Of a stretch of DNA of 64,000 nucleotides, positions 1 to 64,000 are shown piece by piece. Origin of the DNA: Pirellulales bacterium. Its GTDB lineage: Bacteria > Planctomycetota > Planctomycetia > Pirellulales > JAEUIK01. The position numbers and the translations under genes are program-made. Under the pieces are notes generated by a model. That model worked only from the letters and a program-made list of their open reading frames with translations, had not been told where the DNA came from and searched no databases. Position 1 is the stretch's first letter. Each line of letters starts with the position of its first letter. Location of the stretch: NCBI GenBank assembly GCA_019636335.1, contig JAHBXR010000006.1, forward strand, positions 203,451 through 267,450, given 5' to 3'.

Positions 1-1
1 C

Positions 2-157
2 ATGGCGGATGAGGAACTCCCGGCCGACAAGTTCGAGCGCTGGAAGAAAGCATTGGGAGGTAAGAAGTACACAACGGAAGAAGTCTTGTCCAAGCTCCGT
101 GAACTCGATCAGCAAAAAGACGAGCAATATCCCGACGAACCATCACAAGAAACTTAG
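2..157 (+). CDS. Small charged protein or C-terminal end of a gene cut by the window edge
   Basis: An open frame runs from the first ATG, one base inside the window, to TAG. It encodes about 51 residues, very rich in Lys, Glu and Asp, with a predicted helical stretch (TTEEVLSKLRELDQQKDEQ) and no cysteines or membrane segment. The frame may continue upstream of the window, so this is either a complete short protein or the tail of a longer one. Short acidic/basic helical proteins of this kind are common as antitoxins or antitoxin tails, but no partner is visible and I assign no function. It is followed by about 57 bp before recG in the same direction. Confidence 0.4.
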   Translation: MADEELPADKFERWKKALGGKKYTTEEVLSKLRELDQQKDEQYPDEPSQET

Positions 158-214
158 TAAATGGAAGTTGCTTTGGTCGTCCACTTGACCATTGCATACT
201 AAAATACCGAGCGT

Positions 215-2302
215 ATGGAGACCAACGCTCGATCCGCCGCCGAACTGCTTGCCACGCAGGTCCAGTACCTGAAGGGGGTCGGTCCCCAACGGGCTCCTCT
301 CCTCGAACGGCTCGGGCTAAGAACAGCGCGGGACGTACTCTTCTACTTCCCGCGGACGTATCAAGATCTCACCGATCTCCGCAAGATCGAGGAGCTCGAA
401 GAAGGCAAAGTCGTCAGCGTGCTGGGGCGCGTCGACGACGTCGATACGCGCTCGACGGGGCGCGGCCGCACCATGCTCGGCGTGCTCATTGCCGACTCGA
501 CCGGCGTGCTGCGCGCCATCTGGTTCAACTTGCCCTTCATGGCCGAGAAATTTCGTCCCGACCAGCAGGTACTGCTCTCGGGCAAGGTGCAGCGCCACGG
601 TGGCTATTGGCAAATGTCGCACCCGCGCGTCGAGTGGATCGATAGCGAGGAAGAAGCCGCCGGCCGCATGCTGCCCGTCTACGGTCTGACCGAAGGACTG
701 GGGCAAGGCATGATGCGCCGCATCGCCGCTGCCACGCTCGAATCGTTTGCCGAGGTGCTCGAAGAGGCCTTCTCGGACGAGTACCTGCGCGAGCATCAAC
801 TCTGGCCGATTCGCCAGGCGCTGGCGGCGATTCATTTTCCGGCCGATCGCACTAGCCTCGAAGCGGCCCGGCGGCGCTTCGTCTACCAGGAACTGTTCAT
901 CCTGCAGTTGGCGCTGTCGGTGAAACGGCGGCAGTTGCGCGATCATCACAAGGCGCCCCCGCTCCCCCTCTCGGCGAAGATCGACGCCCGCATTCGGCGC
1001 CTGTTTCCCTTTGAACTCACCCCGGGCCAAAACGGGGCGATCGACGAAGTGGCTGCCGACATGGCGCACGGCTATCCGATGAATCGCCTGCTGCAAGGGG
1101 ACGTCGGCACTGGCAAGACCGTGGTCGCCTTGTATGCCATGCTGGTGGCCGTGGCGCACGGCTATCAGGCGGTGCTGATGGCGCCTACCGAAGTCTTGGC
1201 CCGACAGCACGACTCGACGTTGCGCCGTTTGTTGGCCACCAGCCAGGTGCGGCGCGGATTGCTCACCGGCGCGCTCACCGCCGCACAACGTCGCGATCTG
1301 CTCAAAGACGTCGCGGCCGGGCAGATCGACCTCGTCATCGGCACGCAGGCCATGCTCGAAGAGGACGTCGAGTTCGCCAAGCTGGGGCTGGTGGTGATCG
1401 ACGAGCAACACAAGTTCGGCGTGCGGCAGCGTGCGGCGCTCAAGCGGGCCGGGCTCGATCCGCATTACCTGGTGATGACGGCCACGCCGATCCCGCGCAC
1501 CATGCTGATGAGCGCCTTCGGCGATCTCGACGTCTCGATCCTGAGCGAAGCCCCTCCCGGCCGTCAGCCGGTCCACACCTATCTCGCCACTGCCGAACAG
1601 CGTGCCAAGTGGTGGGACTTCTTCCGCAAGAAGCTGCGCGAAGGCCGGCAGGGTTACGTCATCACTCCGCTCGTCGACGAAAGCGAAACGCGGCAGAACA
1701 GCAGCCTGTCGGCCACGTTCGAGGCGCTTGCCAACGGTGAGCTCGAGGCGTTCCGCCTGGGGCTGGTGCATGGCCGGATGACCACCGGGGAAAAAGAGGC
1801 CGCCATGGAGGCCTTTCGACAAGGCGAAACGCAAGTGCTGGTGGCCACGACCGTCGTCGAGGTGGGAGTCGACGTGCCCAACGCCACCCTCATGACGATC
1901 GAAGGGGCCGAGTGGTTCGGCCTCTCGCAATTGCACCAGCTTCGCGGGCGGATCAGCCGCGGCACGCACCCGGGCTATTGCTGCGTCTTCACCGAGCGCG
2001 ACAGCGAAGACGTCCGCGCGCGGTTGCAGGCCTTTGTCGACACGACCGACGGCTTCAAGCTGGCCGAGATCGACTACGAGCTGCGCGGGCCCGGCGATCT
2101 GCTGGGCACGAAACAGCACGGCATACCGGCCATGTGGATCGCCGATCTGAAGCGCGACTCACCGGTACTGGAAGAAGCCCGCCGCGACGCGCTGGCACTG
2201 GTCGAGCGAGACCCCGGCATCGCCCTGCCCGAGCACGCGCGGCTGCGCAAGCAGATGATCACCCGCTACGGCCGCGTGTGGGACTTGGGGGATGTGGGTT
2301 AG
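215..2302 (+). CDS. recG: ATP-dependent DNA helicase RecG
   Basis: RecG remodels stalled replication forks and Holliday junctions by branch migration, using ATP, in the cytoplasm. The 695-residue length is normal for the family. The N-terminal wedge/OB-fold region (roughly residues 20-180, with 'LKGVGPQRAPLLERLGL' at its start) precedes a superfamily 2 helicase core. Walker A is GDVGTGKT near residue 296, the Walker B box is the RecG/Mfd form DEQH near residue 394, and motif III is TATPIPRT. Motif VI lies in QLHQLRGRISRG. The C-terminal tail (GPGDLLGTKQHG) is the conserved RecG end. About the last 200 bp of this gene are copied again at 3169-3370, interrupted by an insertion sequence. The long antisense frames across the gene are codon-bias shadows. 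Confidence 0.97.
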   Translation: METNARSAAELLATQVQYLKGVGPQRAPLLERLGLRTARDVLFYFPRTYQDLTDLRKIEELEEGKVVSVLGRVDDVDTRSTGRGRTMLGVLIADSTGVLRAIWFNLPFMAEKFRPDQQVLLSGKVQRHGGYWQMSHPRVEWIDSEEEAAGRMLPVYGLTEGLGQGMMRRIAAATLESFAEVLEEAFSDEYLREHQLWPIRQALAAIHFPADRTSLEAARRRFVYQELFILQLALSVKRRQLRDHHKAPPLPLSAKIDARIRRLFPFELTPGQNGAIDEVAADMAHGYPMNRLLQGDVGTGKTVVALYAMLVAVAHGYQAVLMAPTEVLARQHDSTLRRLLATSQVRRGLLTGALTAAQRRDLLKDVAAGQIDLVIGTQAMLEEDVEFAKLGLVVIDEQHKFGVRQRAALKRAGLDPHYLVMTATPIPRTMLMSAFGDLDVSILSEAPPGRQPVHTYLATAEQRAKWWDFFRKKLREGRQGYVITPLVDESETRQNSSLSATFEALANGELEAFRLGLVHGRMTTGEKEAAMEAFRQGETQVLVATTVVEVGVDVPNATLMTIEGAEWFGLSQLHQLRGRISRGTHPGYCCVFTERDSEDVRARLQAFVDTTDGFKLAEIDYELRGPGDLLGTKQHGIPAMWIADLKRDSPVLEEARRDALALVERDPGIALPEHARLRKQMITRYGRVWDLGDVG

Positions 2303-2379
2303 AGGCCACCATTCAAACTTCTTTCGATCTTGGCGAGCGTTTAGGGCCAGGTTTAGAATTCGGTGACGGAGGAAACACC

Positions 2380-2601
2380 ATGCGCATGACTGTCGCTGAA
2401 TTCAAGAAAAGATTTCCGGATCGTCCAGATCCAATCCCTTCGGAGTTCGCTGGCAAATGGGTGGTATGGAATAGCACTCGAACAAGTATCATTGCGCACG
2501 GCGATACCCTGGCGGAAGTCGAGCGCCAGGTTGAAGAAGGGGGTTATACCGACCCCGTCTTCCATCGAGTCCCCACCACTCCTTTCTTGGGTGGGACATG
2601 A
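2380..2601 (+). CDS. DUF5678-like small protein, partner of the retropepsin-like protease
   Basis: A 73-residue frame starting at ATG 2380 behind a good ribosome binding site (GGAGGA, 8 bases upstream). The C-terminal half, GKWVVWNSTRTSIIAHGDTL followed by AEVERQ, fits the DUF5678 pattern of a short beta hairpin and helix (GKWVA...G..VASGDSL.EV) that ends in 'VFHRVP'. The stop overlaps the ATG of the next gene (ATGA), so the two are probably translationally coupled. Members of this family are often found beside aspartyl-protease-like genes; that association and the family name are from memory and were not searched. The function is unknown. Confidence 0.72.
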   Translation: MRMTVAEFKKRFPDRPDPIPSEFAGKWVVWNSTRTSIIAHGDTLAEVERQVEEGGYTDPVFHRVPTTPFLGGT

Positions 2602-3050
2602 TCTTCAACTACACGACTATAATCTCGACGGCGCCTGAAGATGGCGAGCCGATGCTGATTATGCGCCCGGAAATTTTCATTACGATACACGGAGCAACAC
2701 GATCGCACCGATATCTAGGACTCGTTGATACAGGGGCGGACTTCACCGTGTTTCCAGAATCTGTGGCCGAACAGATCGGCATCAAGCCGACTCCAGGTAG
2801 CGGTCCAGCAATCACCGCCTTTGGCGGTCAACAATTGCGGCTCAGCTTTGCAGATGTCGACCTAGAAATATCGGACGGCGAGAGCAGTTGCCGGTGGAAT
2901 GCAAGAATCCAGTTTGCCGATATCCCAAGTGCGAAAGATGAAACACTGCTCTTGGGCCATGTGGGGTTTCTCGAGTTCTTCAGCGCGACATTCTACGGCG
3001 AACAATGCGAACTCGAGTTGTCCCCGAATGCAAACCTCCTGCTAAGCTGA
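2598..3050 (+). CDS. Retropepsin-like aspartyl protease
   Basis: A 150-residue protein with the single-lobed aspartyl protease layout. The catalytic motif LVDTGADFTVFP lies near residues 41-52 (Asp of DTG), and the second hydrophobic-Gly motif LLGHVGFLEFF lies near residues 115-125. Enzymes of this fold work as homodimers, each subunit giving one aspartate. There is no signal peptide, so it is probably cytoplasmic. The start overlaps the stop of the DUF5678-like gene by four bases. The substrate is unknown; a small protease coupled to a small partner could be a regulatory or toxin-antitoxin-like unit, but that is inference. The gene is followed at once by duplicated tails of mqnE and recG, so its insertion may be linked to that rearrangement. 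Confidence 0.8.
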   Translation: MIFNYTTIISTAPEDGEPMLIMRPEIFITIHGATRSHRYLGLVDTGADFTVFPESVAEQIGIKPTPGSGPAITAFGGQQLRLSFADVDLEISDGESSCRWNARIQFADIPSAKDETLLLGHVGFLEFFSATFYGEQCELELSPNANLLLS

Positions 3051-3079
3051 TATCTGTAATCACTCATTCCTGAGCCAGC

Positions 3080-3166
3080 CCCCCCCACGGCAATCGCCTT
3101 GGCTGTTTCCCAGTTCCTCCGTCGCGGACCATGCGGTGGTAATGCGTGTCGCGTTCCGTCGGCTCG
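3080..3166 (-). pseudogene. Decayed copy of the mqnE 3' end
   Basis: This stretch aligns by eye with 5345-5430, the last ~28 codons of mqnE on the minus strand, at roughly 85-88% identity with one base missing. Read on the minus strand it gives ERDTHYHRMVRDG, then a frameshift, then NWETAKAIAVGG, against ERDTLYHRVVRDG and NWETAEAIAVGA in the real gene. It is not expressed as a gene. It abuts the recG tail copy that starts a few bases further on. Confidence 0.8.
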
Positions 3167-3168
3167 TG

Positions 3169-3370
3169 TACGAGCGGCCCCGGCGATCTGCTGGGCACGA
3201 AACAGCACGGCATACCGGCCATGTGGATCGCCGATCTGAAGTGCGACTCACCGGTACTGGAAGAAGCCCGCCGCGACGCGCTGGCACTGGTCGAGCGAGA
3301 CCCCGGCATCGCCCTGCCCGAGCACGCGCGGCTGCGCAAGCAGATGATCACCCGCTACGGCCGCGTGTGG
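3169..3370 (+). pseudogene. Duplicated recG 3' end, part before the insertion sequence
   Basis: From 3182 to 3370 the sequence matches 2096-2284 of recG almost perfectly; I count one or two substitutions (for example C to T at 3242). The first bases (3169-3181) match more loosely. The last 8 bases, GCGTGTGG at 3363-3370, are the target duplicated by the insertion sequence. The recG copy resumes on the other side at 4753. It has no start region and cannot encode a helicase. Confidence 0.9.
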
Positions 3371-4752
3371 GGTAGTGCATCATTCCTTCTGTAAACGCGT
3401 GGCAGCCAGCATTGCTGTCATTCGCGCGTGAAGTGATCTTGGAAAGGGCGGGCCATACGCGGTTTTCTTTGGGAATTACCACATTTCCAAGGAGACACGC
3501 CCATGACCCACCGCGATCATCGTAACCGCCTCGACTTCGAGACCCAAGCCGACTCCGATTCGCCGGGCAGCTTCCACGAGCTGCTTGAGTTGCTGGTCGA
3601 CCACGGCTTCGACGGCATGGCTCAGGCGATGCAGACGCTGTTGAATGAAGCCATGAAGCTTAACGCAGCCAGAAGGGGCGTGCAGCTCCTACGACGTTAT
3701 CGCCTGACCGCCGCGGCTATGCCACCGTTTCCTGGGCGCTGCGTCGCTCGCACCCGCCTGGGTACGCTCGAGCTGGCCGTGCCTCTGCGCGCGCGGCATC
3801 GAGTTCCCATCTGCCGGCTTTGGAGCGTGGCACGTGGAGCGAACGCGCGCGTTGGCCGCGGCGGTCGCCGAGATGTATCTCCAAGGGGTCTCGACGCGGA
3901 AGGTGACCGCCGTGATGGAGCAACTCTGCGGCCGCGAAGTAACCAGCATGCAGGTCAGCCGCGCCGTGCAGACGCTCGACGAAGAGCTGACCGCCTGGCG
4001 GAGTGCGGCCGTTGCCGAGGTCCTGTACTTGCTTTCTCGACGCCTGCCATGAAAGGTCCGCATCGGCGGCACCGTGGTCTCCTGCGCGCTCTTGGTCGCG
4101 ATCGGCGTCCAGCCCGACGGGCGACGCAGCGTGTTGGGCCTGAGCGTCTCGCTTTCCGAAGCCGAGGTGCATTGACGCGAGTTTTCGTTGACTGCGCTGC
4201 GTGGTTTCGTACGGCGTGCGGTTGATCACCAGTGACGATCACGCCGGACTGCGGGCCGCCTTGCAGGCCCGATTTGCGGGCGTGCCCTGGCAGCGATGTC
4301 AAATTACCGGCAGCAGAGAATCATCAGACTGCTCCATGCCAAACGTACCGCAGACGAAGCGCGCCGCGATCTGCGCTTCGGTACTAACCGCGCCGAACGC
4401 GCGTGTTGGATCGGCTGCTGGGCCAGATGGTGTCGAAGCACGTCACGTCGGCGCCGAAGCTAGCGGCCTGGTTGGAGGCCAACGTGCCGGAGGGGCTGGC
4501 CGTGTTCGCCTTCCCGGCCGAGCATCGCCGGCGGCTGCGGACGAATAACGCGCTGGAGCGATTGAACCGCGAGCTGAAGCGGCGGACGCGCGTGGCGAGC
4601 ATCTTCCCCAACGAAGCCTCCTTGCTCCGCCTGGCCACCGCGGTGCTGATGGAGACCGACGATGAGTGGCAAACCGAGAAACGCTACCTCCCCAAGACAA
4701 CCTCGTAACCCCACCCAACAAAGGTCATTTACAGAACAACGGTTGCACTATC
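3371..4752 (+). mobile_element. Decayed IS256-type insertion sequence, copy 1 (1,382 bp)
   Basis: The left end reads GGTAGTGCATCATTCCTTCT. The right end, read inward on the other strand, is GATAGTGCAACCGTTGTTCT, and both run on into GTAAA, giving imperfect inverted repeats of about 25 bp. An 8-bp direct repeat, GCGTGTGG, flanks it at 3363-3370 and 4753-4760. Both ends match copy 2 at 58112-59493, and the two copies have exactly the same length although the interior of this one carries many substitutions and small indels. Its transposase frame is broken, so it could move only if a protein made elsewhere acts on its ends. Confidence 0.93.
3503..4708 (+). pseudogene. Broken IS256/Mutator-family transposase
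   Basis: The first 53 codons match the intact transposase of copy 2, then the frame shifts into unrelated sequence. Matching segments reappear in other frames, for example the stretch with AVAEMYLQGVSTRKVTAVME at about 3834-4010 and the C-terminal part at 4403-4708. An in-frame TGA replaces the Trp of the intact HWRE motif near 4174, and the region around the first catalytic Asp (about 4040-4055) is shifted. The overall length from start to stop, 1,206 bp, equals the intact gene, so the indels compensate. It cannot make a functional DDE transposase. Confidence 0.92.
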
Positions 4753-4776
4753 GCGTGTGGGACTTGGGGGATGTGA
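4753..4776 (+). pseudogene. Duplicated recG 3' end, part after the insertion sequence
   Basis: GCGTGTGG (second target copy) followed by GACTTGGGGGATGTG matches the last codons of recG at 2277-2299. Similarity stops just before the recG stop codon. With the insertion sequence and one target copy removed, this joins 3169-3370 into one continuous recG tail copy of about 220 bp. Confidence 0.85.
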
Positions 4777-4910
4777 GGTGACAGGCATTTCGCAGGGCGA
4801 ACGCTTTTTTCCAGATTCTCAGTCAGACCGCGTGATATGAGGCAGCCCGAGCACGCCTTCTCCGTTGGACTTGCATTGCGAGCTAAATTCGCCGTCAACG
4901 GGAGAACACC

Positions 4911-5099
4911 ATGGAATGGCTGTTGGAAAACGTTTATGCGCCGGCAGAGTTTTTTATTTTGCACCCCGAGCGGGCATTTCTCATGGCGGCTGGCTACCTG
5001 ATGCTGGTCGGCATCTCGATGCTCTACGCAAACGGTCTCCCAGTCTGGCGGCATCTCGCGGCACTGGTGACGGCGATGCTTTGGGGCTTTTTGGCTTGA
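4911..5099 (+). CDS. Small two-helix membrane protein
   Basis: A 62-residue frame starting with MEWLLENVYAPAEFFI behind GGGAGA. It has a hydrophobic segment around residues 23-39 (FLMAAGYLMLVGISMLYA) and a second at 46-61 (HLAALVTAMLWGFLA), so it probably spans the inner membrane twice with a short loop. The stop TGA at 5097-5099 overlaps a possible TTG start of the next small frame. I do not recognise a family. Clean coding character, a ribosome binding site and the overlap support it as real, but it is short. Confidence 0.6.
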   Translation: MEWLLENVYAPAEFFILHPERAFLMAAGYLMLVGISMLYANGLPVWRHLAALVTAMLWGFLA

Positions 5100-5248
5100 A
5101 TGAATTGCACGCTATCGACCAGGGTTGGAACATCCGGGTCGATGTGCTATTCACTTGGCCCGTGTTGTTCGTTTTCTCAGCGGCAGCGATCGGACAGGAA
5201 GTCTACTCGCTAACTCGACACGCTCGCCGGGCAGTCATCCCACGCTGA
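5096..5248 (+). CDS. Very small membrane protein, possibly coupled to the previous gene
   Basis: A TTG at 5096 overlaps the stop of the preceding gene by four bases (TTGA). It opens a 50-residue frame with a polar N-terminus (NELHAIDQGWNIRVD), one strong hydrophobic segment (VLFTWPVLFVFSAAAIG) and a basic tail (TRHARRAVIPR), which fits a single-pass protein with the tail inside. Together with the 62-residue protein it could form a small two-component membrane unit. The non-ATG start and short length keep confidence moderate. The function is unknown. Confidence 0.45.
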   Translation: MNELHAIDQGWNIRVDVLFTWPVLFVFSAAAIGQEVYSLTRHARRAVIPR

Positions 5249-5339
5249 AACGTGCCGACGCTACGACATCGATCTGCTGGCGCTGTGGATGCGGACCGCG
5301 AATCCGTCGACCGCTCGTAATTACACGCGGCCCACGCCA

Positions 5340-6476
5340 CTAAGCCCCCACGGCAATCGCCTCGGCCGTTTCCCAGTTCGCGCCGTCGCGGACCACGCGG
5401 TGGTAGAGCGTGTCGCGCTCCAGCGGCTCGCGCCCCGCTTCTTCGATCAGCCGGCGGATCTGTTCCACGGTCAGCAGCTCGGGCGTTTCCGCGCCGGCGT
5501 CGTGATAGATCAGCTCGTGCCGCACCGTGCCGTCCAGATCGTCGGCGCCGTACGACAAGGCCGTCTGCGCCGTGCCGATGCCGAGCATGATCCAATAGGC
5601 CTTGATGTGCGGGAAGTTGTCGAGCATCAGCCGGCTCACGGCCATCGTCCGCAAGTCCATCAAGCCCGACGGTTTGCGAATGTGATCCAGCTTCGTGTTG
5701 TCGGGATGGAACGCCAGTGGAATGAAGGTCTGGAAGCCCCCCGTTTCGTCCTGCAACTCGCGCAGGCGAATCAGGTGGTCGACGCGGTGGTAGGCGTTCT
5801 CGATGTGGCCGTAGAGCATGGTGGCGTTCGTGTGCAGTCCCAGCTCATGTGCCTCGCGGTGAATGTCGATCCAGTTCTTGGCGTCGGCCTTGTGCTCGCA
5901 GATGCGGTCGCGGACTTCGGGGTGAAAGATCTCGGCGCCGCCACCGGGCAGGCTGCCGAGCCCCGCCTCCTTCATGTCTTCCAAAATGCGACGCACGGGC
6001 AGCTTCGTTAGGTGCTGGAACCAGTTGATCTCGACGGCGGTCCAGGCCTTCAGGTGGAGCCGGGGATAGGCCTCGTGCAGGATGCGAATGATGTTCACGT
6101 ACCATTCGTACTTGCGCTGATGGTGCAGGCCCCCCACGATGTGCATCTCGGTGCAGCCCGACTCGACCGCCTCGCGGCCGCGCGCCAGGATCTGCTCGTC
6201 CGACATGGCGTAGCCCTTGGGATCGCGCAGGTCGGAGCGAAACGCGCAGAAGATGCAGCGATAGACGCAGACGTTCGTGGGATTCAGGTGCGTGTTGATG
6301 TTGTAGTAGGCGAGGTTGCCGTTCTTCCGCTCGCGGACGATGTTGGCGAGGGCACCCACATCATTCAGCGGCGCCTCGGGACTGTAGAGGAACAACCCTT
6401 CGTCGAGCGAGAGCCGCTCGCCGGCCAGAACCTTGGCACGAATCTGATCGAGATTTCCCGAGGCCGTGCGGATCAT
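5340..6476 (-). CDS. mqnE: Aminofutalosine synthase MqnE
   Basis: A radical SAM enzyme of the futalosine route to menaquinone, which turns the MqnA product plus S-adenosylmethionine into aminofutalosine. The cluster motif C-X3-C-X2-C is at residues 70, 74 and 77 (NVCVYRCIFCAF). MqnE-type blocks follow: 'GGLHHQRKYEWYVNIIR', 'LKAWTAVEINWF' and 'SLPGGGAEIFHPEVR'. At 378 residues it has full length. mqnP lies 32 bp upstream on the same strand, which supports a mqnP-mqnE operon. Its last ~28 codons are also found as a decayed copy at 3080-3166. It converges with the small membrane genes to its left. Confidence 0.96.
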   Translation of the reverse strand: MIRTASGNLDQIRAKVLAGERLSLDEGLFLYSPEAPLNDVGALANIVRERKNGNLAYYNINTHLNPTNVCVYRCIFCAFRSDLRDPKGYAMSDEQILARGREAVESGCTEMHIVGGLHHQRKYEWYVNIIRILHEAYPRLHLKAWTAVEINWFQHLTKLPVRRILEDMKEAGLGSLPGGGAEIFHPEVRDRICEHKADAKNWIDIHREAHELGLHTNATMLYGHIENAYHRVDHLIRLRELQDETGGFQTFIPLAFHPDNTKLDHIRKPSGLMDLRTMAVSRLMLDNFPHIKAYWIMLGIGTAQTALSYGADDLDGTVRHELIYHDAGAETPELLTVEQIRRLIEEAGREPLERDTLYHRVVRDGANWETAEAIAVGA

Positions 6477-6508
6477 ACGGTTCCTTTACTACTTGCGCTC
6501 GTGCGCCG

Positions 6509-7396
6509 TTACATCAGCAAGTCGGCCGCGCCGATGAGAAACAGGCCGACGCTGATCACGCCGTTGACATTATAAAAAGCCAGGTTGACTCGCGTCAGGT
6601 CGTCGGGGCGCACGAGCCAGTGTTCGTAAATCAAGAGCGCGGCGACCGCCCCGATGCCGCACCAGTAGATCCAACCAAACGACGGATAGACCAGCGGCAG
6701 CACCGCCAACAGACCAATCATGCCGGCGTGACAAATCGTCGCCAGGTGCAAGGCGCCGGCCACCCCCAATCGTACCGGCACGCTCCGCAGCCCCGCCTGT
6801 CGATCGAAGTCAACATCCTGGCAAGCGTAAATGATATCGAAGCCGGCCACCCAAAGCATGACGGCCAGACCGAGAATCACCGGCGGCCAGGCCAACTCTC
6901 CGCGCAGGGCGATCCAGGTGGCTATGGGAGCGAGCATCAAGGCAGCCCCCAACCAGAAATGCGCCAGCGACGTAAATCGCTTGGCAAAGCTGTAACCGCA
7001 GATAATCACCAGCACGGGAATCGACAGATATAGCGGCCACCAGTTCGGCAGAAACAGCAGCGTGCTGGCCACGAAGCCGACCACGCAGGACAGGGCAAAC
7101 GTCGCCACGCTCGTCACGCTCAGCAATCCCGCCGGAATGTGACGCACCTGGGTGCGAGGGTTCTCGGCGTCGATCCGCGCATCGACCAGCCGATTGAACG
7201 ACATCGCGGCGCTGCGAGCGAACACCATGCACAGCAACACGCCGAGCAAATCCTGCCAGCGGAACGCGACCGGTGGTCCGCCGGTTGTCGAGGGTGCTTG
7301 CCAGGCCATCACCGCCGCCAACAGCGCGAACGGCAAGGCGAACAGCGTATGGCTGAAGCGAATCATCTCCAGGATGTGGACGAGCCGCTGATACAT
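6509..7396 (-). CDS. mqnP: UbiA-family prenyltransferase, probable MqnP of the futalosine pathway
   Basis: A membrane prenyltransferase that would attach the polyprenyl chain to the futalosine-pathway aromatic ring. The frame extends to 7480, but ATG 7396 (MYQRLVHILEMIRFSHTLFA) is the normal UbiA start and gives about 295 residues. Both Asp-rich motifs are present: NRLVDARID early, and DIIYACQDVDFDRQ in the middle. Eight or nine hydrophobic segments are visible. The position directly before mqnE argues for MqnP rather than UbiA or MenA; sequence alone would not separate these. It is divergent from purC. Confidence 0.87.
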   Translation of the reverse strand: MYQRLVHILEMIRFSHTLFALPFALLAAVMAWQAPSTTGGPPVAFRWQDLLGVLLCMVFARSAAMSFNRLVDARIDAENPRTQVRHIPAGLLSVTSVATFALSCVVGFVASTLLFLPNWWPLYLSIPVLVIICGYSFAKRFTSLAHFWLGAALMLAPIATWIALRGELAWPPVILGLAVMLWVAGFDIIYACQDVDFDRQAGLRSVPVRLGVAGALHLATICHAGMIGLLAVLPLVYPSFGWIYWCGIGAVAALLIYEHWLVRPDDLTRVNLAFYNVNGVISVGLFLIGAADLLM

Positions 7397-7586
7397 ATTT
7401 CTACGAACTTCCGGATAGCGAATCGAACGCTCTGATTGCTCGTCGACAAGCCGAGACGACAGGGAACCCGCGTGTCGCATAAACTACTGATCGTCCCCGT
7501 GTCGGCACGTTTCTGCAAGGGTGGAGAGTCCTCGCCCATCACTAGAACCGCAGTCGTTGGGCGGAGTTCACCGGTCGGCGGGGCAA

Positions 7587-7616
7587 TTGTTTCGGGCCAA
7601 AGGGGACTGCTATACT
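7587..7616 (+). promoter_or_regulatory. Candidate sigma70-type promoter of purC
   Basis: TTGTTT at 7587-7592 and TATACT at 7611-7616 are separated by 18 bp, placing a start site about 36 bp before the purC ATG. It lies in the 262-bp divergent region between mqnP and purC. Recognised by eye only. Confidence 0.4.
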
Positions 7617-7658
7617 CGGCCTTCCCCACAGCATATCTCCCCGGCAAGGCCCCGCCCC

Positions 7659-8555
7659 ATGTCCGCCTCTTCGTCCCCTCTGCTCGAAACCTCGCTTCCC
7701 GACCTGCCCGTCCGCCGGGGGAAGGTGCGCGACGTCTATGACCTGGGAAAACAGCTCCTGATCGTCAGTACCGATCGGACGAGTGCCTTTGACTGGGTCA
7801 TGCCCAACGGCATTCCCGACAAGGGACGCGTGCTGACGCAGTTGAGCAAGTTCTGGTTCGAACTGCTGGGAGAATCGAACCACCTGATCTCGACCGACGT
7901 CCACGAATTCGGCCTTGCGCCGGAGATCGATCTCGAGCCGCTCGTCGGCCGGTCGATGCTGGTACGTAAGACGAACGTCGTGCCGATCGAGTGTGTCGTC
8001 CGCGGCTATTTGGCCGGCTCGGGCTGGAAGGAGTACCGCCAATCGCAGACCGTGTGCGGCGAGAAGCTGCCTCCGGGGTTGACCGAAAGCGACAAGCTGC
8101 CCCGACCGATCTTTACGCCCGCCACCAAGGCCGAATCGGGACATGACGAGAACATCCCCTTCGCCGCCATGGCGCGCTACGTGGGCAACAGCGTGGCCGA
8201 GGAACTGCGCCAGCGGAGCATCGCCATCTACGAACGCGCCGCCGAACACGCGCGCGGCCACGGCATCATCATCGCCGACACGAAGTTCGAATGGGGCATG
8301 GTCGGCGGCGAGATCATCTTGATCGACGAGGTGCTCACGCCCGATAGCTCGCGCTTCTGGCCCGCCGATCAGTATCAGCCCGGCGGACCGCAGATGTCGT
8401 TCGACAAGCAGTTCGTTCGCGATTGGCTCGAAACCACGGGCTGGGACAAGAACAGCCCTCCGCCGGCGCTGCCGGACGACGTCGTTCGCAAGACTCGCGA
8501 GAAATACGTCGAGGCCTACGAGCGGCTCACGATGCTGCCGTTTGCGTGGCGCTGA
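7659..8555 (+). CDS. purC: Phosphoribosylaminoimidazole-succinocarboxamide synthase
   Basis: SAICAR synthase joins CAIR and aspartate using ATP in purine biosynthesis (cytoplasm). ATG 7659 was chosen because the protein then begins [20 protein letters not shown], just before the conserved [12 protein letters not shown] motif; the frame upstream to 7521 is not conserved in kind. Further family motifs are [20 protein letters not shown], '[18 protein letters not shown]' and '[10 protein letters not shown]'. The 298-residue length fits the eukaryote-like PurC branch common in planctomycetes. The 3' end overlaps the convergent membrane-protein gene by about 29 bp. Confidence 0.96.
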
Positions 8556-9078
8556 GTCGCCGCTGCACGACGGCGATGTAGATCCACAGCGCGATGCCGC
8601 AGGCCAGAAACGTGCTGGCGGCCGCGGCCGGACCGGGGGGCGCGGCGATCGCTCCCTCGACCCCGTAGTAGTTCGCGTTGTCGGGGTCGTAACGCAGCGC
8701 GATCTGCTTCTCCTCGAGCGCCTTGGCAAAGATGTGCTCGTCGATCTTGATCTCTGCCCGCACACCCTCGGTTTTCTCGTCGGTGGCCCCCGCCGGCAGG
8801 AACGAGGCCCACATCGTGTACTTGTGCCGACCGCGGGCCACGCCCAGATACGATTCGGGATCGATCACGCGTGCCACGACCAGCACCCCCTCGGTGCGCA
8901 GGCGATGCGCCTTGTACCATTCGAGGCTGTAGAAACCGAACATGACGATGCTGGCCACGACGAGCATGGCCGAGACGATGCGCAGCTTGCCCGCGACGTC
9001 GGGCGTCAGCCAATGAGGCTTCGACGCGGCGGCGGAAGCCTCGACGGTCTCGGCAGCGGCCTGTTCGATTTCGGTCAT
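8527..9078 (-). CDS. DUF3592-like membrane protein
   Basis: A protein of about 183 residues from ATG 9078 ([18 protein letters not shown]), with GGAA upstream; a longer start at 9108 is possible. A transmembrane helix at about residues 32-52 ([20 protein letters not shown]) is followed by an extracytoplasmic beta-rich stretch ([17 protein letters not shown] ... YTMWASF ... [17 protein letters not shown]). A second helix lies near the C-terminus ([17 protein letters not shown]). This helix-beta-helix plan with the 'RYDPxNP'-like motif is typical of DUF3592. No catalytic residues are evident. It runs convergently into purC and overlaps its end. Confidence 0.75.
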
Positions 9079-9276
9079 GGACGGGTTTCCGGGGGCTTCC
9101 ACTATCATATCACGCGGGGTGCATTCCGGAGCGCGCGTTGCCCCGTGCCACAGGCTGACCTAGAATCCGCGCTCGCCGGGCATCTCTGGCCGGCACGTTC
9201 GTTCGTCACGTTTCGGGCGCACGTCTGGCTCGTGGCGACAGTACGAACCCATTCTTGCTGACGGGGGAATCAGGCG

Positions 9277-10338
9277 ATGTTGGTTCGCATGCTTTCGCGA
9301 CGCTGGCTCGTATCGAGCCTTTTGCTGATGTTCTTTCTGACGGCGCTGGCCCTGCTCACTTCCTCTGCCGCACGAGGTCAAAAGCCCGCCGACGCCCTAA
9401 AACCCGGCTGGGTCAAAGGGAAAGGGTATGGCTGGATCTGGGGCGCGGACGACGAAGTGGGCGCGCTGAACGCCATGACCCCGGAGACCATCGAGGCCGC
9501 ACTCAAGATTCCCACGACCGGCCGCGTGTTCGATCTGGGGGTAACTTACAGCCGCAACAGCTACAAGTGGCCCGGCCACGCGCCGGCCGAGATCATGACC
9601 TTCCGCGGACCCGAAGGGGTCAAACGGCAGAAAGACTTTCCCGATGCCGAGAACCCCAGTGGCCAGGCCTGGCATAGCTGCGCCCTGTTTATGAGCGACA
9701 ACGTCGGCACGCAGATCGACGGACTCGGCCACGTCACCGTGGGCGAAGACAATCACTGGTACAACGGCTTCCGCGAAGCGGATTGGGGAGGCAACTTCGG
9801 TGTGCGCAAGTGCGACGCGACGACCATCCCACCGATCGTGGCCCGGGGGGTCATGCTCGACATCGCCGCGCTCAAGGGAGTCGAGGCCCTGCCGGCGCAC
9901 TACGCCATCACCCCGCTCGACGTCGATGCGGCCCTCGCGCGGCAGAAGATCGGACTGCGTCCCGGCGACGTGGTGCTGTTTCGCACGGGCACGCTGCGCT
10001 ACTGGGGCGCCGAGGGGGCGGACCAGGACCTGCTCGCCGAGCACGACTCGGCCGGCATCACGCTCGATACGGCGAAGTATCTCGTCGAGCAATTCGGCGC
10101 CATGATGATCGGCTCCGACACGAGCGGTCTGGAAGTCAATCCGCCCCCGCCCGGCTCAGACACCTTCATCCCGGTGCATCGCTACCTGCTGATCGAGCAG
10201 GGCATCCACATTCTCGAATTCCACAACCTCGAGGAGCTTTCGCGCGACAAGATCTACGAGTTCTGCTACGTCGCCAGCACGAACAAGATCGCCGGCACCA
10301 CGGCCGGCTTCGCCCTGCGGCCGTTGGCTCTGAAATAA
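9277..10338 (+). CDS. Secreted cyclase-family (kynurenine formamidase-like) hydrolase
   Basis: A 353-residue protein with a clear signal peptide (SSLLLMFFLTALALLTSSAA, likely cleavage after ARG near residue 34). The mature part belongs to the putative cyclase family PF04199: WGADDEVGALNAMTPE is the usual N-terminal block. The metal-binding HxGTHxDxxxH signature appears as NVGTQIDGLGHV, so the first His and the second His (Gln here) are replaced. Many planctomycete and proteobacterial 'cyclase family' members carry this variant, so I would not infer formamidase activity. The substrate is unknown. It is monocistronic; a 32-bp-armed palindromic repeat lies directly after its stop. Confidence 0.83.
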   Translation: MLVRMLSRRWLVSSLLLMFFLTALALLTSSAARGQKPADALKPGWVKGKGYGWIWGADDEVGALNAMTPETIEAALKIPTTGRVFDLGVTYSRNSYKWPGHAPAEIMTFRGPEGVKRQKDFPDAENPSGQAWHSCALFMSDNVGTQIDGLGHVTVGEDNHWYNGFREADWGGNFGVRKCDATTIPPIVARGVMLDIAALKGVEALPAHYAITPLDVDAALARQKIGLRPGDVVLFRTGTLRYWGAEGADQDLLAEHDSAGITLDTAKYLVEQFGAMMIGSDTSGLEVNPPPPGSDTFIPVHRYLLIEQGIHILEFHNLEELSRDKIYEFCYVASTNKIAGTTAGFALRPLALK

Positions 10339-10424
10339 GCGCGTAGGTCAGGTACGCCGTACCTGACAATCAATCGAGTGGCGACATCGAACATTGTCAG
10401 GTACGGCGTACCTGACCTACGCGC
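10339..10424. repeat. REPIN-like paired palindrome, copy A
   Basis: Two 32-bp arms (10339-10370 and 10393-10424) are perfect inverted repeats of each other with a 22-bp spacer. Each arm is itself a hairpin, with stem GTCAGGTAC / GTACCTGAC around GCC. The spacer (ATCGAGTGGCGACATCGAAC) resembles the spacers of copies B (38124) and C (56923). It sits between two convergent gene ends, so it could act as a bidirectional terminator or be a non-autonomous mobile repeat. Confidence 0.9.
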
Positions 10425-10459
10425 CTCATCGGCTTCTCTGTATCGCGAGCTTACATCTA

Positions 10460-11251
10460 TTATTCGACGCACCACTTCGGCTTTTGCCTGGTGAGAAACG
10501 CCTGAATTCCCTCGGCGACTTCGGCGCTTTCCCAGGCGTCGGCCAGCGCCCGCGCGGTGTACTCGATATTGGCCGGGGTGTCGTGGGTGCTGACAAAGCG
10601 AATGAGCGCCTTGGCGTTGCCCACCGCTCCTGGGGCACACTGGAGCAGGGCGGAAATCTCGCGTTCGACCGCGGCGTCCAACTCATCCGGCGCGACGGCC
10701 TCGCTCAGCAGCCCCAACCGCACCGCCATCGCGGCGTCCATCTCGCGGGCGTTGAGCATCACACGACGCGCATTCGGCACGCCGAGCCGGGCGACGACGT
10801 ACGGAGAGATCGTCGCCGGGATCAGCCCCAACCGCACTTCGGTCAGGCAGAATTTGGCCGACGTCACGCCAATGGCGAGATCGCAGACTGAAATCAGCCC
10901 GATCCCTCCGCCGAAGGCCGATCCATTGATCCGCCCGATGATCGGCTTCGGCAGCATGTTCCACTCGGCAAGCATCTCGGCCAGTTCCGTGGCATCCTGA
11001 ATCCGTTCCTCCCGGGTGCCCTGGGCCTGCTTCTGCATCCCCTTCAGATCGCCGCCGGCGCAAAACACGTCACCGGCCCCGGTGAGCACGATGCCTCGCA
11101 CGCTGGGCTCCTCGGCCAGCTTGCGCCCCGCCGCGCGCAGCTCGACGATCATCTGCGGCGACATGGCGTTCTTCGACTCGGGGCGGTTCAGCCTGAGGCG
11201 GGCCATCCCACGCGCGTCGACTTCCAACGAGATCGTTTCAAAGCTGCTCAT
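10460..11251 (-). CDS. Enoyl-CoA hydratase/isomerase family protein
   Basis: A crotonase-fold enzyme acting on an acyl-CoA in the cytoplasm. From the ATG giving MSSFETISLEVDARG it is 263 residues; ATGs at 11272 and 11260 are alternatives. The first oxyanion-hole block is DVFCAGGDLKGM and the second is NGSAFGGGIGLISVCD. The Glu after the second block is in AKFCLTEVRLGLIPATISPY, close to the methylglutaconyl-CoA hydratase pattern (leucine breakdown), but no leucine-pathway neighbours are present, so the substrate is open. It converges with the cyclase-family gene across repeat copy A. Confidence 0.88.
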   Translation of the reverse strand: MSSFETISLEVDARGMARLRLNRPESKNAMSPQMIVELRAAGRKLAEEPSVRGIVLTGAGDVFCAGGDLKGMQKQAQGTREERIQDATELAEMLAEWNMLPKPIIGRINGSAFGGGIGLISVCDLAIGVTSAKFCLTEVRLGLIPATISPYVVARLGVPNARRVMLNAREMDAAMAVRLGLLSEAVAPDELDAAVEREISALLQCAPGAVGNAKALIRFVSTHDTPANIEYTARALADAWESAEVAEGIQAFLTRQKPKWCVE

Positions 11252-11344
11252 GAAGGCCATTCCAGGGTGCATGTGATGCGTGACCGTTTGGCCTATTGTC
11301 TAGCAGCCGCGACGCGTGTAGCCAAGCCGGCAAACGCCGATCGG

Positions 11345-13345
11345 TTAGCACGCCGGCAGCACGCCAACCGCTCGCCAGCAGGTGCTTCCGGGCCTTCTTC
11401 CGCTTCGCAAGTGGGGGTCGGCGTTGAGAGATCCACCTTTCCTGCTGGATTCAAGAGCCTCGATTTCCCGCCACATTCGACGCACGTTGGCATCGGCAGG
11501 CCGCACCGCTTGCACGGCCCGTAGATGAGCTCGCGCCGCCTCATATCGACCCAGGCGCAGATGCGAAGTGGCGACCAGCATGCGCACCTCGGTCTGATTG
11601 GGCTGTGAATTCACGATTCGCTCTCCCTCGAGGGCGGCTTGTTCGTACTGCTGCTTGTGGAACAGCGCGACCGCCAAATAGCGACGTCCCTCCCAATGGT
11701 CGGGCATCACCCGCAACAAGTTGCGCATTTCGAGGATGACGTTGTCGTAGTCGCGTTCCTGCAATCGCAACTTGGCCATCAAGACATGCGGCAACGGATC
11801 GAGACTGCACACGCGGGCCGCTTGTCGGAGGGCGCGTTTCGCGTCCTCGGCGCGGCCTATATGCACGTAGAAGGATCCCAGATCGGTCCATACGCGGGCC
11901 CCTTCGGGGTCGAATTCGGCCGCACGTCGCAAGAGTTCCTCGGCCTCGGAATAATCTCGTTCGGCGATTTCCAACTGGGCGAGCGCGGCCAGCGAGACCG
12001 TGCTTCGCTCGTTCACGTCCAGCCCCCGTTCCGCCAACGATCGCGTATCCTGCCAGAAGCCCGTCTGGCGTACCGTACACAGCCCCAGCAAGGCGATGGC
12101 AAAAACGACCTCTCCGCGCCAGGCACGGCCCACGGGCTGCGCGAGGAACCACGCCAAGGCGAGCGCCGGTCCCAGCATCGACAGATAGACGTAGCGGCTG
12201 GCCACCGTTGAAATATCTTGAAAGACGAAGGGCACGAAGCCCAGCACGGGCGCTACCCCGGCCACGAACAGCCCGATGGCCGTCAACCAGGCGCGGCGTT
12301 GCGACGACCATGCCGCCACCGCCATCAGGCCCGCCGGAAGCAGCCAATGGACGTAGATCCAACCGTGCTGAAACAAGTATTCGGGCGATCGGCCGTTATC
12401 GATGCCCAGGCCGATCGGCCAAACCAACTTGCGCAGGTAGTAGGCCAGCGCATCCATGGCCACGAGGGGACGCAACCACCAGACCGGCACGTAGACAAAC
12501 TCGGCCACGTGACGGGCCTGAAGTTCATGTGTCAACGACGCCAGCCACAGCGCAGGCAGCAACCAGGGGCCGAACAGCAGCAGTGCCCGCCACAGCCCTC
12601 GGCGAAACCAGGCAACTTCCATTACGATCAGCATCAAGGGCAATGCCGTGGCGGCGGGCTTGCACAAGAGCGCCAGCAGGTAAGCCAAAAATGCCAACGC
12701 GTAATGCGCCCAGCAACGCCACGAGCGAGGGCCCTGATCCGCGTCGTCTGCACCGGTCAAGCCGGCGTTCGACCAGGATGCACCGCGGAAACGCAAGTAT
12801 TGATGCGTCGCCAGCAGCGAAACACATGCACAGAGCAGGCCCGGCGTGCTCGATACCCACGCGACCGATTGCACCTGCAACGGATGCCAGGCAAAGAGCA
12901 GGGCTCCAAAAAAGCAGGCCATCGAATCGCCAATGAGCATGCGCACCACGCAGAAGACGAGAACCGTATTGAGGGCGTGCAGCACGGCACTCGTCACATG
13001 GAACACCCGCGGATCGAGCGTCGTTTGCCCCTGCGCGTTGCGACCTTCTGCCAGCCAGGATTCGGCGGCAAAGAACGTGTAGCTCGCCGGCATATACATG
13101 CTGGCGTACGGCTCGCTCCAGAGGTTTAGCAGCCCGGAGATCGAGAGTGGGCGCAGATGGGGGTTCGCCGTCACGTGCGTGGCATCGTCGATGGCGACAA
13201 AGTCATTGTCGTAGATGCGGCCGTAAAGCACGAGCGAAACCACGGCCAGCAGAAACAGTGCCAGCCACGCTCTGCCACGCTCGAGCATGGCAGGCTGGAA
13301 CGATCCCCAATTCGCTCCCAACGCAAACTTCGGCCAGAAGAGCAT
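11345..13345 (-). CDS. TMTC-like multi-pass membrane protein with C-terminal TPR repeats
   Basis: A 666-residue protein. The N-terminal ~440 residues contain about ten hydrophobic segments with a GT-C glycosyltransferase look. The early luminal loop has the acidic motif FVAIDDATHVTANPHLRPL, as in TMTC/DUF1736 and related dolichyl-phosphate-sugar-using enzymes. Residues 450-620 carry several TPR units (RSTVSLAALAQLEIAERDY, GARVWTDLGSFYVHIGRAED, TEVRMLVATSHLRLGRYEA). It is probably an inner-membrane O-glycosyltransferase or a related envelope protein; activity has not been shown for bacterial homologues I can recall. The start at 13345 (MLFWPKFALG) could instead be the Met at residue 20 (MLERGRAW), closer to the first helix. 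It lies downstream of a 433-bp gap. Confidence 0.82.
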   Translation of the reverse strand: MLFWPKFALGANWGSFQPAMLERGRAWLALFLLAVVSLVLYGRIYDNDFVAIDDATHVTANPHLRPLSISGLLNLWSEPYASMYMPASYTFFAAESWLAEGRNAQGQTTLDPRVFHVTSAVLHALNTVLVFCVVRMLIGDSMACFFGALLFAWHPLQVQSVAWVSSTPGLLCACVSLLATHQYLRFRGASWSNAGLTGADDADQGPRSWRCWAHYALAFLAYLLALLCKPAATALPLMLIVMEVAWFRRGLWRALLLFGPWLLPALWLASLTHELQARHVAEFVYVPVWWLRPLVAMDALAYYLRKLVWPIGLGIDNGRSPEYLFQHGWIYVHWLLPAGLMAVAAWSSQRRAWLTAIGLFVAGVAPVLGFVPFVFQDISTVASRYVYLSMLGPALALAWFLAQPVGRAWRGEVVFAIALLGLCTVRQTGFWQDTRSLAERGLDVNERSTVSLAALAQLEIAERDYSEAEELLRRAAEFDPEGARVWTDLGSFYVHIGRAEDAKRALRQAARVCSLDPLPHVLMAKLRLQERDYDNVILEMRNLLRVMPDHWEGRRYLAVALFHKQQYEQAALEGERIVNSQPNQTEVRMLVATSHLRLGRYEAARAHLRAVQAVRPADANVRRMWREIEALESSRKGGSLNADPHLRSGRRPGSTCWRAVGVLPAC

Positions 13346-13778
13346 GGGCCTGTCCCCCCGAGAGAGACGACCCGATCACGAGCGCAGACGGTGCGCAACG
13401 GACAAACTAGCCTCAAGACAGCATGAGGGCTCCCCCTGATGGCTCGACCGTCCCCACCCGAAACCGAATCGAACGCCAATACTTGCCCGAAATCGGGTCA
13501 GCCACGGCCCAGACATCCCTTGGCCGAAACTGCCCGCTATCCCCCGATAGAAATGCTTAGGGGCCGTTCGAAGCGAGTTGCCCGACGCTCGAACGGCAAG
13601 CGGCAGTCTAAAGAAGGCTCCAGGCGAATTCCAACAAAAACGGTCGCCGCGCGAAAAAAAGTGGGGGAAATCGTACCAGGCAGGCGCGGAGCGAGCTCGC
13701 GCTCGCCCATAGAAAAGGCGACCCCAACAGGTATCGCCATGCGTGCGCGGGAACCGATTCATCCCACGACGTCGGAAG
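13346..13778. other. Intergenic region without a supported gene
   Basis: 433 bp between the TMTC-like gene and tRNA-Phe. Open frames on both strands exist but have no family sequence, ribosome binding site or consistent codon use. I see no clear hairpin or repeat. It probably holds the promoter of the TMTC-like gene. Confidence 0.5.
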
Positions 13779-13851
13779 TGGACAGGGGCGGGATCGAACC
13801 GCCGACACCTGAATTTTCAGTCCAGTGCTCTACCAACTGAGCTACCTGTCC
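13779..13851 (-). tRNA. tRNA-Phe (anticodon GAA)
   Basis: Read on the minus strand the gene starts GGACAGGTAGCTCAGTTGG and ends GTTCGATCCCGCCCCTGTCC plus a discriminator A. The acceptor stem GGACAGG/CCTGTCC pairs fully. The anticodon stem CTGGA/TTCAG closes a 7-base loop CTGAAAA with anticodon GAA, and the T arm is GGCGG TTCGATC CCGCC. CCA is not encoded (CTT follows). It is 73 nt long. Confidence 0.97.
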
Positions 13852-14126
13852 GGATGCCCGCCACAAGGGCCAAGCGAATGGGCAATCGTAAGTTCTCAAA
13901 TGGGCGTTGTCAATTGCCCTCCTCATGCCGCCGCCGGCGGCAAAGTGGTTAGGGCCAATAACTTCCGTTCGCTGCAAAACTTGACACTAGCAATCGGCGT
14001 CATTACGATCCAAGTGGGTAAGCTGCCCGGAAAAGTTTGCCTCTCGCGACCTACTTCTTCGCCCAGCCTTCTCTTTCGCGCAAGGCGCGGCGCGCCGTCG
14101 CGAATTCAGAGATCGAGGAATGCCAG

Positions 14127-15815
14127 GTGACGCAGTTACTCTGCCGTCCGAATACCCTTGCGCTGCGCCAACAGCGCCGCTCCACGCGGCATGTCGCGCT
14201 CGCCGTAGGCGCTGCTGGGGCCTTCCTTCTTGCTTTGCTGGGCCCTCGCCCATCGGCGGTGCTCGCCGCGGAAGGCCTGACCCCTCAAAGCCCCGAAGTG
14301 AAGGCGGCCGTTGCCCGAGCAGTTCAATACCTCTCGGCGTTCAGCTCGAGTTCCGAGACCCTGGGGGGACGCTGCCTGCTCGCGCTGGCACTCATCAAAG
14401 CCAACCAGCCAGCCACTCATCCCCGCATCGATGAAGCGGTGCAGTTGGCCATCAAGGCCGGCGACAACGGCGATCCCGGTGTCGACACCGACAACTATCA
14501 GGCCGCGTTACCGATCATCTTGCTCGCGTCGGTCGATGCCCAGAAGTATCGTCCCGAGATCACCAAGCTGCTCGAAAAGCTGCTGAAGCAGCAGAAGCAA
14601 AACGGCTCGTGGGGCTACGACCATAGCCGTCAGGGGGATGTGCCGCGCACGCAATACGCCGTGCTGGCGTTGTGGGAAGCATCACACGCCGAGGCCGAGA
14701 TCCCCATCTCCGCCTGGGAGAACGTGACGAATTTCCTGCTGCGAGTTCAAGACCCGTCGGGAGGCTACGGCTATCAGGCCATGGATCCGAAAGGCGATGC
14801 ACTTGTCCCGCAACTGGACCTGACGGTGACGCGGACCGCGGCCGGCGTCGGCAGCCTGTACATCTGCCAGGATTATCTCCGCCTGGGCGCACAGGGAGGC
14901 GGCTCGAACATCTCGACGGCGTTGCGGCGCGTCCAAGAAGACAAGAAAAAGCCGCACGCCGGTCCACGCACGCAAAACGTCTCGGTAGCGCGACTGGACG
15001 ATACCGAACAACGGGGTGACGCCTGGTTCGAGCAGAACTACAGTGCCCAACCCGACTCCGAACCTCACGGTTACACCTGCTACTATCTGTACGCCCTGGA
15101 ACGATACCAATCGTTCCGCGAGTTGTACCGTAGCAGTAGCAGCGCTCGCTCGGCCAATTGGTATGACGAGGGAGCCCGCTACTTGCTGAGCTCGCAAGTC
15201 AAGGACGGCTCCTGGGCCGGCAAGTCGTCGCACCTGTCGACAATGCACGATACGGCGCTCGCCACGCTCTTCCTCGTCCGCTCGACTCAGCAGGCATTGA
15301 ATCGCATCGGGAGCGGCACGCTGGTGGGCGGTCGCGGCCTGCCGCAGACTACAACCGACGTGCAATTGAAGGGAGGCCGCGTGGCGGCGCGTGCCATGTC
15401 GGGTCCGGCCGAGCAATTGCTGACGCTGATGGGCGATCCGTCGAGTCCTGATCAATTGGCCGCCATCGAGGGCTTCCGCGAATTGCTCAACGAAGGCCAT
15501 GAGGAAGTCATCAACAAGCATGCCGAGCGTTTGCGTGCCATGGCCGGCGCCGAGGACCCCGAGGCGCGCATCGCCGCGGTCGAGGCCCTGGCGCGCACTA
15601 CGGAACTCGACAACGTGCCGACCTTGATCTACGCCCTGACCGATCCGGACGATCGCGTCGTCGTGAAGGCGGTCGATGGATTGCGGCGCATCAGTCGCAA
15701 GTTCAGCGGCTTCCGCGCCCAGGAAGGACTCTCGTCGGCCGAGCGTGGAGCGCTCGTCGCACGCTGGAAGGAGTGGTATCTCACGGTCCGACCCGACGCC
15801 AATTTCGAGGAGTAA
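14127..15815 (+). CDS. Secreted alpha/alpha-toroid (terpene-cyclase-like) protein with C-terminal HEAT-type repeats
   Basis: GTG 14127 with GAGG about 10 bp upstream begins VTQLLCRPNTLALRQQ and leads into a signal sequence (VALAVGAAGAFLLALLGP), giving 562 residues; the frame stays open to 14037. The mature part contains squalene/prenyltransferase-type repeats with the Q-x3-GSW signature: QKQNGSWGYD, QDPSGGYGYQ and QVKDGSWAG, so an alpha/alpha toroid is expected. No DXDD cyclase motif is visible, so it is likely a binding rather than catalytic toroid. The last ~110 residues (EARIAAVEALARTTE, DPDDRVVVKAVDGLRRI) look like HEAT/armadillo repeats. It is the first gene of the co-directional ExbB/ExbD block; the next gene starts 7 bp after its stop codon. 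Confidence 0.8.
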   Translation: MTQLLCRPNTLALRQQRRSTRHVALAVGAAGAFLLALLGPRPSAVLAAEGLTPQSPEVKAAVARAVQYLSAFSSSSETLGGRCLLALALIKANQPATHPRIDEAVQLAIKAGDNGDPGVDTDNYQAALPIILLASVDAQKYRPEITKLLEKLLKQQKQNGSWGYDHSRQGDVPRTQYAVLALWEASHAEAEIPISAWENVTNFLLRVQDPSGGYGYQAMDPKGDALVPQLDLTVTRTAAGVGSLYICQDYLRLGAQGGGSNISTALRRVQEDKKKPHAGPRTQNVSVARLDDTEQRGDAWFEQNYSAQPDSEPHGYTCYYLYALERYQSFRELYRSSSSARSANWYDEGARYLLSSQVKDGSWAGKSSHLSTMHDTALATLFLVRSTQQALNRIGSGTLVGGRGLPQTTTDVQLKGGRVAARAMSGPAEQLLTLMGDPSSPDQLAAIEGFRELLNEGHEEVINKHAERLRAMAGAEDPEARIAAVEALARTTELDNVPTLIYALTDPDDRVVVKAVDGLRRISRKFSGFRAQEGLSSAERGALVARWKEWYLTVRPDANFEE

Positions 15816-15821
15816 GCGTCG

Positions 15822-16742
15822 ATGTCTTCACCGTCCGTGCCCCATTCCAATCCCGCGACGCCGCGACGCCGGTCGGCGGCCGCGCGCACCTCCGCCCAAC
15901 TGAAGGTGAGCAGCTACGACACCGCGGCGGGGTGGATGATCTCGCTGCTGATGTTGATCGGCGCTGCCGTGGCGAGCCTGTTTCTCATCTGGCTGACGAG
16001 CCGCATCTTCGTCACGCAGGCTCCGATTCCGGTCTTGCTCGAAGAGATCGGCGGAGGCGCCGAGGACGGCGTTCTCGGCGAGAGCATGGAGATCGATGCC
16101 CCCGACGCCGAAGTCATCTCGCAGGAAAGCGAATTGACCGAGCCGCAAATCGAGCAGGCTCTCGACCAGATCACCGAGGTCGTGGCCACGCTGCAAGCCG
16201 ACCTGACGCCTCCGGCCGAGACCGACAACGTCGAGTCGGGGGGCGGGGGCAAGTCGCACGGCGATGGCCGCCAGGTGGGACGCGGATCGGGCAAGGGTGA
16301 ACCCGGCATCCCACGCGCCCAACGCTGGGAGATCTTCTTCCAGGATGGCGGCACGCTCGAATCGTACGCGCGGCAGCTCGACTTCTTCAAGATCGAGTTG
16401 GGAGTCGTCGGCGGCACGAACCAGGTGCAGTACGCCTTTCGTCTGGCGCAGCCCAAGCCCGAGACGCGCGTCGGTGCAGCGGCGGAAGAAAACCGCCTCT
16501 ATATGACCTGGCGCAAGGGCAGCCTGCAGCAGGCCGATCAAGAGCTGGTCGCCCGCGCGGGCTTGTCTTCCGCCGGACGGCTCGTCGTGCAATTCTTTCC
16601 TCCCGAGACGGAAAACGTACTGGCCAACGTCGAGCGCAATTTCCGGGGACTCGAGGCCACCAAGATCCGCAAGACACGCTTCGGCGTGCGCGAGGCCGGC
16701 GCCGGCTACGAGTTCTACGTGATCGATCAAACCGCCTTTTAG
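15822..16742 (+). CDS. Single-pass membrane protein of the ExbB/ExbD block (TonB-like position)
   Basis: 306 residues: a basic Ser/Ala-rich cytoplasmic N-terminus (1-36), one transmembrane helix at about 38-62 (WMISLLMLIGAAVASLFLIW), and an acidic periplasmic stretch with many Glu/Asp (75-130). A Gly/Ser-rich linker follows (SGGGGKSHGDGRQVGRG), then a C-terminal globular domain of about 140 residues (QRWEIFFQDGGTLESYARQL ... YEFYVIDQTAF). The plan (helix, long linker, small C-terminal domain) is that of TonB or TolA, and it is encoded just before ExbB, but I see no TonB C-terminal signature. It may be the energy-transducing partner of the ExbB/ExbD channel; this is inference. Spacing to the toroid gene is 7 bp. 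Confidence 0.72.
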   Translation: MSSPSVPHSNPATPRRRSAAARTSAQLKVSSYDTAAGWMISLLMLIGAAVASLFLIWLTSRIFVTQAPIPVLLEEIGGGAEDGVLGESMEIDAPDAEVISQESELTEPQIEQALDQITEVVATLQADLTPPAETDNVESGGGGKSHGDGRQVGRGSGKGEPGIPRAQRWEIFFQDGGTLESYARQLDFFKIELGVVGGTNQVQYAFRLAQPKPETRVGAAAEENRLYMTWRKGSLQQADQELVARAGLSSAGRLVVQFFPPETENVLANVERNFRGLEATKIRKTRFGVREAGAGYEFYVIDQTAF

Positions 16743-16814
16743 CGGGGCCTTGGACCAGCGCGGCCCACGATTCCATCCCACCATTTTCAAACCCACGAGA
16801 CTGAAACGCCGCCG

Positions 16815-17468
16815 ATGAATATCGATGCCCTGATGAAGATTCTCGAGTGGTTGGATTACGCGGCGCTCGCCGGCTGCGCCTTGTGGGGCGCGTTCTGCGT
16901 AGTCGTCGTCTGGCGGCGAATCCAACAACAGCGTTTTCGCAACGAGGACGCGCAAGCCGAATTCATGGATCAGATCGACGATTTTCTCATCGTGGGAGAC
17001 TTCGATTCCGCCATCGAACTGTGCGAAGAAGACGGGCGCGCCGTGCCCCAGCTGGTACACCTAGCGCTGACCAACCGCGACCTGGGCTACAACCAGGTGC
17101 GGCACTTCGTGGCCGATCGTTTTCAACGTGACATCCTTTCCGATCTCGAATACCGCTTGAGTTGGGTGCAGACCTGCATCAAGAGCGCGCCGATGCTGGG
17201 ACTCTTCGGCACTGTGCTCGGCATGGTGGGCGCGTTCGGCAAGCTGGCCGCGGGGGGCAACGTCGAGGCCACCAGCCTGGCGGGCGACATCAGCTTCGCG
17301 CTGTATACCACCGCCTACGGCCTGGCGATCGCCATTCCGCTGATCTTCGCCGTGGCCGCCATCAATATCCGTATTCGCAAACTCGAGGATCTCGTCGGAC
17401 TCGGGTTGAAACGGCTCTTCGATACGCTCAAGCCGTTGCTGACCCAGGCGCCGGTCGGAGGACGTTGA
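16815..17468 (+). CDS. MotA/TolQ/ExbB-type proton channel protein
   Basis: 217 residues with the usual three-helix arrangement: helix 1 at about 14-35 (YAALAGCALWGAFCVVVVW), then a cytoplasmic domain. The conserved pair of helices follows at about 123-145 (APMLGLFGTVLGMVGAFGKL) and 158-190 (GDISFALYTTAYGLAIAIPL). The GLFGTVLGMV and TTAYGLAIAIP blocks are the MotA/ExbB signature. With ExbD it would form the inner-membrane proton-driven motor. It starts 73 bp after the previous gene, and ExbD begins 2 bp after its stop. Confidence 0.93.
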   Translation: MNIDALMKILEWLDYAALAGCALWGAFCVVVVWRRIQQQRFRNEDAQAEFMDQIDDFLIVGDFDSAIELCEEDGRAVPQLVHLALTNRDLGYNQVRHFVADRFQRDILSDLEYRLSWVQTCIKSAPMLGLFGTVLGMVGAFGKLAAGGNVEATSLAGDISFALYTTAYGLAIAIPLIFAVAAINIRIRKLEDLVGLGLKRLFDTLKPLLTQAPVGGR

Positions 17469-17469
17469 A

Positions 17470-17964
17470 ATGGCCGCGACCGCCGTTGCCGAACCACCCT
17501 ATGTCGACGACGAAGACGATGCGGTGCTGCCTCCGCGCCGGCCCATGAAAGCCGACGACGAGATGGACATCACCCCGATGATCGACATGACGTTTCTGTT
17601 GCTGATTTACTTTCTGGTGGCCTCGTCGATCGATACGCAGGCCTCGGCCGACCTGCCGCCGGCGCATTACGGCAAGGCCGTGAGCCAGAACTCCGCCGTG
17701 ATCATCACGGTGGGTGATACGGGGGGCAGCCGAGCCGCGATCTACCTGGGAGACGGCAAGGCGGGTACGCCCCTGGCCGGTGAAAACGAGGCGCAAGAAA
17801 CTCAAATCCGTGAGTTGGTCGAGCAGGGCATGCGCGAAGGCAAAGGGACGGTCATCATCAAGGCGGAGCGCGGCGTGCCCCATCGCGAGGTGACCCGCGT
17901 GGCCTCCGCGGCCACCACCGTGGAGGGAATTCACCTCTACATCGGAGTGTTCGAGGCCGAGTGA
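17470..17964 (+). CDS. ExbD/TolR-type protein, first copy
   Basis: 164 residues. A short acidic N-terminus leads to MDITPMIDMTFLLLIYFLVA, the single ExbD helix carrying the proton-relay aspartate (PMID), followed by a periplasmic domain that ends VTRVASAATTVEGIHLYIGV. It pairs with the ExbB-type protein, whose gene ends 1 bp before. A second, longer ExbD follows 58 bp downstream, so the complex may hold two kinds of ExbD subunit or the two may be alternative partners. Confidence 0.93.
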   Translation: MAATAVAEPPYVDDEDDAVLPPRRPMKADDEMDITPMIDMTFLLLIYFLVASSIDTQASADLPPAHYGKAVSQNSAVIITVGDTGGSRAAIYLGDGKAGTPLAGENEAQETQIRELVEQGMREGKGTVIIKAERGVPHREVTRVASAATTVEGIHLYIGVFEAE

Positions 17965-18022
17965 CGAACGCGATGCGGGGCGGAGCTGCCGAAGAAAGCA
18001 ACGAACGACGACTGGCTGTGCC

Positions 18023-18658
18023 ATGACCATCCGCTTTCACTGTGCTCACTGCAACAAGCGACTGAAAGTCGACGACGGCCTCGCCGGGCGGCGCGGCAAG
18101 TGTCCGCGTTGTGGTCAGTCCATCGAGGTGCCGCAAGATTCCGAACCGCAGAAGTCCCAGACGGCGGCCCTCACCCCGGCCGAGATCCTGGCCGAGGATG
18201 AAGAGGGGGCGATGTTCGCCAAGCGCACCTTCGCGGGGGACGAAGAGATGGACATGACTCCCATGGTCGATATGACGTTTCTGTTGCTGATCTTCTTCAT
18301 CTGCACGTCGACCTTCAATCTGCAGAAGTCGATCGACATGCCGGTGCCCGACCCCACCGATACGGCGGCCCAGGCGCGCACGATCGAAGAGCTGGAAGAG
18401 GACAACGACTACATCGTCGTGCGAATCGAAGGAGATAACACGGTCTGGGTCGAGGATGCCGCCGCCTACAGCGAAATCGAGCTCCTCACGAAGCTCCGCG
18501 AATTGAAGGCCGGCAGCGGAGGTCGCCCCGGCGCCACCCGCCTGATGGTCATGGCCAGCGGCGACGCCGCCCACGAGACGGTGGTGCGCGTGTTGGATTC
18601 GGGCACGGCCGTGGGCATGGAGAGCATTCGCCTGTCGAGCATGGCGGACGACGAGTAG
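18023..18658 (+). CDS. ExbD/TolR-type protein, second copy, with N-terminal zinc ribbon
   Basis: 211 residues. Residues 7-30 form a CxxC-x16-CxxC zinc ribbon (C7, C10, C27, C30), the same module that begins the two DUF1559 proteins at 43920 and 44910. The ExbD helix follows at about 75-97 (MDMTPMVDMTFLLLIFFI, proton-relay Asp in PMVD), then a periplasmic domain of about 110 residues. The zinc ribbon would lie in the cytoplasm. A metal-binding or docking module on an ExbD is unusual outside planctomycetes as far as I know. Confidence 0.9.
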   Translation: MTIRFHCAHCNKRLKVDDGLAGRRGKCPRCGQSIEVPQDSEPQKSQTAALTPAEILAEDEEGAMFAKRTFAGDEEMDMTPMVDMTFLLLIFFICTSTFNLQKSIDMPVPDPTDTAAQARTIEELEEDNDYIVVRIEGDNTVWVEDAAAYSEIELLTKLRELKAGSGGRPGATRLMVMASGDAAHETVVRVLDSGTAVGMESIRLSSMADDE

Positions 18659-18742
18659 CCGGAACCGCGTACGGCCGACCTTCGGCCACCGAGAACGACC
18701 GCAAACCAGTGCAGGCGTCGCTTGCCTCGCGAGAAGAACGAC

Positions 18743-21700
18743 ATGTCCCAGTTGAAGATCGATGAATTCTTGAACGTGCTGCGGCGCAGCAGCCTGCTGC
18801 CGGCCGACCTCTTGGCCAAGGTCTCGCGCCGCGCCAACGAGTCGAAGACTCCCGTCGATCCGCGCAGCGTCGCCAAGTGGCTGGTCGAGAAGCAGTACAT
18901 TTCGCTCTGGCAGGCCCGGCAACTCCTGGCCGGGCGCGATCGGTTCTACCTGGGGCGTTACCGCTTGATCGACCGTATCGGCAAGGGGGGCATGGGCGTC
19001 GTCTTCAAAGCGCAGCACGACGTGATGGCGCGCACCGTGGCCCTGAAGGTGATGGCGCGGCACTTGCTCAAGAAACCGCGCGCCGTCGAACGCTTCAATC
19101 GCGAAGTCAAAACCGCGGCCGCGCTCCATCACCCCAATATCATCACCGCCTTCGACGCCGACCGCGTCGGCAATACGCACTTCCTGGTCATGGAGTATGT
19201 CGAGGGGAGCGACCTGAATGCCTGGCTGCGGGCCAGAGGCCCCCTGCCCATTGCCGCGGCGTGCGAGTGCGCCATGCAGGCGGCCGAAGGGCTGAGCCAC
19301 GCCTACGCCCAGAAGATGGTGCATCGCGACATCAAGCCGGTGAACATGCTGGTCACCTGGAACTCGGAAAAATCGCGGCCCGTCGTCAAGCTGCTCGACA
19401 TGGGGCTGGCGCGCTTCGTCAGCGAGACGCAAGAAGAAGGCGCGCTGACGCGGGTCGGTCAAACGATCGGCACGCCCGACTATATCGCCCCCGAGGCGGC
19501 CGAGAACTTCAAGCACGCCGATATCCGCGCCGACATCTTCAGCCTGGGCTGCGCCCTGTTTCGCCTGTTGACGGGCAAGCTCCCCTTCCCGGGCGAGAAT
19601 ACGATGGAAAAGCTGCTCGCGCGGGCGACGCGCGACGCGCCGGTCGCCAGCAGCTTGCGTCCCGAGATTTCGCCCGAGCTCGATCAGGTCATCGCCAGGA
19701 TGCTGGCGCGCGATCCCACCGCGCGCTATCAAACCCCGGACGAGGTCGTGCAGGCGCTGTCCCCCTTTGCCGCCTCGCGCGTGGGAAATCAGGGGGCGCT
19801 CGAATTCTTTCGCACGCCCATCACTGCGACGGAACGCGTCTCGGCCAGCGATCTGGAACCCGATGCCGACACGAGCCTGCAGGAGTTCTTTCGCGACTTT
19901 TCCCGCTCGCCGGTACGCGAGGAATCGCCGGCTCCGGACGACGCGCCTCCCGCCGAGCTCGAGCTTCAGCCCGAACCGGACGCTGCCGCCGAGCTCGAAT
20001 TGGCGCCGCTCGAAGAAGTTCCGCACACGGTTGCCCCCAAACCGGCATCCTCCGAAAAGAAAAAGCCTGCCTCGAAATCGCCACCTCCTTCGACAGGCAA
20101 GTCCGCGGCCGTGACACCGGATAAGCTGGCGACGGCCGACGAGGAGTTGGCGCCGATCGGCGATGAGCTCGAATTGATCAGCGACGAAGGCGCTCTCACG
20201 GCGGTTGTCATCGACGACGCCGATCCCTTTGTGAAGAAGGAACGCCCCACTTCACGCGCCCGCACGGCGAAGCTCAAGCCGGGCAAATCGGGCTGGGACT
20301 CGAACCTGATGATGGTGGGGGGCGGTGTACTGCTCGCGCTGTTCATCGCCTTGGGGGTGCTGGTCTGGTCGATCTTCCGTGAAACGGGGGACCAGGCGCT
20401 CGAGCTGGCCGAGAATGAATACCGCAGCGGCGCGTACACCCAGGCGGTCCATCGCTACGACCTCTACCTGGCGAACTATCCCAGCCATACCGGCGTGGGT
20501 CTGGCACGAGTCCATCGCGGACTGGCACAACTGCGCCAAGCCACAAGTGGCGGCGGCGACTGGAGCAAGGCGCTCGACACCGCCAAGCAGGTGCTGAGCG
20601 AGATCTCGCGCGAGCAGGAGTTCGGCGAAGCCTCGGGCGATCTTGCCTCGCTGCTGCCCGCGATCGCCGAGGGGCTCGCCCAGCAGGCCCGCGAGAAGCA
20701 AGATCCCGCCCGGGTCGAGCAATCGCGCGAGGCACTGGCCCTTGTGGCACGCTGGGTGCCCAAGGCCATGCAGTCGGAGCAACAACTGACCAACATCGAC
20801 CAGTTGCTGGCGCTCACCACGCGTGAAATCGATCGCGAAGCGGCCTTGAACAAGGCCGTGGCCGAGATGAACGACGCCGTGGGCGCCGGCGAGACCCGCC
20901 GTGCCTACGACGTTCGCAAGCAGTTGCTGAAAATCTATCCCGATCTCCAATCGAACGCGGCGCTCGTCGAGGCGGTGACGAAGATCGTCGAGGCTGAACA
21001 AGCAGCGGTCGCGTATACCGCCGCCGAACAGCCCGCCGAGACCGCTCCCGTGGAATCGCCGATCGTGGCCAGCGTCTCGCTGGCGCGGACGACGGGCGCC
21101 GCCGCGCCGGGCGTCGAGGGCCAGGTGGTCAGTGCGCTCGTCGATGGCGCCGCCTATGGGCTCGATGCCACGAATGGAACGCTGCTCTGGCGACAATTCG
21201 TTGGCTTCGAGACGCGCTACGTGCCAACTCCGTTGAATGCCGATGCCGGCAGCGATCTGCTGCTCGTCGACGGCGCGCGTCGGGAACTTTGCCGAGTCGA
21301 GTCGCACACCGGCAAGCCCCGCTGGCGGCATCCCCTGGGCGAGCCCCTCGTCGCCGATCCCGTGCTGCTGCGCGACCGGGTGCTCGTCAGTACGAAAAGC
21401 GGCAAGCTGATCGGCATCCAGCTCGACACGGGCTCCGCCGCCGGATCGACGCAGATTCCCGACGAGCTCGCCGTAGCGCCCGGCATCGATGCGCGACAGC
21501 GTTACGCGTACCTCCCCGGCGAACATTCGACCCTGTACGTCATCTCGCTTGCCGACGGCACTTGTGCCGGTGCTACGTATGTCGGGCACGAGCCAGGCAC
21601 GATTCGGGTCGCGCCGGTGCTCGCCAGCCGCTACGTCCTGCTCGTCGACAACCATCGTCTGAATTCGTCGGTGCTGCGTGTCTTCGTCGGCAACGAGCAC

Positions 21701-23152
21701 GGGCTTGAGCTCAAGCCCGTGCAAGAAGTTCCGCTCGAAGGGCACGTTGACGTCGCGCCACTCGTCCGCGAGCGGTGGTTATCGGTCATCACCGACCGAG
21801 GCGCGATCTACACGTTCGAGATCGGCACGCCCGATCAGCCGACTCCGCTCACCAACGTGGCCACGACTCCGCCGCAGGAGGGTGAGCCCCTCACACGCTA
21901 CTTCCTGGCGGCGGGCAATCAACTCTTCGTGGCCGACGATCGTTTCACGAAGTATGACGTCCAGGCGGCGAACGCCCGGCTCTCTCCTCGCTGGGTGAAC
22001 GATCAGCACGACAAGTTCCTGCAACCGCTTCGCGCCGCGGGCAACGTGCTCTTCCACGTCCGGCGCAAAGAAGGCTGGCCCGGCGCGCTCGTTTCGGCGG
22101 TGAGCTCGAGCGATGGCAAGCGGATCTGGGAAACCGCGCTGGCCGCGCCGTTGGCCGGCGGACCGCAAGTCGACACGGCTGCCGCCTCCGTCGGTGGCAT
22201 GACCACCACCGGTTCGATCTATAGTCTGCCGAGCGCCAGGCTCGCTGGGAACCTGGTCGCCAGCCAGCCGAATCAACACCTCGATCTCTCGATGCCGATC
22301 CCCGATGCGTCGCGGCTGGTCGCACTGGCCAACGACTGGACGGCCGTCGGCGCCGCTGACGAACAGCGGGTGATTGTTTTCCAAGGGGGCGGCGGAGATC
22401 GACGCCCCCGCTTCGTCAGCCTGCCCGATACCCTAGCCTGCCAGCCCGGCGGAATCGCGGGGGGCCTCCTCGCGCCGGGCAAAGGTGGTCAGGTGTCGTT
22501 CGTGCCGGCCGAACCCGGCGCCGTCGCGATCGAACCCTTTCAACCTGCACTCGCGGCAGGGGCGACGATCGGCTGGCTGCGTCCCACGGCCCTCAGCGAG
22601 ACTGAGGCCCTGCTCGCCGACGGCAGTACCAGGCTCTACCGCCTGACGGTCGAATCACAGCCGGCGGCGCATCTGGCGGCCGCCGCCACCGTCGAGTTCG
22701 AAACACCACTCGTCACTCCCGCGGCAGTCGCCGGATCGTTTGCCTACGCGGTGGATGCGAAAGGCCGGCTTCTAGCCTTCAAATTGCCCGATCTTGCGCC
22801 GGGCGAACCATGGAATTTGGGTGGCCGTGTCGCCTGGGGGCCGTACGGCGCGGGGGACCATGTAGTGCTCGTGACCGAGGATGCCCAGATGCACTGCTTC
22901 GACTCGTCGGGACAAAACGCCTGGAAGGCCCCCCTGCCCCACGGCAGCCTGACCGGAGAACCTGCCGCCGTAGGCGACAGTATCGTTCTGGCCACCGTGT
23001 CCGGCGTGGTCTACCGCGTCGCGGCGGACACCGGCGAATCCACTGGTCGCGTGGAGCTCGGTTGCCCCTTGGCGTCGGGCCCACTTTCGGTGGGTACAAA
23101 TCTCGTCGTCGCCGGTCACGATGGAACGTTGTACGTCGTGCCGCAGCCGTAG
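18743..23152 (+). CDS. Ser/Thr protein kinase with transmembrane helix and PQQ-type beta-propeller
   Basis: ATG 18743 (MSQLKIDEFLNVL) gives 1,469 residues; a TTG 21 bp earlier is possible. The N-terminal ~70 residues are a planctomycete pre-kinase module ending WQARQLLAGRDRFYLGRY. The Hanks-type kinase domain (about 72-340) has GKGGMG, Lys in VALKVMARH, HRDIKPVN near 193, DMG in place of DFG (LLDMGLARF), and GTPDYIAPE. A disordered acidic/Pro region follows, then one membrane helix at about 522-545 (MMVGGGVLLALFIALGVLVW) and a TPR-like stretch. Many PQQ-type blades (DGAAYGLDATNGTLLWRQF, HTGKPRWRHPLG, SSDGKRIWETAL) should lie outside the cytoplasm. It is embedded in the ExbB/ExbD block and may sense envelope state and phosphorylate the motor complex; the target is inference. 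Confidence 0.92.
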   Translation: MSQLKIDEFLNVLRRSSLLPADLLAKVSRRANESKTPVDPRSVAKWLVEKQYISLWQARQLLAGRDRFYLGRYRLIDRIGKGGMGVVFKAQHDVMARTVALKVMARHLLKKPRAVERFNREVKTAAALHHPNIITAFDADRVGNTHFLVMEYVEGSDLNAWLRARGPLPIAAACECAMQAAEGLSHAYAQKMVHRDIKPVNMLVTWNSEKSRPVVKLLDMGLARFVSETQEEGALTRVGQTIGTPDYIAPEAAENFKHADIRADIFSLGCALFRLLTGKLPFPGENTMEKLLARATRDAPVASSLRPEISPELDQVIARMLARDPTARYQTPDEVVQALSPFAASRVGNQGALEFFRTPITATERVSASDLEPDADTSLQEFFRDFSRSPVREESPAPDDAPPAELELQPEPDAAAELELAPLEEVPHTVAPKPASSEKKKPASKSPPPSTGKSAAVTPDKLATADEELAPIGDELELISDEGALTAVVIDDADPFVKKERPTSRARTAKLKPGKSGWDSNLMMVGGGVLLALFIALGVLVWSIFRETGDQALELAENEYRSGAYTQAVHRYDLYLANYPSHTGVGLARVHRGLAQLRQATSGGGDWSKALDTAKQVLSEISREQEFGEASGDLASLLPAIAEGLAQQAREKQDPARVEQSREALALVARWVPKAMQSEQQLTNIDQLLALTTREIDREAALNKAVAEMNDAVGAGETRRAYDVRKQLLKIYPDLQSNAALVEAVTKIVEAEQAAVAYTAAEQPAETAPVESPIVASVSLARTTGAAAPGVEGQVVSALVDGAAYGLDATNGTLLWRQFVGFETRYVPTPLNADAGSDLLLVDGARRELCRVESHTGKPRWRHPLGEPLVADPVLLRDRVLVSTKSGKLIGIQLDTGSAAGSTQIPDELAVAPGIDARQRYAYLPGEHSTLYVISLADGTCAGATYVGHEPGTIRVAPVLASRYVLLVDNHRLNSSVLRVFVGNEHGLELKPVQEVPLEGHVDVAPLVRERWLSVITDRGAIYTFEIGTPDQPTPLTNVATTPPQEGEPLTRYFLAAGNQLFVADDRFTKYDVQAANARLSPRWVNDQHDKFLQPLRAAGNVLFHVRRKEGWPGALVSAVSSSDGKRIWETALAAPLAGGPQVDTAAASVGGMTTTGSIYSLPSARLAGNLVASQPNQHLDLSMPIPDASRLVALANDWTAVGAADEQRVIVFQGGGGDRRPRFVSLPDTLACQPGGIAGGLLAPGKGGQVSFVPAEPGAVAIEPFQPALAAGATIGWLRPTALSETEALLADGSTRLYRLTVESQPAAHLAAAATVEFETPLVTPAAVAGSFAYAVDAKGRLLAFKLPDLAPGEPWNLGGRVAWGPYGAGDHVVLVTEDAQMHCFDSSGQNAWKAPLPHGSLTGEPAAVGDSIVLATVSGVVYRVAADTGESTGRVELGCPLASGPLSVGTNLVVAGHDGTLYVVPQP

Positions 23153-23205
23153 CGCTCGTGAATGGGATCGTCCGCTCGTCACTTTCTGCCAGTCGCCGTT
23201 CCTCG

Positions 23206-25779
23206 ATGCTCAACCCACGCCAGACCTCGATCCGACCGTACCGCCGCCGGCGAACGCCGTGGCGCGCGGTCGTAGTGCTGCTTGCGCTGGCGGCGATCGT
23301 GGCGCAAGGAGCCTGGACGGCGCTCGCGCAGGAACCGGCGGCAGAGACTCCCAACGCCGAGCAGCCTGCCCCCCCCGACAACGCGACCCCGCCACCCGTC
23401 GACGCGCCGGCAGGGCCTGCGATTCCCACCTCGCCCTCGGCCCCCACGGCCCCTTTCTACGAACAGGATCCCTTCGATCGCATCCTGCTCAAGGATGGCA
23501 ATGACCTGAAGGTGCTACCGCTCGAGTTCGTCGGACGGCGGCGTCCCGAGAACCCGCGCGGCTCGGACATCATCATCGTGCGGTTTCCGGATAAGCCGGC
23601 CGAAAAGTTCGAGCTCCGCTGGCGCGACGTGCAAAGCATCACCTTCTGGGAAGAAATGGTGATGTCCGAGGCAGACAAACTCGTCGCGGCGGGCAAGTTC
23701 GACGCCGCCTACGACTATTACGCCTACCTCGACAACACGCACGCCGGCTTCGACGGCGTGAAGCAGGCCATCGAACGCTATCTGTTCGAAGAGGCCAAAA
23801 CGTGGCAACGTCAGGCGCAGTACGATCGCGTGCTGGCGCTCTTGCTCGAGCTGTACGATCGCAATCCTCAATCCCCCGGTCTGCCGCGCGCGCTGGGCAT
23901 TACGACGGGCAAGTTGATCGAGAAGCAGCTCTCGCAGGATGAATTCCCCGCGGCCCGCCGCCTGCTCTCCGGACTCTCGGCCAAGTATCCCGACGAGGCA
24001 TCGGTCCTGCAGTGGCGAGGGTTCTTCGAGCAACGTTCGCGATCGGCCGTCGACGAGGCGCAATCACAACTGGCGGCCGGTCGCATCCGCCAGGCGCATG
24101 CCGCGGCCCGGCGCGCCATGACGATCTGGCCTGACCTGGCCGCGGCGCGGACGCTGTTCACCGATCTGAATCGCCGCTTCCCCTACGTGGCAGTGGGGGT
24201 CGCGCAGCCGGCTCCCCCCGACCCCAGCCAGGTCCACGTGCTCGACGATTGGGCCGCGCGGCGCAGTCGGCGATTGCTGCATCGCGGGCTGTTCGAGCTG
24301 GCCGGCTATGGCGTCGAGGGGGGCGAGTATCGCTCCCCGCTCGGAGAGATGCAGAGCGTCGATCTGGGTGTCGGCATGAACTTTCGCTTGCGCCATGACA
24401 TCACCTGGTCTCCCGGCGGCGCGGTGCTCGGCGGCGCTGATCTCGCGCGGCAACTCCTGGCCCTGTCCGATCCGAAAAGCCCCATCTATCGCTCCGATTG
24501 GGCCGAGCTGTTCGCCAGCGTCGAGGTTCCCACGGTGTTCGAGACGAACGTGCGTCTGCGGCGCACCACTCTCCGGCCCGAAGCGATGCTGCAAGGCCCC
24601 GTGATCGATTGGGACGCGGTGCGTGAAGGTCGCCAGCCGGTGCCAACCGATGGACCCTATCGCATCGAGTCGAACGCAGGGGACGCCATTCAATACACGC
24701 TCAACGAAAACTACTTCGATCGTGGTCCTGCACAGCCCCACCTGGTCGACGAACGGCACATCGCCGATGCCGACGCGGCGATCAAGGCACTGCGTTTGGG
24801 CGATATCCTGCTGCTCGATCGTGTGAATCCCTGGCAGCTTGGCAAAGTACATGCCATTCCCAACGTGACCGTCGCGTCCTATGGCGTACCGACGGTCCAC
24901 TGCCTGATTCCCAATCTTGCGAGACCGCTGCCGGCCAATCGACAGTTCCGCCGCGCGTTGGTGTATGGAATCAATCGATCATTGATTCTGAGCCGCGATC
25001 TGCTCGACAAGCGCCACGACGCGCGCAGCCGGGTGATTAGCGGGCCATTTCCGCTCGGTTATGCCTACAACGACCAGGTACACGTTCGGCCCTTCGATCC
25101 CAATCTGGCACGCGTGCTGTCGCGCGTGGCCCTGTCGGAACTCGCCAAGAAGAACAACGACGAGCAAGCCGATGCAGCGCCCCCCTCGACGCCCGATGCC
25201 AAAACGGCCTCGGCTCCCGCGGTGCCCCTCACGCAGGAAGAGCAAGAGGCCGCCATCAAGAGTACGAAGCTCATCATCGCCCTGCCGGCCGAAGACATCG
25301 CCCGCCGCGCCTGCGAGCAGATCGCGCGACAGCTTGAAGCGGTCTTGGGGCTGCAAGTCGATCTGGTCGAGCTCGATCCGCTGCAACCACCCGACCAGCA
25401 CCCCCCCCACGACCTGCGCTACGCCGAACTGGCCCTCTGGGAACCGATCGTCGATGCGCGCCAACTGCTCGGTTCGGGCGGATTGGCCGGGGCCTCGAAT
25501 CTGTATCTCGATCAGGCCCTGCGACAATTGGCTCACGCCAGCGATTGGCGCACGGCGCGCGACAAGCTCTTCGAGATCCATCGCCTGGCGGCCGAGGACG
25601 TCACCGTCGTGCCCCTCTGGCAACTGACCGACTACTTCGCCTATCACCAGGACCTGGAAGGTATCGGCGAAGCCCCCGTCTCGCTCTACCAGGAGATCGA
25701 ACGCTGGCAGATCGCCCCGCTGCCGGTGGGGGTGGCCCAGACCGACGCGCGCGCAGCGTCGGAGCAGGGGCAGCCATGA
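23206..25779 (+). CDS. Secreted TPR plus solute-binding-type (SBP family 5) protein
   Basis: ATG 23206 begins MLNPRQTSIRPYRRRRTPWR and a signal peptide (AVVVLLALAAIVAQGAWTAL), giving 857 residues. Residues ~85-150 form a beta domain (DLKVLPLEFVGRRRP ... VQSITFWEEMVM), and 150-340 are TPR-like helices. From ~350 to the end it resembles the peptide/nickel-binding family SBP_bac_5: the GLFE block, FRLRHDITWSPGGAVLGGAD, DGPYRIESNAGDAIQYTLNE, and RQFRRALVYGINRSLIL (the usual 'VRQAINYAIDR' position). No ABC permease or ATPase is encoded nearby. The product may deliver ligand to the ExbB/ExbD machine or act as a receptor. Its stop overlaps the next ATG (ATGA). Confidence 0.8.
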   Translation: MLNPRQTSIRPYRRRRTPWRAVVVLLALAAIVAQGAWTALAQEPAAETPNAEQPAPPDNATPPPVDAPAGPAIPTSPSAPTAPFYEQDPFDRILLKDGNDLKVLPLEFVGRRRPENPRGSDIIIVRFPDKPAEKFELRWRDVQSITFWEEMVMSEADKLVAAGKFDAAYDYYAYLDNTHAGFDGVKQAIERYLFEEAKTWQRQAQYDRVLALLLELYDRNPQSPGLPRALGITTGKLIEKQLSQDEFPAARRLLSGLSAKYPDEASVLQWRGFFEQRSRSAVDEAQSQLAAGRIRQAHAAARRAMTIWPDLAAARTLFTDLNRRFPYVAVGVAQPAPPDPSQVHVLDDWAARRSRRLLHRGLFELAGYGVEGGEYRSPLGEMQSVDLGVGMNFRLRHDITWSPGGAVLGGADLARQLLALSDPKSPIYRSDWAELFASVEVPTVFETNVRLRRTTLRPEAMLQGPVIDWDAVREGRQPVPTDGPYRIESNAGDAIQYTLNENYFDRGPAQPHLVDERHIADADAAIKALRLGDILLLDRVNPWQLGKVHAIPNVTVASYGVPTVHCLIPNLARPLPANRQFRRALVYGINRSLILSRDLLDKRHDARSRVISGPFPLGYAYNDQVHVRPFDPNLARVLSRVALSELAKKNNDEQADAAPPSTPDAKTASAPAVPLTQEEQEAAIKSTKLIIALPAEDIARRACEQIARQLEAVLGLQVDLVELDPLQPPDQHPPHDLRYAELALWEPIVDARQLLGSGGLAGASNLYLDQALRQLAHASDWRTARDKLFEIHRLAAEDVTVVPLWQLTDYFAYHQDLEGIGEAPVSLYQEIERWQIAPLPVGVAQTDARAASEQGQP

Positions 25780-27440
25780 GACGACGCCTGAGGGATCGAA
25801 TCATCCGCCATGTACTTGTCACCGTGACCGCGGCCTGGCTAGCACTCGGCGCGATCCCGGCGGTGGCGCAATCGCTGTGGGATATGACCCCCTACCGCCT
25901 GCAACTGATCGTGGCCACGGCCGACGACGGGCGATTGCCCGCCGATTACGCGCCGCGGTTGAGCAGCCAGGTGGTCGATCGACTCGACTCTTTGGTCGGC
26001 GCCGCCTGGCAGATCGAATCGATCGCGCCCGACGCCCACCTGCGCCAGTTGCTGCTGGACGATCTCGCGCAGGTCACGGCCGAAGACCTCCCTCCATCGG
26101 CCCTCGAAACGGACAAGGTTCTGCTGGTGTCCGTCGGGGCGAGTTCTCGCGGCACGAAGATCCGTTCGCGCGAGTACGACGTGCGGACACAGACATGGGG
26201 CGCCACGGTCGAGCGTCAGGATGCCCAAACCCGGCCGTTGACGAACGAGGTCGTGCGCGCGGTCTTCGACAGCTTCACGCCGCTGGCGCTCGTGGACAAA
26301 GTCGAGAACAAGGTAGCCACGCTCAAGCTGCGCGCGGCGGGCCTGCCGCCGCGCGATCCCGGCCTGAGCTTCGTCTCTGCGGGCGATATCTTTCGACCCA
26401 TCATGCGTCTGAACGAACGAGACGGATCGGTCAAGAAGCTGCAAGGGGTGCCCTACACCTACGTGATGATCGACGAAGTGGGGGACACCGACGCGAAAGG
26501 CGCCGTTCACAGTGGCATCCGCGGGGCGTTGGCCGCAAGAAAACGTGGGCGCACGGAGCAGTTGGCGCTGAAGATCAAGTCCCCCTCTGGCGTCACGCGA
26601 CTGGAGCTGTGCTCGCGTACCGAACCCGACCGCCCGCTGGTCGGCTACGAGGTATTCGCCTACGGCCCGAACGATAAGACGACAGTTTCCCTCGGGCGCA
26701 GCGACAGCCAGGGGGTGGTCGAGGTGCCCCCAGGTCCGCAGCCGATCCGCATTCTGGTGGTGAAGAGCGGCGGCGAGTTTCTCGCGCGGCTGCCGATCGT
26801 GCCTGGTCTGGAGGCGAGGGTGCAGGCCCCCATGCAGCGTGACGACGAACGCGTATCGGCCGAAGGCTTCATCGTCGGCCTGCAGGAAGAACTGGTCGAC
26901 CTGGTCGTCCGTCGCGAGGTGCTCATGGCGTTGATCCGCGCCCGCCTCGACGAGGGGAAGCTTGCCGAGGCTGAAAAGTTGAACAACGAGCTGGGCGCGC
27001 TGCGCACGCGCGAGCAATTCGCCCTGCTGATCGATGCGCAAAAGCAGCGTACCGTTTCGAAGGATCCGCTCCTGCAACGGAAAATCGATCGCCTGTTCAC
27101 CGATACGCTGCAGTTGGTGAACAACTTCATGGCCAGCGCGCCGCTCGACGAACTGCAGCACGAGCTGCGCGAAGCGCGCCAGGCCGCGGCCCCCGCCGCG
27201 CCGGCCGCAGCTCCCGCCGCCGCGCCCTCCACTCCTGCTCCGGCTCCGGCCACTCCTGCTCCGGCTGCCTCGCCCGCAGCACCTGCCGCCGCACCCGCGA
27301 CGGCGCCGGCTGGTGGAGACGCACCGGCAGACAAGCCAGCGGGCGGGAAATCGCTGCGCGACGTCTTTCAAGAGATGCAGGAAGAGGACCAGCAGCCCGC
27401 CGAAAACGGACCGGCCGGTACCCCGCCCGCGGGTTCCTAG
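25776..27440 (+). CDS. Secreted protein with Ala/Pro-rich C-terminal region, last gene of the ExbB/ExbD block
   Basis: ATG 25776 overlaps the previous stop, giving 554 residues with a signal peptide (VLVTVTAAWLALGAIPAVAQ, cleavage near residue 32). The N-terminal domain (SLWDMTPYRLQLIVATADDG ... RLSSQVVDRLDSLVGAAW) looks like a conserved planctomycete domain of unknown function. A beta domain of about 100 residues follows (VGYEVFAYGPNDKTTVSLGR, a carboxypeptidase-regulatory-like fold by eye). A helical stretch comes next (EGKLAEAEKLNNELGALRTR), then an Ala/Pro low-complexity segment of about 60 residues at roughly 470-525. It ends with a short acidic tail. The function is unknown; coupling to the solute-binding-type protein suggests they act together. 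Confidence 0.78.
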   Translation: MRRRLRDRIIRHVLVTVTAAWLALGAIPAVAQSLWDMTPYRLQLIVATADDGRLPADYAPRLSSQVVDRLDSLVGAAWQIESIAPDAHLRQLLLDDLAQVTAEDLPPSALETDKVLLVSVGASSRGTKIRSREYDVRTQTWGATVERQDAQTRPLTNEVVRAVFDSFTPLALVDKVENKVATLKLRAAGLPPRDPGLSFVSAGDIFRPIMRLNERDGSVKKLQGVPYTYVMIDEVGDTDAKGAVHSGIRGALAARKRGRTEQLALKIKSPSGVTRLELCSRTEPDRPLVGYEVFAYGPNDKTTVSLGRSDSQGVVEVPPGPQPIRILVVKSGGEFLARLPIVPGLEARVQAPMQRDDERVSAEGFIVGLQEELVDLVVRREVLMALIRARLDEGKLAEAEKLNNELGALRTREQFALLIDAQKQRTVSKDPLLQRKIDRLFTDTLQLVNNFMASAPLDELQHELREARQAAAPAAPAAAPAAAPSTPAPAPATPAPAASPAAPAAAPATAPAGGDAPADKPAGGKSLRDVFQEMQEEDQQPAENGPAGTPPAGS

Positions 27441-27488
27441 AACCTGCCTGCTTCCGCCACTGCTCAATCCCCCCCCTCCTGTCGCAGC

Positions 27489-28853
27489 TCAATAGCCCGC
27501 CACGATGGCAGCCAGGCAGACGGCCGCCACGACGGCGGCGATGGCAATCAAAATCGACACACTGCGCGGGATGCCCTGCCGTTCGAAATGATCAAGCGTC
27601 GAGCGAATGCGGGACATCGATCGTTGCGTCTCTTCGGTCGCTGCCGCCATGGGAAACGTGCCTTGCGACGTCTGACTGATGGAGTCATCGTCTCCTAACT
27701 CGTGCGGCAGGAACGTGGCGATGACGAACGACGGTTGCGTGTCTCCTTGGTCCGGCGTGTAGTTCGCGGGGGATTGGCCGATGGGGGGTGGAGTGGGAAT
27801 CTCTCGCCCGCGCGCGGCCGAAGGAACCGCGATCGGCACGCCGCCATCGTGCCAGGGCGTCAGACGTTCGACGACCTCGGCCGTGGTGGCGATGCGCTGC
27901 GCGGGGTCCTTGGCCATCATCATCAGGATGATGTCGGCGAATTCCTCGTCCACGTCGGGATTGAGCAACTGAGGCTTGAGCGGCACGTGGCGCACGTGGG
28001 CGCGAGCCTTGTCGCGCGTCGATCCTCCGGCGAACGGCACCTTGCCCGTCACCGCGTAATAGAGGGTGCAGCCCAAGGAATAGATATCGCTGGCGGGCGT
28101 GAGCTTGACGTTTCCCAAGACCTGTTCGGGACAGAGGTAGTCTGCCGTTCCGACGATCTTGCCGGTCTGCGGATCGTCGACGTCTCCCTCGAAGTAGCCG
28201 ACGAGCCCCAGATCGGAGATTTTCGCCCGTCCGTCGGGGGTCACGAGCACGTTGCCCGGCTTCACGTCGCGGTGGAGGAGCCCCTTTTCGTGGGCGTGTC
28301 CCAGACCGCGCGCCACCTGCGTGATGATCGAGGCGGCCATGGCGGGCGAGAGCCGCCCCGCGCGGCGAATCAAGCGGCGCAAGTCGGTGCCGGGCACGTA
28401 CTCGGTCACCAGGTAGTGAACGTTGCCATCGTGACCGGCGTCGAGCGCTCGCACGAGATTCTCATGGTCGAGCTGCGCCTGGGCGCGGATTTCTCGTTGA
28501 AAGCTGGCGACCGCCTCGGGAGTCGACTTATGGCGTGGCAGCACTTTGACCGCCACCATGCGTCCCATCACGAGGTGCTCGGCGCGGAAGACCTGCCCCA
28601 TGCCCCCCTGCCCGATCGAATCGAGAATCAGATAGGGGCCGAGATGAAACCGCGGGCGGCCGGCGAGCATCTGCTGGGCCTGCCAGCGATTGACCACGCC
28701 TTGCTCGACGAGCTGATGAGCCAGATCGTCCGCGGTGGGCTCTATCTTGCCCGCGGCGCGCAACGCCTGCTCGGCGGCCTCGACCGCTTCGCGCGTGACC
28801 AGGCCACTGGCCAGGACGATCGTGCGATATTCGCTGATGCCGAGTTGAGCCAT
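27489..28853 (-). CDS. Membrane-anchored Ser/Thr protein kinase
   Basis: 454 residues. The N-terminal module (about 1-72, ending VNRWQAQQMLAGRPRFHLGP) is related to that of the kinase at 18743. The kinase domain at about 73-335 has GQGGMG, Lys in VAVKVLPRH, HRDVKPGN near 198, SDLG as the DFG equivalent, and GTADYLCPEQV. A polar linker leads to a single C-terminal helix (SVSILIAIAAVVAAVCLAAI) with only a few residues after it, so it is tail-anchored and lacks a sensor domain. It faces the end of the ExbB/ExbD block convergently with 48 bp between stops. Its targets are unknown. Confidence 0.93.
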   Translation of the reverse strand: MAQLGISEYRTIVLASGLVTREAVEAAEQALRAAGKIEPTADDLAHQLVEQGVVNRWQAQQMLAGRPRFHLGPYLILDSIGQGGMGQVFRAEHLVMGRMVAVKVLPRHKSTPEAVASFQREIRAQAQLDHENLVRALDAGHDGNVHYLVTEYVPGTDLRRLIRRAGRLSPAMAASIITQVARGLGHAHEKGLLHRDVKPGNVLVTPDGRAKISDLGLVGYFEGDVDDPQTGKIVGTADYLCPEQVLGNVKLTPASDIYSLGCTLYYAVTGKVPFAGGSTRDKARAHVRHVPLKPQLLNPDVDEEFADIILMMMAKDPAQRIATTAEVVERLTPWHDGGVPIAVPSAARGREIPTPPPIGQSPANYTPDQGDTQPSFVIATFLPHELGDDDSISQTSQGTFPMAAATEETQRSMSRIRSTLDHFERQGIPRSVSILIAIAAVVAAVCLAAIVAGY

Positions 28854-28917
28854 ATCGAAACTCCCGCTTCACGCGCGGCGCGGGCAACGTACGATCGTCG
28901 AGACGATCCGCCAGCAA

Positions 28918-29865
28918 CTAGCGCGGACGCGTGCGGCTCATACCGGTCGTAGGCAACACCCCTTCGCCTTCGAGCAGGTCGAGCGAAACCGCCAGTTCGA
29001 CCAGCCCTTCTTCCATCTCCGGGGTGATCTTCGCCAGCGGCTCGCGGACCTCGCCACAATCGATGCCGATCTGCCGGCCGTTGATCCACTTGGTCGAGGC
29101 GATCACCGGAAACTTACGATAGATGTCTTTCACCAGCCCCGCCGCGGCCTGGGCATCGATCGCACGGCGCAGGTCGTTCGCCAGGAAGGCGTCGTACACG
29201 GCGACGAAACGTTCCGGCGCCATGCAGAGCGAGGCGCACACGACGCCGCTCGCCCCCAGTGTCAGGGCGGGCAAGGTCGTCTCGCCACGGCCGATCAAGA
29301 CGTTGAAGTCGGGACGCCAGCGTTTCAGTTCGTAGACGTAATCGCACACACCGGCCGATTGCTTGATGCCGAGCACCGTCGGCACGGCCGAGGCGATCTT
29401 GTCGACGAGCGAAAGGGGGAGGGGGACGCCGCTGGCATCGGGGAGGTTGTAGAGGAAGATCGGCCGATCGGTCACTTCCGCCAAACGGCGATAGTAGGTG
29501 ATGATTTCCGCGTCGCTCTTGCCATAGAAGAAAGGGGGCACGCTGCAGATGGCGTCGATGCCCAACTCCTGGCAGCGTTCGGCCGCGGCCACGGCGTCGG
29601 CCGTCGTGGCGGCAGCCACGTGAAAGATGATCCGCAGGCGATCGTCGGAAAACTCGTGGACGAGCTCGGCCATCTCGGCGCGTTCGTCGCGAGTGAGGCT
29701 CACGCCTTCGCCCGTGCCACCGCAGACCCAGAGACCGTGACAGCCCGCCGTAACGTACCACTCGACGAGCGCCCGCAGGGCATCGGTATGGATACCGCCG
29801 TCCTCTTGGAAGGGAGTCACGATGGGGGGCATGACGCCATGAAAACGGCTCATCTCGTGTGGCAC
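28918..29865 (-). CDS. DapA-family (dihydrodipicolinate synthase / N-acetylneuraminate lyase) aldolase
   Basis: A TIM-barrel class I aldolase. GTG 29865 is favoured by GAGGAAG five bases upstream and gives 315 residues; ATG 29853 (MSRFHGVMPPIVTPF) is the alternative. Family landmarks are GVMPPIVTPFQEDGGI, the GGTGEGVSLTRDER turn, the catalytic Tyr in IFLYNLPDASG and the Schiff-base Lys in VLGIKQSAG. The GTGEG form (rather than GTTGE of true DapA) and lack of lysine-pathway neighbours argue for a sugar-acid or amino-sugar aldolase/lyase rather than lysine synthesis. The substrate is open. It is 64 bp upstream of the kinase on the same strand. Confidence 0.87.
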   Translation of the reverse strand: MPHEMSRFHGVMPPIVTPFQEDGGIHTDALRALVEWYVTAGCHGLWVCGGTGEGVSLTRDERAEMAELVHEFSDDRLRIIFHVAAATTADAVAAAERCQELGIDAICSVPPFFYGKSDAEIITYYRRLAEVTDRPIFLYNLPDASGVPLPLSLVDKIASAVPTVLGIKQSAGVCDYVYELKRWRPDFNVLIGRGETTLPALTLGASGVVCASLCMAPERFVAVYDAFLANDLRRAIDAQAAAGLVKDIYRKFPVIASTKWINGRQIGIDCGEVREPLAKITPEMEEGLVELAVSLDLLEGEGVLPTTGMSRTRPR

Positions 29866-30118
29866 GGAGACTTCCTCGCTCGGATGTTGGCTCTTGGTAG
29901 TCGACTCGAAGGAGATCGTCGCGGACGCTCGTCCGGCATCAGATCGAGGATCCATCCTATGCCGCGCCGCACCGAGCGGCAAGCGAGGCACGCGTCGTCC
30001 AAACGTGCCAATCGCGTGTTCTTGCCACCGCTGGAGGCGTGCGGGGGGCGTCGTCGGAATAATCGTGCCAGCACGAAGCATGCATTAGTGCGCGCACACC
30101 GCGCACCGTGCGCACCAC

Positions 30119-31588
30119 TCAGTCGTCGTCTTCGGGCAGGTGAATGCCGACGTAAGTTCTTGGACGACGACCACTTGCTCTCGGGCATATGGTGGACAGA
30201 CGCGGCAGCGCGGCCTTCAATTTTCGGCCGAATGTCTGCACATTTTCGCAGTTTTGACGGCCATTCGCCGCGCACCATGCGCACCAGGCAGCAAACAAAT
30301 CTCTCGCTGTCACGCGCCCCTCGCCATGGACCTCGCAGCGTTCCTTGATGAAGGCGCGAATGGGACTGGCGAGATCGTCCAGGTCATTGATCAGGTCGTA
30401 GCCGTTGTCGGGCTGAACGAAGTAGCCGCGTTCGCTCAGCCGCCGCCAGCCGTCGATGGCCCACATGAGGATGCCAGGGAGCTCGTCGAACAGCTTGGCG
30501 CTGAGCGCCCGATCCTCCTGCTGGTAGAAAGACCGTTCCATCCGCAGCAGCAGCATCCGGCGCGCGAGGGACCCGCTGTTGTCTCTGAGGCGCGGCAGCT
30601 CGTTCGCCAGGATCATCAGCCGGGTGGGCAGCTTGGCCGTGATCGGTTCCAGGTTCTTGCGGTCGATGGAAAGAGTGTCCTCGCCGCTGATACTCATGAG
30701 GCGCTGGCTCACCAGGGGGCCATCGGCGCGGGGGCTCAGGCGGGCGTCGCTGATGATGGCTAACGACTTACCGAGCAGCGGCCCCAGGCCGAATTTGGTT
30801 TCGAGGCTGGCGAGGGTCGGGCAGGCGACGTTCGCCGCTCCGATCAGGGCGCGAGCGACACGCGCGATGGTCCCCTTGCCCGAGCGATCGGGACCAATCG
30901 CGACCAGGATCGTTTGGTGGGACGTGTCGGGGGTGAGCAGATAGCCAAACCAGTCCTGGAGGAGCGTACTTTGCTCTTGGGAACCGGGCCAAAGGGAAGT
31001 GAGAAAGCGGAGCCACTCGACCGGGCGTGGGGCGTTTTCGTCGAAGTCGTAATCGAGCGCCGCCGCGCCGAAAAATCGGGGCGTGGGCTGGATGCTGTAC
31101 TCGCGCTGCGCCAGAAAGCTCGGCAGATGCACGAGCAGGTTCCGCGCGGCCATGATCTCGCCGGGCGGCCACTGGGGCGGGTGTGGTGGCTCGGCGTCCT
31201 CGCGCCAGCTCGGCTGATCGACCCAGCCGGGGACCAGGGCCAGCGCCTGGAGACAATCGAGCACGTTCGTCGTGACGCGGGAGTTGAGATGGTGGCAGCG
31301 CGGCGCGAGCCAGCGGACGAGGTCGGCGCGAATCTCGCTGGGCGGGATTTCGCGATACGCGCCGGCGCGCCAACCGTGCCACGAGTCTCGCCAGAAGGCG
31401 AGGCGGGGCACGCCATCGAGGCGGCTGGCAGCGAGGTAGGCCGCGGCCTCGGTCGAGGGGTCGAGCGCCCGGGCGTCCGCGCGAATGTCCGCACCGTCGA
31501 GCGACTGAGGGGCCTCGGGGGTGTCGAGTGGCCCGAGGAGCGCGGAGGCTTCGTGGCGTGGGGTCGCTGGTTCCGTGGTGATGCTCAC
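30119..31588 (-). CDS. D5/P4-type primase-helicase, orphan
   Basis: Superfamily 3 helicase of the phage/plasmid D5-type primase family. GTG 31588 with GAAGGG upstream begins VSITTEPATPRHEA and gives 489 residues; the frame extends to 31801 without family sequence. An N-terminal linker domain (WRAGAYREIPPSEIRADLVR) is followed by Walker A GPDRSGKGT near residue 230, the Walker B equivalent in LAIISDARLS and a sensor block PTRLMILANELPRLRDNSG. The C-terminal region is winged-helix-like (AFIKERCEVHGEGRVTARDL). No separate prim-pol domain, integrase, capsid or replication-origin gene is nearby, so it looks like a remnant or satellite of a mobile element. It sits at the edge of a repeat-rich accessory patch. 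Confidence 0.85.
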   Translation of the reverse strand: MSITTEPATPRHEASALLGPLDTPEAPQSLDGADIRADARALDPSTEAAAYLAASRLDGVPRLAFWRDSWHGWRAGAYREIPPSEIRADLVRWLAPRCHHLNSRVTTNVLDCLQALALVPGWVDQPSWREDAEPPHPPQWPPGEIMAARNLLVHLPSFLAQREYSIQPTPRFFGAAALDYDFDENAPRPVEWLRFLTSLWPGSQEQSTLLQDWFGYLLTPDTSHQTILVAIGPDRSGKGTIARVARALIGAANVACPTLASLETKFGLGPLLGKSLAIISDARLSPRADGPLVSQRLMSISGEDTLSIDRKNLEPITAKLPTRLMILANELPRLRDNSGSLARRMLLLRMERSFYQQEDRALSAKLFDELPGILMWAIDGWRRLSERGYFVQPDNGYDLINDLDDLASPIRAFIKERCEVHGEGRVTARDLFAAWCAWCAANGRQNCENVQTFGRKLKAALPRLSTICPRASGRRPRTYVGIHLPEDDD

Positions 31589-32399
31589 GCGGTTGCCCTT
31601 CGCAGCTTGCGCATTGAGTGAGCGAGCGCGTCGAGAATTCTTTTTTATTTGCACCGTGGAGCGTGCTCGATCGTGGCGGTGTGCGTGACGGTGGAGACCG
31701 ATCGAGACTATACAGGCTTGGGTGGCTGATTTCGCCCTCAGTTTTCGGCCGCGGAGAATTAGGGATTGTTGATGGCTGCGCGGCATGTGGGCCCGCTGCA
31801 TTCGTCCTGGTACGACGGGAGGGCTTCGCGACCAACCTGCGGTTGGTGTGCGTCGCCCTCGCTCGCGCTTTTTGAAGTTGCGCTTTTCGTGGAATCGTAA
31901 GCGCGAAGCGTCAGCGAGGAACGCTTTGATCGACGCTTTTCCCAGGAATTTCCTCGCTTACGCTTCGGGTTAAGAGGGGAGTGCCGGACACCAAAACCCT
32001 GCTGCTTTGCGGAGAAAACAGACAAAGGAACCTCAAAAGCGCAACTTCAAAACTGGCACTTCGGGTTGTGATTAGTCGGCGAAGGCTCCTTGGCTGCGCG
32101 GCGGGGAATAAGACGGCGATCCGCAGCTTTGTGTCGTGGGATCGAAGGCAGGTTGAATGAAGCGCGCCTAGACGGCGCTACCGTCGGAATGACGCAGTAC
32201 GGTGAGGCCGCGCCAAATCCGGAGCTACTCGGGGCAACTGGACACCGTTAGAACCTATTCTGTCTGGGGTCCGGTGTTACGAAGCCACGGTGCGGCGTCA
32301 TGTTGACGGTCTGTTCAGATCAATTTGGCCGCACGCGTAGACAGCGGTACAATACAATCGGGCACTAGAGCTTGACTTGAACGGCTGCAGAGGCAAGAC
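31589..32399. other. 811-bp non-coding accessory stretch
   Basis: No open frame here has a family match or a convincing start. The minus-strand extension of the primase frame reaches 31801 but lacks conserved sequence. It contains nested inverted repeats (31870-32052) and probably promoters for the primase (leftward) and for the small acidic protein (rightward). Confidence 0.5.
31870..32052. repeat. Nested inverted repeats
   Basis: The outer pair is an exact 18-bp inverted repeat, TTTTGAAGTTGCGCTTTT at 31870-31887 and its complement at 32035-32052. Inside is a second, imperfect pair: GCGAAGCGTCAGCGAGGAA (about 31904-31922) against TTCCTCGCTTACGCTTCGGG (about 31949-31968). The whole could fold as a long branched hairpin or be a miniature mobile element; no direct target repeat was identified. 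Confidence 0.75.
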
Positions 32400-32690
32400 A
32401 TGCCAGCATTATCAACCAACGAAGCCGCCGACCGGTTGGCAAAGGGCATCGAGAACGCAAAGCCGACTGCCCTCACGGAAATCTACGCCGAGCTCTTTCC
32501 GGAGATGCCTGCGGCTTCGGTACTATCGGCAGTTGAACTCGCACAGCACGTCCGAAGCGGCCTCGAGGCCGAGGAGCTCGTTGACCTCTGGAATGTTGTT
32601 TTCCCTGCGGACCGGAATGTCTGGTACGACGAGGAAGACGAGAAAATCCACTACAACGAGGAAGCGCTCGGTTACGCTGAGGCGGACTGA
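32400..32690 (+). CDS. Small acidic protein upstream of the HEPN protein
   Basis: 96 residues from ATG 32400 (MPALSTNEAADRLAKGIENA) with GAGG six bases upstream. It is strongly acidic, especially the C-terminus (DRNVWYDEEDEKIHYNEEAL), predicted all-helical and without membrane segments. It ends 38 bp before the HEPN gene in the same direction. Size, charge and position fit an antitoxin or inhibitor for the HEPN protein, but I recognise no family and the role is inference. Confidence 0.6.
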   Translation: MPALSTNEAADRLAKGIENAKPTALTEIYAELFPEMPAASVLSAVELAQHVRSGLEAEELVDLWNVVFPADRNVWYDEEDEKIHYNEEALGYAEAD

Positions 32691-32728
32691 AGACGGGACT
32701 CACTATTCACGGATCTTCGTAGTCCGCC

Positions 32729-33502
32729 ATGCCCGCCACCGCCCTTCAGCACTTCAATGACGACATTGCGCGGGCGAGGGCGATTGTGGCTCACGCACAC
32801 CCACTGCCACGTGGCACACCTGTCGAGAAGCTGCTGCGTTCCGACCTGCTGCGGGGTGCTTGGATGTTCGCGGTCGGGGCACTGGACGCGTACTTCTGCG
32901 ACGCCTACACGGACATGATTGCGGCTACGGCGAGTTCAAAGAGCCGCCAGCCGACGATCACGCTCCCGGATTGGGTCTACGAGATCAAGTTTCCGCTTCG
33001 CGCCATTCTCGAAGAGTACGACAACGAGAACTGGCGATGGCGGATGGCCGCTCGAAAGATGATGGAGCGAGAGAACGTCGTCAGCCTGAAGACCATTCAG
33101 GATCTTTTCAACAAGTTTTTCCGCAGGGGGCAGAAGTTCTTCCGCGACAAACTTGACGCCTGGATGTCGCATCCCGACGCGAAGATCCGGCTTTTTGGCA
33201 TCTCTCAGGCAGACTACCTTGCAAAGGCTGCTCAGGACAAGCACACGGCGAGGGAGGCTGCAATCGAGCAGTTCGTCGAGCGGTTCCGCACGATCTTCCA
33301 ACGGCGACATGACTGCATCCATAACTGTGACCGCCCGCGGATGTCGCCACAGCCGCTTGAACGGGGCGGCACGGTGCTGAAAGTGATCCAGGACGTGGAG
33401 TTCCTGGTCAACCGCTGCGACGAACATATCAAGACCGAGTTCCGCGAGTTCCTCGTGGTATCCGGCTGCTCGGCGGCGACCATTGCTCAGGCCGGGTACT
33501 GA
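32729..33502 (+). CDS. HEPN-domain protein (RiboL-PSP-HEPN-like), candidate RNase
   Basis: 257 residues, all-helical. The N-terminus (LQHFNDDIARARAIVAHA) and LRSDLLRGAWMFAVGALDAY resemble the first helices of RiboL-PSP-type HEPN domains. The catalytic Rx4H motif appears as RHDCIH in FQRRHDCIHNCDRPR near residues 193-207. HEPN proteins of this type cleave RNA in toxin-antitoxin, abortive-infection and related defence systems, usually as dimers. A small acidic protein is encoded 38 bp upstream, and an orphan primase-helicase lies on the other side of a repeat patch, so the context is accessory. No nucleotidyltransferase partner (MNT) is visible. Confidence 0.7.
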   Translation: MPATALQHFNDDIARARAIVAHAHPLPRGTPVEKLLRSDLLRGAWMFAVGALDAYFCDAYTDMIAATASSKSRQPTITLPDWVYEIKFPLRAILEEYDNENWRWRMAARKMMERENVVSLKTIQDLFNKFFRRGQKFFRDKLDAWMSHPDAKIRLFGISQADYLAKAAQDKHTAREAAIEQFVERFRTIFQRRHDCIHNCDRPRMSPQPLERGGTVLKVIQDVEFLVNRCDEHIKTEFREFLVVSGCSAATIAQAGY

Positions 33503-33593
33503 GGCGGACTGGCCTGCGTCGGTCACATCGACAGAGGCGTTTGCGGGACGAAGTTGGGACCACAGGGGAATAAAGCACGGCTCGGGGGATGCG

Positions 33594-34415
33594 TTATTCT
33601 TGCGGGTCGGGGAGTTGCGCGGGGGTTGGGGCTAGTTCGTTGGCGGCGGGGAGTTCTAGGGTGAACTGGGTGCCGCGGCCTACTTCGCTTTGCACTCGGA
33701 GGCGGCCGCCGTGGGCTTCGACGATTTTGCGGGTGGTGGGTAGCCCGAGGCCTGAGCCGCCGCGCTTTGTGCTGTAGAAGACCTGGAAGATTTTGGCCAG
33801 CGTCTTGGCGTCCATGCCGCAGCCGGTGTCGATCAGATCGAGCGCCACGAGGTCGGGGCCCAGGCGCTTGGTGCGGGCCATGAGTTGCCCCCCCTCGGGC
33901 ATGGCCTGGTCGGCGTTCAGCACCAGGTTTAACAAGGCCGCGTGGAAGGACTCGCGGTCCAGCCGCACGCTGGGCAGATTCGCGTCGAGGTAGCGCACGA
34001 TCTCGATGCGCTGCTCGGCCAGCTTGGGGGCCACGAAATCGAGCACCCGATCGACCGCCTGATTCAGGCTGGTCACTTCCAGCCGGACCTCGGCCGGCTT
34101 GGCGAAGCTGAGGAAGTTGTCGAGCAGATCTTGCAGGCGCTGGCATTCGCGCTCGACGGTGGCGATCTTGGCCAAGGCGCGGCGCTGGCGCGGATCCTCG
34201 CTCGCGCCGCCGAACTCCTCGGCCAGCAGCTCCATATTCAGGCGAATGGTGGAGAGGGGGTTCTTGATCTCGTGCGCGAGGCCGCCGGCCAGGGCGGCGA
34301 ACTCCTTGTAGCGATCGGTCAGTTGCTGGTGCAGCTCGGCCGAGCTCATGACGGCGGGACCTTCGCTCGTCGCGGGCTCGGCAACAGGTTCGAGGGAGGG
34401 CAAGCGATCGGGCAT
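33594..34415 (-). CDS. Soluble sensor histidine kinase
   Basis: ATG 34415 (MPDRLPSLEPVAEP) gives 273 residues; the frame upstream runs into the pnp terminator and coding region, so longer starts are rejected. The dimerisation/phosphoacceptor helix has His48 in GLAHEIKNPLSTIRLNMELL. The HATPase domain has the N box (LLNLVLNADQAMPEGG), G1 (DTGCGM), F box (IFQVFYSTKRGG) and G2 (GSGLGLPTTRKI). There is no membrane segment and no PAS or GAF input domain, as in NtrB-like cytoplasmic kinases. No response regulator lies nearby, so it is an orphan here. Confidence 0.92.
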   Translation of the reverse strand: MPDRLPSLEPVAEPATSEGPAVMSSAELHQQLTDRYKEFAALAGGLAHEIKNPLSTIRLNMELLAEEFGGASEDPRQRRALAKIATVERECQRLQDLLDNFLSFAKPAEVRLEVTSLNQAVDRVLDFVAPKLAEQRIEIVRYLDANLPSVRLDRESFHAALLNLVLNADQAMPEGGQLMARTKRLGPDLVALDLIDTGCGMDAKTLAKIFQVFYSTKRGGSGLGLPTTRKIVEAHGGRLRVQSEVGRGTQFTLELPAANELAPTPAQLPDPQE

Positions 34416-34450
34416 GGCGCGGTGGGCGAGCAAATACCGTGGGTCGTCAT

Positions 34451-34492
34451 GAAAAACGCCCGAGCGTGCCGACGGTCGGCGCGCTCGGGCGT
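34451..34492 (-). terminator. Rho-independent terminator of pnp
   Basis: Read on the minus strand, ACGCCCGAGCG pairs with CGCTCGGGCGT, with an additional GCCGAC/GTCGGC inner stem, and the hairpin is followed by five T residues. It lies 27 bp after the pnp stop and upstream of the histidine kinase gene. Confidence 0.85.
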
Positions 34493-34518
34493 GATGGTTT
34501 TCGCACTCGTTCCGAGCG

Positions 34519-36645
34519 TTAGTTCGACTCGCTCGACTCGGCCAGCTCCTGCATCGCGGCGCGACGGCTGAGCTTGACGCGATCCTGCTCGTCGATCGAG
34601 ATGACCTTGACGGTGATCTCATCGCCGACCTGGCAGATGTCGGCCACGCTGTTGACGTAGCCATCGGCCAGCTCGCTGATGTGGCAGAGGCCGTCCTTGC
34701 CGGGCAGGATCTCGATGAAGGCGCCGAAGTCCTTGATGCTGCTGACGCGACCTTCGTAGATCTTGCCGACCTGGACGGTTTCGGTCAGGGCCTCGACACG
34801 ACGCATGGCGGCCTTGGCCGAATCAGCGTCGAAGCTGGCGATGGTGACGGTGCCGTCGTCCTCGACCTCGATCGTGGCGCCGGTCGTCTCCTGAATGCCG
34901 CGGATGGTCTTGCCACCCGGACCGATCAGCGCGCCGATCTTGTCGGGGTCGATGTGGGTACGCAGCAGTCGCGGAGCGTACGGCGAGATGTCGCCACGCG
35001 GACGCGAGATGGTGGAGATCATCTTGCGAAGGATCTCGATCCGCGCCTCGCGCGACTGGGCGAGCGTGGCACGGATGATCTCTTCGCTGATGCCGGCGAT
35101 CTTCAGGTCGAGCTGGATGCCCGTGATGCCGTGCTGGGTGCCGGCGATCTTGAAGTCCATGTCGCCGAAGTGGTCTTCGTCGCCGATGATGTCGGTCAGC
35201 AAGACGAAGCTGTCCTGCTCCTTGACGAGGCCGACGGAGATACCGGCCACGGGGTTCGCGATCGGCACGCCGGCGGCCATGAGGCCGAGAGTGGCGCCGC
35301 AGACCGAGGCCATCGAGCTCGAGCCGTTCGACTCGAAGATGTCGGAGATGACGCGGACGGTGTAGGGGAACTCATCGGGGCTGGGGAGGACCGGCTTCAC
35401 GCTGCGCTCGGCGAGCGCGCCGTGACCGATCTCGCGGCGGCCGGGACCGCGAATCGGACGCACTTCGCCCACGGAGAACGAGGGGAAGTAGTAGTCGAGC
35501 ATGAACTTCTTGGTGTACTCGTCGATCAGCCCGTCGACACGTTGCTCGTCGCGCGGGGTGCCGAGCGTGATCGTGATGACGGCCTGCGTCTCGCCGCGCT
35601 GGAAGACGGCCGAGCCGTGGACGCGGGGGAGCACGTCGACCTGGCACTCGATGTTGCGGAGCGACTTGTGATCGCGGCCGTCGGCACGTGTGCCGGCCAG
35701 AATCAAGTCGCGGACGACCACTTCTTCGAGATGGTGCCAGGCCGAACCGAAGGCCAGGGACGTAATGGCGTCTTCCGCCTTGGGGTCGGGAATGAACTCG
35801 GCGATCGCGCGCTCTTTGAGGGCGGCGACGGCGGCGGCACGGTCTTGCTTGCCCGGGGTCTGCTTGGCCGCACGGAAGTCGCTGAAGAAGCGTGCGTGGA
35901 GTTTTTCAGCGAGACCGTCGGAGGGGGGAATCTCGTACTGCTTCTTGACGACGCCGACCTTGCGGAAGAGCTCTTCCTGCAGTTCGCACAGCTCGCGGAT
36001 GACGGTGTGGCAGTGCATGATGGCCTCGGCCATCTCGGCCTCGGGCATTTCGCGGGCGAAGCCTTCGATCATGAGGATCGAATCGCGGCTGCCGGAGACG
36101 ATGAGGTCGAGATCGCTCTCTTCGAGATCATCGGCCGTGGGGAAGACGACGAACTCGCCATTCACGCGTCCCAGGCGGACCGAGCCGAGGGGGCCCTGGA
36201 AGGGCAATTCCGAAACGCCCAAGGCTGCCGAGGCGCCGTTCATGGCCAAGACGTCGCCGTCGTTCTGGCGATCGCTGGCCATGACGAAGGCCTGCACCTG
36301 CACGTCGTCCTTGAACCAGTCGGGAAAGAGGGGGCGGATCGGGCGATCGATCAGGCGCGCGGTGAGGGTTTCCTTCATGGTGGGGCGGCCTTCGCGCTTC
36401 AGGAAGCCGCCGGGAAACTTGCCCGCCGCCGCGTGGCGTTCGCGGTAGTCGCAGGTGAGGGGGAAGAAGTCGAGACCCGGCCGCGGGGGGCCGGTCGCCA
36501 TCGCCACGAGGACGGCGGTCTCGCCGTATTGAATCAGCACGCTGCCGGCAGCCTGCTTGGCCAGCTCGCCCGTTTCGATGGAAAGGACGCTCGCGCCGAT
36601 CTGCTTTTCAACTCTTACTTTCAACGCATTTCTCCCATGTGTCAC
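34519..36645 (-). CDS. pnp: Polynucleotide phosphorylase
   Basis: Phosphate-dependent 3'-5' exoribonuclease and RNA-degradosome enzyme, forming trimers. It has 708 residues with the full domain set: a first RNase PH domain (ETAVLVAMATGPPRPGLDFF), a helical linker and a second, catalytic RNase PH domain. The latter has RNIECQVDVLPRVHGSAVFQ, the FFxxR/GxxRREIGHG block (GPGRREIGHGALAER) and TDIIGDEDHFGDMDFK. A KH domain (DKIGALIGPGGKTIRGI, about 555-615) and an S1 domain (GKIYEGRVSSIKDFGAFIEI, about 622-690) follow. A TTG eight codons in (start of KVRVEKQIG) has a good GGGAG site and may be the true start. rpsO lies 189 bp upstream, the classical rpsO-pnp order. Confidence 0.97.
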   Translation of the reverse strand: MTHGRNALKVRVEKQIGASVLSIETGELAKQAAGSVLIQYGETAVLVAMATGPPRPGLDFFPLTCDYRERHAAAGKFPGGFLKREGRPTMKETLTARLIDRPIRPLFPDWFKDDVQVQAFVMASDRQNDGDVLAMNGASAALGVSELPFQGPLGSVRLGRVNGEFVVFPTADDLEESDLDLIVSGSRDSILMIEGFAREMPEAEMAEAIMHCHTVIRELCELQEELFRKVGVVKKQYEIPPSDGLAEKLHARFFSDFRAAKQTPGKQDRAAAVAALKERAIAEFIPDPKAEDAITSLAFGSAWHHLEEVVVRDLILAGTRADGRDHKSLRNIECQVDVLPRVHGSAVFQRGETQAVITITLGTPRDEQRVDGLIDEYTKKFMLDYYFPSFSVGEVRPIRGPGRREIGHGALAERSVKPVLPSPDEFPYTVRVISDIFESNGSSSMASVCGATLGLMAAGVPIANPVAGISVGLVKEQDSFVLLTDIIGDEDHFGDMDFKIAGTQHGITGIQLDLKIAGISEEIIRATLAQSREARIEILRKMISTISRPRGDISPYAPRLLRTHIDPDKIGALIGPGGKTIRGIQETTGATIEVEDDGTVTIASFDADSAKAAMRRVEALTETVQVGKIYEGRVSSIKDFGAFIEILPGKDGLCHISELADGYVNSVADICQVGDEITVKVISIDEQDRVKLSRRAAMQELAESSESN

Positions 36646-36834
36646 GTTCCGCGAGACATGCTTCGCCAGAGAAGTGGGGATGCTCCTCCGCAGACCTTGG
36701 CCGGAAATACGAGCCGGATCCGCATGGATCGCCGCCCATCGCGAGCGCGACAGACCACGTCACGGAGCCCGGCCAGAACGCGGCAAGGCGGATGAAGACT
36801 TCCGGTGAAACGGAGAGGAGGCGTGACGGCCGCT

Positions 36835-37104
36835 TTACTTGCGGATGTCGAGTCGTCGAATGATGTCGAGATACCGCTGCGGGCTGACCTTGCGCAGGTA
36901 GTCCAATTGGCGACGACGGCGGCTGACCATCATCAGCAGTCCGCGCCGGCTGGCGTGGTCTTTCTTGTGCGTCCGCAGATGCTCGGTCAGCTCGTCGATC
37001 CTGCTGGTGAGGATCGCGATTTGTACTTCGGGCGAGCCCGTATCGGACTCGTCACGCTTGAAGTTGCCGATCAATTCCTGCTTGCGCGCTTTGGTAATCG
37101 TCAT
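36835..37104 (-). CDS. rpsO: 30S ribosomal protein S15
   Basis: 89 residues from ATG 37104 ([20 protein letters not shown]). The four-helix S15 sequence is clear: [39 protein letters not shown] and [17 protein letters not shown]. It binds 16S rRNA early in 30S assembly. An upstream extension of the frame to 37347 is non-coding leader. The gene precedes pnp on the same strand. Confidence 0.98.
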
Positions 37105-37469
37105 CTCAGTCCGCAATTCCTCAAACTTGGCCCATCTCCCGAAGTTGGGGGAGCCACCGAACCCCGTTCGACCGGTCGCGTGCGACCTTCTTTCTCTCGG
37201 AACTCTTACAACATCTAACTCTGTCAACAACTTAAGAGGGTAAGTGTACCAAGGCCCCCGGCTTTTGCAACTACACACCCCACGCTTTCCGCGCCGCCCC
37301 CTTTCGCCCGCAGTCGAATCGTCATTTGGACCGCGAAACCTGGGCAAACTGGGCGCCCGAAAGTCTAATCAATAGCTCCCGCCTAAGGAGAGGCCCCCTC
37401 GGCCGTTTCTTTCTGTGGAAGGCGGCTCCGCAAGAAACCGCGGCCTGAACAGCGTGTAGGGAAGCCGGG
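37105..37469. other. Divergent leader region between rpsO and the ECF sigma gene
   Basis: 365 bp without a supported gene. It should hold the rpsO promoter and leader (minus strand) and the promoter of the ECF sigma gene (plus strand). A TTGACA on the minus strand near 37221-37226 is a possible -35 element, but I cannot place a matching -10 with confidence. Confidence 0.4.
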
Positions 37470-37979
37470 ATGAACCAGCAGGCCCCAGCCGAATGGCTCG
37501 CGGACGTGCTCGCCGAGCACGAAGCGCCCCTGGTGCGTTACGCCACCCGGCTGACGGGCAATGCCGACCGCGCCCGGGACCTGGTGCAGGAGGCCTTCGC
37601 CCGGCTGTGTGCCGAGGACCCTTCGCGGCTCAACGGGCACGTGCGGGCGTGGCTCTACCGGACCGTCCGGCACCGGGTGATCGACGAGCATCGGAAGGAA
37701 CATCGCATGCAATCGCTCGAGCAAGCCGAAGGGGTCTGCTGCACGAGCCGCGAGGCGTCGCCCGAGGGGGTGCTCGAGCTGCGTGAATCGGCCGAGCGTG
37801 TGACCGAGTTGCTGGCCGCCCTGCCGGCCCGGGAGCAGGAGATCGTGCGACTGAAGTTTCAAGAAGACCTCAGCTATCGCGAGATCGGCGAGGTGCTGGG
37901 GTTGAGCGTGTCGAACGTGGGTTTTTTGTTGCATACGGCGATCAAGAAATTGCGCGTGCGGATGCTGGCCACGGAGTGA
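37470..37979 (+). CDS. ECF-type RNA polymerase sigma factor
   Basis: 169 residues. Region 2 runs HEAPLVRYATRLTGNADRAR into DLVQEAFARLCAEDP and the region 2.4 block VRAWLYRTVRHRVIDEHRK. Region 4 holds LLAALPAREQEIVRLKFQED and the recognition helix LSYREIGEVLGLSVSNVGFL. There is no extra N- or C-terminal domain. The next gene in the same direction encodes a membrane-anchored anti-sigma-like VWA protein, so the pair is a likely sigma/anti-sigma module. Confidence 0.93.
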   Translation: MNQQAPAEWLADVLAEHEAPLVRYATRLTGNADRARDLVQEAFARLCAEDPSRLNGHVRAWLYRTVRHRVIDEHRKEHRMQSLEQAEGVCCTSREASPEGVLELRESAERVTELLAALPAREQEIVRLKFQEDLSYREIGEVLGLSVSNVGFLLHTAIKKLRVRMLATE

Positions 37980-38000
37980 GCGGCTCACGCGAAGAGGGCT

Positions 38001-38099
38001 TTTAACGCAAAGACGCGAAGGCGCAAAGACGCAAAGGGAAGGCGTAGGGGGGATGAGAGGATGCACGAAGGTGTGGCACTGCGGGCTTGTCCGGCAGTG
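38001..38099. repeat. Composite repeat: CAAAGACGC-type tract plus CACTGC hairpin, left of the VWA gene
   Basis: TTTAACGCAAAGACGCGAAG followed by more CGCAAAGACG units (38001-38040), then at 38077-38099 a hairpin: CACTGC, GGGCTTGTC, then CGGCAGTG. The same two elements recur in the same order and orientation at 40713-40786, on the other side of the VWA gene. Confidence 0.8.
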
Positions 38100-38123
38100 T
38101 GTGAGGATCTTCCGTGAACGTGT

Positions 38124-38206
38124 TGTAGGGCGGGTACTTGAGTACCTGACAATTGTTCGAGTTCGCCACATCGAGAAGTGTCAGGTACAGAGTACCTGAC
38201 CTACAA
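38124..38206. repeat. REPIN-like paired palindrome, copy B
   Basis: Left arm 38124-38152 and right arm 38179-38206 (TGTCAGGTACAGAGTACCTG then ACCTACAA) are imperfect inverted repeats. The spacer (TTGTTCGAGTTCGCCACATC) resembles copy C read on the other strand. The right arm ends 11 bp before the ATG of the VWA gene, right before its AAGGAA ribosome binding site. Confidence 0.85.
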
Positions 38207-38217
38207 GGAACAAAACC

Positions 38218-40683
38218 ATGACACTCCATGCCGACGACCCGCGGTTGACCGCGTATGTGTTGGGGGAGTTGAAGGATGACGAGCGTGCCGAGTTCGAGCG
38301 CGCGCTGGCCGAATCGCCCGAGGCAGCGCGTGAGCTGGAAGAGATCCGCGAGACGATCGCGCTCGTGCGGCGCGAGTTGACGACGGAGCCGCTGCCCTCG
38401 CACGATGTACTTGCCGGCGGCCTGTTGGAACCTGCCGCCGATTCGCATGCGGACCCGGAGGTACCGTCGACGGTGTCGCCGGCGGGGAATACGCACCTCA
38501 AGTGGCGATTGGCGTCGTACGCCGCTGCCGCGGCGCTGCTTGTGGCGGTGGGATACGCCACGCTCCCACAAGGTGATTCAGCAACGTCGCAGGGGGTTGC
38601 ATTCCTGCCATCGCCTCCTTCTTCCGAGTCGAATCAGTGGGGCTATGCAGGGGGCGTCGCCATTAAGGCGAATTCGCAGGATGCCCCTCCGACACCATCT
38701 GGCGACGTTCAGCTTACGCCCCAGGCAACTTCCTTGGGTCTCACCCTACAAACAGCACAAGATCAAACACAACCGCCTCGTGCCGGCACACCGTACGACT
38801 CTCCTGCCAACACAAACTCTCCTCCGGCAGACGGGCGGGGCTACTTCATGTACGTCGAGGGGACGACGGCAGGGCCGAGTTCTCAGTTGCCGGCCCTCGC
38901 CGGTGCAGCGCGCGGGCGAGAGGTGGGACTAACCACGCTGGATGGATCCGCCCACTACGAGGTTACGCCGGGACAAGCCTCGAACGGGCACCTTGCCTAC
39001 ACGATCGCCAAGCCGGTCTACGAGACGAAACCGGCCGATCGATTCAAGGGGCCGGTCACAACTTACGGCGTCGATCCGTTGCAGCGACGAATGCCACTGG
39101 AAAGACAGGGCGACAACCTGAGCATGCTGCTGGTCACGCCGCGCATCATCGTGCAGGAAGAAGAGGAACAACTGCTAGGGGTGCAATCGTACAACACGGA
39201 GGCCTACGCTTCCATCGTCGAGAATCCGTTTCTCGGCGTGATGCAGAATCCTCTCTCGACCTTCTCCATCGACGTCGATACGGCCAGCTACTCGAACGTG
39301 CGGCGATTGCTCACCGCGGGCACGCTGCCCCCGCCGGGGGCCGTGCGGATCGAAGAGATGCTGAACTATTTTACTTACGACTACGCGCCGCCGGCCGAAA
39401 CGGAGACGGCGCCGTTCGCCGCGCACCTGGAAGTGGCCGAATGCCCTTGGCGGCCCGAGCATCGCCTGGTGCGGATCGGGCTCAAGGGGCGCGAGATCGC
39501 CAGCGAGGACCGCCCGGCCAGCAACCTAGTCTTTCTGCTCGACGTCTCCGGCTCGATGAATAAGCCGAACAAGCTGCCGCTGGTAAAAGAGGGCCTGCGC
39601 ATGCTGGTCAACGGGCTGCGCGAGAACGATCGCGTGGCGATCGTGGTCTATGCCGGCGCCTCGGGGATGGTGCTCGACTCCACCTCGGGGGACAACAAGG
39701 AGACGATCCTCGCCGTGATCGATCAACTCACGCCCGGCGGCTCGACGAACGGCGCCTCGGGCATTCAACTCGCCTATGACGTCGCTAAGAAACACTTCGT
39801 CAAGGAAGGCACGAACCGCGTCATCCTGGCCACCGACGGCGATTTTAATGTTGGCATCACCGACCAAAGTCAACTCGTGGAGCTGATCGAAGAGCAGGCC
39901 AAGACGGGGGTGTTCTTGAGCGTGCTCGGCTTTGGCATGGGTAATCTGAAGGATTCGACGCTCGAGCAATTGGCCGATCGTGGCAACGGCAATTATGCCT
40001 ACATCGATAGCGATCGCGAGGCGCGCAAGGTGCTCGTCGAGCAACTCTCGGGCACGCTGGTGACGATCGCCAAGGACGTGAAGATCCAGCTCGAGTTCAA
40101 CCCGGCCCGCGTGGCGGCCTATCGACTGATCGGCTACGAGAACCGCCTGCTGGCCAAAGAAGATTTCAACGATGACACGAAGGACGCGGGCGAGATCGGC
40201 GCCGGGCACACGGTGACGGCGCTGTATGAAGTTGTGCTGACAAACGCTGAGAAGCCCGGGTCGACAGACGAGAACAAGCAGGACGACGAGGCCATCGAAC
40301 GCGAGGTGGACGAACTGGAATATCTCTCCGTGGCTCGTCCCACGGAGGCGGCACTCGCCAGTCCGAACTTGTTGACGCTGAAACTGCGTTACAAGGAACC
40401 GGAAGGAACCGAGAGCAAACTCTTGAAATTCCCCGTGGAAGATGCGCAGCGACGGATTGGCGAAGCCTCGACCGATTTCCAACTGGCGGCCTCGGTGGCG
40501 GCGTTCGGCATGCTGCTCCGCGGTTCGCAGTTCGCCGGCTCGGCCAACCTGGACGCCGTGATGGAATGGGCTCAGCCGACGCTGTCATCCGATCTGGCAG
40601 GCTACCGCCGCGAATTGGTCGACCTGATGCGCACGGCCCGCGAGCTGATGAAGGCTCAGCAACCGTCGCAGCAGCAACAATAG
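38218..40683 (+). CDS. Anti-sigma-like membrane protein with YfbK-type von Willebrand A domain
   Basis: 821 residues. The N-terminus (DPRLTAYVLGELKDDERAEF) is an anti-sigma-type helical domain, followed by a membrane helix near residues 98-114 (LASYAAAAALLVAVGYATL). A low-complexity linker leads to the YfbK N-terminal domain (ENPLSTFSIDVDTASYSNVR-like block; here QNPLSTFSIDVDTASYSNVR). The VWA domain has MIDAS DVSGSMN near 442, and the DUF3520 C-terminal domain contains AGHTVTALYEVVL. It probably binds the ECF sigma encoded 238 bp upstream while sensing protein or metal ligands outside. Unusually, anti-sigma and VWA parts are one polypeptide. Repeat copy B abuts its ribosome binding site, and composite repeats flank the gene. 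Confidence 0.9.
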   Translation: MTLHADDPRLTAYVLGELKDDERAEFERALAESPEAARELEEIRETIALVRRELTTEPLPSHDVLAGGLLEPAADSHADPEVPSTVSPAGNTHLKWRLASYAAAAALLVAVGYATLPQGDSATSQGVAFLPSPPSSESNQWGYAGGVAIKANSQDAPPTPSGDVQLTPQATSLGLTLQTAQDQTQPPRAGTPYDSPANTNSPPADGRGYFMYVEGTTAGPSSQLPALAGAARGREVGLTTLDGSAHYEVTPGQASNGHLAYTIAKPVYETKPADRFKGPVTTYGVDPLQRRMPLERQGDNLSMLLVTPRIIVQEEEEQLLGVQSYNTEAYASIVENPFLGVMQNPLSTFSIDVDTASYSNVRRLLTAGTLPPPGAVRIEEMLNYFTYDYAPPAETETAPFAAHLEVAECPWRPEHRLVRIGLKGREIASEDRPASNLVFLLDVSGSMNKPNKLPLVKEGLRMLVNGLRENDRVAIVVYAGASGMVLDSTSGDNKETILAVIDQLTPGGSTNGASGIQLAYDVAKKHFVKEGTNRVILATDGDFNVGITDQSQLVELIEEQAKTGVFLSVLGFGMGNLKDSTLEQLADRGNGNYAYIDSDREARKVLVEQLSGTLVTIAKDVKIQLEFNPARVAAYRLIGYENRLLAKEDFNDDTKDAGEIGAGHTVTALYEVVLTNAEKPGSTDENKQDDEAIEREVDELEYLSVARPTEAALASPNLLTLKLRYKEPEGTESKLLKFPVEDAQRRIGEASTDFQLAASVAAFGMLLRGSQFAGSANLDAVMEWAQPTLSSDLAGYRRELVDLMRTARELMKAQQPSQQQQ

Positions 40684-41002
40684 TAAAGACTCACGCAGAA
40701 ATGCGGCAGATTCTTTAACGCAAAGGCGCCAAGACGCAGAGACGCAAAGAATCGACGTTGGTGGGCCCTGCTGGCTTGTCCAGCAGTGATGACTTGGCTC
40801 TCGTCACGCCTCTCTCAAAGCAAACGCTTCTAGCGATCCTCTTGTTGCTGCGCAACACCGACGAATTTGCGACTTCCGTCAACCGCGCCTGGAAGTTCGC
40901 TCCGCAAGACCGTCTGCTACCCGCCAGAATCTTCACTGCGCCTTCGCGTCTTGGCGTCTTTGCGCCTTGGCGTTGAGAATGTTCGGCGCGAGCTGGGCGC
41001 AT
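40684..41002. repeat. Repeat-filled intergenic region right of the VWA gene
   Basis: Holds the second composite repeat: CTTTAACGCAAAGGCGCCAA with further GACGCA units at 40713-40751, and hairpin CTGCTGGCTTGTCCAGCAG at 40768-40786. A third tract in the opposite orientation lies at 40936-40975 (GCGCCTTCGCGTCTTGGCGT and onward), so 40713-40975 is bounded by inverted tracts of about 40 bp. No gene is supported in the ~185 bp between them. Confidence 0.75.
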
Positions 41003-41050
41003 AAAAAAGGTCGAGCCCTGGATCGAACGTCATACGATCCAGGGCTCGAC
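41003..41050 (-). terminator. Rho-independent terminator of clpX
   Basis: A perfect 16-bp stem (GTCGAGCCCTGGATCG at 41010-41025 with its complement at 41035-41050) closes a 9-base loop. On the minus strand it is followed by CC and six T residues. It lies 56 bp after the clpX stop. Confidence 0.95.
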
Positions 41051-41105
41051 GCGCTATAGCGCGGACTTGACCTCCGCCTCCCTCGAGAGGGTGCGGGCTT
41101 GAACG

Positions 41106-42395
41106 TCACGCGCTCTTATTCTTGGGCTCGAGAATCGGCAGCAGCCGCTCGCGACCCGCCACCACATTGTCGCTGACGACATAGCGGCTTCCCCGCGGCG
41201 AGTCGGGCAGATCGTACATGATATCGAGCATGACCTTCTCAATAATCGACCGCAGACCCCGCGCTCCGGTTTCTTTTTCTTGCGCTTTCTGGGCAATGGC
41301 TCGCAGGGCCTCGTCGGTGAAGTGCAATTCGCACTCCTCCATCTCGAAGAGACGCTCGTACTGCCGGCACAAGGCGTTGCGCGGTTCTTTCAACACGCGG
41401 ACCATGTCGTCGGTCGAAAGGGGCGTCAGCGGGGCGACCACGGGGAGACGTCCCACGAGCTCGGGAATGAGGCCGAACTCGAGCACGTCGTCGCTGGTCA
41501 CCTGCGGCAGCAATTCTCCCAGCTTGGCGTCGCCGGCATCGGGCTTGCTGCCTTCCAGGTTGAAGCCGATCGAGCGGCGGCCCAGACGTTTGCCGATGAT
41601 CTTGTCGATGCCGACGAACGTGCCGCCGCAGATGAACAGGATGTTCGTCGTGTCCATCTGAATGTACTGTTGCTCGGGATGCTTGCGGCCACCTTGCGGG
41701 GGCACGTTCGCCAGCGTTCCTTCGAGCATCTTGAGCAGGGCCTGCTGCACGCCCTCGCCCGACACGTCGCGCGTGATCGAGACGTTGTTGCTGGTCTTGC
41801 CGATCTTGTCGATCTCGTCGATGTAGAGGACGCCCCGTTGCGCGGCTTCGAGATCGAAGTCGGCGGCATGGAGCAGCTTGAGCAGCAGGTTCTCGACATC
41901 CTCGCCGACGTAGCCCGCCTCGGTGAGCGTGGTGGCATCGCCGATGGCAAAGGGCACGTCGAGGATGCGGGCCAGCGTGCGGGCGAGCAAGGTCTTGCCG
42001 CAGCCGGTCGGACCCATGAGCAGGATGTTCGACTTGTCGAGTTCGACGTCGCCACCTTCGCTGGCGTGCATGAGCCGCTTGTAGTGGCTATGCACGGCCA
42101 CGGCCAGCACGCGTTTGGCATGCTCCTGGCCGATCACGTATTGATCGAGGTGCGAGACGATCTCGCGGGGAGCTGGAATCTTGTTGAAGAGCTGCTTGGT
42201 GGTGCCGCGGCGCCGTCGCTCCTGATCGAGGATCGACTGGCACAGCTCGATGCACTCACCGCAGATGTAGACGTCGCCCGGTCCTTCGACCAGGGGGCCG
42301 ACATCACGATAGCTCTTGCGGCAAAAGGAACAGAAGGCGTTCTTCTTGGTGGTGCTGCTACTGCGGCGACCTCCGGTCCCGTCACCCGAGGGCAT
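41106..42395 (-). CDS. clpX: ATP-dependent Clp protease ATP-binding subunit ClpX
   Basis: 429 residues. The N-terminal zinc-binding domain has CSFC and CGEC pairs (residues ~22-49). The AAA+ core has Walker A GPTGCGKT near residue 128, Walker [13 protein letters not shown], the pore loop AGYVGEDV, and sensor/arginine region [11 protein letters not shown] (the conserved RFD/GRLP box). The ClpP-binding loop IGF is in [10 protein letters not shown]. ClpX unfolds substrates for ClpP. No clpP gene is adjacent, so ClpP must be encoded elsewhere. A strong terminator follows the gene. Confidence 0.98.
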
Positions 42396-42693
42396 ACTTG
42401 CTCCTTTCCACGTCCGCCGTACTCGGTCTCACCGAGCCTCCGGCGTGGGGTAGAAAAATCAAGGTATTGCTCGAGTGGCCTGGCGACCTCGAGTCGACCG
42501 GGCCAGGGGCCTTCCTTGTCCGCACTTCCTTCGAGCCTGTGTCACGTAGACGCGTACTATCTACGTCGTGCTATCGCCTTCCGGTTCTCTTACAAAAACT
42601 TCGCTCGGCGGGCAGTTTCCTCTCCGCCGCCGCTCGAAGCGGGTCTGCGATCCCGACCGGGCGTGCATCTCTGCCCAGGCGTTACGGTTCGAC

Positions 42694-42963
42694 TTAACCC
42701 TGCTCGCCGTTCCCCTTTATCTCGTCCTGCAACCGGCCGGCCAACTTGCTCTTTATTGTTCGGAATTCCTCGTCGGCCAGCACACCTTTGCCGTGCATTT
42801 CGCGAAAATTGCTGAGCAAATCGCTCGTCGTCGGCCCCTTCTCTCGGATCGACTCGCGAACCCTGCCCACGACGTAAAACCCCAACACCAGGAGCGCTGC
42901 CAGCACCGCCAGCCAGAAGACGACCCGCGCCCCGGGCGTTTGTAGGAATTCTGCTATTTCCAA
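42694..42963 (-). CDS. Small membrane protein with SHOCT-like C-terminal domain
   Basis: 89 residues from a TTG at 42963. A transmembrane helix at about 12-33 (ARVVFWLAVLAALLVLGFYV) is followed by a basic/acidic cytoplasmic tail. The tail's LLSNFREMHGKGVLADEEFR segment, followed by TIKSKL, resembles SHOCT or DUF-type short helical domains that follow membrane helices (pattern 'L..L..L...G.LTEEEFE..K..LL'). It lies in the region upstream of clpX on the same strand, 298 bp from its start. The function is unknown. The non-ATG start is uncertain but the sequence pattern supports the frame. Confidence 0.7.
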   Translation of the reverse strand: MEIAEFLQTPGARVVFWLAVLAALLVLGFYVVGRVRESIREKGPTTSDLLSNFREMHGKGVLADEEFRTIKSKLAGRLQDEIKGNGEQG

Positions 42964-43149
42964 GTCCGACCGCCGGAGAAATCCGCAAAGTTTCGCCTAC
43001 TCAACTCTTTTCGCCAGCTCTTGCCGTTATTATGCACTTCTCATCGGAGACAGTCCAGAAATGAGGCCCGCGTCGAATAGTTTCGCCGTGCCAGCAGACA
43101 ACTTTCTACCACCTTTGGGCGAGCGGACTCTTCGTCCGGCGAAGCAACT

Positions 43150-43806
43150 ATGTCGCGACACGAGGATCTGGAGCGTGTGCTGCGCGGGGGTATCGTCGCC
43201 ATCCTGCGTTCTCCCAGCGGCGAACGGCTGGCCGACGTGGCCGAGGCGCTGCTGGCCGGCGGCATCGACGTGGTCGAGGTCACGTTCACCGTGCCCAAGG
43301 CGGCTCGGGTCATCGAGCAGGTGGCCGATCGCCTGGGCAACCGCGTGTTGCTGGGGGCCGGCACGGTCCTCGATACGGAAACGGCGCGGGTGGCCATCTC
43401 GGCCGGCGCCCGCTTCCTCGTCTCGCCCACGCTCAATCTCGACGTGATTCGCCTCTGTCATCGCTACGATGCGCTCGCCATGCCCGGCGCCTTCACCCCG
43501 ACCGAGATTCTCACCGCCTGGGAAGCAGGCGCGGAGATCATCAAGGTGTTCCCTTCGGACTTTGTGGGGCCTGGTTATCTGAAGGCCATCAAGGCCCCGT
43601 TGCCCCAGGTTCGACTCATGCCCACCGGGGGCGTGAACCTGCAAACGGCGCCCGACTTCCTCCGCGCCGGGGCGTGCGCGCTCGGCATCGGCAGTTCGCT
43701 GGTCGATCCCAAGCTGGTCGCCGCGGGAGATTACCAGCGACTGGAATCGGTGGCGCGGCAGTACGTCGAAGTGGTGCGAGAGACGCGCGCTGCGATGGCA
43801 CGCTAG
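43150..43806 (+). CDS. KDPG/KHG aldolase (2-dehydro-3-deoxyphosphogluconate aldolase family)
   Basis: 218 residues, a class I aldolase TIM barrel. The catalytic Glu is in VVEVTFTVPKA, the GAGTVLD block follows, and the Schiff-base Lys is in IIKVFPSDFVGPGYLKAI. The phosphate site is LMPTGGVNLQ. It cleaves KDPG or 4-hydroxy-2-oxoglutarate to pyruvate plus glyceraldehyde-3-phosphate or glyoxylate. Entner-Doudoroff partner genes (edd, zwf) are not in the window, so the exact substrate is open. Confidence 0.93.
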   Translation: MSRHEDLERVLRGGIVAILRSPSGERLADVAEALLAGGIDVVEVTFTVPKAARVIEQVADRLGNRVLLGAGTVLDTETARVAISAGARFLVSPTLNLDVIRLCHRYDALAMPGAFTPTEILTAWEAGAEIIKVFPSDFVGPGYLKAIKAPLPQVRLMPTGGVNLQTAPDFLRAGACALGIGSSLVDPKLVAAGDYQRLESVARQYVEVVRETRAAMAR

Positions 43807-43919
43807 TCCGAGCAGGTGCGTCGACTCGTGAAAATCTTTGCAGCACGCGAGCGGGCTGAATACATTCATCATCGGCGCTGCACAACGGCAGGCTGCTAAC
43901 CTTCCTGGGGGCTCGACCT

Positions 43920-44849
43920 ATGTCCATTCCGTTCACCTGCCCGCACTGCGGTGCGCAGACCAACGTCGACGATCGCTTCGCCGGCCAAAGCGGTCCCTGC
44001 TTTCAATGCGGGGCGACCGTTACAATTCCCGCGCCGGCCGATGGTCTGACACCCTTCGGCAACTATGGGCCCCGTGCATCTTCTTCACGAAATTCGAGTG
44101 GGATGACGTGGGTGATTGTCGCCATTGCGGCGGTGCCGGTATTGCTCTGTGTCGCCGGCATTTTGATCGCGTTATTGCTACCGGCGGTTCAAGCGGCGCG
44201 CGCAGCGGCGCAGCGATCGACCTGTCGAAACAATCTCAAGTACCTCGGTCTTGCGATGCACAACTACCACGAGACTTACGGTTCGTTTCCGCCCCCCTAC
44301 CTGGCGGACGCGAATGGCAAGCCGATGCATAGTTGGCGCGTCCTCTTGCTGCCTTTTCTGGACGCCGCGGATCTGTATGCCCGCTACGACTTCAACGAAC
44401 CCTGGGACGGACCACACAACCAGCAACTGGCAGCCGAGATGCCAGAGGTTTTCCGATGTCCCAGCGCGATGAATTCCTCGGATCCCATGACGACGAATTA
44501 TGTGGCCGTCGTTGGACCTGGCTACTTGTTCGATGCGAATCGGGTGAACCGTTACGCCGACGTGCTGGACGGCCTGTCGCAAACGATTGCCCTGGTCGAG
44601 TCCTCTGGGCCCTTCGGAGCAAACATTCACTGGATGTCTCCCGAGGACATTCCCGCAGAACGCCTGCCACCAACACTCAACAGCCCCCCCGGGCCGGCGA
44701 TTGCCAGCCAACATCTGCGTGGCGTCAACATGCTCATGGGTGACGCCAGCATCTATTTTATCCAAGACGATTTGCCAGCGTCTGAGTTGCGTGCCATGTT
44801 GACGATCTGGGGACGGGAACCCGTTGCTCCCTTGAATGTGTCGAACTAG
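43920..44849 (+). CDS. Zinc-ribbon DUF1559-type protein, first of a tandem pair
   Basis: 309 residues. Residues 7-30 form a zinc ribbon (CPHC ... CFQC, with FAGQSGPC between). A transmembrane helix at about 62-84 ([20 protein letters not shown]) leads into the DUF1559 domain: [63 protein letters not shown] and an [13 protein letters not shown] block near the end. DUF1559 proteins are a hugely expanded planctomycete family resembling type II secretion pseudopilins; here the usual prepilin cleavage signal is replaced by the zinc ribbon. The function is unknown. A paralogue follows 60 bp downstream. Confidence 0.9.
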
Positions 44850-44909
44850 CGCGGCACCATGACGACGAGTTGTTGCTAACCCTAACGCTCCAGGATCTTG
44901 TTGAGCCGC

Positions 44910-45953
44910 ATGCCCATCCCCTTTACCTGCCCTCACTGTGGGACTCGCACGCAGGTCGACGAGAAGTACGCCGGCCAGAGCGGTCCGTGCTTCCAATGTG
45001 GCAAGACGGTGCAGGTGCCTGCGGCTTCCGGATCGCAGACTCCCAGCTTCGATGCGTCGGCCTACTCGCCGACCCCCACGGCGCCGGCGAAGTCGAACAA
45101 GCTGATCTGGATCTTCTCGGTCGCGATCATGTTGCTGGCGCTGTGCTGCGTCATCAGCGTTCCGATGGCGATTATTTTGCCCGCCATCAACGCCACGCGA
45201 GAACAAGCGCGCCGCCTGACTTGCGAGAACAATCTGCGACAGATCGGCGTGGCGTTGCAGAGCTATCACGACGCGCACGGCTGCTTTCCGCCCCCCTACC
45301 TCGTCGACGCCGAGGGGCAACCGGCGCACAGTTGGCGCGTGCTGATTCTTCCCTTTCTGGGCGAGACCGAGCTGTACGATCGTTACTCGTTCGACGAGCC
45401 GTGGAACGGTCCGCACAACCAGCAACTCGAGCAGGAGATGCCGCCGGTGTTCCGCTGCCCGAGCGCCGATCCCGCGCTGGGCCTGTACGACACGAATTAC
45501 GTGGCGGTGGTCGGCCCCGGCCTGCTGTTCGATCCGTCGCAGCGCGTGGCGATCGCAGACGTCACCGATGGACTGGAGCACACGATCGCGGTTGTCGAAT
45601 CGTCGGGGCCCTCGGGGGCGAAGCTCCCCTGGATGTCTCCCCACGACCCCACGCACATGGCCCTGAACACCAAGGTCAACGGCGTGCCGGGCCCGGCCAT
45701 CTCGAGCGATCATCCCGGGGGCGCCAACGTGCTGCTTGCCGACGGTGAGACGCGGTTCCTGAGCGACGCGATCGATCCCCAAATCCTGCAGGACTACCTG
45801 ACGATCGGTGGCCACGAAAGTCATCAGCCGCTCGACGGAACGAGCATCGCCCCTTCCGGTGACAGTAACGTGTCTCTGGACGCCAATACGGGGGAGGCTG
45901 ACACGCCGCTCGATGCCGGTGAAGAGGCCACCGCCGACCCCGCGGCGCCGTAA
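44910..45953 (+). CDS. Zinc-ribbon DUF1559-type protein, second of a tandem pair
   Basis: ATG 44910 ([20 protein letters not shown]) aligns with the start of the paralogue upstream and gives 347 residues. It has the same zinc ribbon, a membrane helix at about 66-90 (LIWIFSVAIMLLALCCVISV) and a DUF1559 core (LPAINATREQARRLTCENNL, SYHDAHGCFPPPYLVD, SWRVLILPFLGETELYDRY, HPGGANVLLADGETRFL). It has an extra acidic, disordered tail of about 45 residues (TGEADTPLDAGEEATADPAA). The tandem arrangement and close similarity indicate a local duplication. Confidence 0.9.
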   Translation: MPIPFTCPHCGTRTQVDEKYAGQSGPCFQCGKTVQVPAASGSQTPSFDASAYSPTPTAPAKSNKLIWIFSVAIMLLALCCVISVPMAIILPAINATREQARRLTCENNLRQIGVALQSYHDAHGCFPPPYLVDAEGQPAHSWRVLILPFLGETELYDRYSFDEPWNGPHNQQLEQEMPPVFRCPSADPALGLYDTNYVAVVGPGLLFDPSQRVAIADVTDGLEHTIAVVESSGPSGAKLPWMSPHDPTHMALNTKVNGVPGPAISSDHPGGANVLLADGETRFLSDAIDPQILQDYLTIGGHESHQPLDGTSIAPSGDSNVSLDANTGEADTPLDAGEEATADPAAP

Positions 45954-46095
45954 AGTCACCCCAGCTTGCCCGGTCAAAACCGCCGGCACGCCTGTTTCAC
46001 GTCGCAGGACCGTTGCCGCCGATACCCAGTAAAGGATTGTCGCGCCGGCTCGCGCTGCGCGCGTCCTTTGCCGCTTTCACTGGGGGATCGATGAC

Positions 46096-47970
46096 TTGAA
46101 CGTGCGTCGAGTCTTAAGGATGGGACTCGCCTGGTTCGCCATCGTGGCGAGCACGTTTAGCGCTGCGCCCGCGGAGACGCTCGATCCGAACGAGCCGGTC
46201 TACACGCGACAGCGTTCGTTCGTCATTCCGTTTCGGGTCGAGCGACCGGAAATCGCGGCGCAGGAGGCCTCCGAGGTCCAGCTTCACGTGTCGAGCGATC
46301 GGGGGGTGACGTGGCAGCGCAGCGCGCGGGCCTTGCCCGACGCCGGCCGATTCAATTTCGAGGCCCCCCACGACGGCGAATACTGGTTCTTCGTGCGCAC
46401 GATGGGGACCGACGGGGGGCTGTTTCCGCCGACGCCGCCGCAGGCCGAGCTGCGCGTCGTGGTCGACACCTTGCAACCGCGACTGGATCTGGAAGCCGAG
46501 CGCGGTCGAAGCGGCCAGGTCGAGGTCCGCTGGCTGGCGCGCGATCGGAATTTGAATCCCGATTCGCTGAAGATCGAGTTCCGCGTGGCGGATTCGCCCG
46601 ATCCCTGGCGCGCGGTGAGCTTCCCGCCCGACGATCGTTCGATTCCGCGTGTCTCGCGCGGCAGCACGACCTGGCTGCCCCAGGGGCCCGCCCGGCCGCT
46701 GGCGATTCGCGCCGAGATCACTGACGAGGCGGGCAACGTGGCCGTGACGCAGGTGCGACTCGATCGGATCGGCACGGCCACCGCGAATTCCACGCTCGAT
46801 GGTGAAGGAGTCGACCAGGACGTGGCTTTGCAAAGGCGGCCGGGCATGATCTCTAACACGGCGCAAACGTGGCCCGCCGAGGAATTGCCGCTTCCGCCGT
46901 TCGCGCGTCGCGATGCGAACACGAGCAGCACACCACCTTCGATGAGCGAGCGTTTCCCGAGTGGCCGCGGCGCCCCGGCGACGCCCGTCAGCCAGGGTGG
47001 GGCCGATGCCGGCGTTGAAGAGATTGCCCCTGGTCGTGGCGTTGAAGAGATTGCCCCCGGCGAGTTGGCCAACAACCGGCCTGGACCGTCGACGCGCGTG
47101 GTGAATCTGCCCGGCGAGGCCTCGCCGTACGATAGCGACGCGATCGTCGAAGAGCTGCCGCTGGGGAATCCCGCGACTCCGAACACCTCGCGGCCGGTCA
47201 CCACGTCGCGCGAGCGAGCGAGCGGACCCTTCGACACCCTGGGGGCGCCGAGCGAGTCGGCAGTCCCGACGCCAGAGCTCGCTCCGGGGGCCGATCAGTT
47301 CGGTCTCGAGTTGCTGCCGATCGGCGAGCGACCGAACATCGTCAACTCGCGGCGCTTCGAGCTCGAATACGAAGTCGATTCGATTGGGCCCTCGGGAATC
47401 GGCAAGGTCGAACTATGGGGGACGCGCGACGGTGGACGCACCTGGTCGAGCTACGGCGTCGACATCGACAAGCGCAGCCCGCTCGTCGTCTCGGTCGATG
47501 AAGAAGGCATTTACGGCTTTCGCATCGCGGTCACCAGCGGCAGTGGCTTGGGGGGCTTCGCGCCGCGCAGTGGCGACCTGCCCGAGGTGTGGATCGGCGT
47601 CGACCTGACGAAGCCGGTGGCGCGTCTCGCCCCGATCAAGCCCGAGAATGCCGACCGCGCGGGGGAGCTGACCATCAAGTGGAAGGCGGCGGACGTCATG
47701 CTGGCCGACCACCCGATCGCGCTCTTCTACAGCGAATCGACCGAGGGTCCGTGGACCCCCATCACCAGCGGCATCGACAACACGGGGCGCTACGTATGGC
47801 AGCTCAAGAACGACCTTCCGATGAAGGTATACATCCGGCTCGAGGTGCGCGATCAGGCGGGCAACGTCCAGAACTCGACCACCGAAGAACCGATCTCGCT
47901 CGACCAGATGCGTCCGCAGGGGCACATTCGCACGATTCGACCGGTGGAGGAGTCACGGAGCGGAAGCTGA
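46096..47970 (+). CDS. Large secreted protein with Ig-like segments, function unknown
   Basis: 624 residues from a TTG at 46096 with GGGGGA upstream; GTG 46102 is an alternative. A signal peptide (MGLAWFAIVASTFSAAPAET) is followed by a beta-rich N-terminal part with two Ig-like stretches (RQRSFVIPFRVE ... FFVRTMGTDGG; LRVVVDTLQPRLDLEAERGR). A long Pro/Ser/Thr-rich linker follows, then two more beta segments (RRFELEYEVDSIGPSGIGKV, TIKWKAADVMLADHPIALFY). A 24-bp unit encoding GVEEIAPG is duplicated near 47011-47064. There are no catalytic motifs; probably a cell-surface or periplasmic structural protein. It is 142 bp after the DUF1559 pair in the same direction. Confidence 0.77.
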   Translation: MNVRRVLRMGLAWFAIVASTFSAAPAETLDPNEPVYTRQRSFVIPFRVERPEIAAQEASEVQLHVSSDRGVTWQRSARALPDAGRFNFEAPHDGEYWFFVRTMGTDGGLFPPTPPQAELRVVVDTLQPRLDLEAERGRSGQVEVRWLARDRNLNPDSLKIEFRVADSPDPWRAVSFPPDDRSIPRVSRGSTTWLPQGPARPLAIRAEITDEAGNVAVTQVRLDRIGTATANSTLDGEGVDQDVALQRRPGMISNTAQTWPAEELPLPPFARRDANTSSTPPSMSERFPSGRGAPATPVSQGGADAGVEEIAPGRGVEEIAPGELANNRPGPSTRVVNLPGEASPYDSDAIVEELPLGNPATPNTSRPVTTSRERASGPFDTLGAPSESAVPTPELAPGADQFGLELLPIGERPNIVNSRRFELEYEVDSIGPSGIGKVELWGTRDGGRTWSSYGVDIDKRSPLVVSVDEEGIYGFRIAVTSGSGLGGFAPRSGDLPEVWIGVDLTKPVARLAPIKPENADRAGELTIKWKAADVMLADHPIALFYSESTEGPWTPITSGIDNTGRYVWQLKNDLPMKVYIRLEVRDQAGNVQNSTTEEPISLDQMRPQGHIRTIRPVEESRSGS

Positions 47971-48129
47971 CGTGCTCGCCAGAGATAACGTTGCGCCTGC
48001 AATCGCGTGACTGCCCTGCTAGCAGCCGCCACGACCGACCCGGCGCAGTTGACCGCGCGCGGCGGACGTCTCTATGATTCGCCCCCACCGGCGGACGAAA
48101 CGATTCCCGTCAACCTGTTTCCTTCCACG

Positions 48130-48675
48130 ATGAATTCGACTTCGTACACTGGACTGGCGTTGCTCCTCTGCGGCCTGCTGGCGTGCGCGGGGGGCTGCGC
48201 CGCGGTGAAGGCGACGCAGCAGCCCGACAAGCGCGACATGAAGGTGCTGTACCGGGGGGTGCCGCGCACGCACGTGATCGCCGAATTAGGCGCGCCGGTG
48301 TGGAGCGACGTGCAGCAGGGGCAGACGGTCGACGTGTTTGCCTTCAAGCAGGGCTACACGAAAGCGAACAAGGCGGCCCGGGCGCTGGTGCATGGCGCGG
48401 CCGACGTGGCGACGTTCGGTTTGTGGGAAGTGGTGGGAATTCCAGCCGAAGCCATCGCCGATGGCACCGACGTGCAGTTGGAAGTCCACTACAACCCGGA
48501 CCAGACGGTCGCGCGCGTCGTGGTGATTAAGGGGGAGAAGGCGGTGAACCCGCCGGAGCCGTTCGCCTTCGCGAGCAAGGCGAACAAGGGGGACGGCGAG
48601 ATCCCGATCGAGACGCCGGCTATTCATCAGGAGCCGGCGCCGCTGACGGCGGGTGAAGCCAAACTAATTCGCTGA
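48130..48675 (+). CDS. Lipoprotein, function unknown
   Basis: ATG 48130 (MNSTSYTGLALLLCGLLACA) gives 181 residues with a lipoprotein signal. Cys19 in LLAC or Cys23 in AGGC is the likely lipidation site. The mature part (MKVLYRGVPRTHVIAELGAP, VDVFAFKQGYTKANKAARAL) resembles the SmpA/OmlA-like fold in which a short protein starts with a 'G.....V...LG.P' motif, and then has a hydrophobic GAADVATFGLWEVVGIPAEA stretch. Localisation is probably the outer or inner membrane, periplasmic side. It follows the secreted Ig-like protein and may share its transcript. Confidence 0.78.
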   Translation: MNSTSYTGLALLLCGLLACAGGCAAVKATQQPDKRDMKVLYRGVPRTHVIAELGAPVWSDVQQGQTVDVFAFKQGYTKANKAARALVHGAADVATFGLWEVVGIPAEAIADGTDVQLEVHYNPDQTVARVVVIKGEKAVNPPEPFAFASKANKGDGEIPIETPAIHQEPAPLTAGEAKLIR

Positions 48676-48676
48676 A

Positions 48677-48911
48677 TCAGTTCTGCTCGCTCGCGTGGAA
48701 ACGCTCGATCTGGTTCGCGCTCTCTTCGTCGACGGCGGCTTCCTGGTCACGTCCAAGTCGACGGTAGCACGTGGCACGATAGCGACGCAAAACAGCGCGC
48801 GACGGGTGCATCCAGGGAGTCTCGTCGATCGCGCAGTCGAAATCGGCGATGGCGAGTATCCCCGTCGTGAATCGTGCGAAGCTCGTTCAAGATAGTGCCC
48901 CTGGCCTTCAT
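48677..48911 (-). pseudogene. Frameshifted remnant of a small TPR-like gene
   Basis: On the minus strand, ATG 48911 with an excellent GAGGAGG site starts MKARGTILNELRTIHDGD. In the next frame the coding-like sequence continues as LAIADFDCAIDETPWMHPSR, then RRYRATCYRRLGRDQEAAVD up to a stop at 48677. The second part reads as a TPR unit, so a single frameshift around 48850 probably killed the gene. Alternatively only the short upstream frame is used. The rest of 48676-49041 (366 bp) holds the holA promoter. Confidence 0.4.
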
Positions 48912-48980
48912 AACAACCTCCTCTTCGTCTCTCTCACGCAAGAATACTCCAGGGAGTGACGTAGAGCGAGAATCCCGATT

Positions 48981-48989
48981 TGGTATACT
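48981..48989 (+). promoter_or_regulatory. Candidate extended -10 promoter of holA
   Basis: TGGTATACT is an extended -10 element (TGN plus TATACT) 52 bp before the holA ATG. No good -35 is visible, as is common for extended -10 promoters. Confidence 0.4.
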
Positions 48990-49041
48990 GCTGACAGACT
49001 ATCGCCGTTAGATACTTGCGTCTACAGATCACGATTCATTC

Positions 49042-50130
49042 ATGCCCGCAGCACTGAACGCTCTCGACTACCTCGCTGCCCAGGCCAAGCATCCTGCGCC
49101 GGCGGTGTGCGTGGCGTTTGGGGATGAGCCGTTTCTGAAGCGTGAGGTGCTGCTTGCCTTACGGCGCGAGGTGCTCGGCGGGGGAGACGGTGATTTTTCG
49201 CTCACGAGGCTCGAAGGGCGCGCGGCCGCGCTGCGCGACGTGCTCGACGAGCTCGCCACGCTGTCGCTTTTCGGCAGCAGCGGGCGGCGGCTCGTCGTGG
49301 TCGAAGGAGCGGATGAGTTCGTGTCGGCCCATCGTGCGGCGCTCGAAGATTATGTCGCCAAGCCGCGCGGCGCTTCGGTGCTGCTGCTCGACGTGAAGAC
49401 GTTCCCCTCGACGACGCGGCTCTACAAGGCGGTCGCCTCCTCGGGCCTGCTCATCGACTGCGCGCCGCCGACCGACGCCAAGATCCAGAAATGGCTCGTC
49501 GGTTGGGCGCGCGAGCGGCACGAGATCAAGCTCGAGGCCGCGGCGGCCGAACTGATGGTCGAGATCGTGGGGCGTTCGCTCGGCGTGCTCGATCAAGAAC
49601 TGGCCAAGCTGGCCGCGTTCGCCGGGCCGGGCGAGACGGTCAAACGCGACACGGTGGCCGACCTCGTCGGCGGCTGGCGCGCCAAGACGATTTGGGTGCT
49701 GCTCGACGCGGCTCTCGAGGGAGACGCGAAAACCGCGCTCGAGCAACTCGATCTCCTGCTGGGCGGGGGCGAAAACCCGGTCGGGCTGATGGCCCAAATG
49801 GGTTCTTCCTTGCGGCGGTTCGCCGCCGCGGCACGACTGATTGCCGCGTCGCGCAGCGGACGTGGCGCCATTTCGCTACGTGATGCCCTGGTCGAGGCGG
49901 GCATGAAGCCCTTCGTCCTCGCCAAGGCCGAAGCGCAATTGCGACAACTGGGGCGCGCACGCGCCGAGCAACTCTACACCTGGCTGCTCGAGACCGACCT
50001 GGCGCTCAAAGGGGCCAGCTCGCTCCCGCCACGGACCTTGCTGGAGCAATTGATCGTGCGACTCTCGAAGGGGGCCGCTCCACCGGCGCCAGCACCTGAG
50101 CCACGGCGCGGCGCGGCGTCCGCGCGATAA
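49042..50130 (+). CDS. holA: DNA polymerase III subunit delta
   Basis: 362 residues. HolA is the clamp-loader subunit that opens the beta clamp. Family features are the early CVAFGDEPFLKREVLLALRR block, 'SLFGSSGRRLVVVEGADEF', a degenerate P-loop-like core without Walker motifs, 'FPSTTRLYKAVASSGLLIDC', and the helical C-terminal part (LAQM... here NPVGLMAQMGSSLRRFAAAA) ending in an Ala/Pro-rich tail. The length is a little above the typical 340. It is monocistronic. Confidence 0.93.
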   Translation: MPAALNALDYLAAQAKHPAPAVCVAFGDEPFLKREVLLALRREVLGGGDGDFSLTRLEGRAAALRDVLDELATLSLFGSSGRRLVVVEGADEFVSAHRAALEDYVAKPRGASVLLLDVKTFPSTTRLYKAVASSGLLIDCAPPTDAKIQKWLVGWARERHEIKLEAAAAELMVEIVGRSLGVLDQELAKLAAFAGPGETVKRDTVADLVGGWRAKTIWVLLDAALEGDAKTALEQLDLLLGGGENPVGLMAQMGSSLRRFAAAARLIAASRSGRGAISLRDALVEAGMKPFVLAKAEAQLRQLGRARAEQLYTWLLETDLALKGASSLPPRTLLEQLIVRLSKGAAPPAPAPEPRRGAASAR

Positions 50131-50206
50131 CGCAACCTCGCAAGCTGCCGGGCCAGCGAGCCTGCCTCGGGGCCTCGTCCATGCCACGAGTGAATGAGGC
50201 GCCCCG

Positions 50207-50341
50207 TTACGGGGCCTCGGTCGCCGTGATATCGGTGGTGTTGTCCTTGACGTTGCGTGCCCCCTCGGGATTGCCGCAACCCACCACGCCCACGACCAGG
50301 GTCACCAGAAGCATCCAAGCTGCAGTACGTCGCCAGTTCAT
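50207..50341 (-). CDS. Very small lipoprotein (44 residues)
   Basis: ATG 50341 with a strong GGGAGGA site eight bases upstream starts MNWRRTAAWMLLVTLVVGVV, followed by GCGNPEG. The basic N-terminus, hydrophobic core and lipobox VVGC (Cys22) are a textbook lipoprotein signal; the mature peptide has only 23 residues, ending ITATEAP. Small planctomycete lipoproteins of this kind are common. The gene is convergent with holA and its function is unknown. Confidence 0.72.
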   Translation of the reverse strand: MNWRRTAAWMLLVTLVVGVVGCGNPEGARNVKDNTTDITATEAP

Positions 50342-50703
50342 CGAGAGATTCCTCCCTGAAAATGAGGTTCCTGCCTCGCCGACGACATGGACACCGCTCC
50401 ACGGAGAGCGAGTCTGCTCACACGACGATCGAGACGCTGAAATTATGCGGAAATGTGCCCCTGCTGCAAGGCGATACCGCAGTCGCGAGCAGCCTGGGGA
50501 AGAATGCCCTCGTGGCATTCTTCCCCCTCGCCAGGTTCCCAAAATCACGACTGACGTCGCGATTTTGGGATCGCATCCTGCGATCCGCACAGGCCGAGGA
50601 ATACTTCCCCGGCCTGCTAGCAGAACGCTAGAATGCTCCCCTTGCCGGCCCCGGCGACGGATGTCCGAGGCGCTGTAAATCTCTGGCGGAAGACCGACGC
50701 AGC
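50342..50703. other. Intergenic region with three adjacent perfect hairpins upstream of thyX
   Basis: 362 bp without a supported gene. Hairpin 1 has a 13-bp stem, GGGGAAGAATGCC at 50496-50508 with its complement at 50514-50526. Hairpin 2 has a 10-bp stem, TCCCAAAATC at 50537-50546 with 50561-50570. Hairpin 3 has an 8-bp stem, GGATCGCA at 50568-50575 with 50579-50586; it shares three bases with hairpin 2, so the two may be alternatives. No U-tract follows, so they are not obvious terminators. Confidence 0.75.
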
Positions 50704-51624
50704 ATGACTACGAACGCCGAACAACTCGAGGCACTTCGCTGGCGCAAGATTCCGGTGCTGGACGATGGATTCGTCTGCCTTGTCGATGCGATGGGAGACG
50801 ATCAGGCCGTGGTGCAGGCCGCGCGCGTCAGCTATGGCGAAGGGACGCGGAAGGTCTCGGACGATCGCGGCTTGATCCGTTATTTGATGCGGCACCGGCA
50901 CACGACGCCGTTCGAGATGGCCGAGATCAAGCTGCTGGTCCGCGTGCCGATGGACACCTGGCGGCAGTGGATTCGCCACCGCTCGGCCAGCGTGAACGAG
51001 TACAGCACGCGCTACTCGCTGGCGATCGACGCGGCGCAGGCTACGCCCGCCGATCAGTGGCGCAGCCAGGCCGCGACGAACCGCCAGGGGAGCGGGGATC
51101 CGCTCGACGCGGAGATCGGCGCGAAGCTCTCGGGCGAAGAGGCCGAGTTTCAGGCCCGCTCGCGCCGCGTGTACGAGGAACGCATCGAGGCGGGGGTGGC
51201 CCGCGAGCAGGCGCGCAAGGATCTCCCCCTTTCGACCTATACCGAGGCGTACTGGAAGATCGACCTGCACAACCTGCTGCACTTCCTCGCGCTGCGGATG
51301 GACAGCCACGCGCAGCTCGAGATTCGCGAGTATGCCACGGCGATTGGGCAGGAGATCGTGCGGCCGATGTTCCCGTTGGTGTGGGAGGCGTTCGTCGATT
51401 ATCGGATGAAATCGATGATGCTGACTCGGCTCGACATCGAGACCATCGGCCGGCTCGTGCAACATCTGGCAGCGCAGGGCCGTGCGCAAGCGACGGATGA
51501 AGATCTGCTGGCCGTGCAAGACCCCACCTGGGCCGATCTGAAGCGCTGCCGCGAACGGGACGAGTGCCGCGAAAAGCTGGTGCGGCTGGGGATGATGGGG
51601 AAGGCCGCTACCCCGGCATCTTGA
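50704..51624 (+). CDS. thyX: Flavin-dependent thymidylate synthase
   Basis: 306 residues. ThyX makes dTMP from dUMP with FAD and methylene-tetrahydrofolate. The signature RHR-x7-S is present as RHRSASVNEYSTRYS. The N-terminal block (VQAARVSYGEGTRKVSDDRG, LIRYLMRHRHTTPFEMAEIK) and the LHNLLHFLALRMDSHAQLEI block complete the family pattern. The C-terminal ~50 residues are longer than in most ThyX. No thyA is seen in the window. Hairpins lie in the region upstream. Confidence 0.96.
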   Translation: MTTNAEQLEALRWRKIPVLDDGFVCLVDAMGDDQAVVQAARVSYGEGTRKVSDDRGLIRYLMRHRHTTPFEMAEIKLLVRVPMDTWRQWIRHRSASVNEYSTRYSLAIDAAQATPADQWRSQAATNRQGSGDPLDAEIGAKLSGEEAEFQARSRRVYEERIEAGVAREQARKDLPLSTYTEAYWKIDLHNLLHFLALRMDSHAQLEIREYATAIGQEIVRPMFPLVWEAFVDYRMKSMMLTRLDIETIGRLVQHLAAQGRAQATDEDLLAVQDPTWADLKRCRERDECREKLVRLGMMGKAATPAS

Positions 51625-51625
51625 G

Positions 51626-52072
51626 TCATCGTTCGGCGCCGCGAGCGACGGCTCGTAAGAATGCCGCTGGCGTCACAATCGCGGTCGTGCCGAATTTCTT
51701 GAGCCGCCCGAGATGCTTCGTGTCGTGGGTAACCAGAAAGTCTGCGCCTGCGTCAAACACCAGAGCAAGCCATTTCGCATCCGTGACGTCTCGTGGCAGC
51801 GACGGGGGCACGATCGTCACCGGCGCCACCATTCGACACACGCCCTGCAAACCTTCGCAGAATCTTCGGATCTCGGCAGGCGACCAGCCGTGCTGTGAGC
51901 GAATACTCTCGTCGGATAAGACTCGCTCGATTTCGACGAGTGTCTCGGGCGAGAGTAATAGCGTAAAGTCGCCTTGGTAGAGTGCGTCAAGCACGCGGCG
52001 ACTGGCGCTTTGAGGATGCGATGCAAGAATGCCTCGAACGACCACGTTCGTATCAAGCGCCGCCTGAATCAT
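51626..52072 (-). CDS. PIN-domain toxin of a toxin-antitoxin pair
   Basis: 148 residues, COG1569-type PIN domain. The first acidic residue is in ALDTNVVVRGILA, the Glu is in SPETLVEIERVL, and the later acidic residues are in RDVTDAKWLALVFDAGADFL and VTHDTKHLG. PIN toxins are Mg-dependent RNases acting on tRNA or mRNA. The start ATG overlaps the stop of the antitoxin-like gene by four bases, typical for these pairs. It converges with thyX with essentially no gap (1 bp). Confidence 0.88.
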   Translation of the reverse strand: MIQAALDTNVVVRGILASHPQSASRRVLDALYQGDFTLLLSPETLVEIERVLSDESIRSQHGWSPAEIRRFCEGLQGVCRMVAPVTIVPPSLPRDVTDAKWLALVFDAGADFLVTHDTKHLGRLKKFGTTAIVTPAAFLRAVARGAER

Positions 52073-52347
52073 GGCTGCGAGCGAACTCGGTCCACCGCCT
52101 CATCGACGAGCTTGGCAATCTCGCGTTCAGGCACCCCAGCAGTCCGCTCACGAGCCTGTTTCACGAGTTGCCAACTGCGTTCAAAGGCCTGTCGCTTCTC
52201 CGCATCGGACAGCTCGGTCGGTGGAATGATGCGCGCGACAATGGTACCTTCAGAAACGAGATCGATCGGCTCACGGATCGGCCCCAGTTCGCGAATGAAG
52301 TCCCGAACGTAGCTGTTAGCCGACCCTAAGTCGATCGAATGAGACAT
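52069..52347 (-). CDS. Antitoxin of the PIN-toxin pair
   Basis: 92 residues. The N-terminus (MSHSIDLGSANSYVRDFIRE) and the beta-strand block LVSEGTIVARIIPPTELSDA follow the pattern of small antitoxins encoded before COG1569 PIN genes ('G.VVA.L.P'), with a helical C-terminus (REIAKLVDEAVDRVRSQP) that would wrap the toxin. The ATGA overlap with the toxin gene gives coupled translation. Autoregulation by the complex is usual for the family, but no operator was identified. Confidence 0.82.
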   Translation of the reverse strand: MSHSIDLGSANSYVRDFIRELGPIREPIDLVSEGTIVARIIPPTELSDAEKRQAFERSWQLVKQARERTAGVPEREIAKLVDEAVDRVRSQP

Positions 52348-52529
52348 CGTTTTCTTCCACCATGTTCGCCCGGACCGCTGGGCGAATGCTTTTTGGAGAG
52401 CTCCGGTGTACTTCTACTTCCGATAAATCAGGACTACTTCTAGTTTACTACTCCGGGAAACGGTCGTCCAATTCCGGCTTCCTGCAACTTAGTGCAATCC
52501 GAGCAAACGATCGTCAGGAACCCTTGCAT

Positions 52530-52919
52530 ATGCCCCAAGACTCCACCGCAGCAAACCTGCTCGCCCTGAATCAAAAGCTGCTCAACGCCATTTTTGCCGC
52601 CGATTGGAAGACGTACGAGCAACTCTGCGATCCTACGATCACCTGCTTCGAGCCTGAGGCGAAGGGGCATCTCGTCTCAGGCATGGCCTTTCATCGCTAT
52701 TACTTCGATCTCGGCGCGAGCAAGTCGGCCGTGAACGTGACGATGGCCGAACCGCACGTGCGCGTGGTGGGAGACGTCGGCATCGTCTCCTACGTGCGGC
52801 TGGTGCAAAAGCTGGGGCCAGACGGCTCCCCGATCACGGCGCAGTGCGAGGAAACGCGCGTCTGGCAGCGTCAGGGTGATTCCTGGCGGCACGTCCACTT
52901 CCACCGCTCGCTGCCGTAA
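52530..52919 (+). CDS. CaMKII-association-domain / SnoaL-like protein
   Basis: ATG 52530 with AGGA upstream gives 129 residues (MPQDSTAANLLALNQKLLNA); the frame is open to 52362 without conserved sequence. The NTF2-like fold is clear: IFAADWKTYEQLCDPTITCF, EPEAKGHLVSGMAFHRYYFD, and the beta strands GIVSYVRLVQKLG and EETRVWQRQGDSWRHVHFHR. This is the calcium/calmodulin-dependent kinase II association domain type, which forms oligomers. Bacterial stand-alone members have unknown function. It ends 6 bp before the convergent epmA gene. Confidence 0.86.
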   Translation: MPQDSTAANLLALNQKLLNAIFAADWKTYEQLCDPTITCFEPEAKGHLVSGMAFHRYYFDLGASKSAVNVTMAEPHVRVVGDVGIVSYVRLVQKLGPDGSPITAQCEETRVWQRQGDSWRHVHFHRSLP

Positions 52920-52925
52920 CGCTCG

Positions 52926-53921
52926 TTATGCTCTCTCGCGCGGGAAGGCGATGACTTCGTCGATCGACTTCGCACCGACGGCCAGCATGAGGGCGCGATC
53001 GAATCCCAGGGCCACGCCGGCGCAGTCGGACAAGCCTGCCTCCATGGCGTCGAGCAGACGGCTCTCTTCGGGGAGCGTTTGTTTACCATCGGAATGGCGA
53101 GCGATGTTGGCGCGTGTGTTGCGTGCTCGAAGCTCAGCGGCGTTGGTCAATTCGTGGTAGCCGTTGGCCAACTCGACGCCGTCCACAAAAAGCTCGAATC
53201 GCTCGGCGACGGGGGGCTCCTCGTGTCGCACTCTTGCCAGGGCGCTCTGCGAGGCCGGATAGTCGTAGAGAATCGTCGGCCGTGCGAGGCCCAACTTCGG
53301 CTGAATGCACTCGCTCACGAGCAGGTCGAGCCAGCCGTCGCGATCGTCCGGTGCAAGACTGGCCGGCACGGCGACTCCTGCCCGTTCGCAAGCCGCTTTC
53401 AACTCGGTCGCCTCGGCGCGATGCGGATCGAGGCCCAGTTCGCATTGGAACGCCTCGGCGTAGCTCAGGCGGTCGGCCGGCCCTCGCGCGAAGAGGCATT
53501 CGGCCACGTCCGAGAGCAACGACATGCCGGCGGCCAGATTATCGCCGGGGCGATACCATTCGAGGATGGTAAACTCGGCGTTGTGCAGCGGGCCGGCCTC
53601 GCCGTTGCGAAAAGCCCGCGTTATCTGGTAGATCGGCCCCGCGCCGGCGGCGAGCAGCCGCTTCATGCCGAACTCGGGGGATGTCTGGAGCCAGAGCGTC
53701 TCGCCGATTTCCGGACGAGTCGTTTCCGGCGTCCAGCGCGTGGCGAAGGGATCGAGGTGGCGGTCCACCACGATGTCGTGCGAGAGGATCGGTGTCTCGA
53801 CTTCGAGAAAGCCGCGCGTGTGGAAGAACTCGCGCACGCGGCGCAATAGTGCTGCGCGGCGTGCGAGATTCTCGAGGCTCGCCGTGGGGCGCCAAGCGTG
53901 CGGGTCGATTGCTTCGCTCAT
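52926..53921 (-). CDS. epmA: EF-P (R)-beta-lysine ligase EpmA (GenX/PoxA)
   Basis: A lysyl-tRNA-synthetase-like enzyme that activates beta-lysine and joins it to Lys34 of elongation factor P. ATG 53921 (MSEAIDPHAWRPTASLENLA) fits a GCGGGGG site nine bases upstream; ATG 53927 or TTG 53939 are alternatives. It has 331 residues, close to the E. coli protein, and consists of the class II catalytic core only (no anticodon domain). Motif 2 is ITRAFRNGEAGPLHNAEFTI, with LEWYRPGDN; motif 3 is in GVALGFDRALML. efp lies 45 bp upstream on the same strand and epmB is divergent, so the whole modification set is here. Confidence 0.94.
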   Translation of the reverse strand: MSEAIDPHAWRPTASLENLARRAALLRRVREFFHTRGFLEVETPILSHDIVVDRHLDPFATRWTPETTRPEIGETLWLQTSPEFGMKRLLAAGAGPIYQITRAFRNGEAGPLHNAEFTILEWYRPGDNLAAGMSLLSDVAECLFARGPADRLSYAEAFQCELGLDPHRAEATELKAACERAGVAVPASLAPDDRDGWLDLLVSECIQPKLGLARPTILYDYPASQSALARVRHEEPPVAERFELFVDGVELANGYHELTNAAELRARNTRANIARHSDGKQTLPEESRLLDAMEAGLSDCAGVALGFDRALMLAVGAKSIDEVIAFPRERA

Positions 53922-53966
53922 CGGCATACGCCCCCGCAACCTGCGGCTCCGCGGACCGATGGCTCC

Positions 53967-54536
53967 CTACTCTTTGACGCGTTCGATGTAGTCGCCGGTG
54001 CGGGTATCGAGCCGGATCGACTCGCCCATCTCGACAAAGGCGGGGCAAAGGAACTCGGCGCCCGTCTCGACCTTGACCGGCTTGGTCAGGTTGGTGGCGG
54101 TGTTGCCGCGCACCGCCGGCTCGCAGTATTCGATCTTGAGGACCACGTGATTGGGGGGCGTCACGCTGATGGGGCTGTCGTTGAACAACACCATGCTGCA
54201 GATCATGCCCTCTTTGAGGTACTTCCAGGCGTCGTCGACCTGGTCTTTCGTCAGCTCGTACTGCTCGTACGAGGCATTATCCATGAAGACGAACTTGTCT
54301 TGCTGCTTGTAGAGAAACTGAGATTCGATTTCGGTGATGTCGGCCGCGTCGATGGAATCGCCGCTTTTGTAGGTACGGTCGAGGACCGTGCCGCGGATGA
54401 GGTTCTTCAGCCGGCACTTATACATGGCCTGACCCTTGCCAGGCTTGACGAAATTGCACTCGATCATCAAGAACGGATCGCCCTCGATCTGGACCTTGAG
54501 ACCCTTCTTGAACTCGCTGGTGTTGTACGTAGCCAC
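53967..54536 (-). CDS. efp: Elongation factor P
   Basis: EF-P rescues ribosomes stalled at proline runs. GTG 54536 (VATYNTSEFKKGLKVQIEGD) gives 189 residues, the normal length; the longer frame to 54647 is leader. The three beta domains are visible. The modified residue Lys34 sits in NFVKPGKGQAMYKCR, exactly the E. coli position, which agrees with the epmA and epmB neighbours. The C-terminal block is PAFVEMGESIRLDTRTGDYI. It is probably co-transcribed with epmA and divergent from epmB with 109 bp between starts. Confidence 0.96.
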   Translation of the reverse strand: MATYNTSEFKKGLKVQIEGDPFLMIECNFVKPGKGQAMYKCRLKNLIRGTVLDRTYKSGDSIDAADITEIESQFLYKQQDKFVFMDNASYEQYELTKDQVDDAWKYLKEGMICSMVLFNDSPISVTPPNHVVLKIEYCEPAVRGNTATNLTKPVKVETGAEFLCPAFVEMGESIRLDTRTGDYIERVKE

Positions 54537-54645
54537 GTCGAATCCTGCTTCGTTTTCCAATCGGCGGGGGATATGCTTATCGGCAGCGGGTTGCCGTGTA
54601 CCCGCTACGCTTCGGCGCGAGGGCCGAATCAGGCGGAAGGACCGC

Positions 54646-55707
54646 ATGACGATTTTAGCGACTTCACGCGACTTTGTCCCGGCGTCCCGGGAGCCTGCGG
54701 CACGGTGGCAAACCGTGTTAAGGCAGGCAGTACGGGACGTGGGCGAATTGTGCCGCCTGCTCGAGTTGCCCGAATCGTTCGCGAAACAGGCCCGAGCCGC
54801 CCGAGGGCCGTTTCCCCTGCTGGTGCCGCGGGGCTATGTCGCCCGAATGGAACGGGGTAATCCGGCCGATCCGCTGCTGCGGCAGGTGCTTCCCCAGGCG
54901 GACGAGGCCGCGGATCTGCCCGGCTACAGTGCCGATCCCGTGGGGGACCGCGCGGCCGAACGAGCCCCAGGGCTGCTGCACAAATATCGCGGCCGTGCCC
55001 TGTTGGTGCTGACGGGGGCCTGCGCCGTCCACTGCCGCTACTGCTTCCGGCGGGAGTTTCCTTACAGCGAGGTGCCGCATACCCCCGCCGCCTGGGAACC
55101 GGCGCTCGCCGAAATCGCCCACGATCCGTCCCTGGCCGAGGTCATTCTCAGCGGGGGCGACCCCTTGATGCTCGTCGATCAGCACCTGGAGCGGCTGGTG
55201 GCGCGGCTGGAGTCGATCGACCACGTGCATCGCCTGCGCCTTCATACGCGTCTGCCGATCGTGCTGCCCGAGCGGGTTGACGAGCGATTGCTGGCCTGGC
55301 TCTCCTCGACCCGCCTGCACGCGGTGGTCGTGGTGCATGCGAATCACCCCGCCGAGCTATCGCCCGAGGTCGGCCTGACCCTGGCACGACTGCGCGACGC
55401 GGGCGCGATGCTGCTGAACCAGGCGGTGCTCTTGCGCGGGGTCAACGACGACGTCAACGTGCTGGCCGAGCTGAGCGAACGGTTGCAGGCGCAGGGGGTC
55501 ATGCCGTATTACCTGCACCAGTTGGACCGCGTGACCGGGGCGGCACACTTCGAGGTCGAAGAATCGCGAGGGCGTCAAATCATCGAATCGTTGCGCGAGC
55601 GGCTGCCCGGCTATCTCGTGCCCAGATATGTTCGCGAAGTCGCCGGAGCGCCATTCAAGGTGCCGCTCGACGATCTTCGCCCGAATGATGGAGAGGAACC
55701 TGTATGA
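54646..55707 (+). CDS. epmB: EF-P lysine 2,3-aminomutase EpmB
   Basis: A radical SAM/PLP enzyme that makes (R)-beta-lysine for EF-P modification. ATG 54646 with GGAAGG gives 353 residues. The iron-sulfur cluster motif is CAVHCRYCFRR, preceded by HKYRGRALLVLTGACAV. Next come VILSGGDPLMLVDQHLERLV and 'LLNQAVLLRGVNDD'. The PLP-lysine region lies toward the C-terminus. The short size (no C-terminal oligomerisation tail as in KamA) favours EpmB, and the gene is divergent from efp-epmA. Its stop overlaps the start of the stress protein gene (ATGA). Confidence 0.95.
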   Translation: MTILATSRDFVPASREPAARWQTVLRQAVRDVGELCRLLELPESFAKQARAARGPFPLLVPRGYVARMERGNPADPLLRQVLPQADEAADLPGYSADPVGDRAAERAPGLLHKYRGRALLVLTGACAVHCRYCFRREFPYSEVPHTPAAWEPALAEIAHDPSLAEVILSGGDPLMLVDQHLERLVARLESIDHVHRLRLHTRLPIVLPERVDERLLAWLSSTRLHAVVVVHANHPAELSPEVGLTLARLRDAGAMLLNQAVLLRGVNDDVNVLAELSERLQAQGVMPYYLHQLDRVTGAAHFEVEESRGRQIIESLRERLPGYLVPRYVREVAGAPFKVPLDDLRPNDGEEPV

Positions 55708-56621
55708 AAGTCTTGATCGGTGTCGACGGATCCGACCACAGTTTTGCCGCCGTACGACAGGCCGGCCGACTCCTGGCCGCGGGCAAGGATGAAGTCGCCT
55801 TCTACTACTCGCCGCCGGAGATCCGGGTGAAGGCGAAGGGCTCATCGCCGACGGCAGCCGCCAAGCACGCGCGAGATCTGCTCTCTAGCAGCGTGTTTGA
55901 ACAGTCACGCAAGCACCTGCCCGAGCCGCTGCGCGCCAGCGTCCACGAGATTGTCGGCACGCAGCATCCGCGGCATGGCCTGATGGTGGCCGCCGAGGAA
56001 TGGCGGGCCGATCTGATCGTCGTCGGCGCGCGGGGCGTCGGCACGATGCAGAAGCTGCTGTTGGGAAGCGTGTCGGACTCGGTGGTTCAGACGTCGCACG
56101 TGCCGGTGCTCGTGGTTCGCGGCAATGCTGTCGCGGCCGATGGCGAGCGCGTGCTGCTCGGCGTTGACGGTTCGGCCGCCTCGCGCGAAGCGGGAGCATT
56201 CTTGAAGAACTTCACCTGGACACCCGGAAGCGCCGGGCGGCTGGTCTATGTGATGGAGTCGATGTTCGCCGGCGAGTTGCCCACCTGGCTGGCCGAAAAG
56301 GCGCGCGACGCCGAGGTCGAGAAGATGGCCCAGGCCTGGATCGCCGAGCACGATGCCGAACGGGCCCAGCGCCGCCAGGAACTGATCGCGTTTAGCAGCG
56401 AGCTGCCCGAGCTGTTTCACCACCAGGAACCGATCGTGGCCGAGGGGACGCCGGCCGAACACGTCCTGAAGGCGGCCGATGAAACGAAGGCCAACCTGAT
56501 TGTACTCGGCGCCCGGGGCTTGGGGGTCTGGAAGCGTCTGCTCGTGGGGAGCACGTCGCACAAAGTGCTGCTGCACGCACAAGCGAGCGTGCTGATCGTA
56601 CGGCAACGCGAACAACCTTGA
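55704..56621 (+). CDS. Universal stress protein with two UspA domains
   Basis: 305 residues in two UspA-fold halves. Domain 1 (about 1-140) begins MKVLIGVDGSDHSFAAVRQA and has the nucleotide-binding block VGARGVGTMQKLLLGSVSDS. Domain 2 (about 148-305) begins RVLLGVDGSAASREAGAFLK and has LGARGLGVWKRLLVGSTSHK. Both carry the G-2x-G-9x-G(S/T) motif, so ATP binding is likely. The start overlaps the epmB stop by four bases, so it is probably translated from the same message. Its exact role is not inferable. Confidence 0.93.
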   Translation: MKVLIGVDGSDHSFAAVRQAGRLLAAGKDEVAFYYSPPEIRVKAKGSSPTAAAKHARDLLSSSVFEQSRKHLPEPLRASVHEIVGTQHPRHGLMVAAEEWRADLIVVGARGVGTMQKLLLGSVSDSVVQTSHVPVLVVRGNAVAADGERVLLGVDGSAASREAGAFLKNFTWTPGSAGRLVYVMESMFAGELPTWLAEKARDAEVEKMAQAWIAEHDAERAQRRQELIAFSSELPELFHHQEPIVAEGTPAEHVLKAADETKANLIVLGARGLGVWKRLLVGSTSHKVLLHAQASVLIVRQREQP

Positions 56622-56673
56622 GCGGGCGGTGACTGCCCGCACGCCTGACGGCCTCGAACACCAGCACACGCCC

Positions 56674-56830
56674 GCGGCGCTTTGCAATCAACTCCGTGGC
56701 CACGGCCGTCACGTTCCTCGGCATCGGCCTGGCCCAAGGGTGCGCCGTGAGGCGCAGCCCGTTGGCCTCCGGGCTCGAGACGCTCGCCTACGGCGTGGGC
56801 GTGGGACTGCACTCGCTGGAGGCTGGCTAA
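56674..56830 (+). pseudogene. C-terminal remnant of a VIT/CCC1-type membrane transporter
   Basis: In the frame ending TAA at 56828-56830 the sequence reads RFAINSVATAVTFLGIGLAQ, then RRSPLASGLETLAYGVGVGL. The last block resembles the final loop and helix of VIT1/CCC1-type Fe/Mn transporters ('GRSPLRSGLEML'). No start or earlier helices are present. It is a short decayed end; assignment by eye only. Confidence 0.4.
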
Positions 56831-56922
56831 GCCGGGACTTCGCGCACGATTGGCCGGCAGGTGATAGCCATGACATGCTGGAAACGGGAATGGACTGATG
56901 GCCAGCGTGACGTGGACTCCAG

Positions 56923-57061
56923 CACGTAGGTCACGCATGCCGTGCGTGACAATGCGCGACGTGGCCAACTCGAACAAGCCCGTAGGTCAGGGACGTGCGT
57001 ACCTGACAACATTCGACGTGGCCAACTCGAACAAGTGTCAGGTACGGCGTACCTGACCTAC
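56923..57061. repeat. REPIN-like palindrome cluster, copy C (three arms)
   Basis: Three hairpin arms and two copies of the spacer GACGTGGCCAACTCGAACAA. The middle and right arms are the GTCAGG...CCTGAC type (56979-57061). The left arm at 56925-56950 keeps the hairpin with a different stem, GTCACGCA against TGCGTGAC, a compensatory change relative to the other arms. The spacer matches that of copy B read on the opposite strand. Confidence 0.85.
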
Positions 57062-57065
57062 AAAA

Positions 57066-57271
57066 TCTGGCCGCGCAGACGGGCAGGCCTTTGCTGCACT
57101 ACGACACCGAGCCAGGCCGGAATCGAGCAGTACATCGCCGCCGCGCAAGCGGCCTTCAAGAAGAATTACGGGCCAATGGCAGCCCTCATTCGGCAGGTGC
57201 TGGACGCGGCTCGGCAGCCCCCCCTGAGCTGTGCGAGAATCCGCGCGCGTCTCGTGGCTGAACGGCGGTAG
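57066..57271 (+). pseudogene. C-terminal remnant of a Fic-family protein
   Basis: One frame gives LAAQTGRPLLHYDTEPG (about 57070-57120). After a frameshift another gives GIEQYIAAAQAAFKKNYGPM, then AALIRQVLDAARQ, ending at 57271. Together they resemble the C-terminal end of Fic/DOC proteins (pattern 'Y..A...A..GDY.PM..L...VL'). The catalytic HPFxxGNGR motif is absent. It starts right after repeat copy C, which may have replaced the upstream part. Confidence 0.5.
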
Positions 57272-57476
57272 CCCCTCGAGAACGCTATCGCGCTCGGTCA
57301 CTTCCAGACTGCGCGCATGCCGCTTGCCCTCCTCCCGAAGCCAGGGAGAGTGTTCGCTGAGAACGGGACCGGTGCTGGCAAGCGGACTCAAGTCACAAGG
57401 ACACCACGCCCTGTCGCGATCGGCGATGCGGGCTGGTCCTTATATAGCCCGGAGGGGCCGCGGCGCGCGGGAACGC

Positions 57477-58111
57477 TCATTCGGCCAGTTGCGGAACCTG
57501 CAAGAGCGGTTCGTAAGGAACGGCCTCGGCCTCGCGGCCGGTCTTCTTGTAGAACTTCACGAGCGCCGTGGCTGCTTCGCGCGTCAGCCAATGCTGGTCG
57601 CCACGTGATTTGCGCAGGATATTGAGCCCTGCAATCAAGTGGGCCTCGGCCTCTTCGTCACGCCCTTGCGCGCTGCGCAGCTTGCCCATGACTGCTTCTG
57701 CATCCCCAAGATACCAACTGCCAGGCAACGCATGTTTACGCATGAACTCAAGTGTCGTAGTAAAGTCCGCATCAATAGCGTCTTGTTCTCCAATCTCTAA
57801 AAGGATTCTGGCAACGACAACTCGTCGCCATGCTGCTTCCGGATCTGCAGGAAACATCCCTCCACATTCACGCAACCATTTGTCAACGGGATGCTGAATG
57901 GTGGTTAGCAAGTGCGCCTGGTGAGGCTCTACGTGATGCAAGTAGTTAAGCCATGTCCAGTGTTCCGTAAGCAACGGAAAAAAGACTCTCCCGGGAATTG
58001 TAGAGTTCCAAAGGTCGTTAATGAGTGACTGTGCTTCAGAAATACGATCTTGGGAATGAAGTACTTCTGCCTGGCATTGCACGTATACACTGAAATCTCT
58101 TCCCGTCGCGA
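57477..58111 (-). pseudogene. 3' part of the kinase-TPR gene, cut off by the insertion sequence
   Basis: From the distal target copy (CGTCGCGA, 58104-58111) the frame continues GRDFSVYVQCQAEVLHSQDR and on for 208 residues to a stop at 57477, ending YEPLLQVPQLAE. It joins in frame with the upstream part at 59494-63171 when the insertion sequence and one 8-bp target copy are removed. Its last ~115 residues closely resemble an internal segment of the upstream part (HWLTREAA.ALV.FYK.TGR), so the original gene had a tandem duplication. A frame starting at ATG 58202 inside the insertion sequence reads into it, but translation from there is unlikely. Confidence 0.9.
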
Positions 58112-59493
58112 GATAGTGCAACCGTTGTTCTGTAAATGACCTTTGTTGGGTGGGGTTACGAGGTTGTCTTGGGGAGGTAGCGTTTCTCGGTTTGCCACTC
58201 ATCGTCGGTCTCCATCAGCACCGCGGTGGCCAGGCGGAGCAAGGAGGCTTCGTTGGGGAAGATGCTCGCCACGCGCGTCCGCCGCTTCAGCTCGCGGTTC
58301 AATCGCTCCAGCGCGTTATTCGTCCGCAGCCGCCGGCGATGCTCGGCCGGGAAGGCGAACACGGCCAGCCCCTCCGGCACGTTGGCCTCCAACCAGGCCG
58401 CTAGCTTCGGCGCCGACGTGACGTGCTTCGACACCATCTGGCCCAGCAGCCGATCCGCTTCCGCGCGATTCGGCGCGTTGAACACCGAGCGCAGATCGCG
58501 GCTGGCTTCGTCCTGCGGTACGTTTGGCGGCAGGTGATCGATGAGGTTCTGCTGTAAGTGGAACTGACATCGCTGCCAGGGCACGCCCGCAAATCGGGCC
58601 TGCAAGGCGGCCCGCAGTCCGGCGTGATCGTCACTGGTGATCAACCGCACGCCGTGCAGGCCACGCGCTTGCAGTCCGGCGAGAAACTCGCGCCAATGCA
58701 CCTCGGCTTCGGAAAGCGAGACGCTCAGGCCCAACACGCTGCGTCGCCCGTCGGGCTGGACGCCGATCGCGACCAAGAGCGCGCAGGAGACCACGGTGCC
58801 GCCGATGCGGACCTTTTCGTAGCGGGCGTCGAGGAACAAGTAGGGAACCTCGGCCAACGGCCGCTCACGCCAGGCGGTCAGCTCTTCGTCGAGCGTCTGC
58901 ACGGCGCGGCTGACCTGCATGCTGGTTACTTCGCGGCCGCAGAGTTGCTCCATCACGGCGGTCACCTTCCGCGTCGAGACCCCTTGGAGATACATCTCGG
59001 CGACCGCCGCGGCCAACGCGCGTTCGCTCCGCGTGCCACGCTCCAAAGCCGACGGATAGAACTCGATGCCGCGCGCCTGGGGCACGGCCAGCTCGAGCGT
59101 GCCCAGGCGGGTGCGGAGCGACTTGGCCTTGAAACCGTTGGCATAGCCGCGGCGGTCAGGCGTGCGCTCGTAGGGCTGCGCGCCCAGCGCCTGGCTGCGT
59201 TCAAGCTTCATGGCTTCATTCAACAGCGTCTGCATCGCCTGAGCCATGCCGTCGAAGCCGTGGTCGACAAGCAACTCAAGCAGCTCGTGGAAGCTGCCCG
59301 GCGAATCGGAGTCGGCTTGGGTCTCGAAGTCGAGGCGGTTACGATGATCGCGGTGGGTCATGGGCGTGTCTCCTTGGAAATGTGGTAATTCCCAAAGAAA
59401 ACCGCGTATGGCCCGCCCTTTCCAAGATCACTTCACGCGCAAATGACAGCAATGCTGGCTGCCACGCGTTTACAGAAGGAATGATGCACTACC
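58112..59493 (-). mobile_element. Intact IS256-type insertion sequence, copy 2 (1,382 bp)
   Basis: On the plus strand the element starts GATAGTGCAACCGTTGTTCT and ends with the complement of GGTAGTGCATCATTCCTTCT, the same imperfect inverted repeats as copy 1. The 8-bp target duplication CGTCGCGA is exact at 58104-58111 and 59494-59501. It carries one full-length transposase gene and disrupts a kinase-TPR gene in the same orientation. Confidence 0.97.
58156..59361 (-). CDS. IS256/Mutator-family DDE transposase
   Basis: 401 residues, full length for the family. The N-terminal part holds a helix-turn-helix region (QGVSTRKVTAVMEQLCGREV). The catalytic triad is Asp178 in PYLFLDARYEKVR, Asp244 in LITSDDHAGLRAAL and Glu352 in TNNALERLNRELKRRTRV; the C/H region lies between the second Asp and the Glu (WQRCQFHLQQNL). 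The start ATG lies 132 bp inside the left end and the stop 44 bp from the right end. It is probably active in cis and could mobilise the decayed copy 1, whose ends are preserved. Confidence 0.97.
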   Translation of the reverse strand: MTHRDHRNRLDFETQADSDSPGSFHELLELLVDHGFDGMAQAMQTLLNEAMKLERSQALGAQPYERTPDRRGYANGFKAKSLRTRLGTLELAVPQARGIEFYPSALERGTRSERALAAAVAEMYLQGVSTRKVTAVMEQLCGREVTSMQVSRAVQTLDEELTAWRERPLAEVPYLFLDARYEKVRIGGTVVSCALLVAIGVQPDGRRSVLGLSVSLSEAEVHWREFLAGLQARGLHGVRLITSDDHAGLRAALQARFAGVPWQRCQFHLQQNLIDHLPPNVPQDEASRDLRSVFNAPNRAEADRLLGQMVSKHVTSAPKLAAWLEANVPEGLAVFAFPAEHRRRLRTNNALERLNRELKRRTRVASIFPNEASLLRLATAVLMETDDEWQTEKRYLPKTTS

Positions 59494-62400
59494 CGTCGCG
59501 ACGCCATCAACAACATCCTGTTCGGTAACTTTGTTTTCTCTCATCAAGGCGACGGCCTCGTCGAATCGCCCGGAATAGATGTATGTTCTGGCAATGGAAA
59601 GGTTTTCCCAGATTGTATTCCTCGCCCCGGCAGCCAGACGCATACGGGCATGCTTCCGATACAATTCTTCGGCTCTATTAAAGTCGCCCTGTGTTTCGGA
59701 AACCCATGCCAATGTCTCGATATCGAACAAGGGACTTCCTTGCGGCTTGAACTCCACCGCAAATGCGAGTTGCGGAACCTGCAAGAGCGGTTCGTAGGAA
59801 ACCGTCTCGGCCTCGCGGCCGGTGTTCTTGTAGAACGTCACAAGCGCCGAGGCGGCTTCGCGAGTCAGCCAGTGGTGTTCGCCGCGCGACTTGCGCAGGT
59901 TCGCCAGGCCGCTCAATAACAGTCGTTCGGCTTCCTCATTCCTTCCTTGGGCGGCACGCAGTTCACCCATGACGCTTTCGGCATGAGCGACAAGCCAAAG
60001 GGTCGGCGTAGGTGAGCCCTGCAGATCGTTTAATATCCTGGTATAGGCGTCGTCGATTCTGTCGTGTAGTCCTTTATCAACGAGTATCTTGGCCAGGACT
60101 ACTCGCTTCCAAGGATCGTGATACTTTGGGGAGAAGGCGGTCAACCATTCCTCGACTGGTCCAGTCGTGTCTGTCAACAGATGCTCATTGGCTACTTGCG
60201 GGTGCAGTTTATGCTTCAAATACACCACGTGAGCAGTGTGAGGCCCCTCTGGAATATCGAGTGCTGCGAGTTGTGGTGCCAGAATAACTGCGTTGTCGAG
60301 GTTGCCCAAGCAGTGCACCAACTCCATTTGGCTGTGTACACACAGCGAAAATTGGTGCGCCGCATTTGGGTTCCTCGATGCTTCTTCCACAGACATCGGA
60401 TGCTCTCGTAATAGCTTAGAAGCATCGTCGAATCGGCCGGCGATGATGTAGACCGACGCCATTATGAAAGGCTCGTGCCTGGCTGCTTCTTCACCCTCGA
60501 ACCTTCGTCGCAATTCAAACTCTTGGCGATAGTATTCCTCAGCGAGGTCGACCTCACCCCAATGAAGCGCATTGGACGCAGCTTGCCCCAGCGGTTCCAT
60601 CAATAGTGGACTGCCATTAGGTATCACCTCGTAGATATTCGCTATTGTTTCGCGAAACAGGGCCTCACTTTCTTGTCGTCGCCCCAACTCTAAACGAAGT
60701 CTGGCAGTCTCCATTGCAACCGCAAATACCAAAAAATGACTGCGTCCAAGTATTTCGCGCATTTGCGGAAGCGTCCTTTCATATACTGCCAACGCACCGG
60801 ATGGATTGCCCTGCTTTACTAACAATTGTGCTCGCAGCGAATCCGCGATCAGCAAGGAAATACGATCTCCACCTTCCTGCTGCATCAGTATCTGCGTCGC
60901 TTCAAGCATCATTTGTTGTGCGGAGTTCCCATCTCCTCGTGCGAGTAGGGACGATGCTCGCGCCATCAAGACAAAGCCTACGTTACCGTCCTCTGCCCCT
61001 AACTTGGCGCGCCGGATTCGATACACGTCCTCCCAAAGCCGATCTACTTCCCTGAAATAGTCACCGCGTTGGTCAAAGTGAAAGTAATTGGCTTTCATCG
61101 CCATCAGCCACGCCAGGGAGAATTCTGCATCTGCTACGGCAAGCGCATCGACTCCGTAAATCCTCTTTCTCGCTTCGAAGGCGTCTCGCAACAGTGGCTC
61201 TCCTTCGTCAAGACTGCCTTGCCAGTGTCGTAGCACGCCCAAATGCAGTTTGCTGGTGGCCATGTCGGCGTCACTGGCTCCGTGCTGCATCCGCAAGTTG
61301 TAGGCATCCTGAATGAGCGGCTCTGCTTCTTTCACCTGCCCGAGATTGCTGTAGACATTCCCCAGGGTGTCGAGCATGGCGGCCAACACCAAGGGTTGGT
61401 CTGCGAGATTCTCTCGCGATCGTTCGGCTCCACGTTTCAGCAATTCGCTCAGTGGCAAGTCCATGCCAACTTCGTCGGCCCTGCGGAAGCCGAGCTTGGC
61501 CATCCCCAAAGGGTCGGCTGTCGTGAAGAGCTCTTCCAGCATGCTCGATATCTGCGTGGCATTTTTTGCTTGTTGTTCGGCCAAGGTGCGTGCTTCTGTG
61601 GCAGCTGTTTCCGCCTGTTGTGCCTTGCGCACGGCTTCTTGCTCGGCCAACAGGGCGCGATCGGCTTGTTCTCGCGCTTCGCGTTCGGCGATGGCCGTTT
61701 GCTGAGCCTCATCGCGCGCCGTGCGGATGCGCAGTGCCGCCACCGTGGAGATTGTCGCGACGCTCAATAGCAAAACGATCGACAGGGCCGATAGGGTTGC
61801 CACGACCGGGTTCTGTCGCGTCCACCGCGCCAGGCGCTGTCCGGCCGTTAGCGGTCGCGCCGACGTTGCTTCACCCCAGCAGAATCTGCGCAGGTCGTCG
61901 GCCAGTTCGCCGGCGGTTGTATAGCGATCACCCGGCTTCTGCTCCAAGCATTTGAGGCAGATCGCTTCGAGGTCGCGTGGCACGTCGGCGCGGACGGCTC
62001 GCAACGACAGTGTCTTGCCTTGCACAACTCGCGCCAGCGTGGCCGCGTCCGACTTGCCGCGGAACGGCGGCTCCCCCGCGAGCAGTTCAAACAGGATCAC
62101 GCCGAGCGAATAGATGTCGGTCGCCGGGCCAAGCTCGTTCACCAGCCCCTCGGCCTGCTCGGGGGACATATAGGCGGGCGTCCCCACGATCACCCCCGAC
62201 CGCGTGTCGTGGCCGACCTGGTCGAGCAGCTTCGCGAGTCCGAAATCGGTGATCTTGCCCGAGAGAGCCGGGGCCGACGCCGTTTCGCCAACCTGAAACG
62301 TTGTTTCATTCGTGGACGACTCGAGCAGCACGTTTGCCGGCTTCAGATCGCGATGGAGCACACCCTGCGCGTGCGCGTACTGCATCGCATCGGCCAGATC

Positions 62401-63171
62401 GGCTACCAGGCGAGCCGCCTCCTCGATCGGCACCGCAGAAGTTCGCTCGCGGAGCCACTCGGCGAGACTCTGGCCCGGCACGTAGGCCGCGGCGATGAAG
62501 GAAAGCGGCCCGACTTCGCCGATCTCGAAGACCGGCACGATGTGGGGGTGCGTCAAGCGTGCCGCCGCCTGGGCCTCGCGCTGGAAGCGTTCCCTGGCTT
62601 CGGCGCCGGGCAGCGAATCGCCACGCGGAACCTTGAGCGCCACCAATCGCTTGAGGACCGGATCGCGCGCCAGGAAGACGACGCCCAGCCCGCCGCGTCC
62701 TAGCTCGCGCAAGAGCTCGAATCGGCCGATGCGCTTGCCAGCCAGATCAAACAAGGCTGGTGTGTGAGCGGAGGGCTCTTTACTCTCTTGCACCGCCGCA
62801 TCTTGTCCGTCGATCGCAGGTGGCGCTGCCTTGGCACGGCGATGGAGCTCCAATTGCCAGAGGCAATCTTCCAACTCGGCCAACTTCTGGGCCAGCTCCG
62901 GATCGGTCACCAGCGAGTCGTCGAGCGATGAGTCGGCCGGGTTCGAAGGTTGGGGGGTCTCGGCCTCGCCATTCGTGACGCGGGGCTGCATCGTGGCGTC
63001 CGGCAGCGGCGCGCGGCTCCCTTGCCACGATTGATCGATGAGGTATTGGTGATAGGTCACCAGCAACTCGGCCAGCGCCGACTCTTGCGGCGCCGATTCT
63101 GGATTCGCCGAAGCTCGATGTGCCGAAGGTTGGCTCGGCGGCGTGTCGTCGTCACGATTGGTCGTGTCCAT
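59470..63171 (-). CDS. Ser/Thr protein kinase with TPR region, truncated by the insertion sequence
   Basis: The frame has 1,233 codons; the last seven residues (GSASFLL) come from the insertion sequence, so the native part ends at residue 1226 (of an original ~1,434). A disordered N-terminus (~1-150) precedes the kinase domain at about 150-430: GRGGLG, Lys in VALKVPRGD, HRDLKPAN near 271, ITDFGLAKL and GTPAYMSPEQ. A membrane helix near 455-480 (VATLSALSIVLLLSVATIST) and an Ala/Glu-rich coiled coil (REAREQADRALLAEQEAVRK) follow, then many TPR units. It overlaps the ECF sigma gene by 20 bp, the usual planctomycete sigma-kinase pair. Kinase, helix and most TPRs remain, so the product may still work. 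Confidence 0.9.
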   Translation of the reverse strand: MDTTNRDDDTPPSQPSAHRASANPESAPQESALAELLVTYHQYLIDQSWQGSRAPLPDATMQPRVTNGEAETPQPSNPADSSLDDSLVTDPELAQKLAELEDCLWQLELHRRAKAAPPAIDGQDAAVQESKEPSAHTPALFDLAGKRIGRFELLRELGRGGLGVVFLARDPVLKRLVALKVPRGDSLPGAEARERFQREAQAAARLTHPHIVPVFEIGEVGPLSFIAAAYVPGQSLAEWLRERTSAVPIEEAARLVADLADAMQYAHAQGVLHRDLKPANVLLESSTNETTFQVGETASAPALSGKITDFGLAKLLDQVGHDTRSGVIVGTPAYMSPEQAEGLVNELGPATDIYSLGVILFELLAGEPPFRGKSDAATLARVVQGKTLSLRAVRADVPRDLEAICLKCLEQKPGDRYTTAGELADDLRRFCWGEATSARPLTAGQRLARWTRQNPVVATLSALSIVLLLSVATISTVAALRIRTARDEAQQTAIAEREAREQADRALLAEQEAVRKAQQAETAATEARTLAEQQAKNATQISSMLEELFTTADPLGMAKLGFRRADEVGMDLPLSELLKRGAERSRENLADQPLVLAAMLDTLGNVYSNLGQVKEAEPLIQDAYNLRMQHGASDADMATSKLHLGVLRHWQGSLDEGEPLLRDAFEARKRIYGVDALAVADAEFSLAWLMAMKANYFHFDQRGDYFREVDRLWEDVYRIRRAKLGAEDGNVGFVLMARASSLLARGDGNSAQQMMLEATQILMQQEGGDRISLLIADSLRAQLLVKQGNPSGALAVYERTLPQMREILGRSHFLVFAVAMETARLRLELGRRQESEALFRETIANIYEVIPNGSPLLMEPLGQAASNALHWGEVDLAEEYYRQEFELRRRFEGEEAARHEPFIMASVYIIAGRFDDASKLLREHPMSVEEASRNPNAAHQFSLCVHSQMELVHCLGNLDNAVILAPQLAALDIPEGPHTAHVVYLKHKLHPQVANEHLLTDTTGPVEEWLTAFSPKYHDPWKRVVLAKILVDKGLHDRIDDAYTRILNDLQGSPTPTLWLVAHAESVMGELRAAQGRNEEAERLLLSGLANLRKSRGEHHWLTREAASALVTFYKNTGREAETVSYEPLLQVPQLAFAVEFKPQGSPLFDIETLAWVSETQGDFNRAEELYRKHARMRLAAGARNTIWENLSIARTYIYSGRFDEAVALMRENKVTEQDVVDGVATGSASFLL

Positions 63172-63781
63172 GCAGTTCCTTCGTCAAGCGTTGGATTGCC
63201 CGGAGCCAGAGCGCCCGCGTCTGCCCCGTTGTGCGGTCCATGGCGTGCCCGATCTCTTCGAACGGCAGCAGGTCGTAATTGCGTAACTGGATGACTTGCC
63301 GGTAGTGGGCCGGCAGCCGCGACATGGCCTGCTGAACGGCTTGCCGATCTTCGTCACGCACGAGCAAGTGGCTCGCCGTTTTTCCTTCGCTGACCAGATC
63401 GACCAGGTTCTCGAGCGCGCTCTCGTCGCCGGGGGGCGCCTCGCGGCGGAGATCGCGCTGCGCCGTGGCCAGGTAGCGGCGCCGCGCGTGAGCGAGTTTG
63501 TTCGCCAGGATGCCGCGCAGCCAGCCGGCGAACTCCTGGGGCGTGGTCCCTTGAAAGCCCACGATCCCGCGGTGAGCGTCGGCGAAGGTCTCTTGCACCA
63601 GGTCCGAGGCCGAGACTTTCACGCGCAGATCGGAGCGCAACTCGCGCTGCGCGGTCATGAGCAGATAGGCGCGGCAGCCTTGGAGCATTTGGCCCAGGGC
63701 CTCGGCGGAACCTGCGCGAGCGGCGGCCAGCAGTCTGGCATGTGAGTCGGGCGAACGCCCGGTGACAGGTGGCGTGGTCAC
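63152..63781 (-). CDS. ECF-type RNA polymerase sigma factor paired with the kinase
   Basis: 209 residues from GTG 63781 with AGGGG seven to eight bases upstream. Region 2 includes VSASDLVQETFADAHRGIVG and WLRGILANKLAHARRRYLAT. Region 4 includes RLPAHYRQVIQLRNYDLLPF and the recognition helix FEEIGHAMDRTTGQTRALWL. This is the planctomycete ECF type that is regularly encoded next to Ser/Thr kinases. The 20-bp overlap with the kinase gene suggests translational coupling and that the kinase controls the sigma factor. Upstream (63782-64000) I see only a short AT-richer promoter-like stretch. Confidence 0.93.
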   Translation of the reverse strand: MTTPPVTGRSPDSHARLLAAARAGSAEALGQMLQGCRAYLLMTAQRELRSDLRVKVSASDLVQETFADAHRGIVGFQGTTPQEFAGWLRGILANKLAHARRRYLATAQRDLRREAPPGDESALENLVDLVSEGKTASHLLVRDEDRQAVQQAMSRLPAHYRQVIQLRNYDLLPFEEIGHAMDRTTGQTRALWLRAIQRLTKELHGHDQS

Positions 63782-64000
63782 ATACAGCCCCTAAGGAAGT
63801 GAAGTCGAACCATTCCGCGCGGATCGCGAACGAGGCGATTATGCTCATCCGCCACGCGGCAAGCAACGACTTTTGCCGGCCGGTGACGGGCGGCAAACGG
63901 TGGACCAGGGCCGCGACTGGCGAAAAAGAAAAGTTTTTCGCGATTCGATATTTTTCGCGTGCGCGTCGCGATAGCTGCGGCACCTATAGGTAGGGGGATT

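Follow-up and report, generated by a model that had tools for sequence, protein, structure and literature searches.

A conserved planctomycete gene block predicted to encode a Tol-like, proton-driven machine spanning the cell envelope

Eight genes built around an ExbB/ExbD motor in a 64,000-nucleotide stretch of DNA from a Pirellulales bacterium (the window) form a conserved gene block and not a chance neighbourhood. With a probability put at about 0.55, the block encodes a proton-driven trans-envelope machine in which a motor of ExbB and two ExbD proteins (ExbD1 and ExbD2) drives a single-pass arm protein, here called X, against a periplasmic assembly with TolB/FlgT-like, propeller and substrate-binding protein (SBP)-type subunits. 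The best reading would be that of a Tol-like machine that has an arm, a propeller and a receptor of its own and is coupled to phospho-signalling in the cytoplasm; its structure and energy steps are predicted. A search of the literature found no paper describing this set of parts.

As the original prediction had it, the genes run in one direction with short gaps or overlaps; all eight open reading frames (ORFs) were confirmed on the plus strand at 14127-27440, with intergenic gaps, in order, of 6, 72, 1, 58, 84, 53 and -4 bases. The first (14127..15815) encodes a secreted alpha/alpha-toroid and HEAT-repeat protein, named 'heat' (Pfam HEAT_2, 3.3e-7), whose toroid matches in Pfam and NCBIfam, SQHop/Prenyltrans among them, are weak and below their cut-offs. 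It is followed by the genes for X (15822..16742), an ExbB/TolQ-type motor subunit (16815..17468; MotA_ExbB, 3.1e-23), ExbD1 (17470..17964; ExbD, 3e-16) and ExbD2 (18023..18658; ExbD, 2.1e-21), the last with an N-terminal CxxC..CxxC zinc-ribbon-like segment (18038-18124). The propeller protein (18743..23152; Pfam Pkinase and PQQ_2) joins a cytoplasmic Ser/Thr kinase head (18959-19735) and a transmembrane (TM) segment (20309-20383) to a TPR-like part and a PQQ/BamB-type propeller (from 21143). A secreted protein with a TPR-like part and a family-5 SBP domain (23206..25779) and a secreted protein named 'last' (25776..27440), which has a TolB/FlgT-like predicted fold, complete the set.

The linkage of these genes is close and recurrent. 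A co-oriented TPR/PQQ-propeller gene adjoins the SBP-type gene in all 54 planctomycete loci that hold the latter, and 'last' adjoins the SBP-type gene in 52/52 testable loci, two further contigs ending too early; the SBP-type gene itself is absent from 21 of 57 relatives. Wherever both members of a pair were found, adjacency was also observed for X and exbB (35/35), exbB and exbD1 (39/39), exbD1 and exbD2 (39/39), and exbD2 and the propeller gene (40/40), while 'heat' immediately precedes X in 27 of the 28 loci in which it was found. The block reaches families of Pirellulales, a family of another order (f21) and a remote set termed type II, and the gene order persists across two taxonomic orders, where X shares 20-55% identity and the SBP-type protein 22-41%. 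As a control, 13 ORFs flanking the block were compared with 71 loci; only the downstream kinase recurs, with four of the others matching one or two loci and eight matching none. A mere chance neighbourhood, for which the absence of the motor from some genomes is the sole point, is hardly credible given an order kept across two orders at such low identity beside flanking genes that are not kept. The genes thus form the real block that had been proposed; their order is not confined to the window, and the SBP-type and propeller genes do not usually stand apart from the motor genes, the partial exceptions being the kinase domain, missing from 30 of 39 propeller orthologues, and the motor genes, which some block genomes do not show in the block.

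The expected motor composition, one ExbB and two different ExbD proteins of which one bears a zinc ribbon, was likewise recovered. The membrane Asp pattern is present in both ExbD proteins of the window and, by a simple pattern, in 47/53 relatives of ExbD1, and CxxC pairs occur in 45/53 ExbD2 and in 0/53 ExbD1 proteins; the window ExbD2 has two such pairs, its match to an MJ0042-type finger scoring 18.2 bits, below the cut-off of 20.9. The motor is separable from the other genes, which tells against the favoured machine. Among 36 Pirellulales genomes with the block, the trio lies outside it in four and no close copy was found in five, hence motor genes were not seen in the block in 9/36; motor genes stand beside X in none of seven loci of family f111, and in families f112 and f115 the 15 remote loci with X lack the block next to it. 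Such separations, set against the unbroken adjacency of the propeller and SBP-type genes, would suit a passive or signalling periplasmic scaffold made of X, the propeller, the SBP-type protein and 'last', with the motor a loosely tied neighbour serving X in some lineages only. We consider this unlikely, in that X and the propeller gene flank the motor genes in 35 loci from two orders, the motor adjoins X in the type II set, and the TM pattern of X is kept where the motor sits elsewhere in the genome. The pattern is also kept in the f111 loci; its retention in a genome without a close ExbB (G005) counts against the favoured machine.

X has matches, counting remote look-alikes, in 263 of the 297 genomes of the class, and its predicted structure runs from one TM helix (15912-16007) through a disordered linker to a folded domain at the C-terminus (16314-16736; pLDDT of about 90 and above). 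Its model is arm-like, in keeping with the load-bearing arm first suggested for the 15822 product, but the docking histidine is missing, a point against the favoured reading: S...H, or SHLS, in the TM helix is the docking pattern of TolA and TonB (PMC12204202, in part), and this S-x3-H is absent from the helix of the window X. Only three type I rows match the motif, and they do so outside the core of the helix; all four remote type II X proteins carry S...H within the TM helix, and a TM histidine was read by eye in 11 of 15 remote loci L132-L146. A [YF][DE]xxxS-like start of the TM helix, a pattern defined after the data were seen, is kept in 44/44 X proteins beside motor genes and lost in 4/4 of those in motor-less loci (L074, L075, L078 and L084); because these loci lie close in the SBP tree, the four losses amount to few events. 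X matched no Pfam family up to E 1 and has no TonB_C, and its tail gave no TolA match in Pfam or NCBIfam and no clear match to a TolA-type domain in fold searches. A Ton system was rejected, X having no TonB_C and 13 of the 36 block genomes giving matches to neither TonB_C nor a TonB receptor; the TonB and receptor of the window's own genome lie on contig C4. The vWA force transducers of the PVC group, Planctomycetes included, also combine a tolQ-like gene, two heterologous tolR-like genes, a TPR gene and a new arm (the same source, in part). The tail of their arm is of the vWA fold and many carry SHLS, whereas the window X, besides its missing histidine, matched no vWA family by sequence, and fold searches pointed clearly neither to nor away from a vWA fold.

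In the propeller protein, PQQ_2 was found in 39/39 relatives and Pkinase in 9/39, and an FHA domain takes the place of the kinase in 7/39, these being from the other order sampled and from two motor-less loci. To judge from these domain matches, the kinase domain is a lineage-specific cytoplasmic head and no part of the core; the suggestion that the kinase reads the state of the machine needs amending accordingly. The FHA heads recall the Agl-Glt gliding motor of Myxococcus, in which AglR/AglQ/AglS are one ExbB and two different ExbD proteins and GltG joins FHA to TonB_C (PMC3169522, in part). By this analogy the block could encode a motor for surface motility or adhesion, which is quite improbable, as the SBP domain would be left unexplained; neither an SBP nor a PQQ propeller is mentioned for Agl-Glt in the accessible part of that paper.

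The 23206-25779 product matches Pfam SBP_bac_5 above the cut-off (6.7e-20; domain at 24382-25380), with a weak TPR match besides (E 0.25), and the SBP profile also matches the DppA, NikA and HbpA chains. The block thereby resembles the Opp/Dpp/Nik ABC importers in its family-5 domain, and differs from them in that this domain is fused to a TPR-like part, adjoins no permease or ATPase and sits with a motor. That no ABC permease or ATPase accompanies the SBP had been noted before and holds at the block, with 0 matches among the scanned ORFs beside it. As a true family-5 relative in a genome with three OppC_N matches, the protein might be an orphan SBP serving an Opp/Dpp importer encoded elsewhere and unrelated to the motor; this is very improbable, as OppC_N was not found in 14 of the 36 block genomes and the SBP gene never leaves the propeller gene in its 54 loci. 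In many genomes, then, no Opp/Dpp partner could be found for the SBP-type protein.

The model of 'last' (pLDDT 87.6) comprises a TolB/FlgT-like alpha/beta domain (25884-26285), a small beta-barrel (26280-26579), a CnaB/Ig-like domain (26583-26840) and a helical bundle, so that the protein is predicted to start with a TolB-N/FlgT-like domain. Foldseek returned FlgT (3w1e, 2.4e-8), the LPHT ring (8z5n, 2.8e-8) and TolB (7mx5, 1.5e-7), a likeness that spans one or two domains at ~10% identity, the FlgT-like stretch superposing with an rmsd of 9 to 11. No convincing sequence family was found for 'last', nor any FlgT match up to E 1 in NCBIfam or in Pfam, which includes FlgT families. The H ring of the Vibrio flagellum is built by FlgT and has been hypothesised to belong to the stator (PMC6504787, in part), and FlgT stands beside an ion-driven stator; its resemblance to 'last' lies in the predicted fold of the first domains, and the block has no flagellar genes. 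FlgT and TolB are both partners of other ion-driven motors.

With Tol-Pal (TolQ/TolR/TolA/TolB/Pal/CpoB), in which TolA binds the N-terminus of TolB (PMC7391070, in part), the block shares a TolQ/TolR-type motor, a single-pass arm, the TolB-N-like domain of 'last', a propeller and TPR-like parts; it differs in having two ExbD proteins, a propeller that is PQQ-type and membrane-anchored, an SBP domain, and an X tail that matched no TolA family. The statement that TolB is lacking holds by sequence family, TolB_N being found in 0/57 relatives' genomes, and needs amending in that 'last' carries, in part, a TolB/FlgT-like predicted fold. The block might accordingly be supposed to replace Tol-Pal in holding and constricting the outer membrane as cells bud: X would stand for TolA, the propeller and 'last' would jointly act as TolB, and OmpA-type proteins encoded elsewhere would serve as Pal. 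Pal (OmpA domain) gave 0 matches among the scanned ORFs of and around the block, and OmpA-type domains occur in 55/57 relatives' genomes, although these matches may include MotB-like proteins. Such a substitution is rather unlikely: the SBP domain has no counterpart in Tol-Pal, and the 21 relatives without an SBP-type gene are likewise without TolB_N, and division in each of them must therefore do without the complete block.

In the favoured reading, that of the proton-driven trans-envelope machine, proton flow would turn ExbD1 and ExbD2 inside the ExbB ring, and X would dock on the motor through its TM helix and span the periplasm. Its C-terminal domain would engage 'last' and/or the TPR-SBP and propeller proteins, and this engagement would be converted to work at the outer membrane or cell wall. 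The SBP-type subunit, with putative ligand binding, may gate or sense the machine, and the membrane-anchored propeller protein may pass its state to or from the cytoplasm through a kinase head (in the window's family), an FHA domain or perhaps a neighbouring kinase. Uptake of large molecules by planctomycetes is sensitive to CCCP, and their two membranes are joined by crateriform complexes; the accessible part of the paper describing this names no energy-coupling component for the uptake (PMC5394234); the block is one candidate set. A bolder and doubtful extension would make it the energised core of a membrane-bridging apparatus, ligand-gated and proton-driven, that opens or works the crateriform complexes and drives the protonophore-sensitive entry of macromolecules into the periplasm, its state being read out by cytoplasmic phospho-signalling. 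Should the favoured reading hold, much of a bacterial class would possess, besides Tol, Ton and Agl, a further proton-driven trans-envelope machine of its own, whose arm is new and whose receptor was taken over from ABC importers.

Convergent with the block, on the minus strand, lies the gene for a stand-alone Ser/Thr kinase (27489..28853; Pkinase, 2.6e-55) that is likely accessory; a convergent relative stands directly downstream in 12 of the 30 Pirellulales loci with room for it.

Eight co-directional open reading frames (ORFs) occupy positions 14127 to 27440, separated by gaps of 6, 72, 1, 58, 84, 53, and -4 bases, and the original prediction of a tightly spaced, unidirectional set was thus borne out. 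Pfam and NCBIfam assign them, in order, to a secreted toroid/HEAT protein (14127-15815); a putative single-pass arm protein, X (15822-16742), without any Pfam family; ExbB; a first ExbD (ExbD1); a second (ExbD2) with two CxxC pairs; a propeller protein (18743-23152) consisting of a Ser/Thr kinase, one transmembrane (TM) helix, and a TPR-like part with a PQQ/BamB-type propeller; a secreted SBP-type protein with an SBP_bac_5 domain; and a last secreted protein (25776-27440) without a convincing family. A stand-alone Ser/Thr kinase (27489-28853) lies convergent and downstream. Relatives' names suggest a place for the window within Pirellulales. We read the block as encoding a probable Tol/Ton/Agl-type trans-envelope machine that would be powered by protons and includes new parts. 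The gene set, its order, its spread, and the domains are shown by the analysis; the machine's steps would be proton flow, docking, and force, with gating by the SBP domain and a putative cytoplasmic read-out. Non-flagellar relatives named in part of one account are Exb, Tol, Agl, and the phage-defence pair ZorAB, plus others of unknown function (PMC12505986).

Within the order, 36 of 57 genomes (counting the window's own) carry a relative of the SBP gene. Neighbourhoods of up to 20 kb and 11 named loci were collected, and the eight families were mapped onto them with profiles. The list of loci like the window's (type I) numbers 55, 54 of them holding the SBP gene; a propeller gene lies within 1.5 kb of it on the same strand in 54/54 (a partial match only at L084), and the last gene follows it directly in all 52 loci reaching that far. 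Where both partners were found, exbB-exbD1 (39/39), exbD1-exbD2 (39/39), exbD2-propeller (40/40), and X-exbB (35/35) are always adjacent, and heat-X in 27 of 28. The original prediction proposed to check whether the eight genes stay together; the propeller-SBP and SBP-last pairs do so in every locus that reaches far enough. In nine loci, X has the propeller gene as its immediate downstream neighbour, with no motor genes (exbB, exbD1, exbD2) between them. As a control, 13 ORFs flanking the block were compared across 71 loci, and among them the downstream kinase alone recurs; four others match one or two loci and eight match none. Identity to the window's proteins is 20-55% for X and 22-41% for the SBP-type protein. 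Three groups come apart in the SBP tree: 18 rows made up of family f21, from another order, plus five named loci; the rows from Pirellulales; and four remote loci (type II). Two of these four have a five-CxxCH cytochrome c-like gene close to the last gene (L087:18151-19722, L088:256-1239).

Motor genes lie within the block in 25 of the 36 block genomes, including two where contig ends cut the propeller gene, leaving halves on two contigs (G015, G053), and two whose contigs start inside the motor genes (G003, G035). The trio lies elsewhere in the genome in four (G040, G048, G024, G006); in G032 a close ExbB sits on a different contig, a close ExbD2 being absent; neither a close ExbB nor a close ExbD2 turned up in five (G005, G025, G037, whose contig is cut, G038, and G052); and the type II set is present in G033. 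G015 also carries a second, motor-less block copy (L075). With family f111, motor genes were beside X in none of seven loci, and this, together with the parting of motor from block in several genomes, counts against an always-needed motor. The propeller gene of G006 (L061:9968-13348) ends early and looks broken or misassembled.

Across the class, X was matched in 263 of 297 genomes (242 of the 272 good ones), weak, remote matches in families f112 and f115 included. Of twenty further X loci picked from the class list, 17 carry the propeller gene as part of one run with X, 13 the SBP and last genes, and 10 the motor trio. X had no SBP gene beside it in the 15 remote f112/f115 loci inspected, nor any strong match to the propeller or last families; three of these loci have motor genes on the opposite strand. 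The window's own genome has a second X (L089; contig C21: 86000-105900), 55% identical in the X alignment and oriented divergently from a second exbB-exbD1-exbD2 set; the stretch showed no propeller, SBP, or last gene.

The folds of X and the last protein (TolB/FlgT-like) are predicted. In the X model (mean pLDDT 77.8), residues 31-62 form a TM helix, followed by disorder and then by a tail with pLDDT around 90 or higher; two fold searches with the model gave no clear match. According to part of PMC12204202, TolA and TonB dock by a Ser/His pattern carried within their TM helix; the window's X lacks this pattern. A simple Ser/His pattern occurs in only three type I rows, outside the helix core, and in 4/4 type II X; a TM histidine, read by eye, is present in 11 of 15 remote X-like proteins. 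The TM start of type I X shows a [YF][DE]xxxS-like pattern, defined post hoc on data already seen, which is present in 44/44 X beside motor genes (L055 by eye), kept in 5/5 at L050, L051, L052, L054, and L061, and lost in 4/4 at motor-less L074, L075, L078, and L084, which lie close together in the SBP tree. It is kept in f111 X though no motor genes lie alongside, and in the X of G005 though that genome lacks a close motor. The N-terminal hydrophobic stretch of X at L078 (8651-9505) ends in Gly-Cys and might be a lipoprotein signal; a simple pattern test made no call.

PQQ_2 is common to 39/39 propeller relatives. A kinase motif search of 56 loci, the window excluded, gave six matches, all in the window's family, and Pfam adds a kinase domain in the window and type II loci L087 and L088. 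FHA heads were found by Pfam at L041, L043, L045, L046, L048, L074, L075, L097, L101, L103, and L105; a local profile built from seven of them matched 20 of 59 propeller ORFs, namely 18 of the f21-type clade and those of motor-less L074 and L075. The latter two are placed among kin without FHA. FHA occurs in 7/39 of these relatives and Pkinase in 9/39, and a convergent kinase comes after the last gene in 12 of the 30 loci that leave room for one. Phospho-signalling thus recurs as a partner; the fused kinase does not.

The SBP-type profile matches DppA, NikA, and HbpA chains. Sixteen of 57 genomes show no OppC_N; 14 of these (10 of them at least 90% complete) carry the block, and there the SBP-type protein would have no usual Opp/Dpp importer to serve. 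OppC_N occurs in 19 of 21 block-less genomes versus only 22 of 36 with the block. Among the 57 genomes, TolB_N was found in none, OmpA-type domains in 55, TonB_C in 23, and TonB receptor barrels in 32; neither of the latter two was found in 13 of the 36 block genomes. In the window's genome, TonB and receptor genes adjoin on contig C4.

According to part of PMC5394234, CCCP-sensitive uptake of macromolecules occurs in planctomycetes, and their two membranes are connected by crateriform structures; a tie between the block and either would be a guess. Salt induced an exbB and an exbD in Rhodopirellula baltica, as stated in part of PMC2754498; these may or may not correspond to the block's genes. 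Elsewhere in the window, a DUF5906/D5-like primase-helicase gene (30119-31801), maybe derived from a mobile element, adjoins a DHDPS-family gene, and a 704-aa ORF (34681-36795) has no Pfam match at E 0.001.
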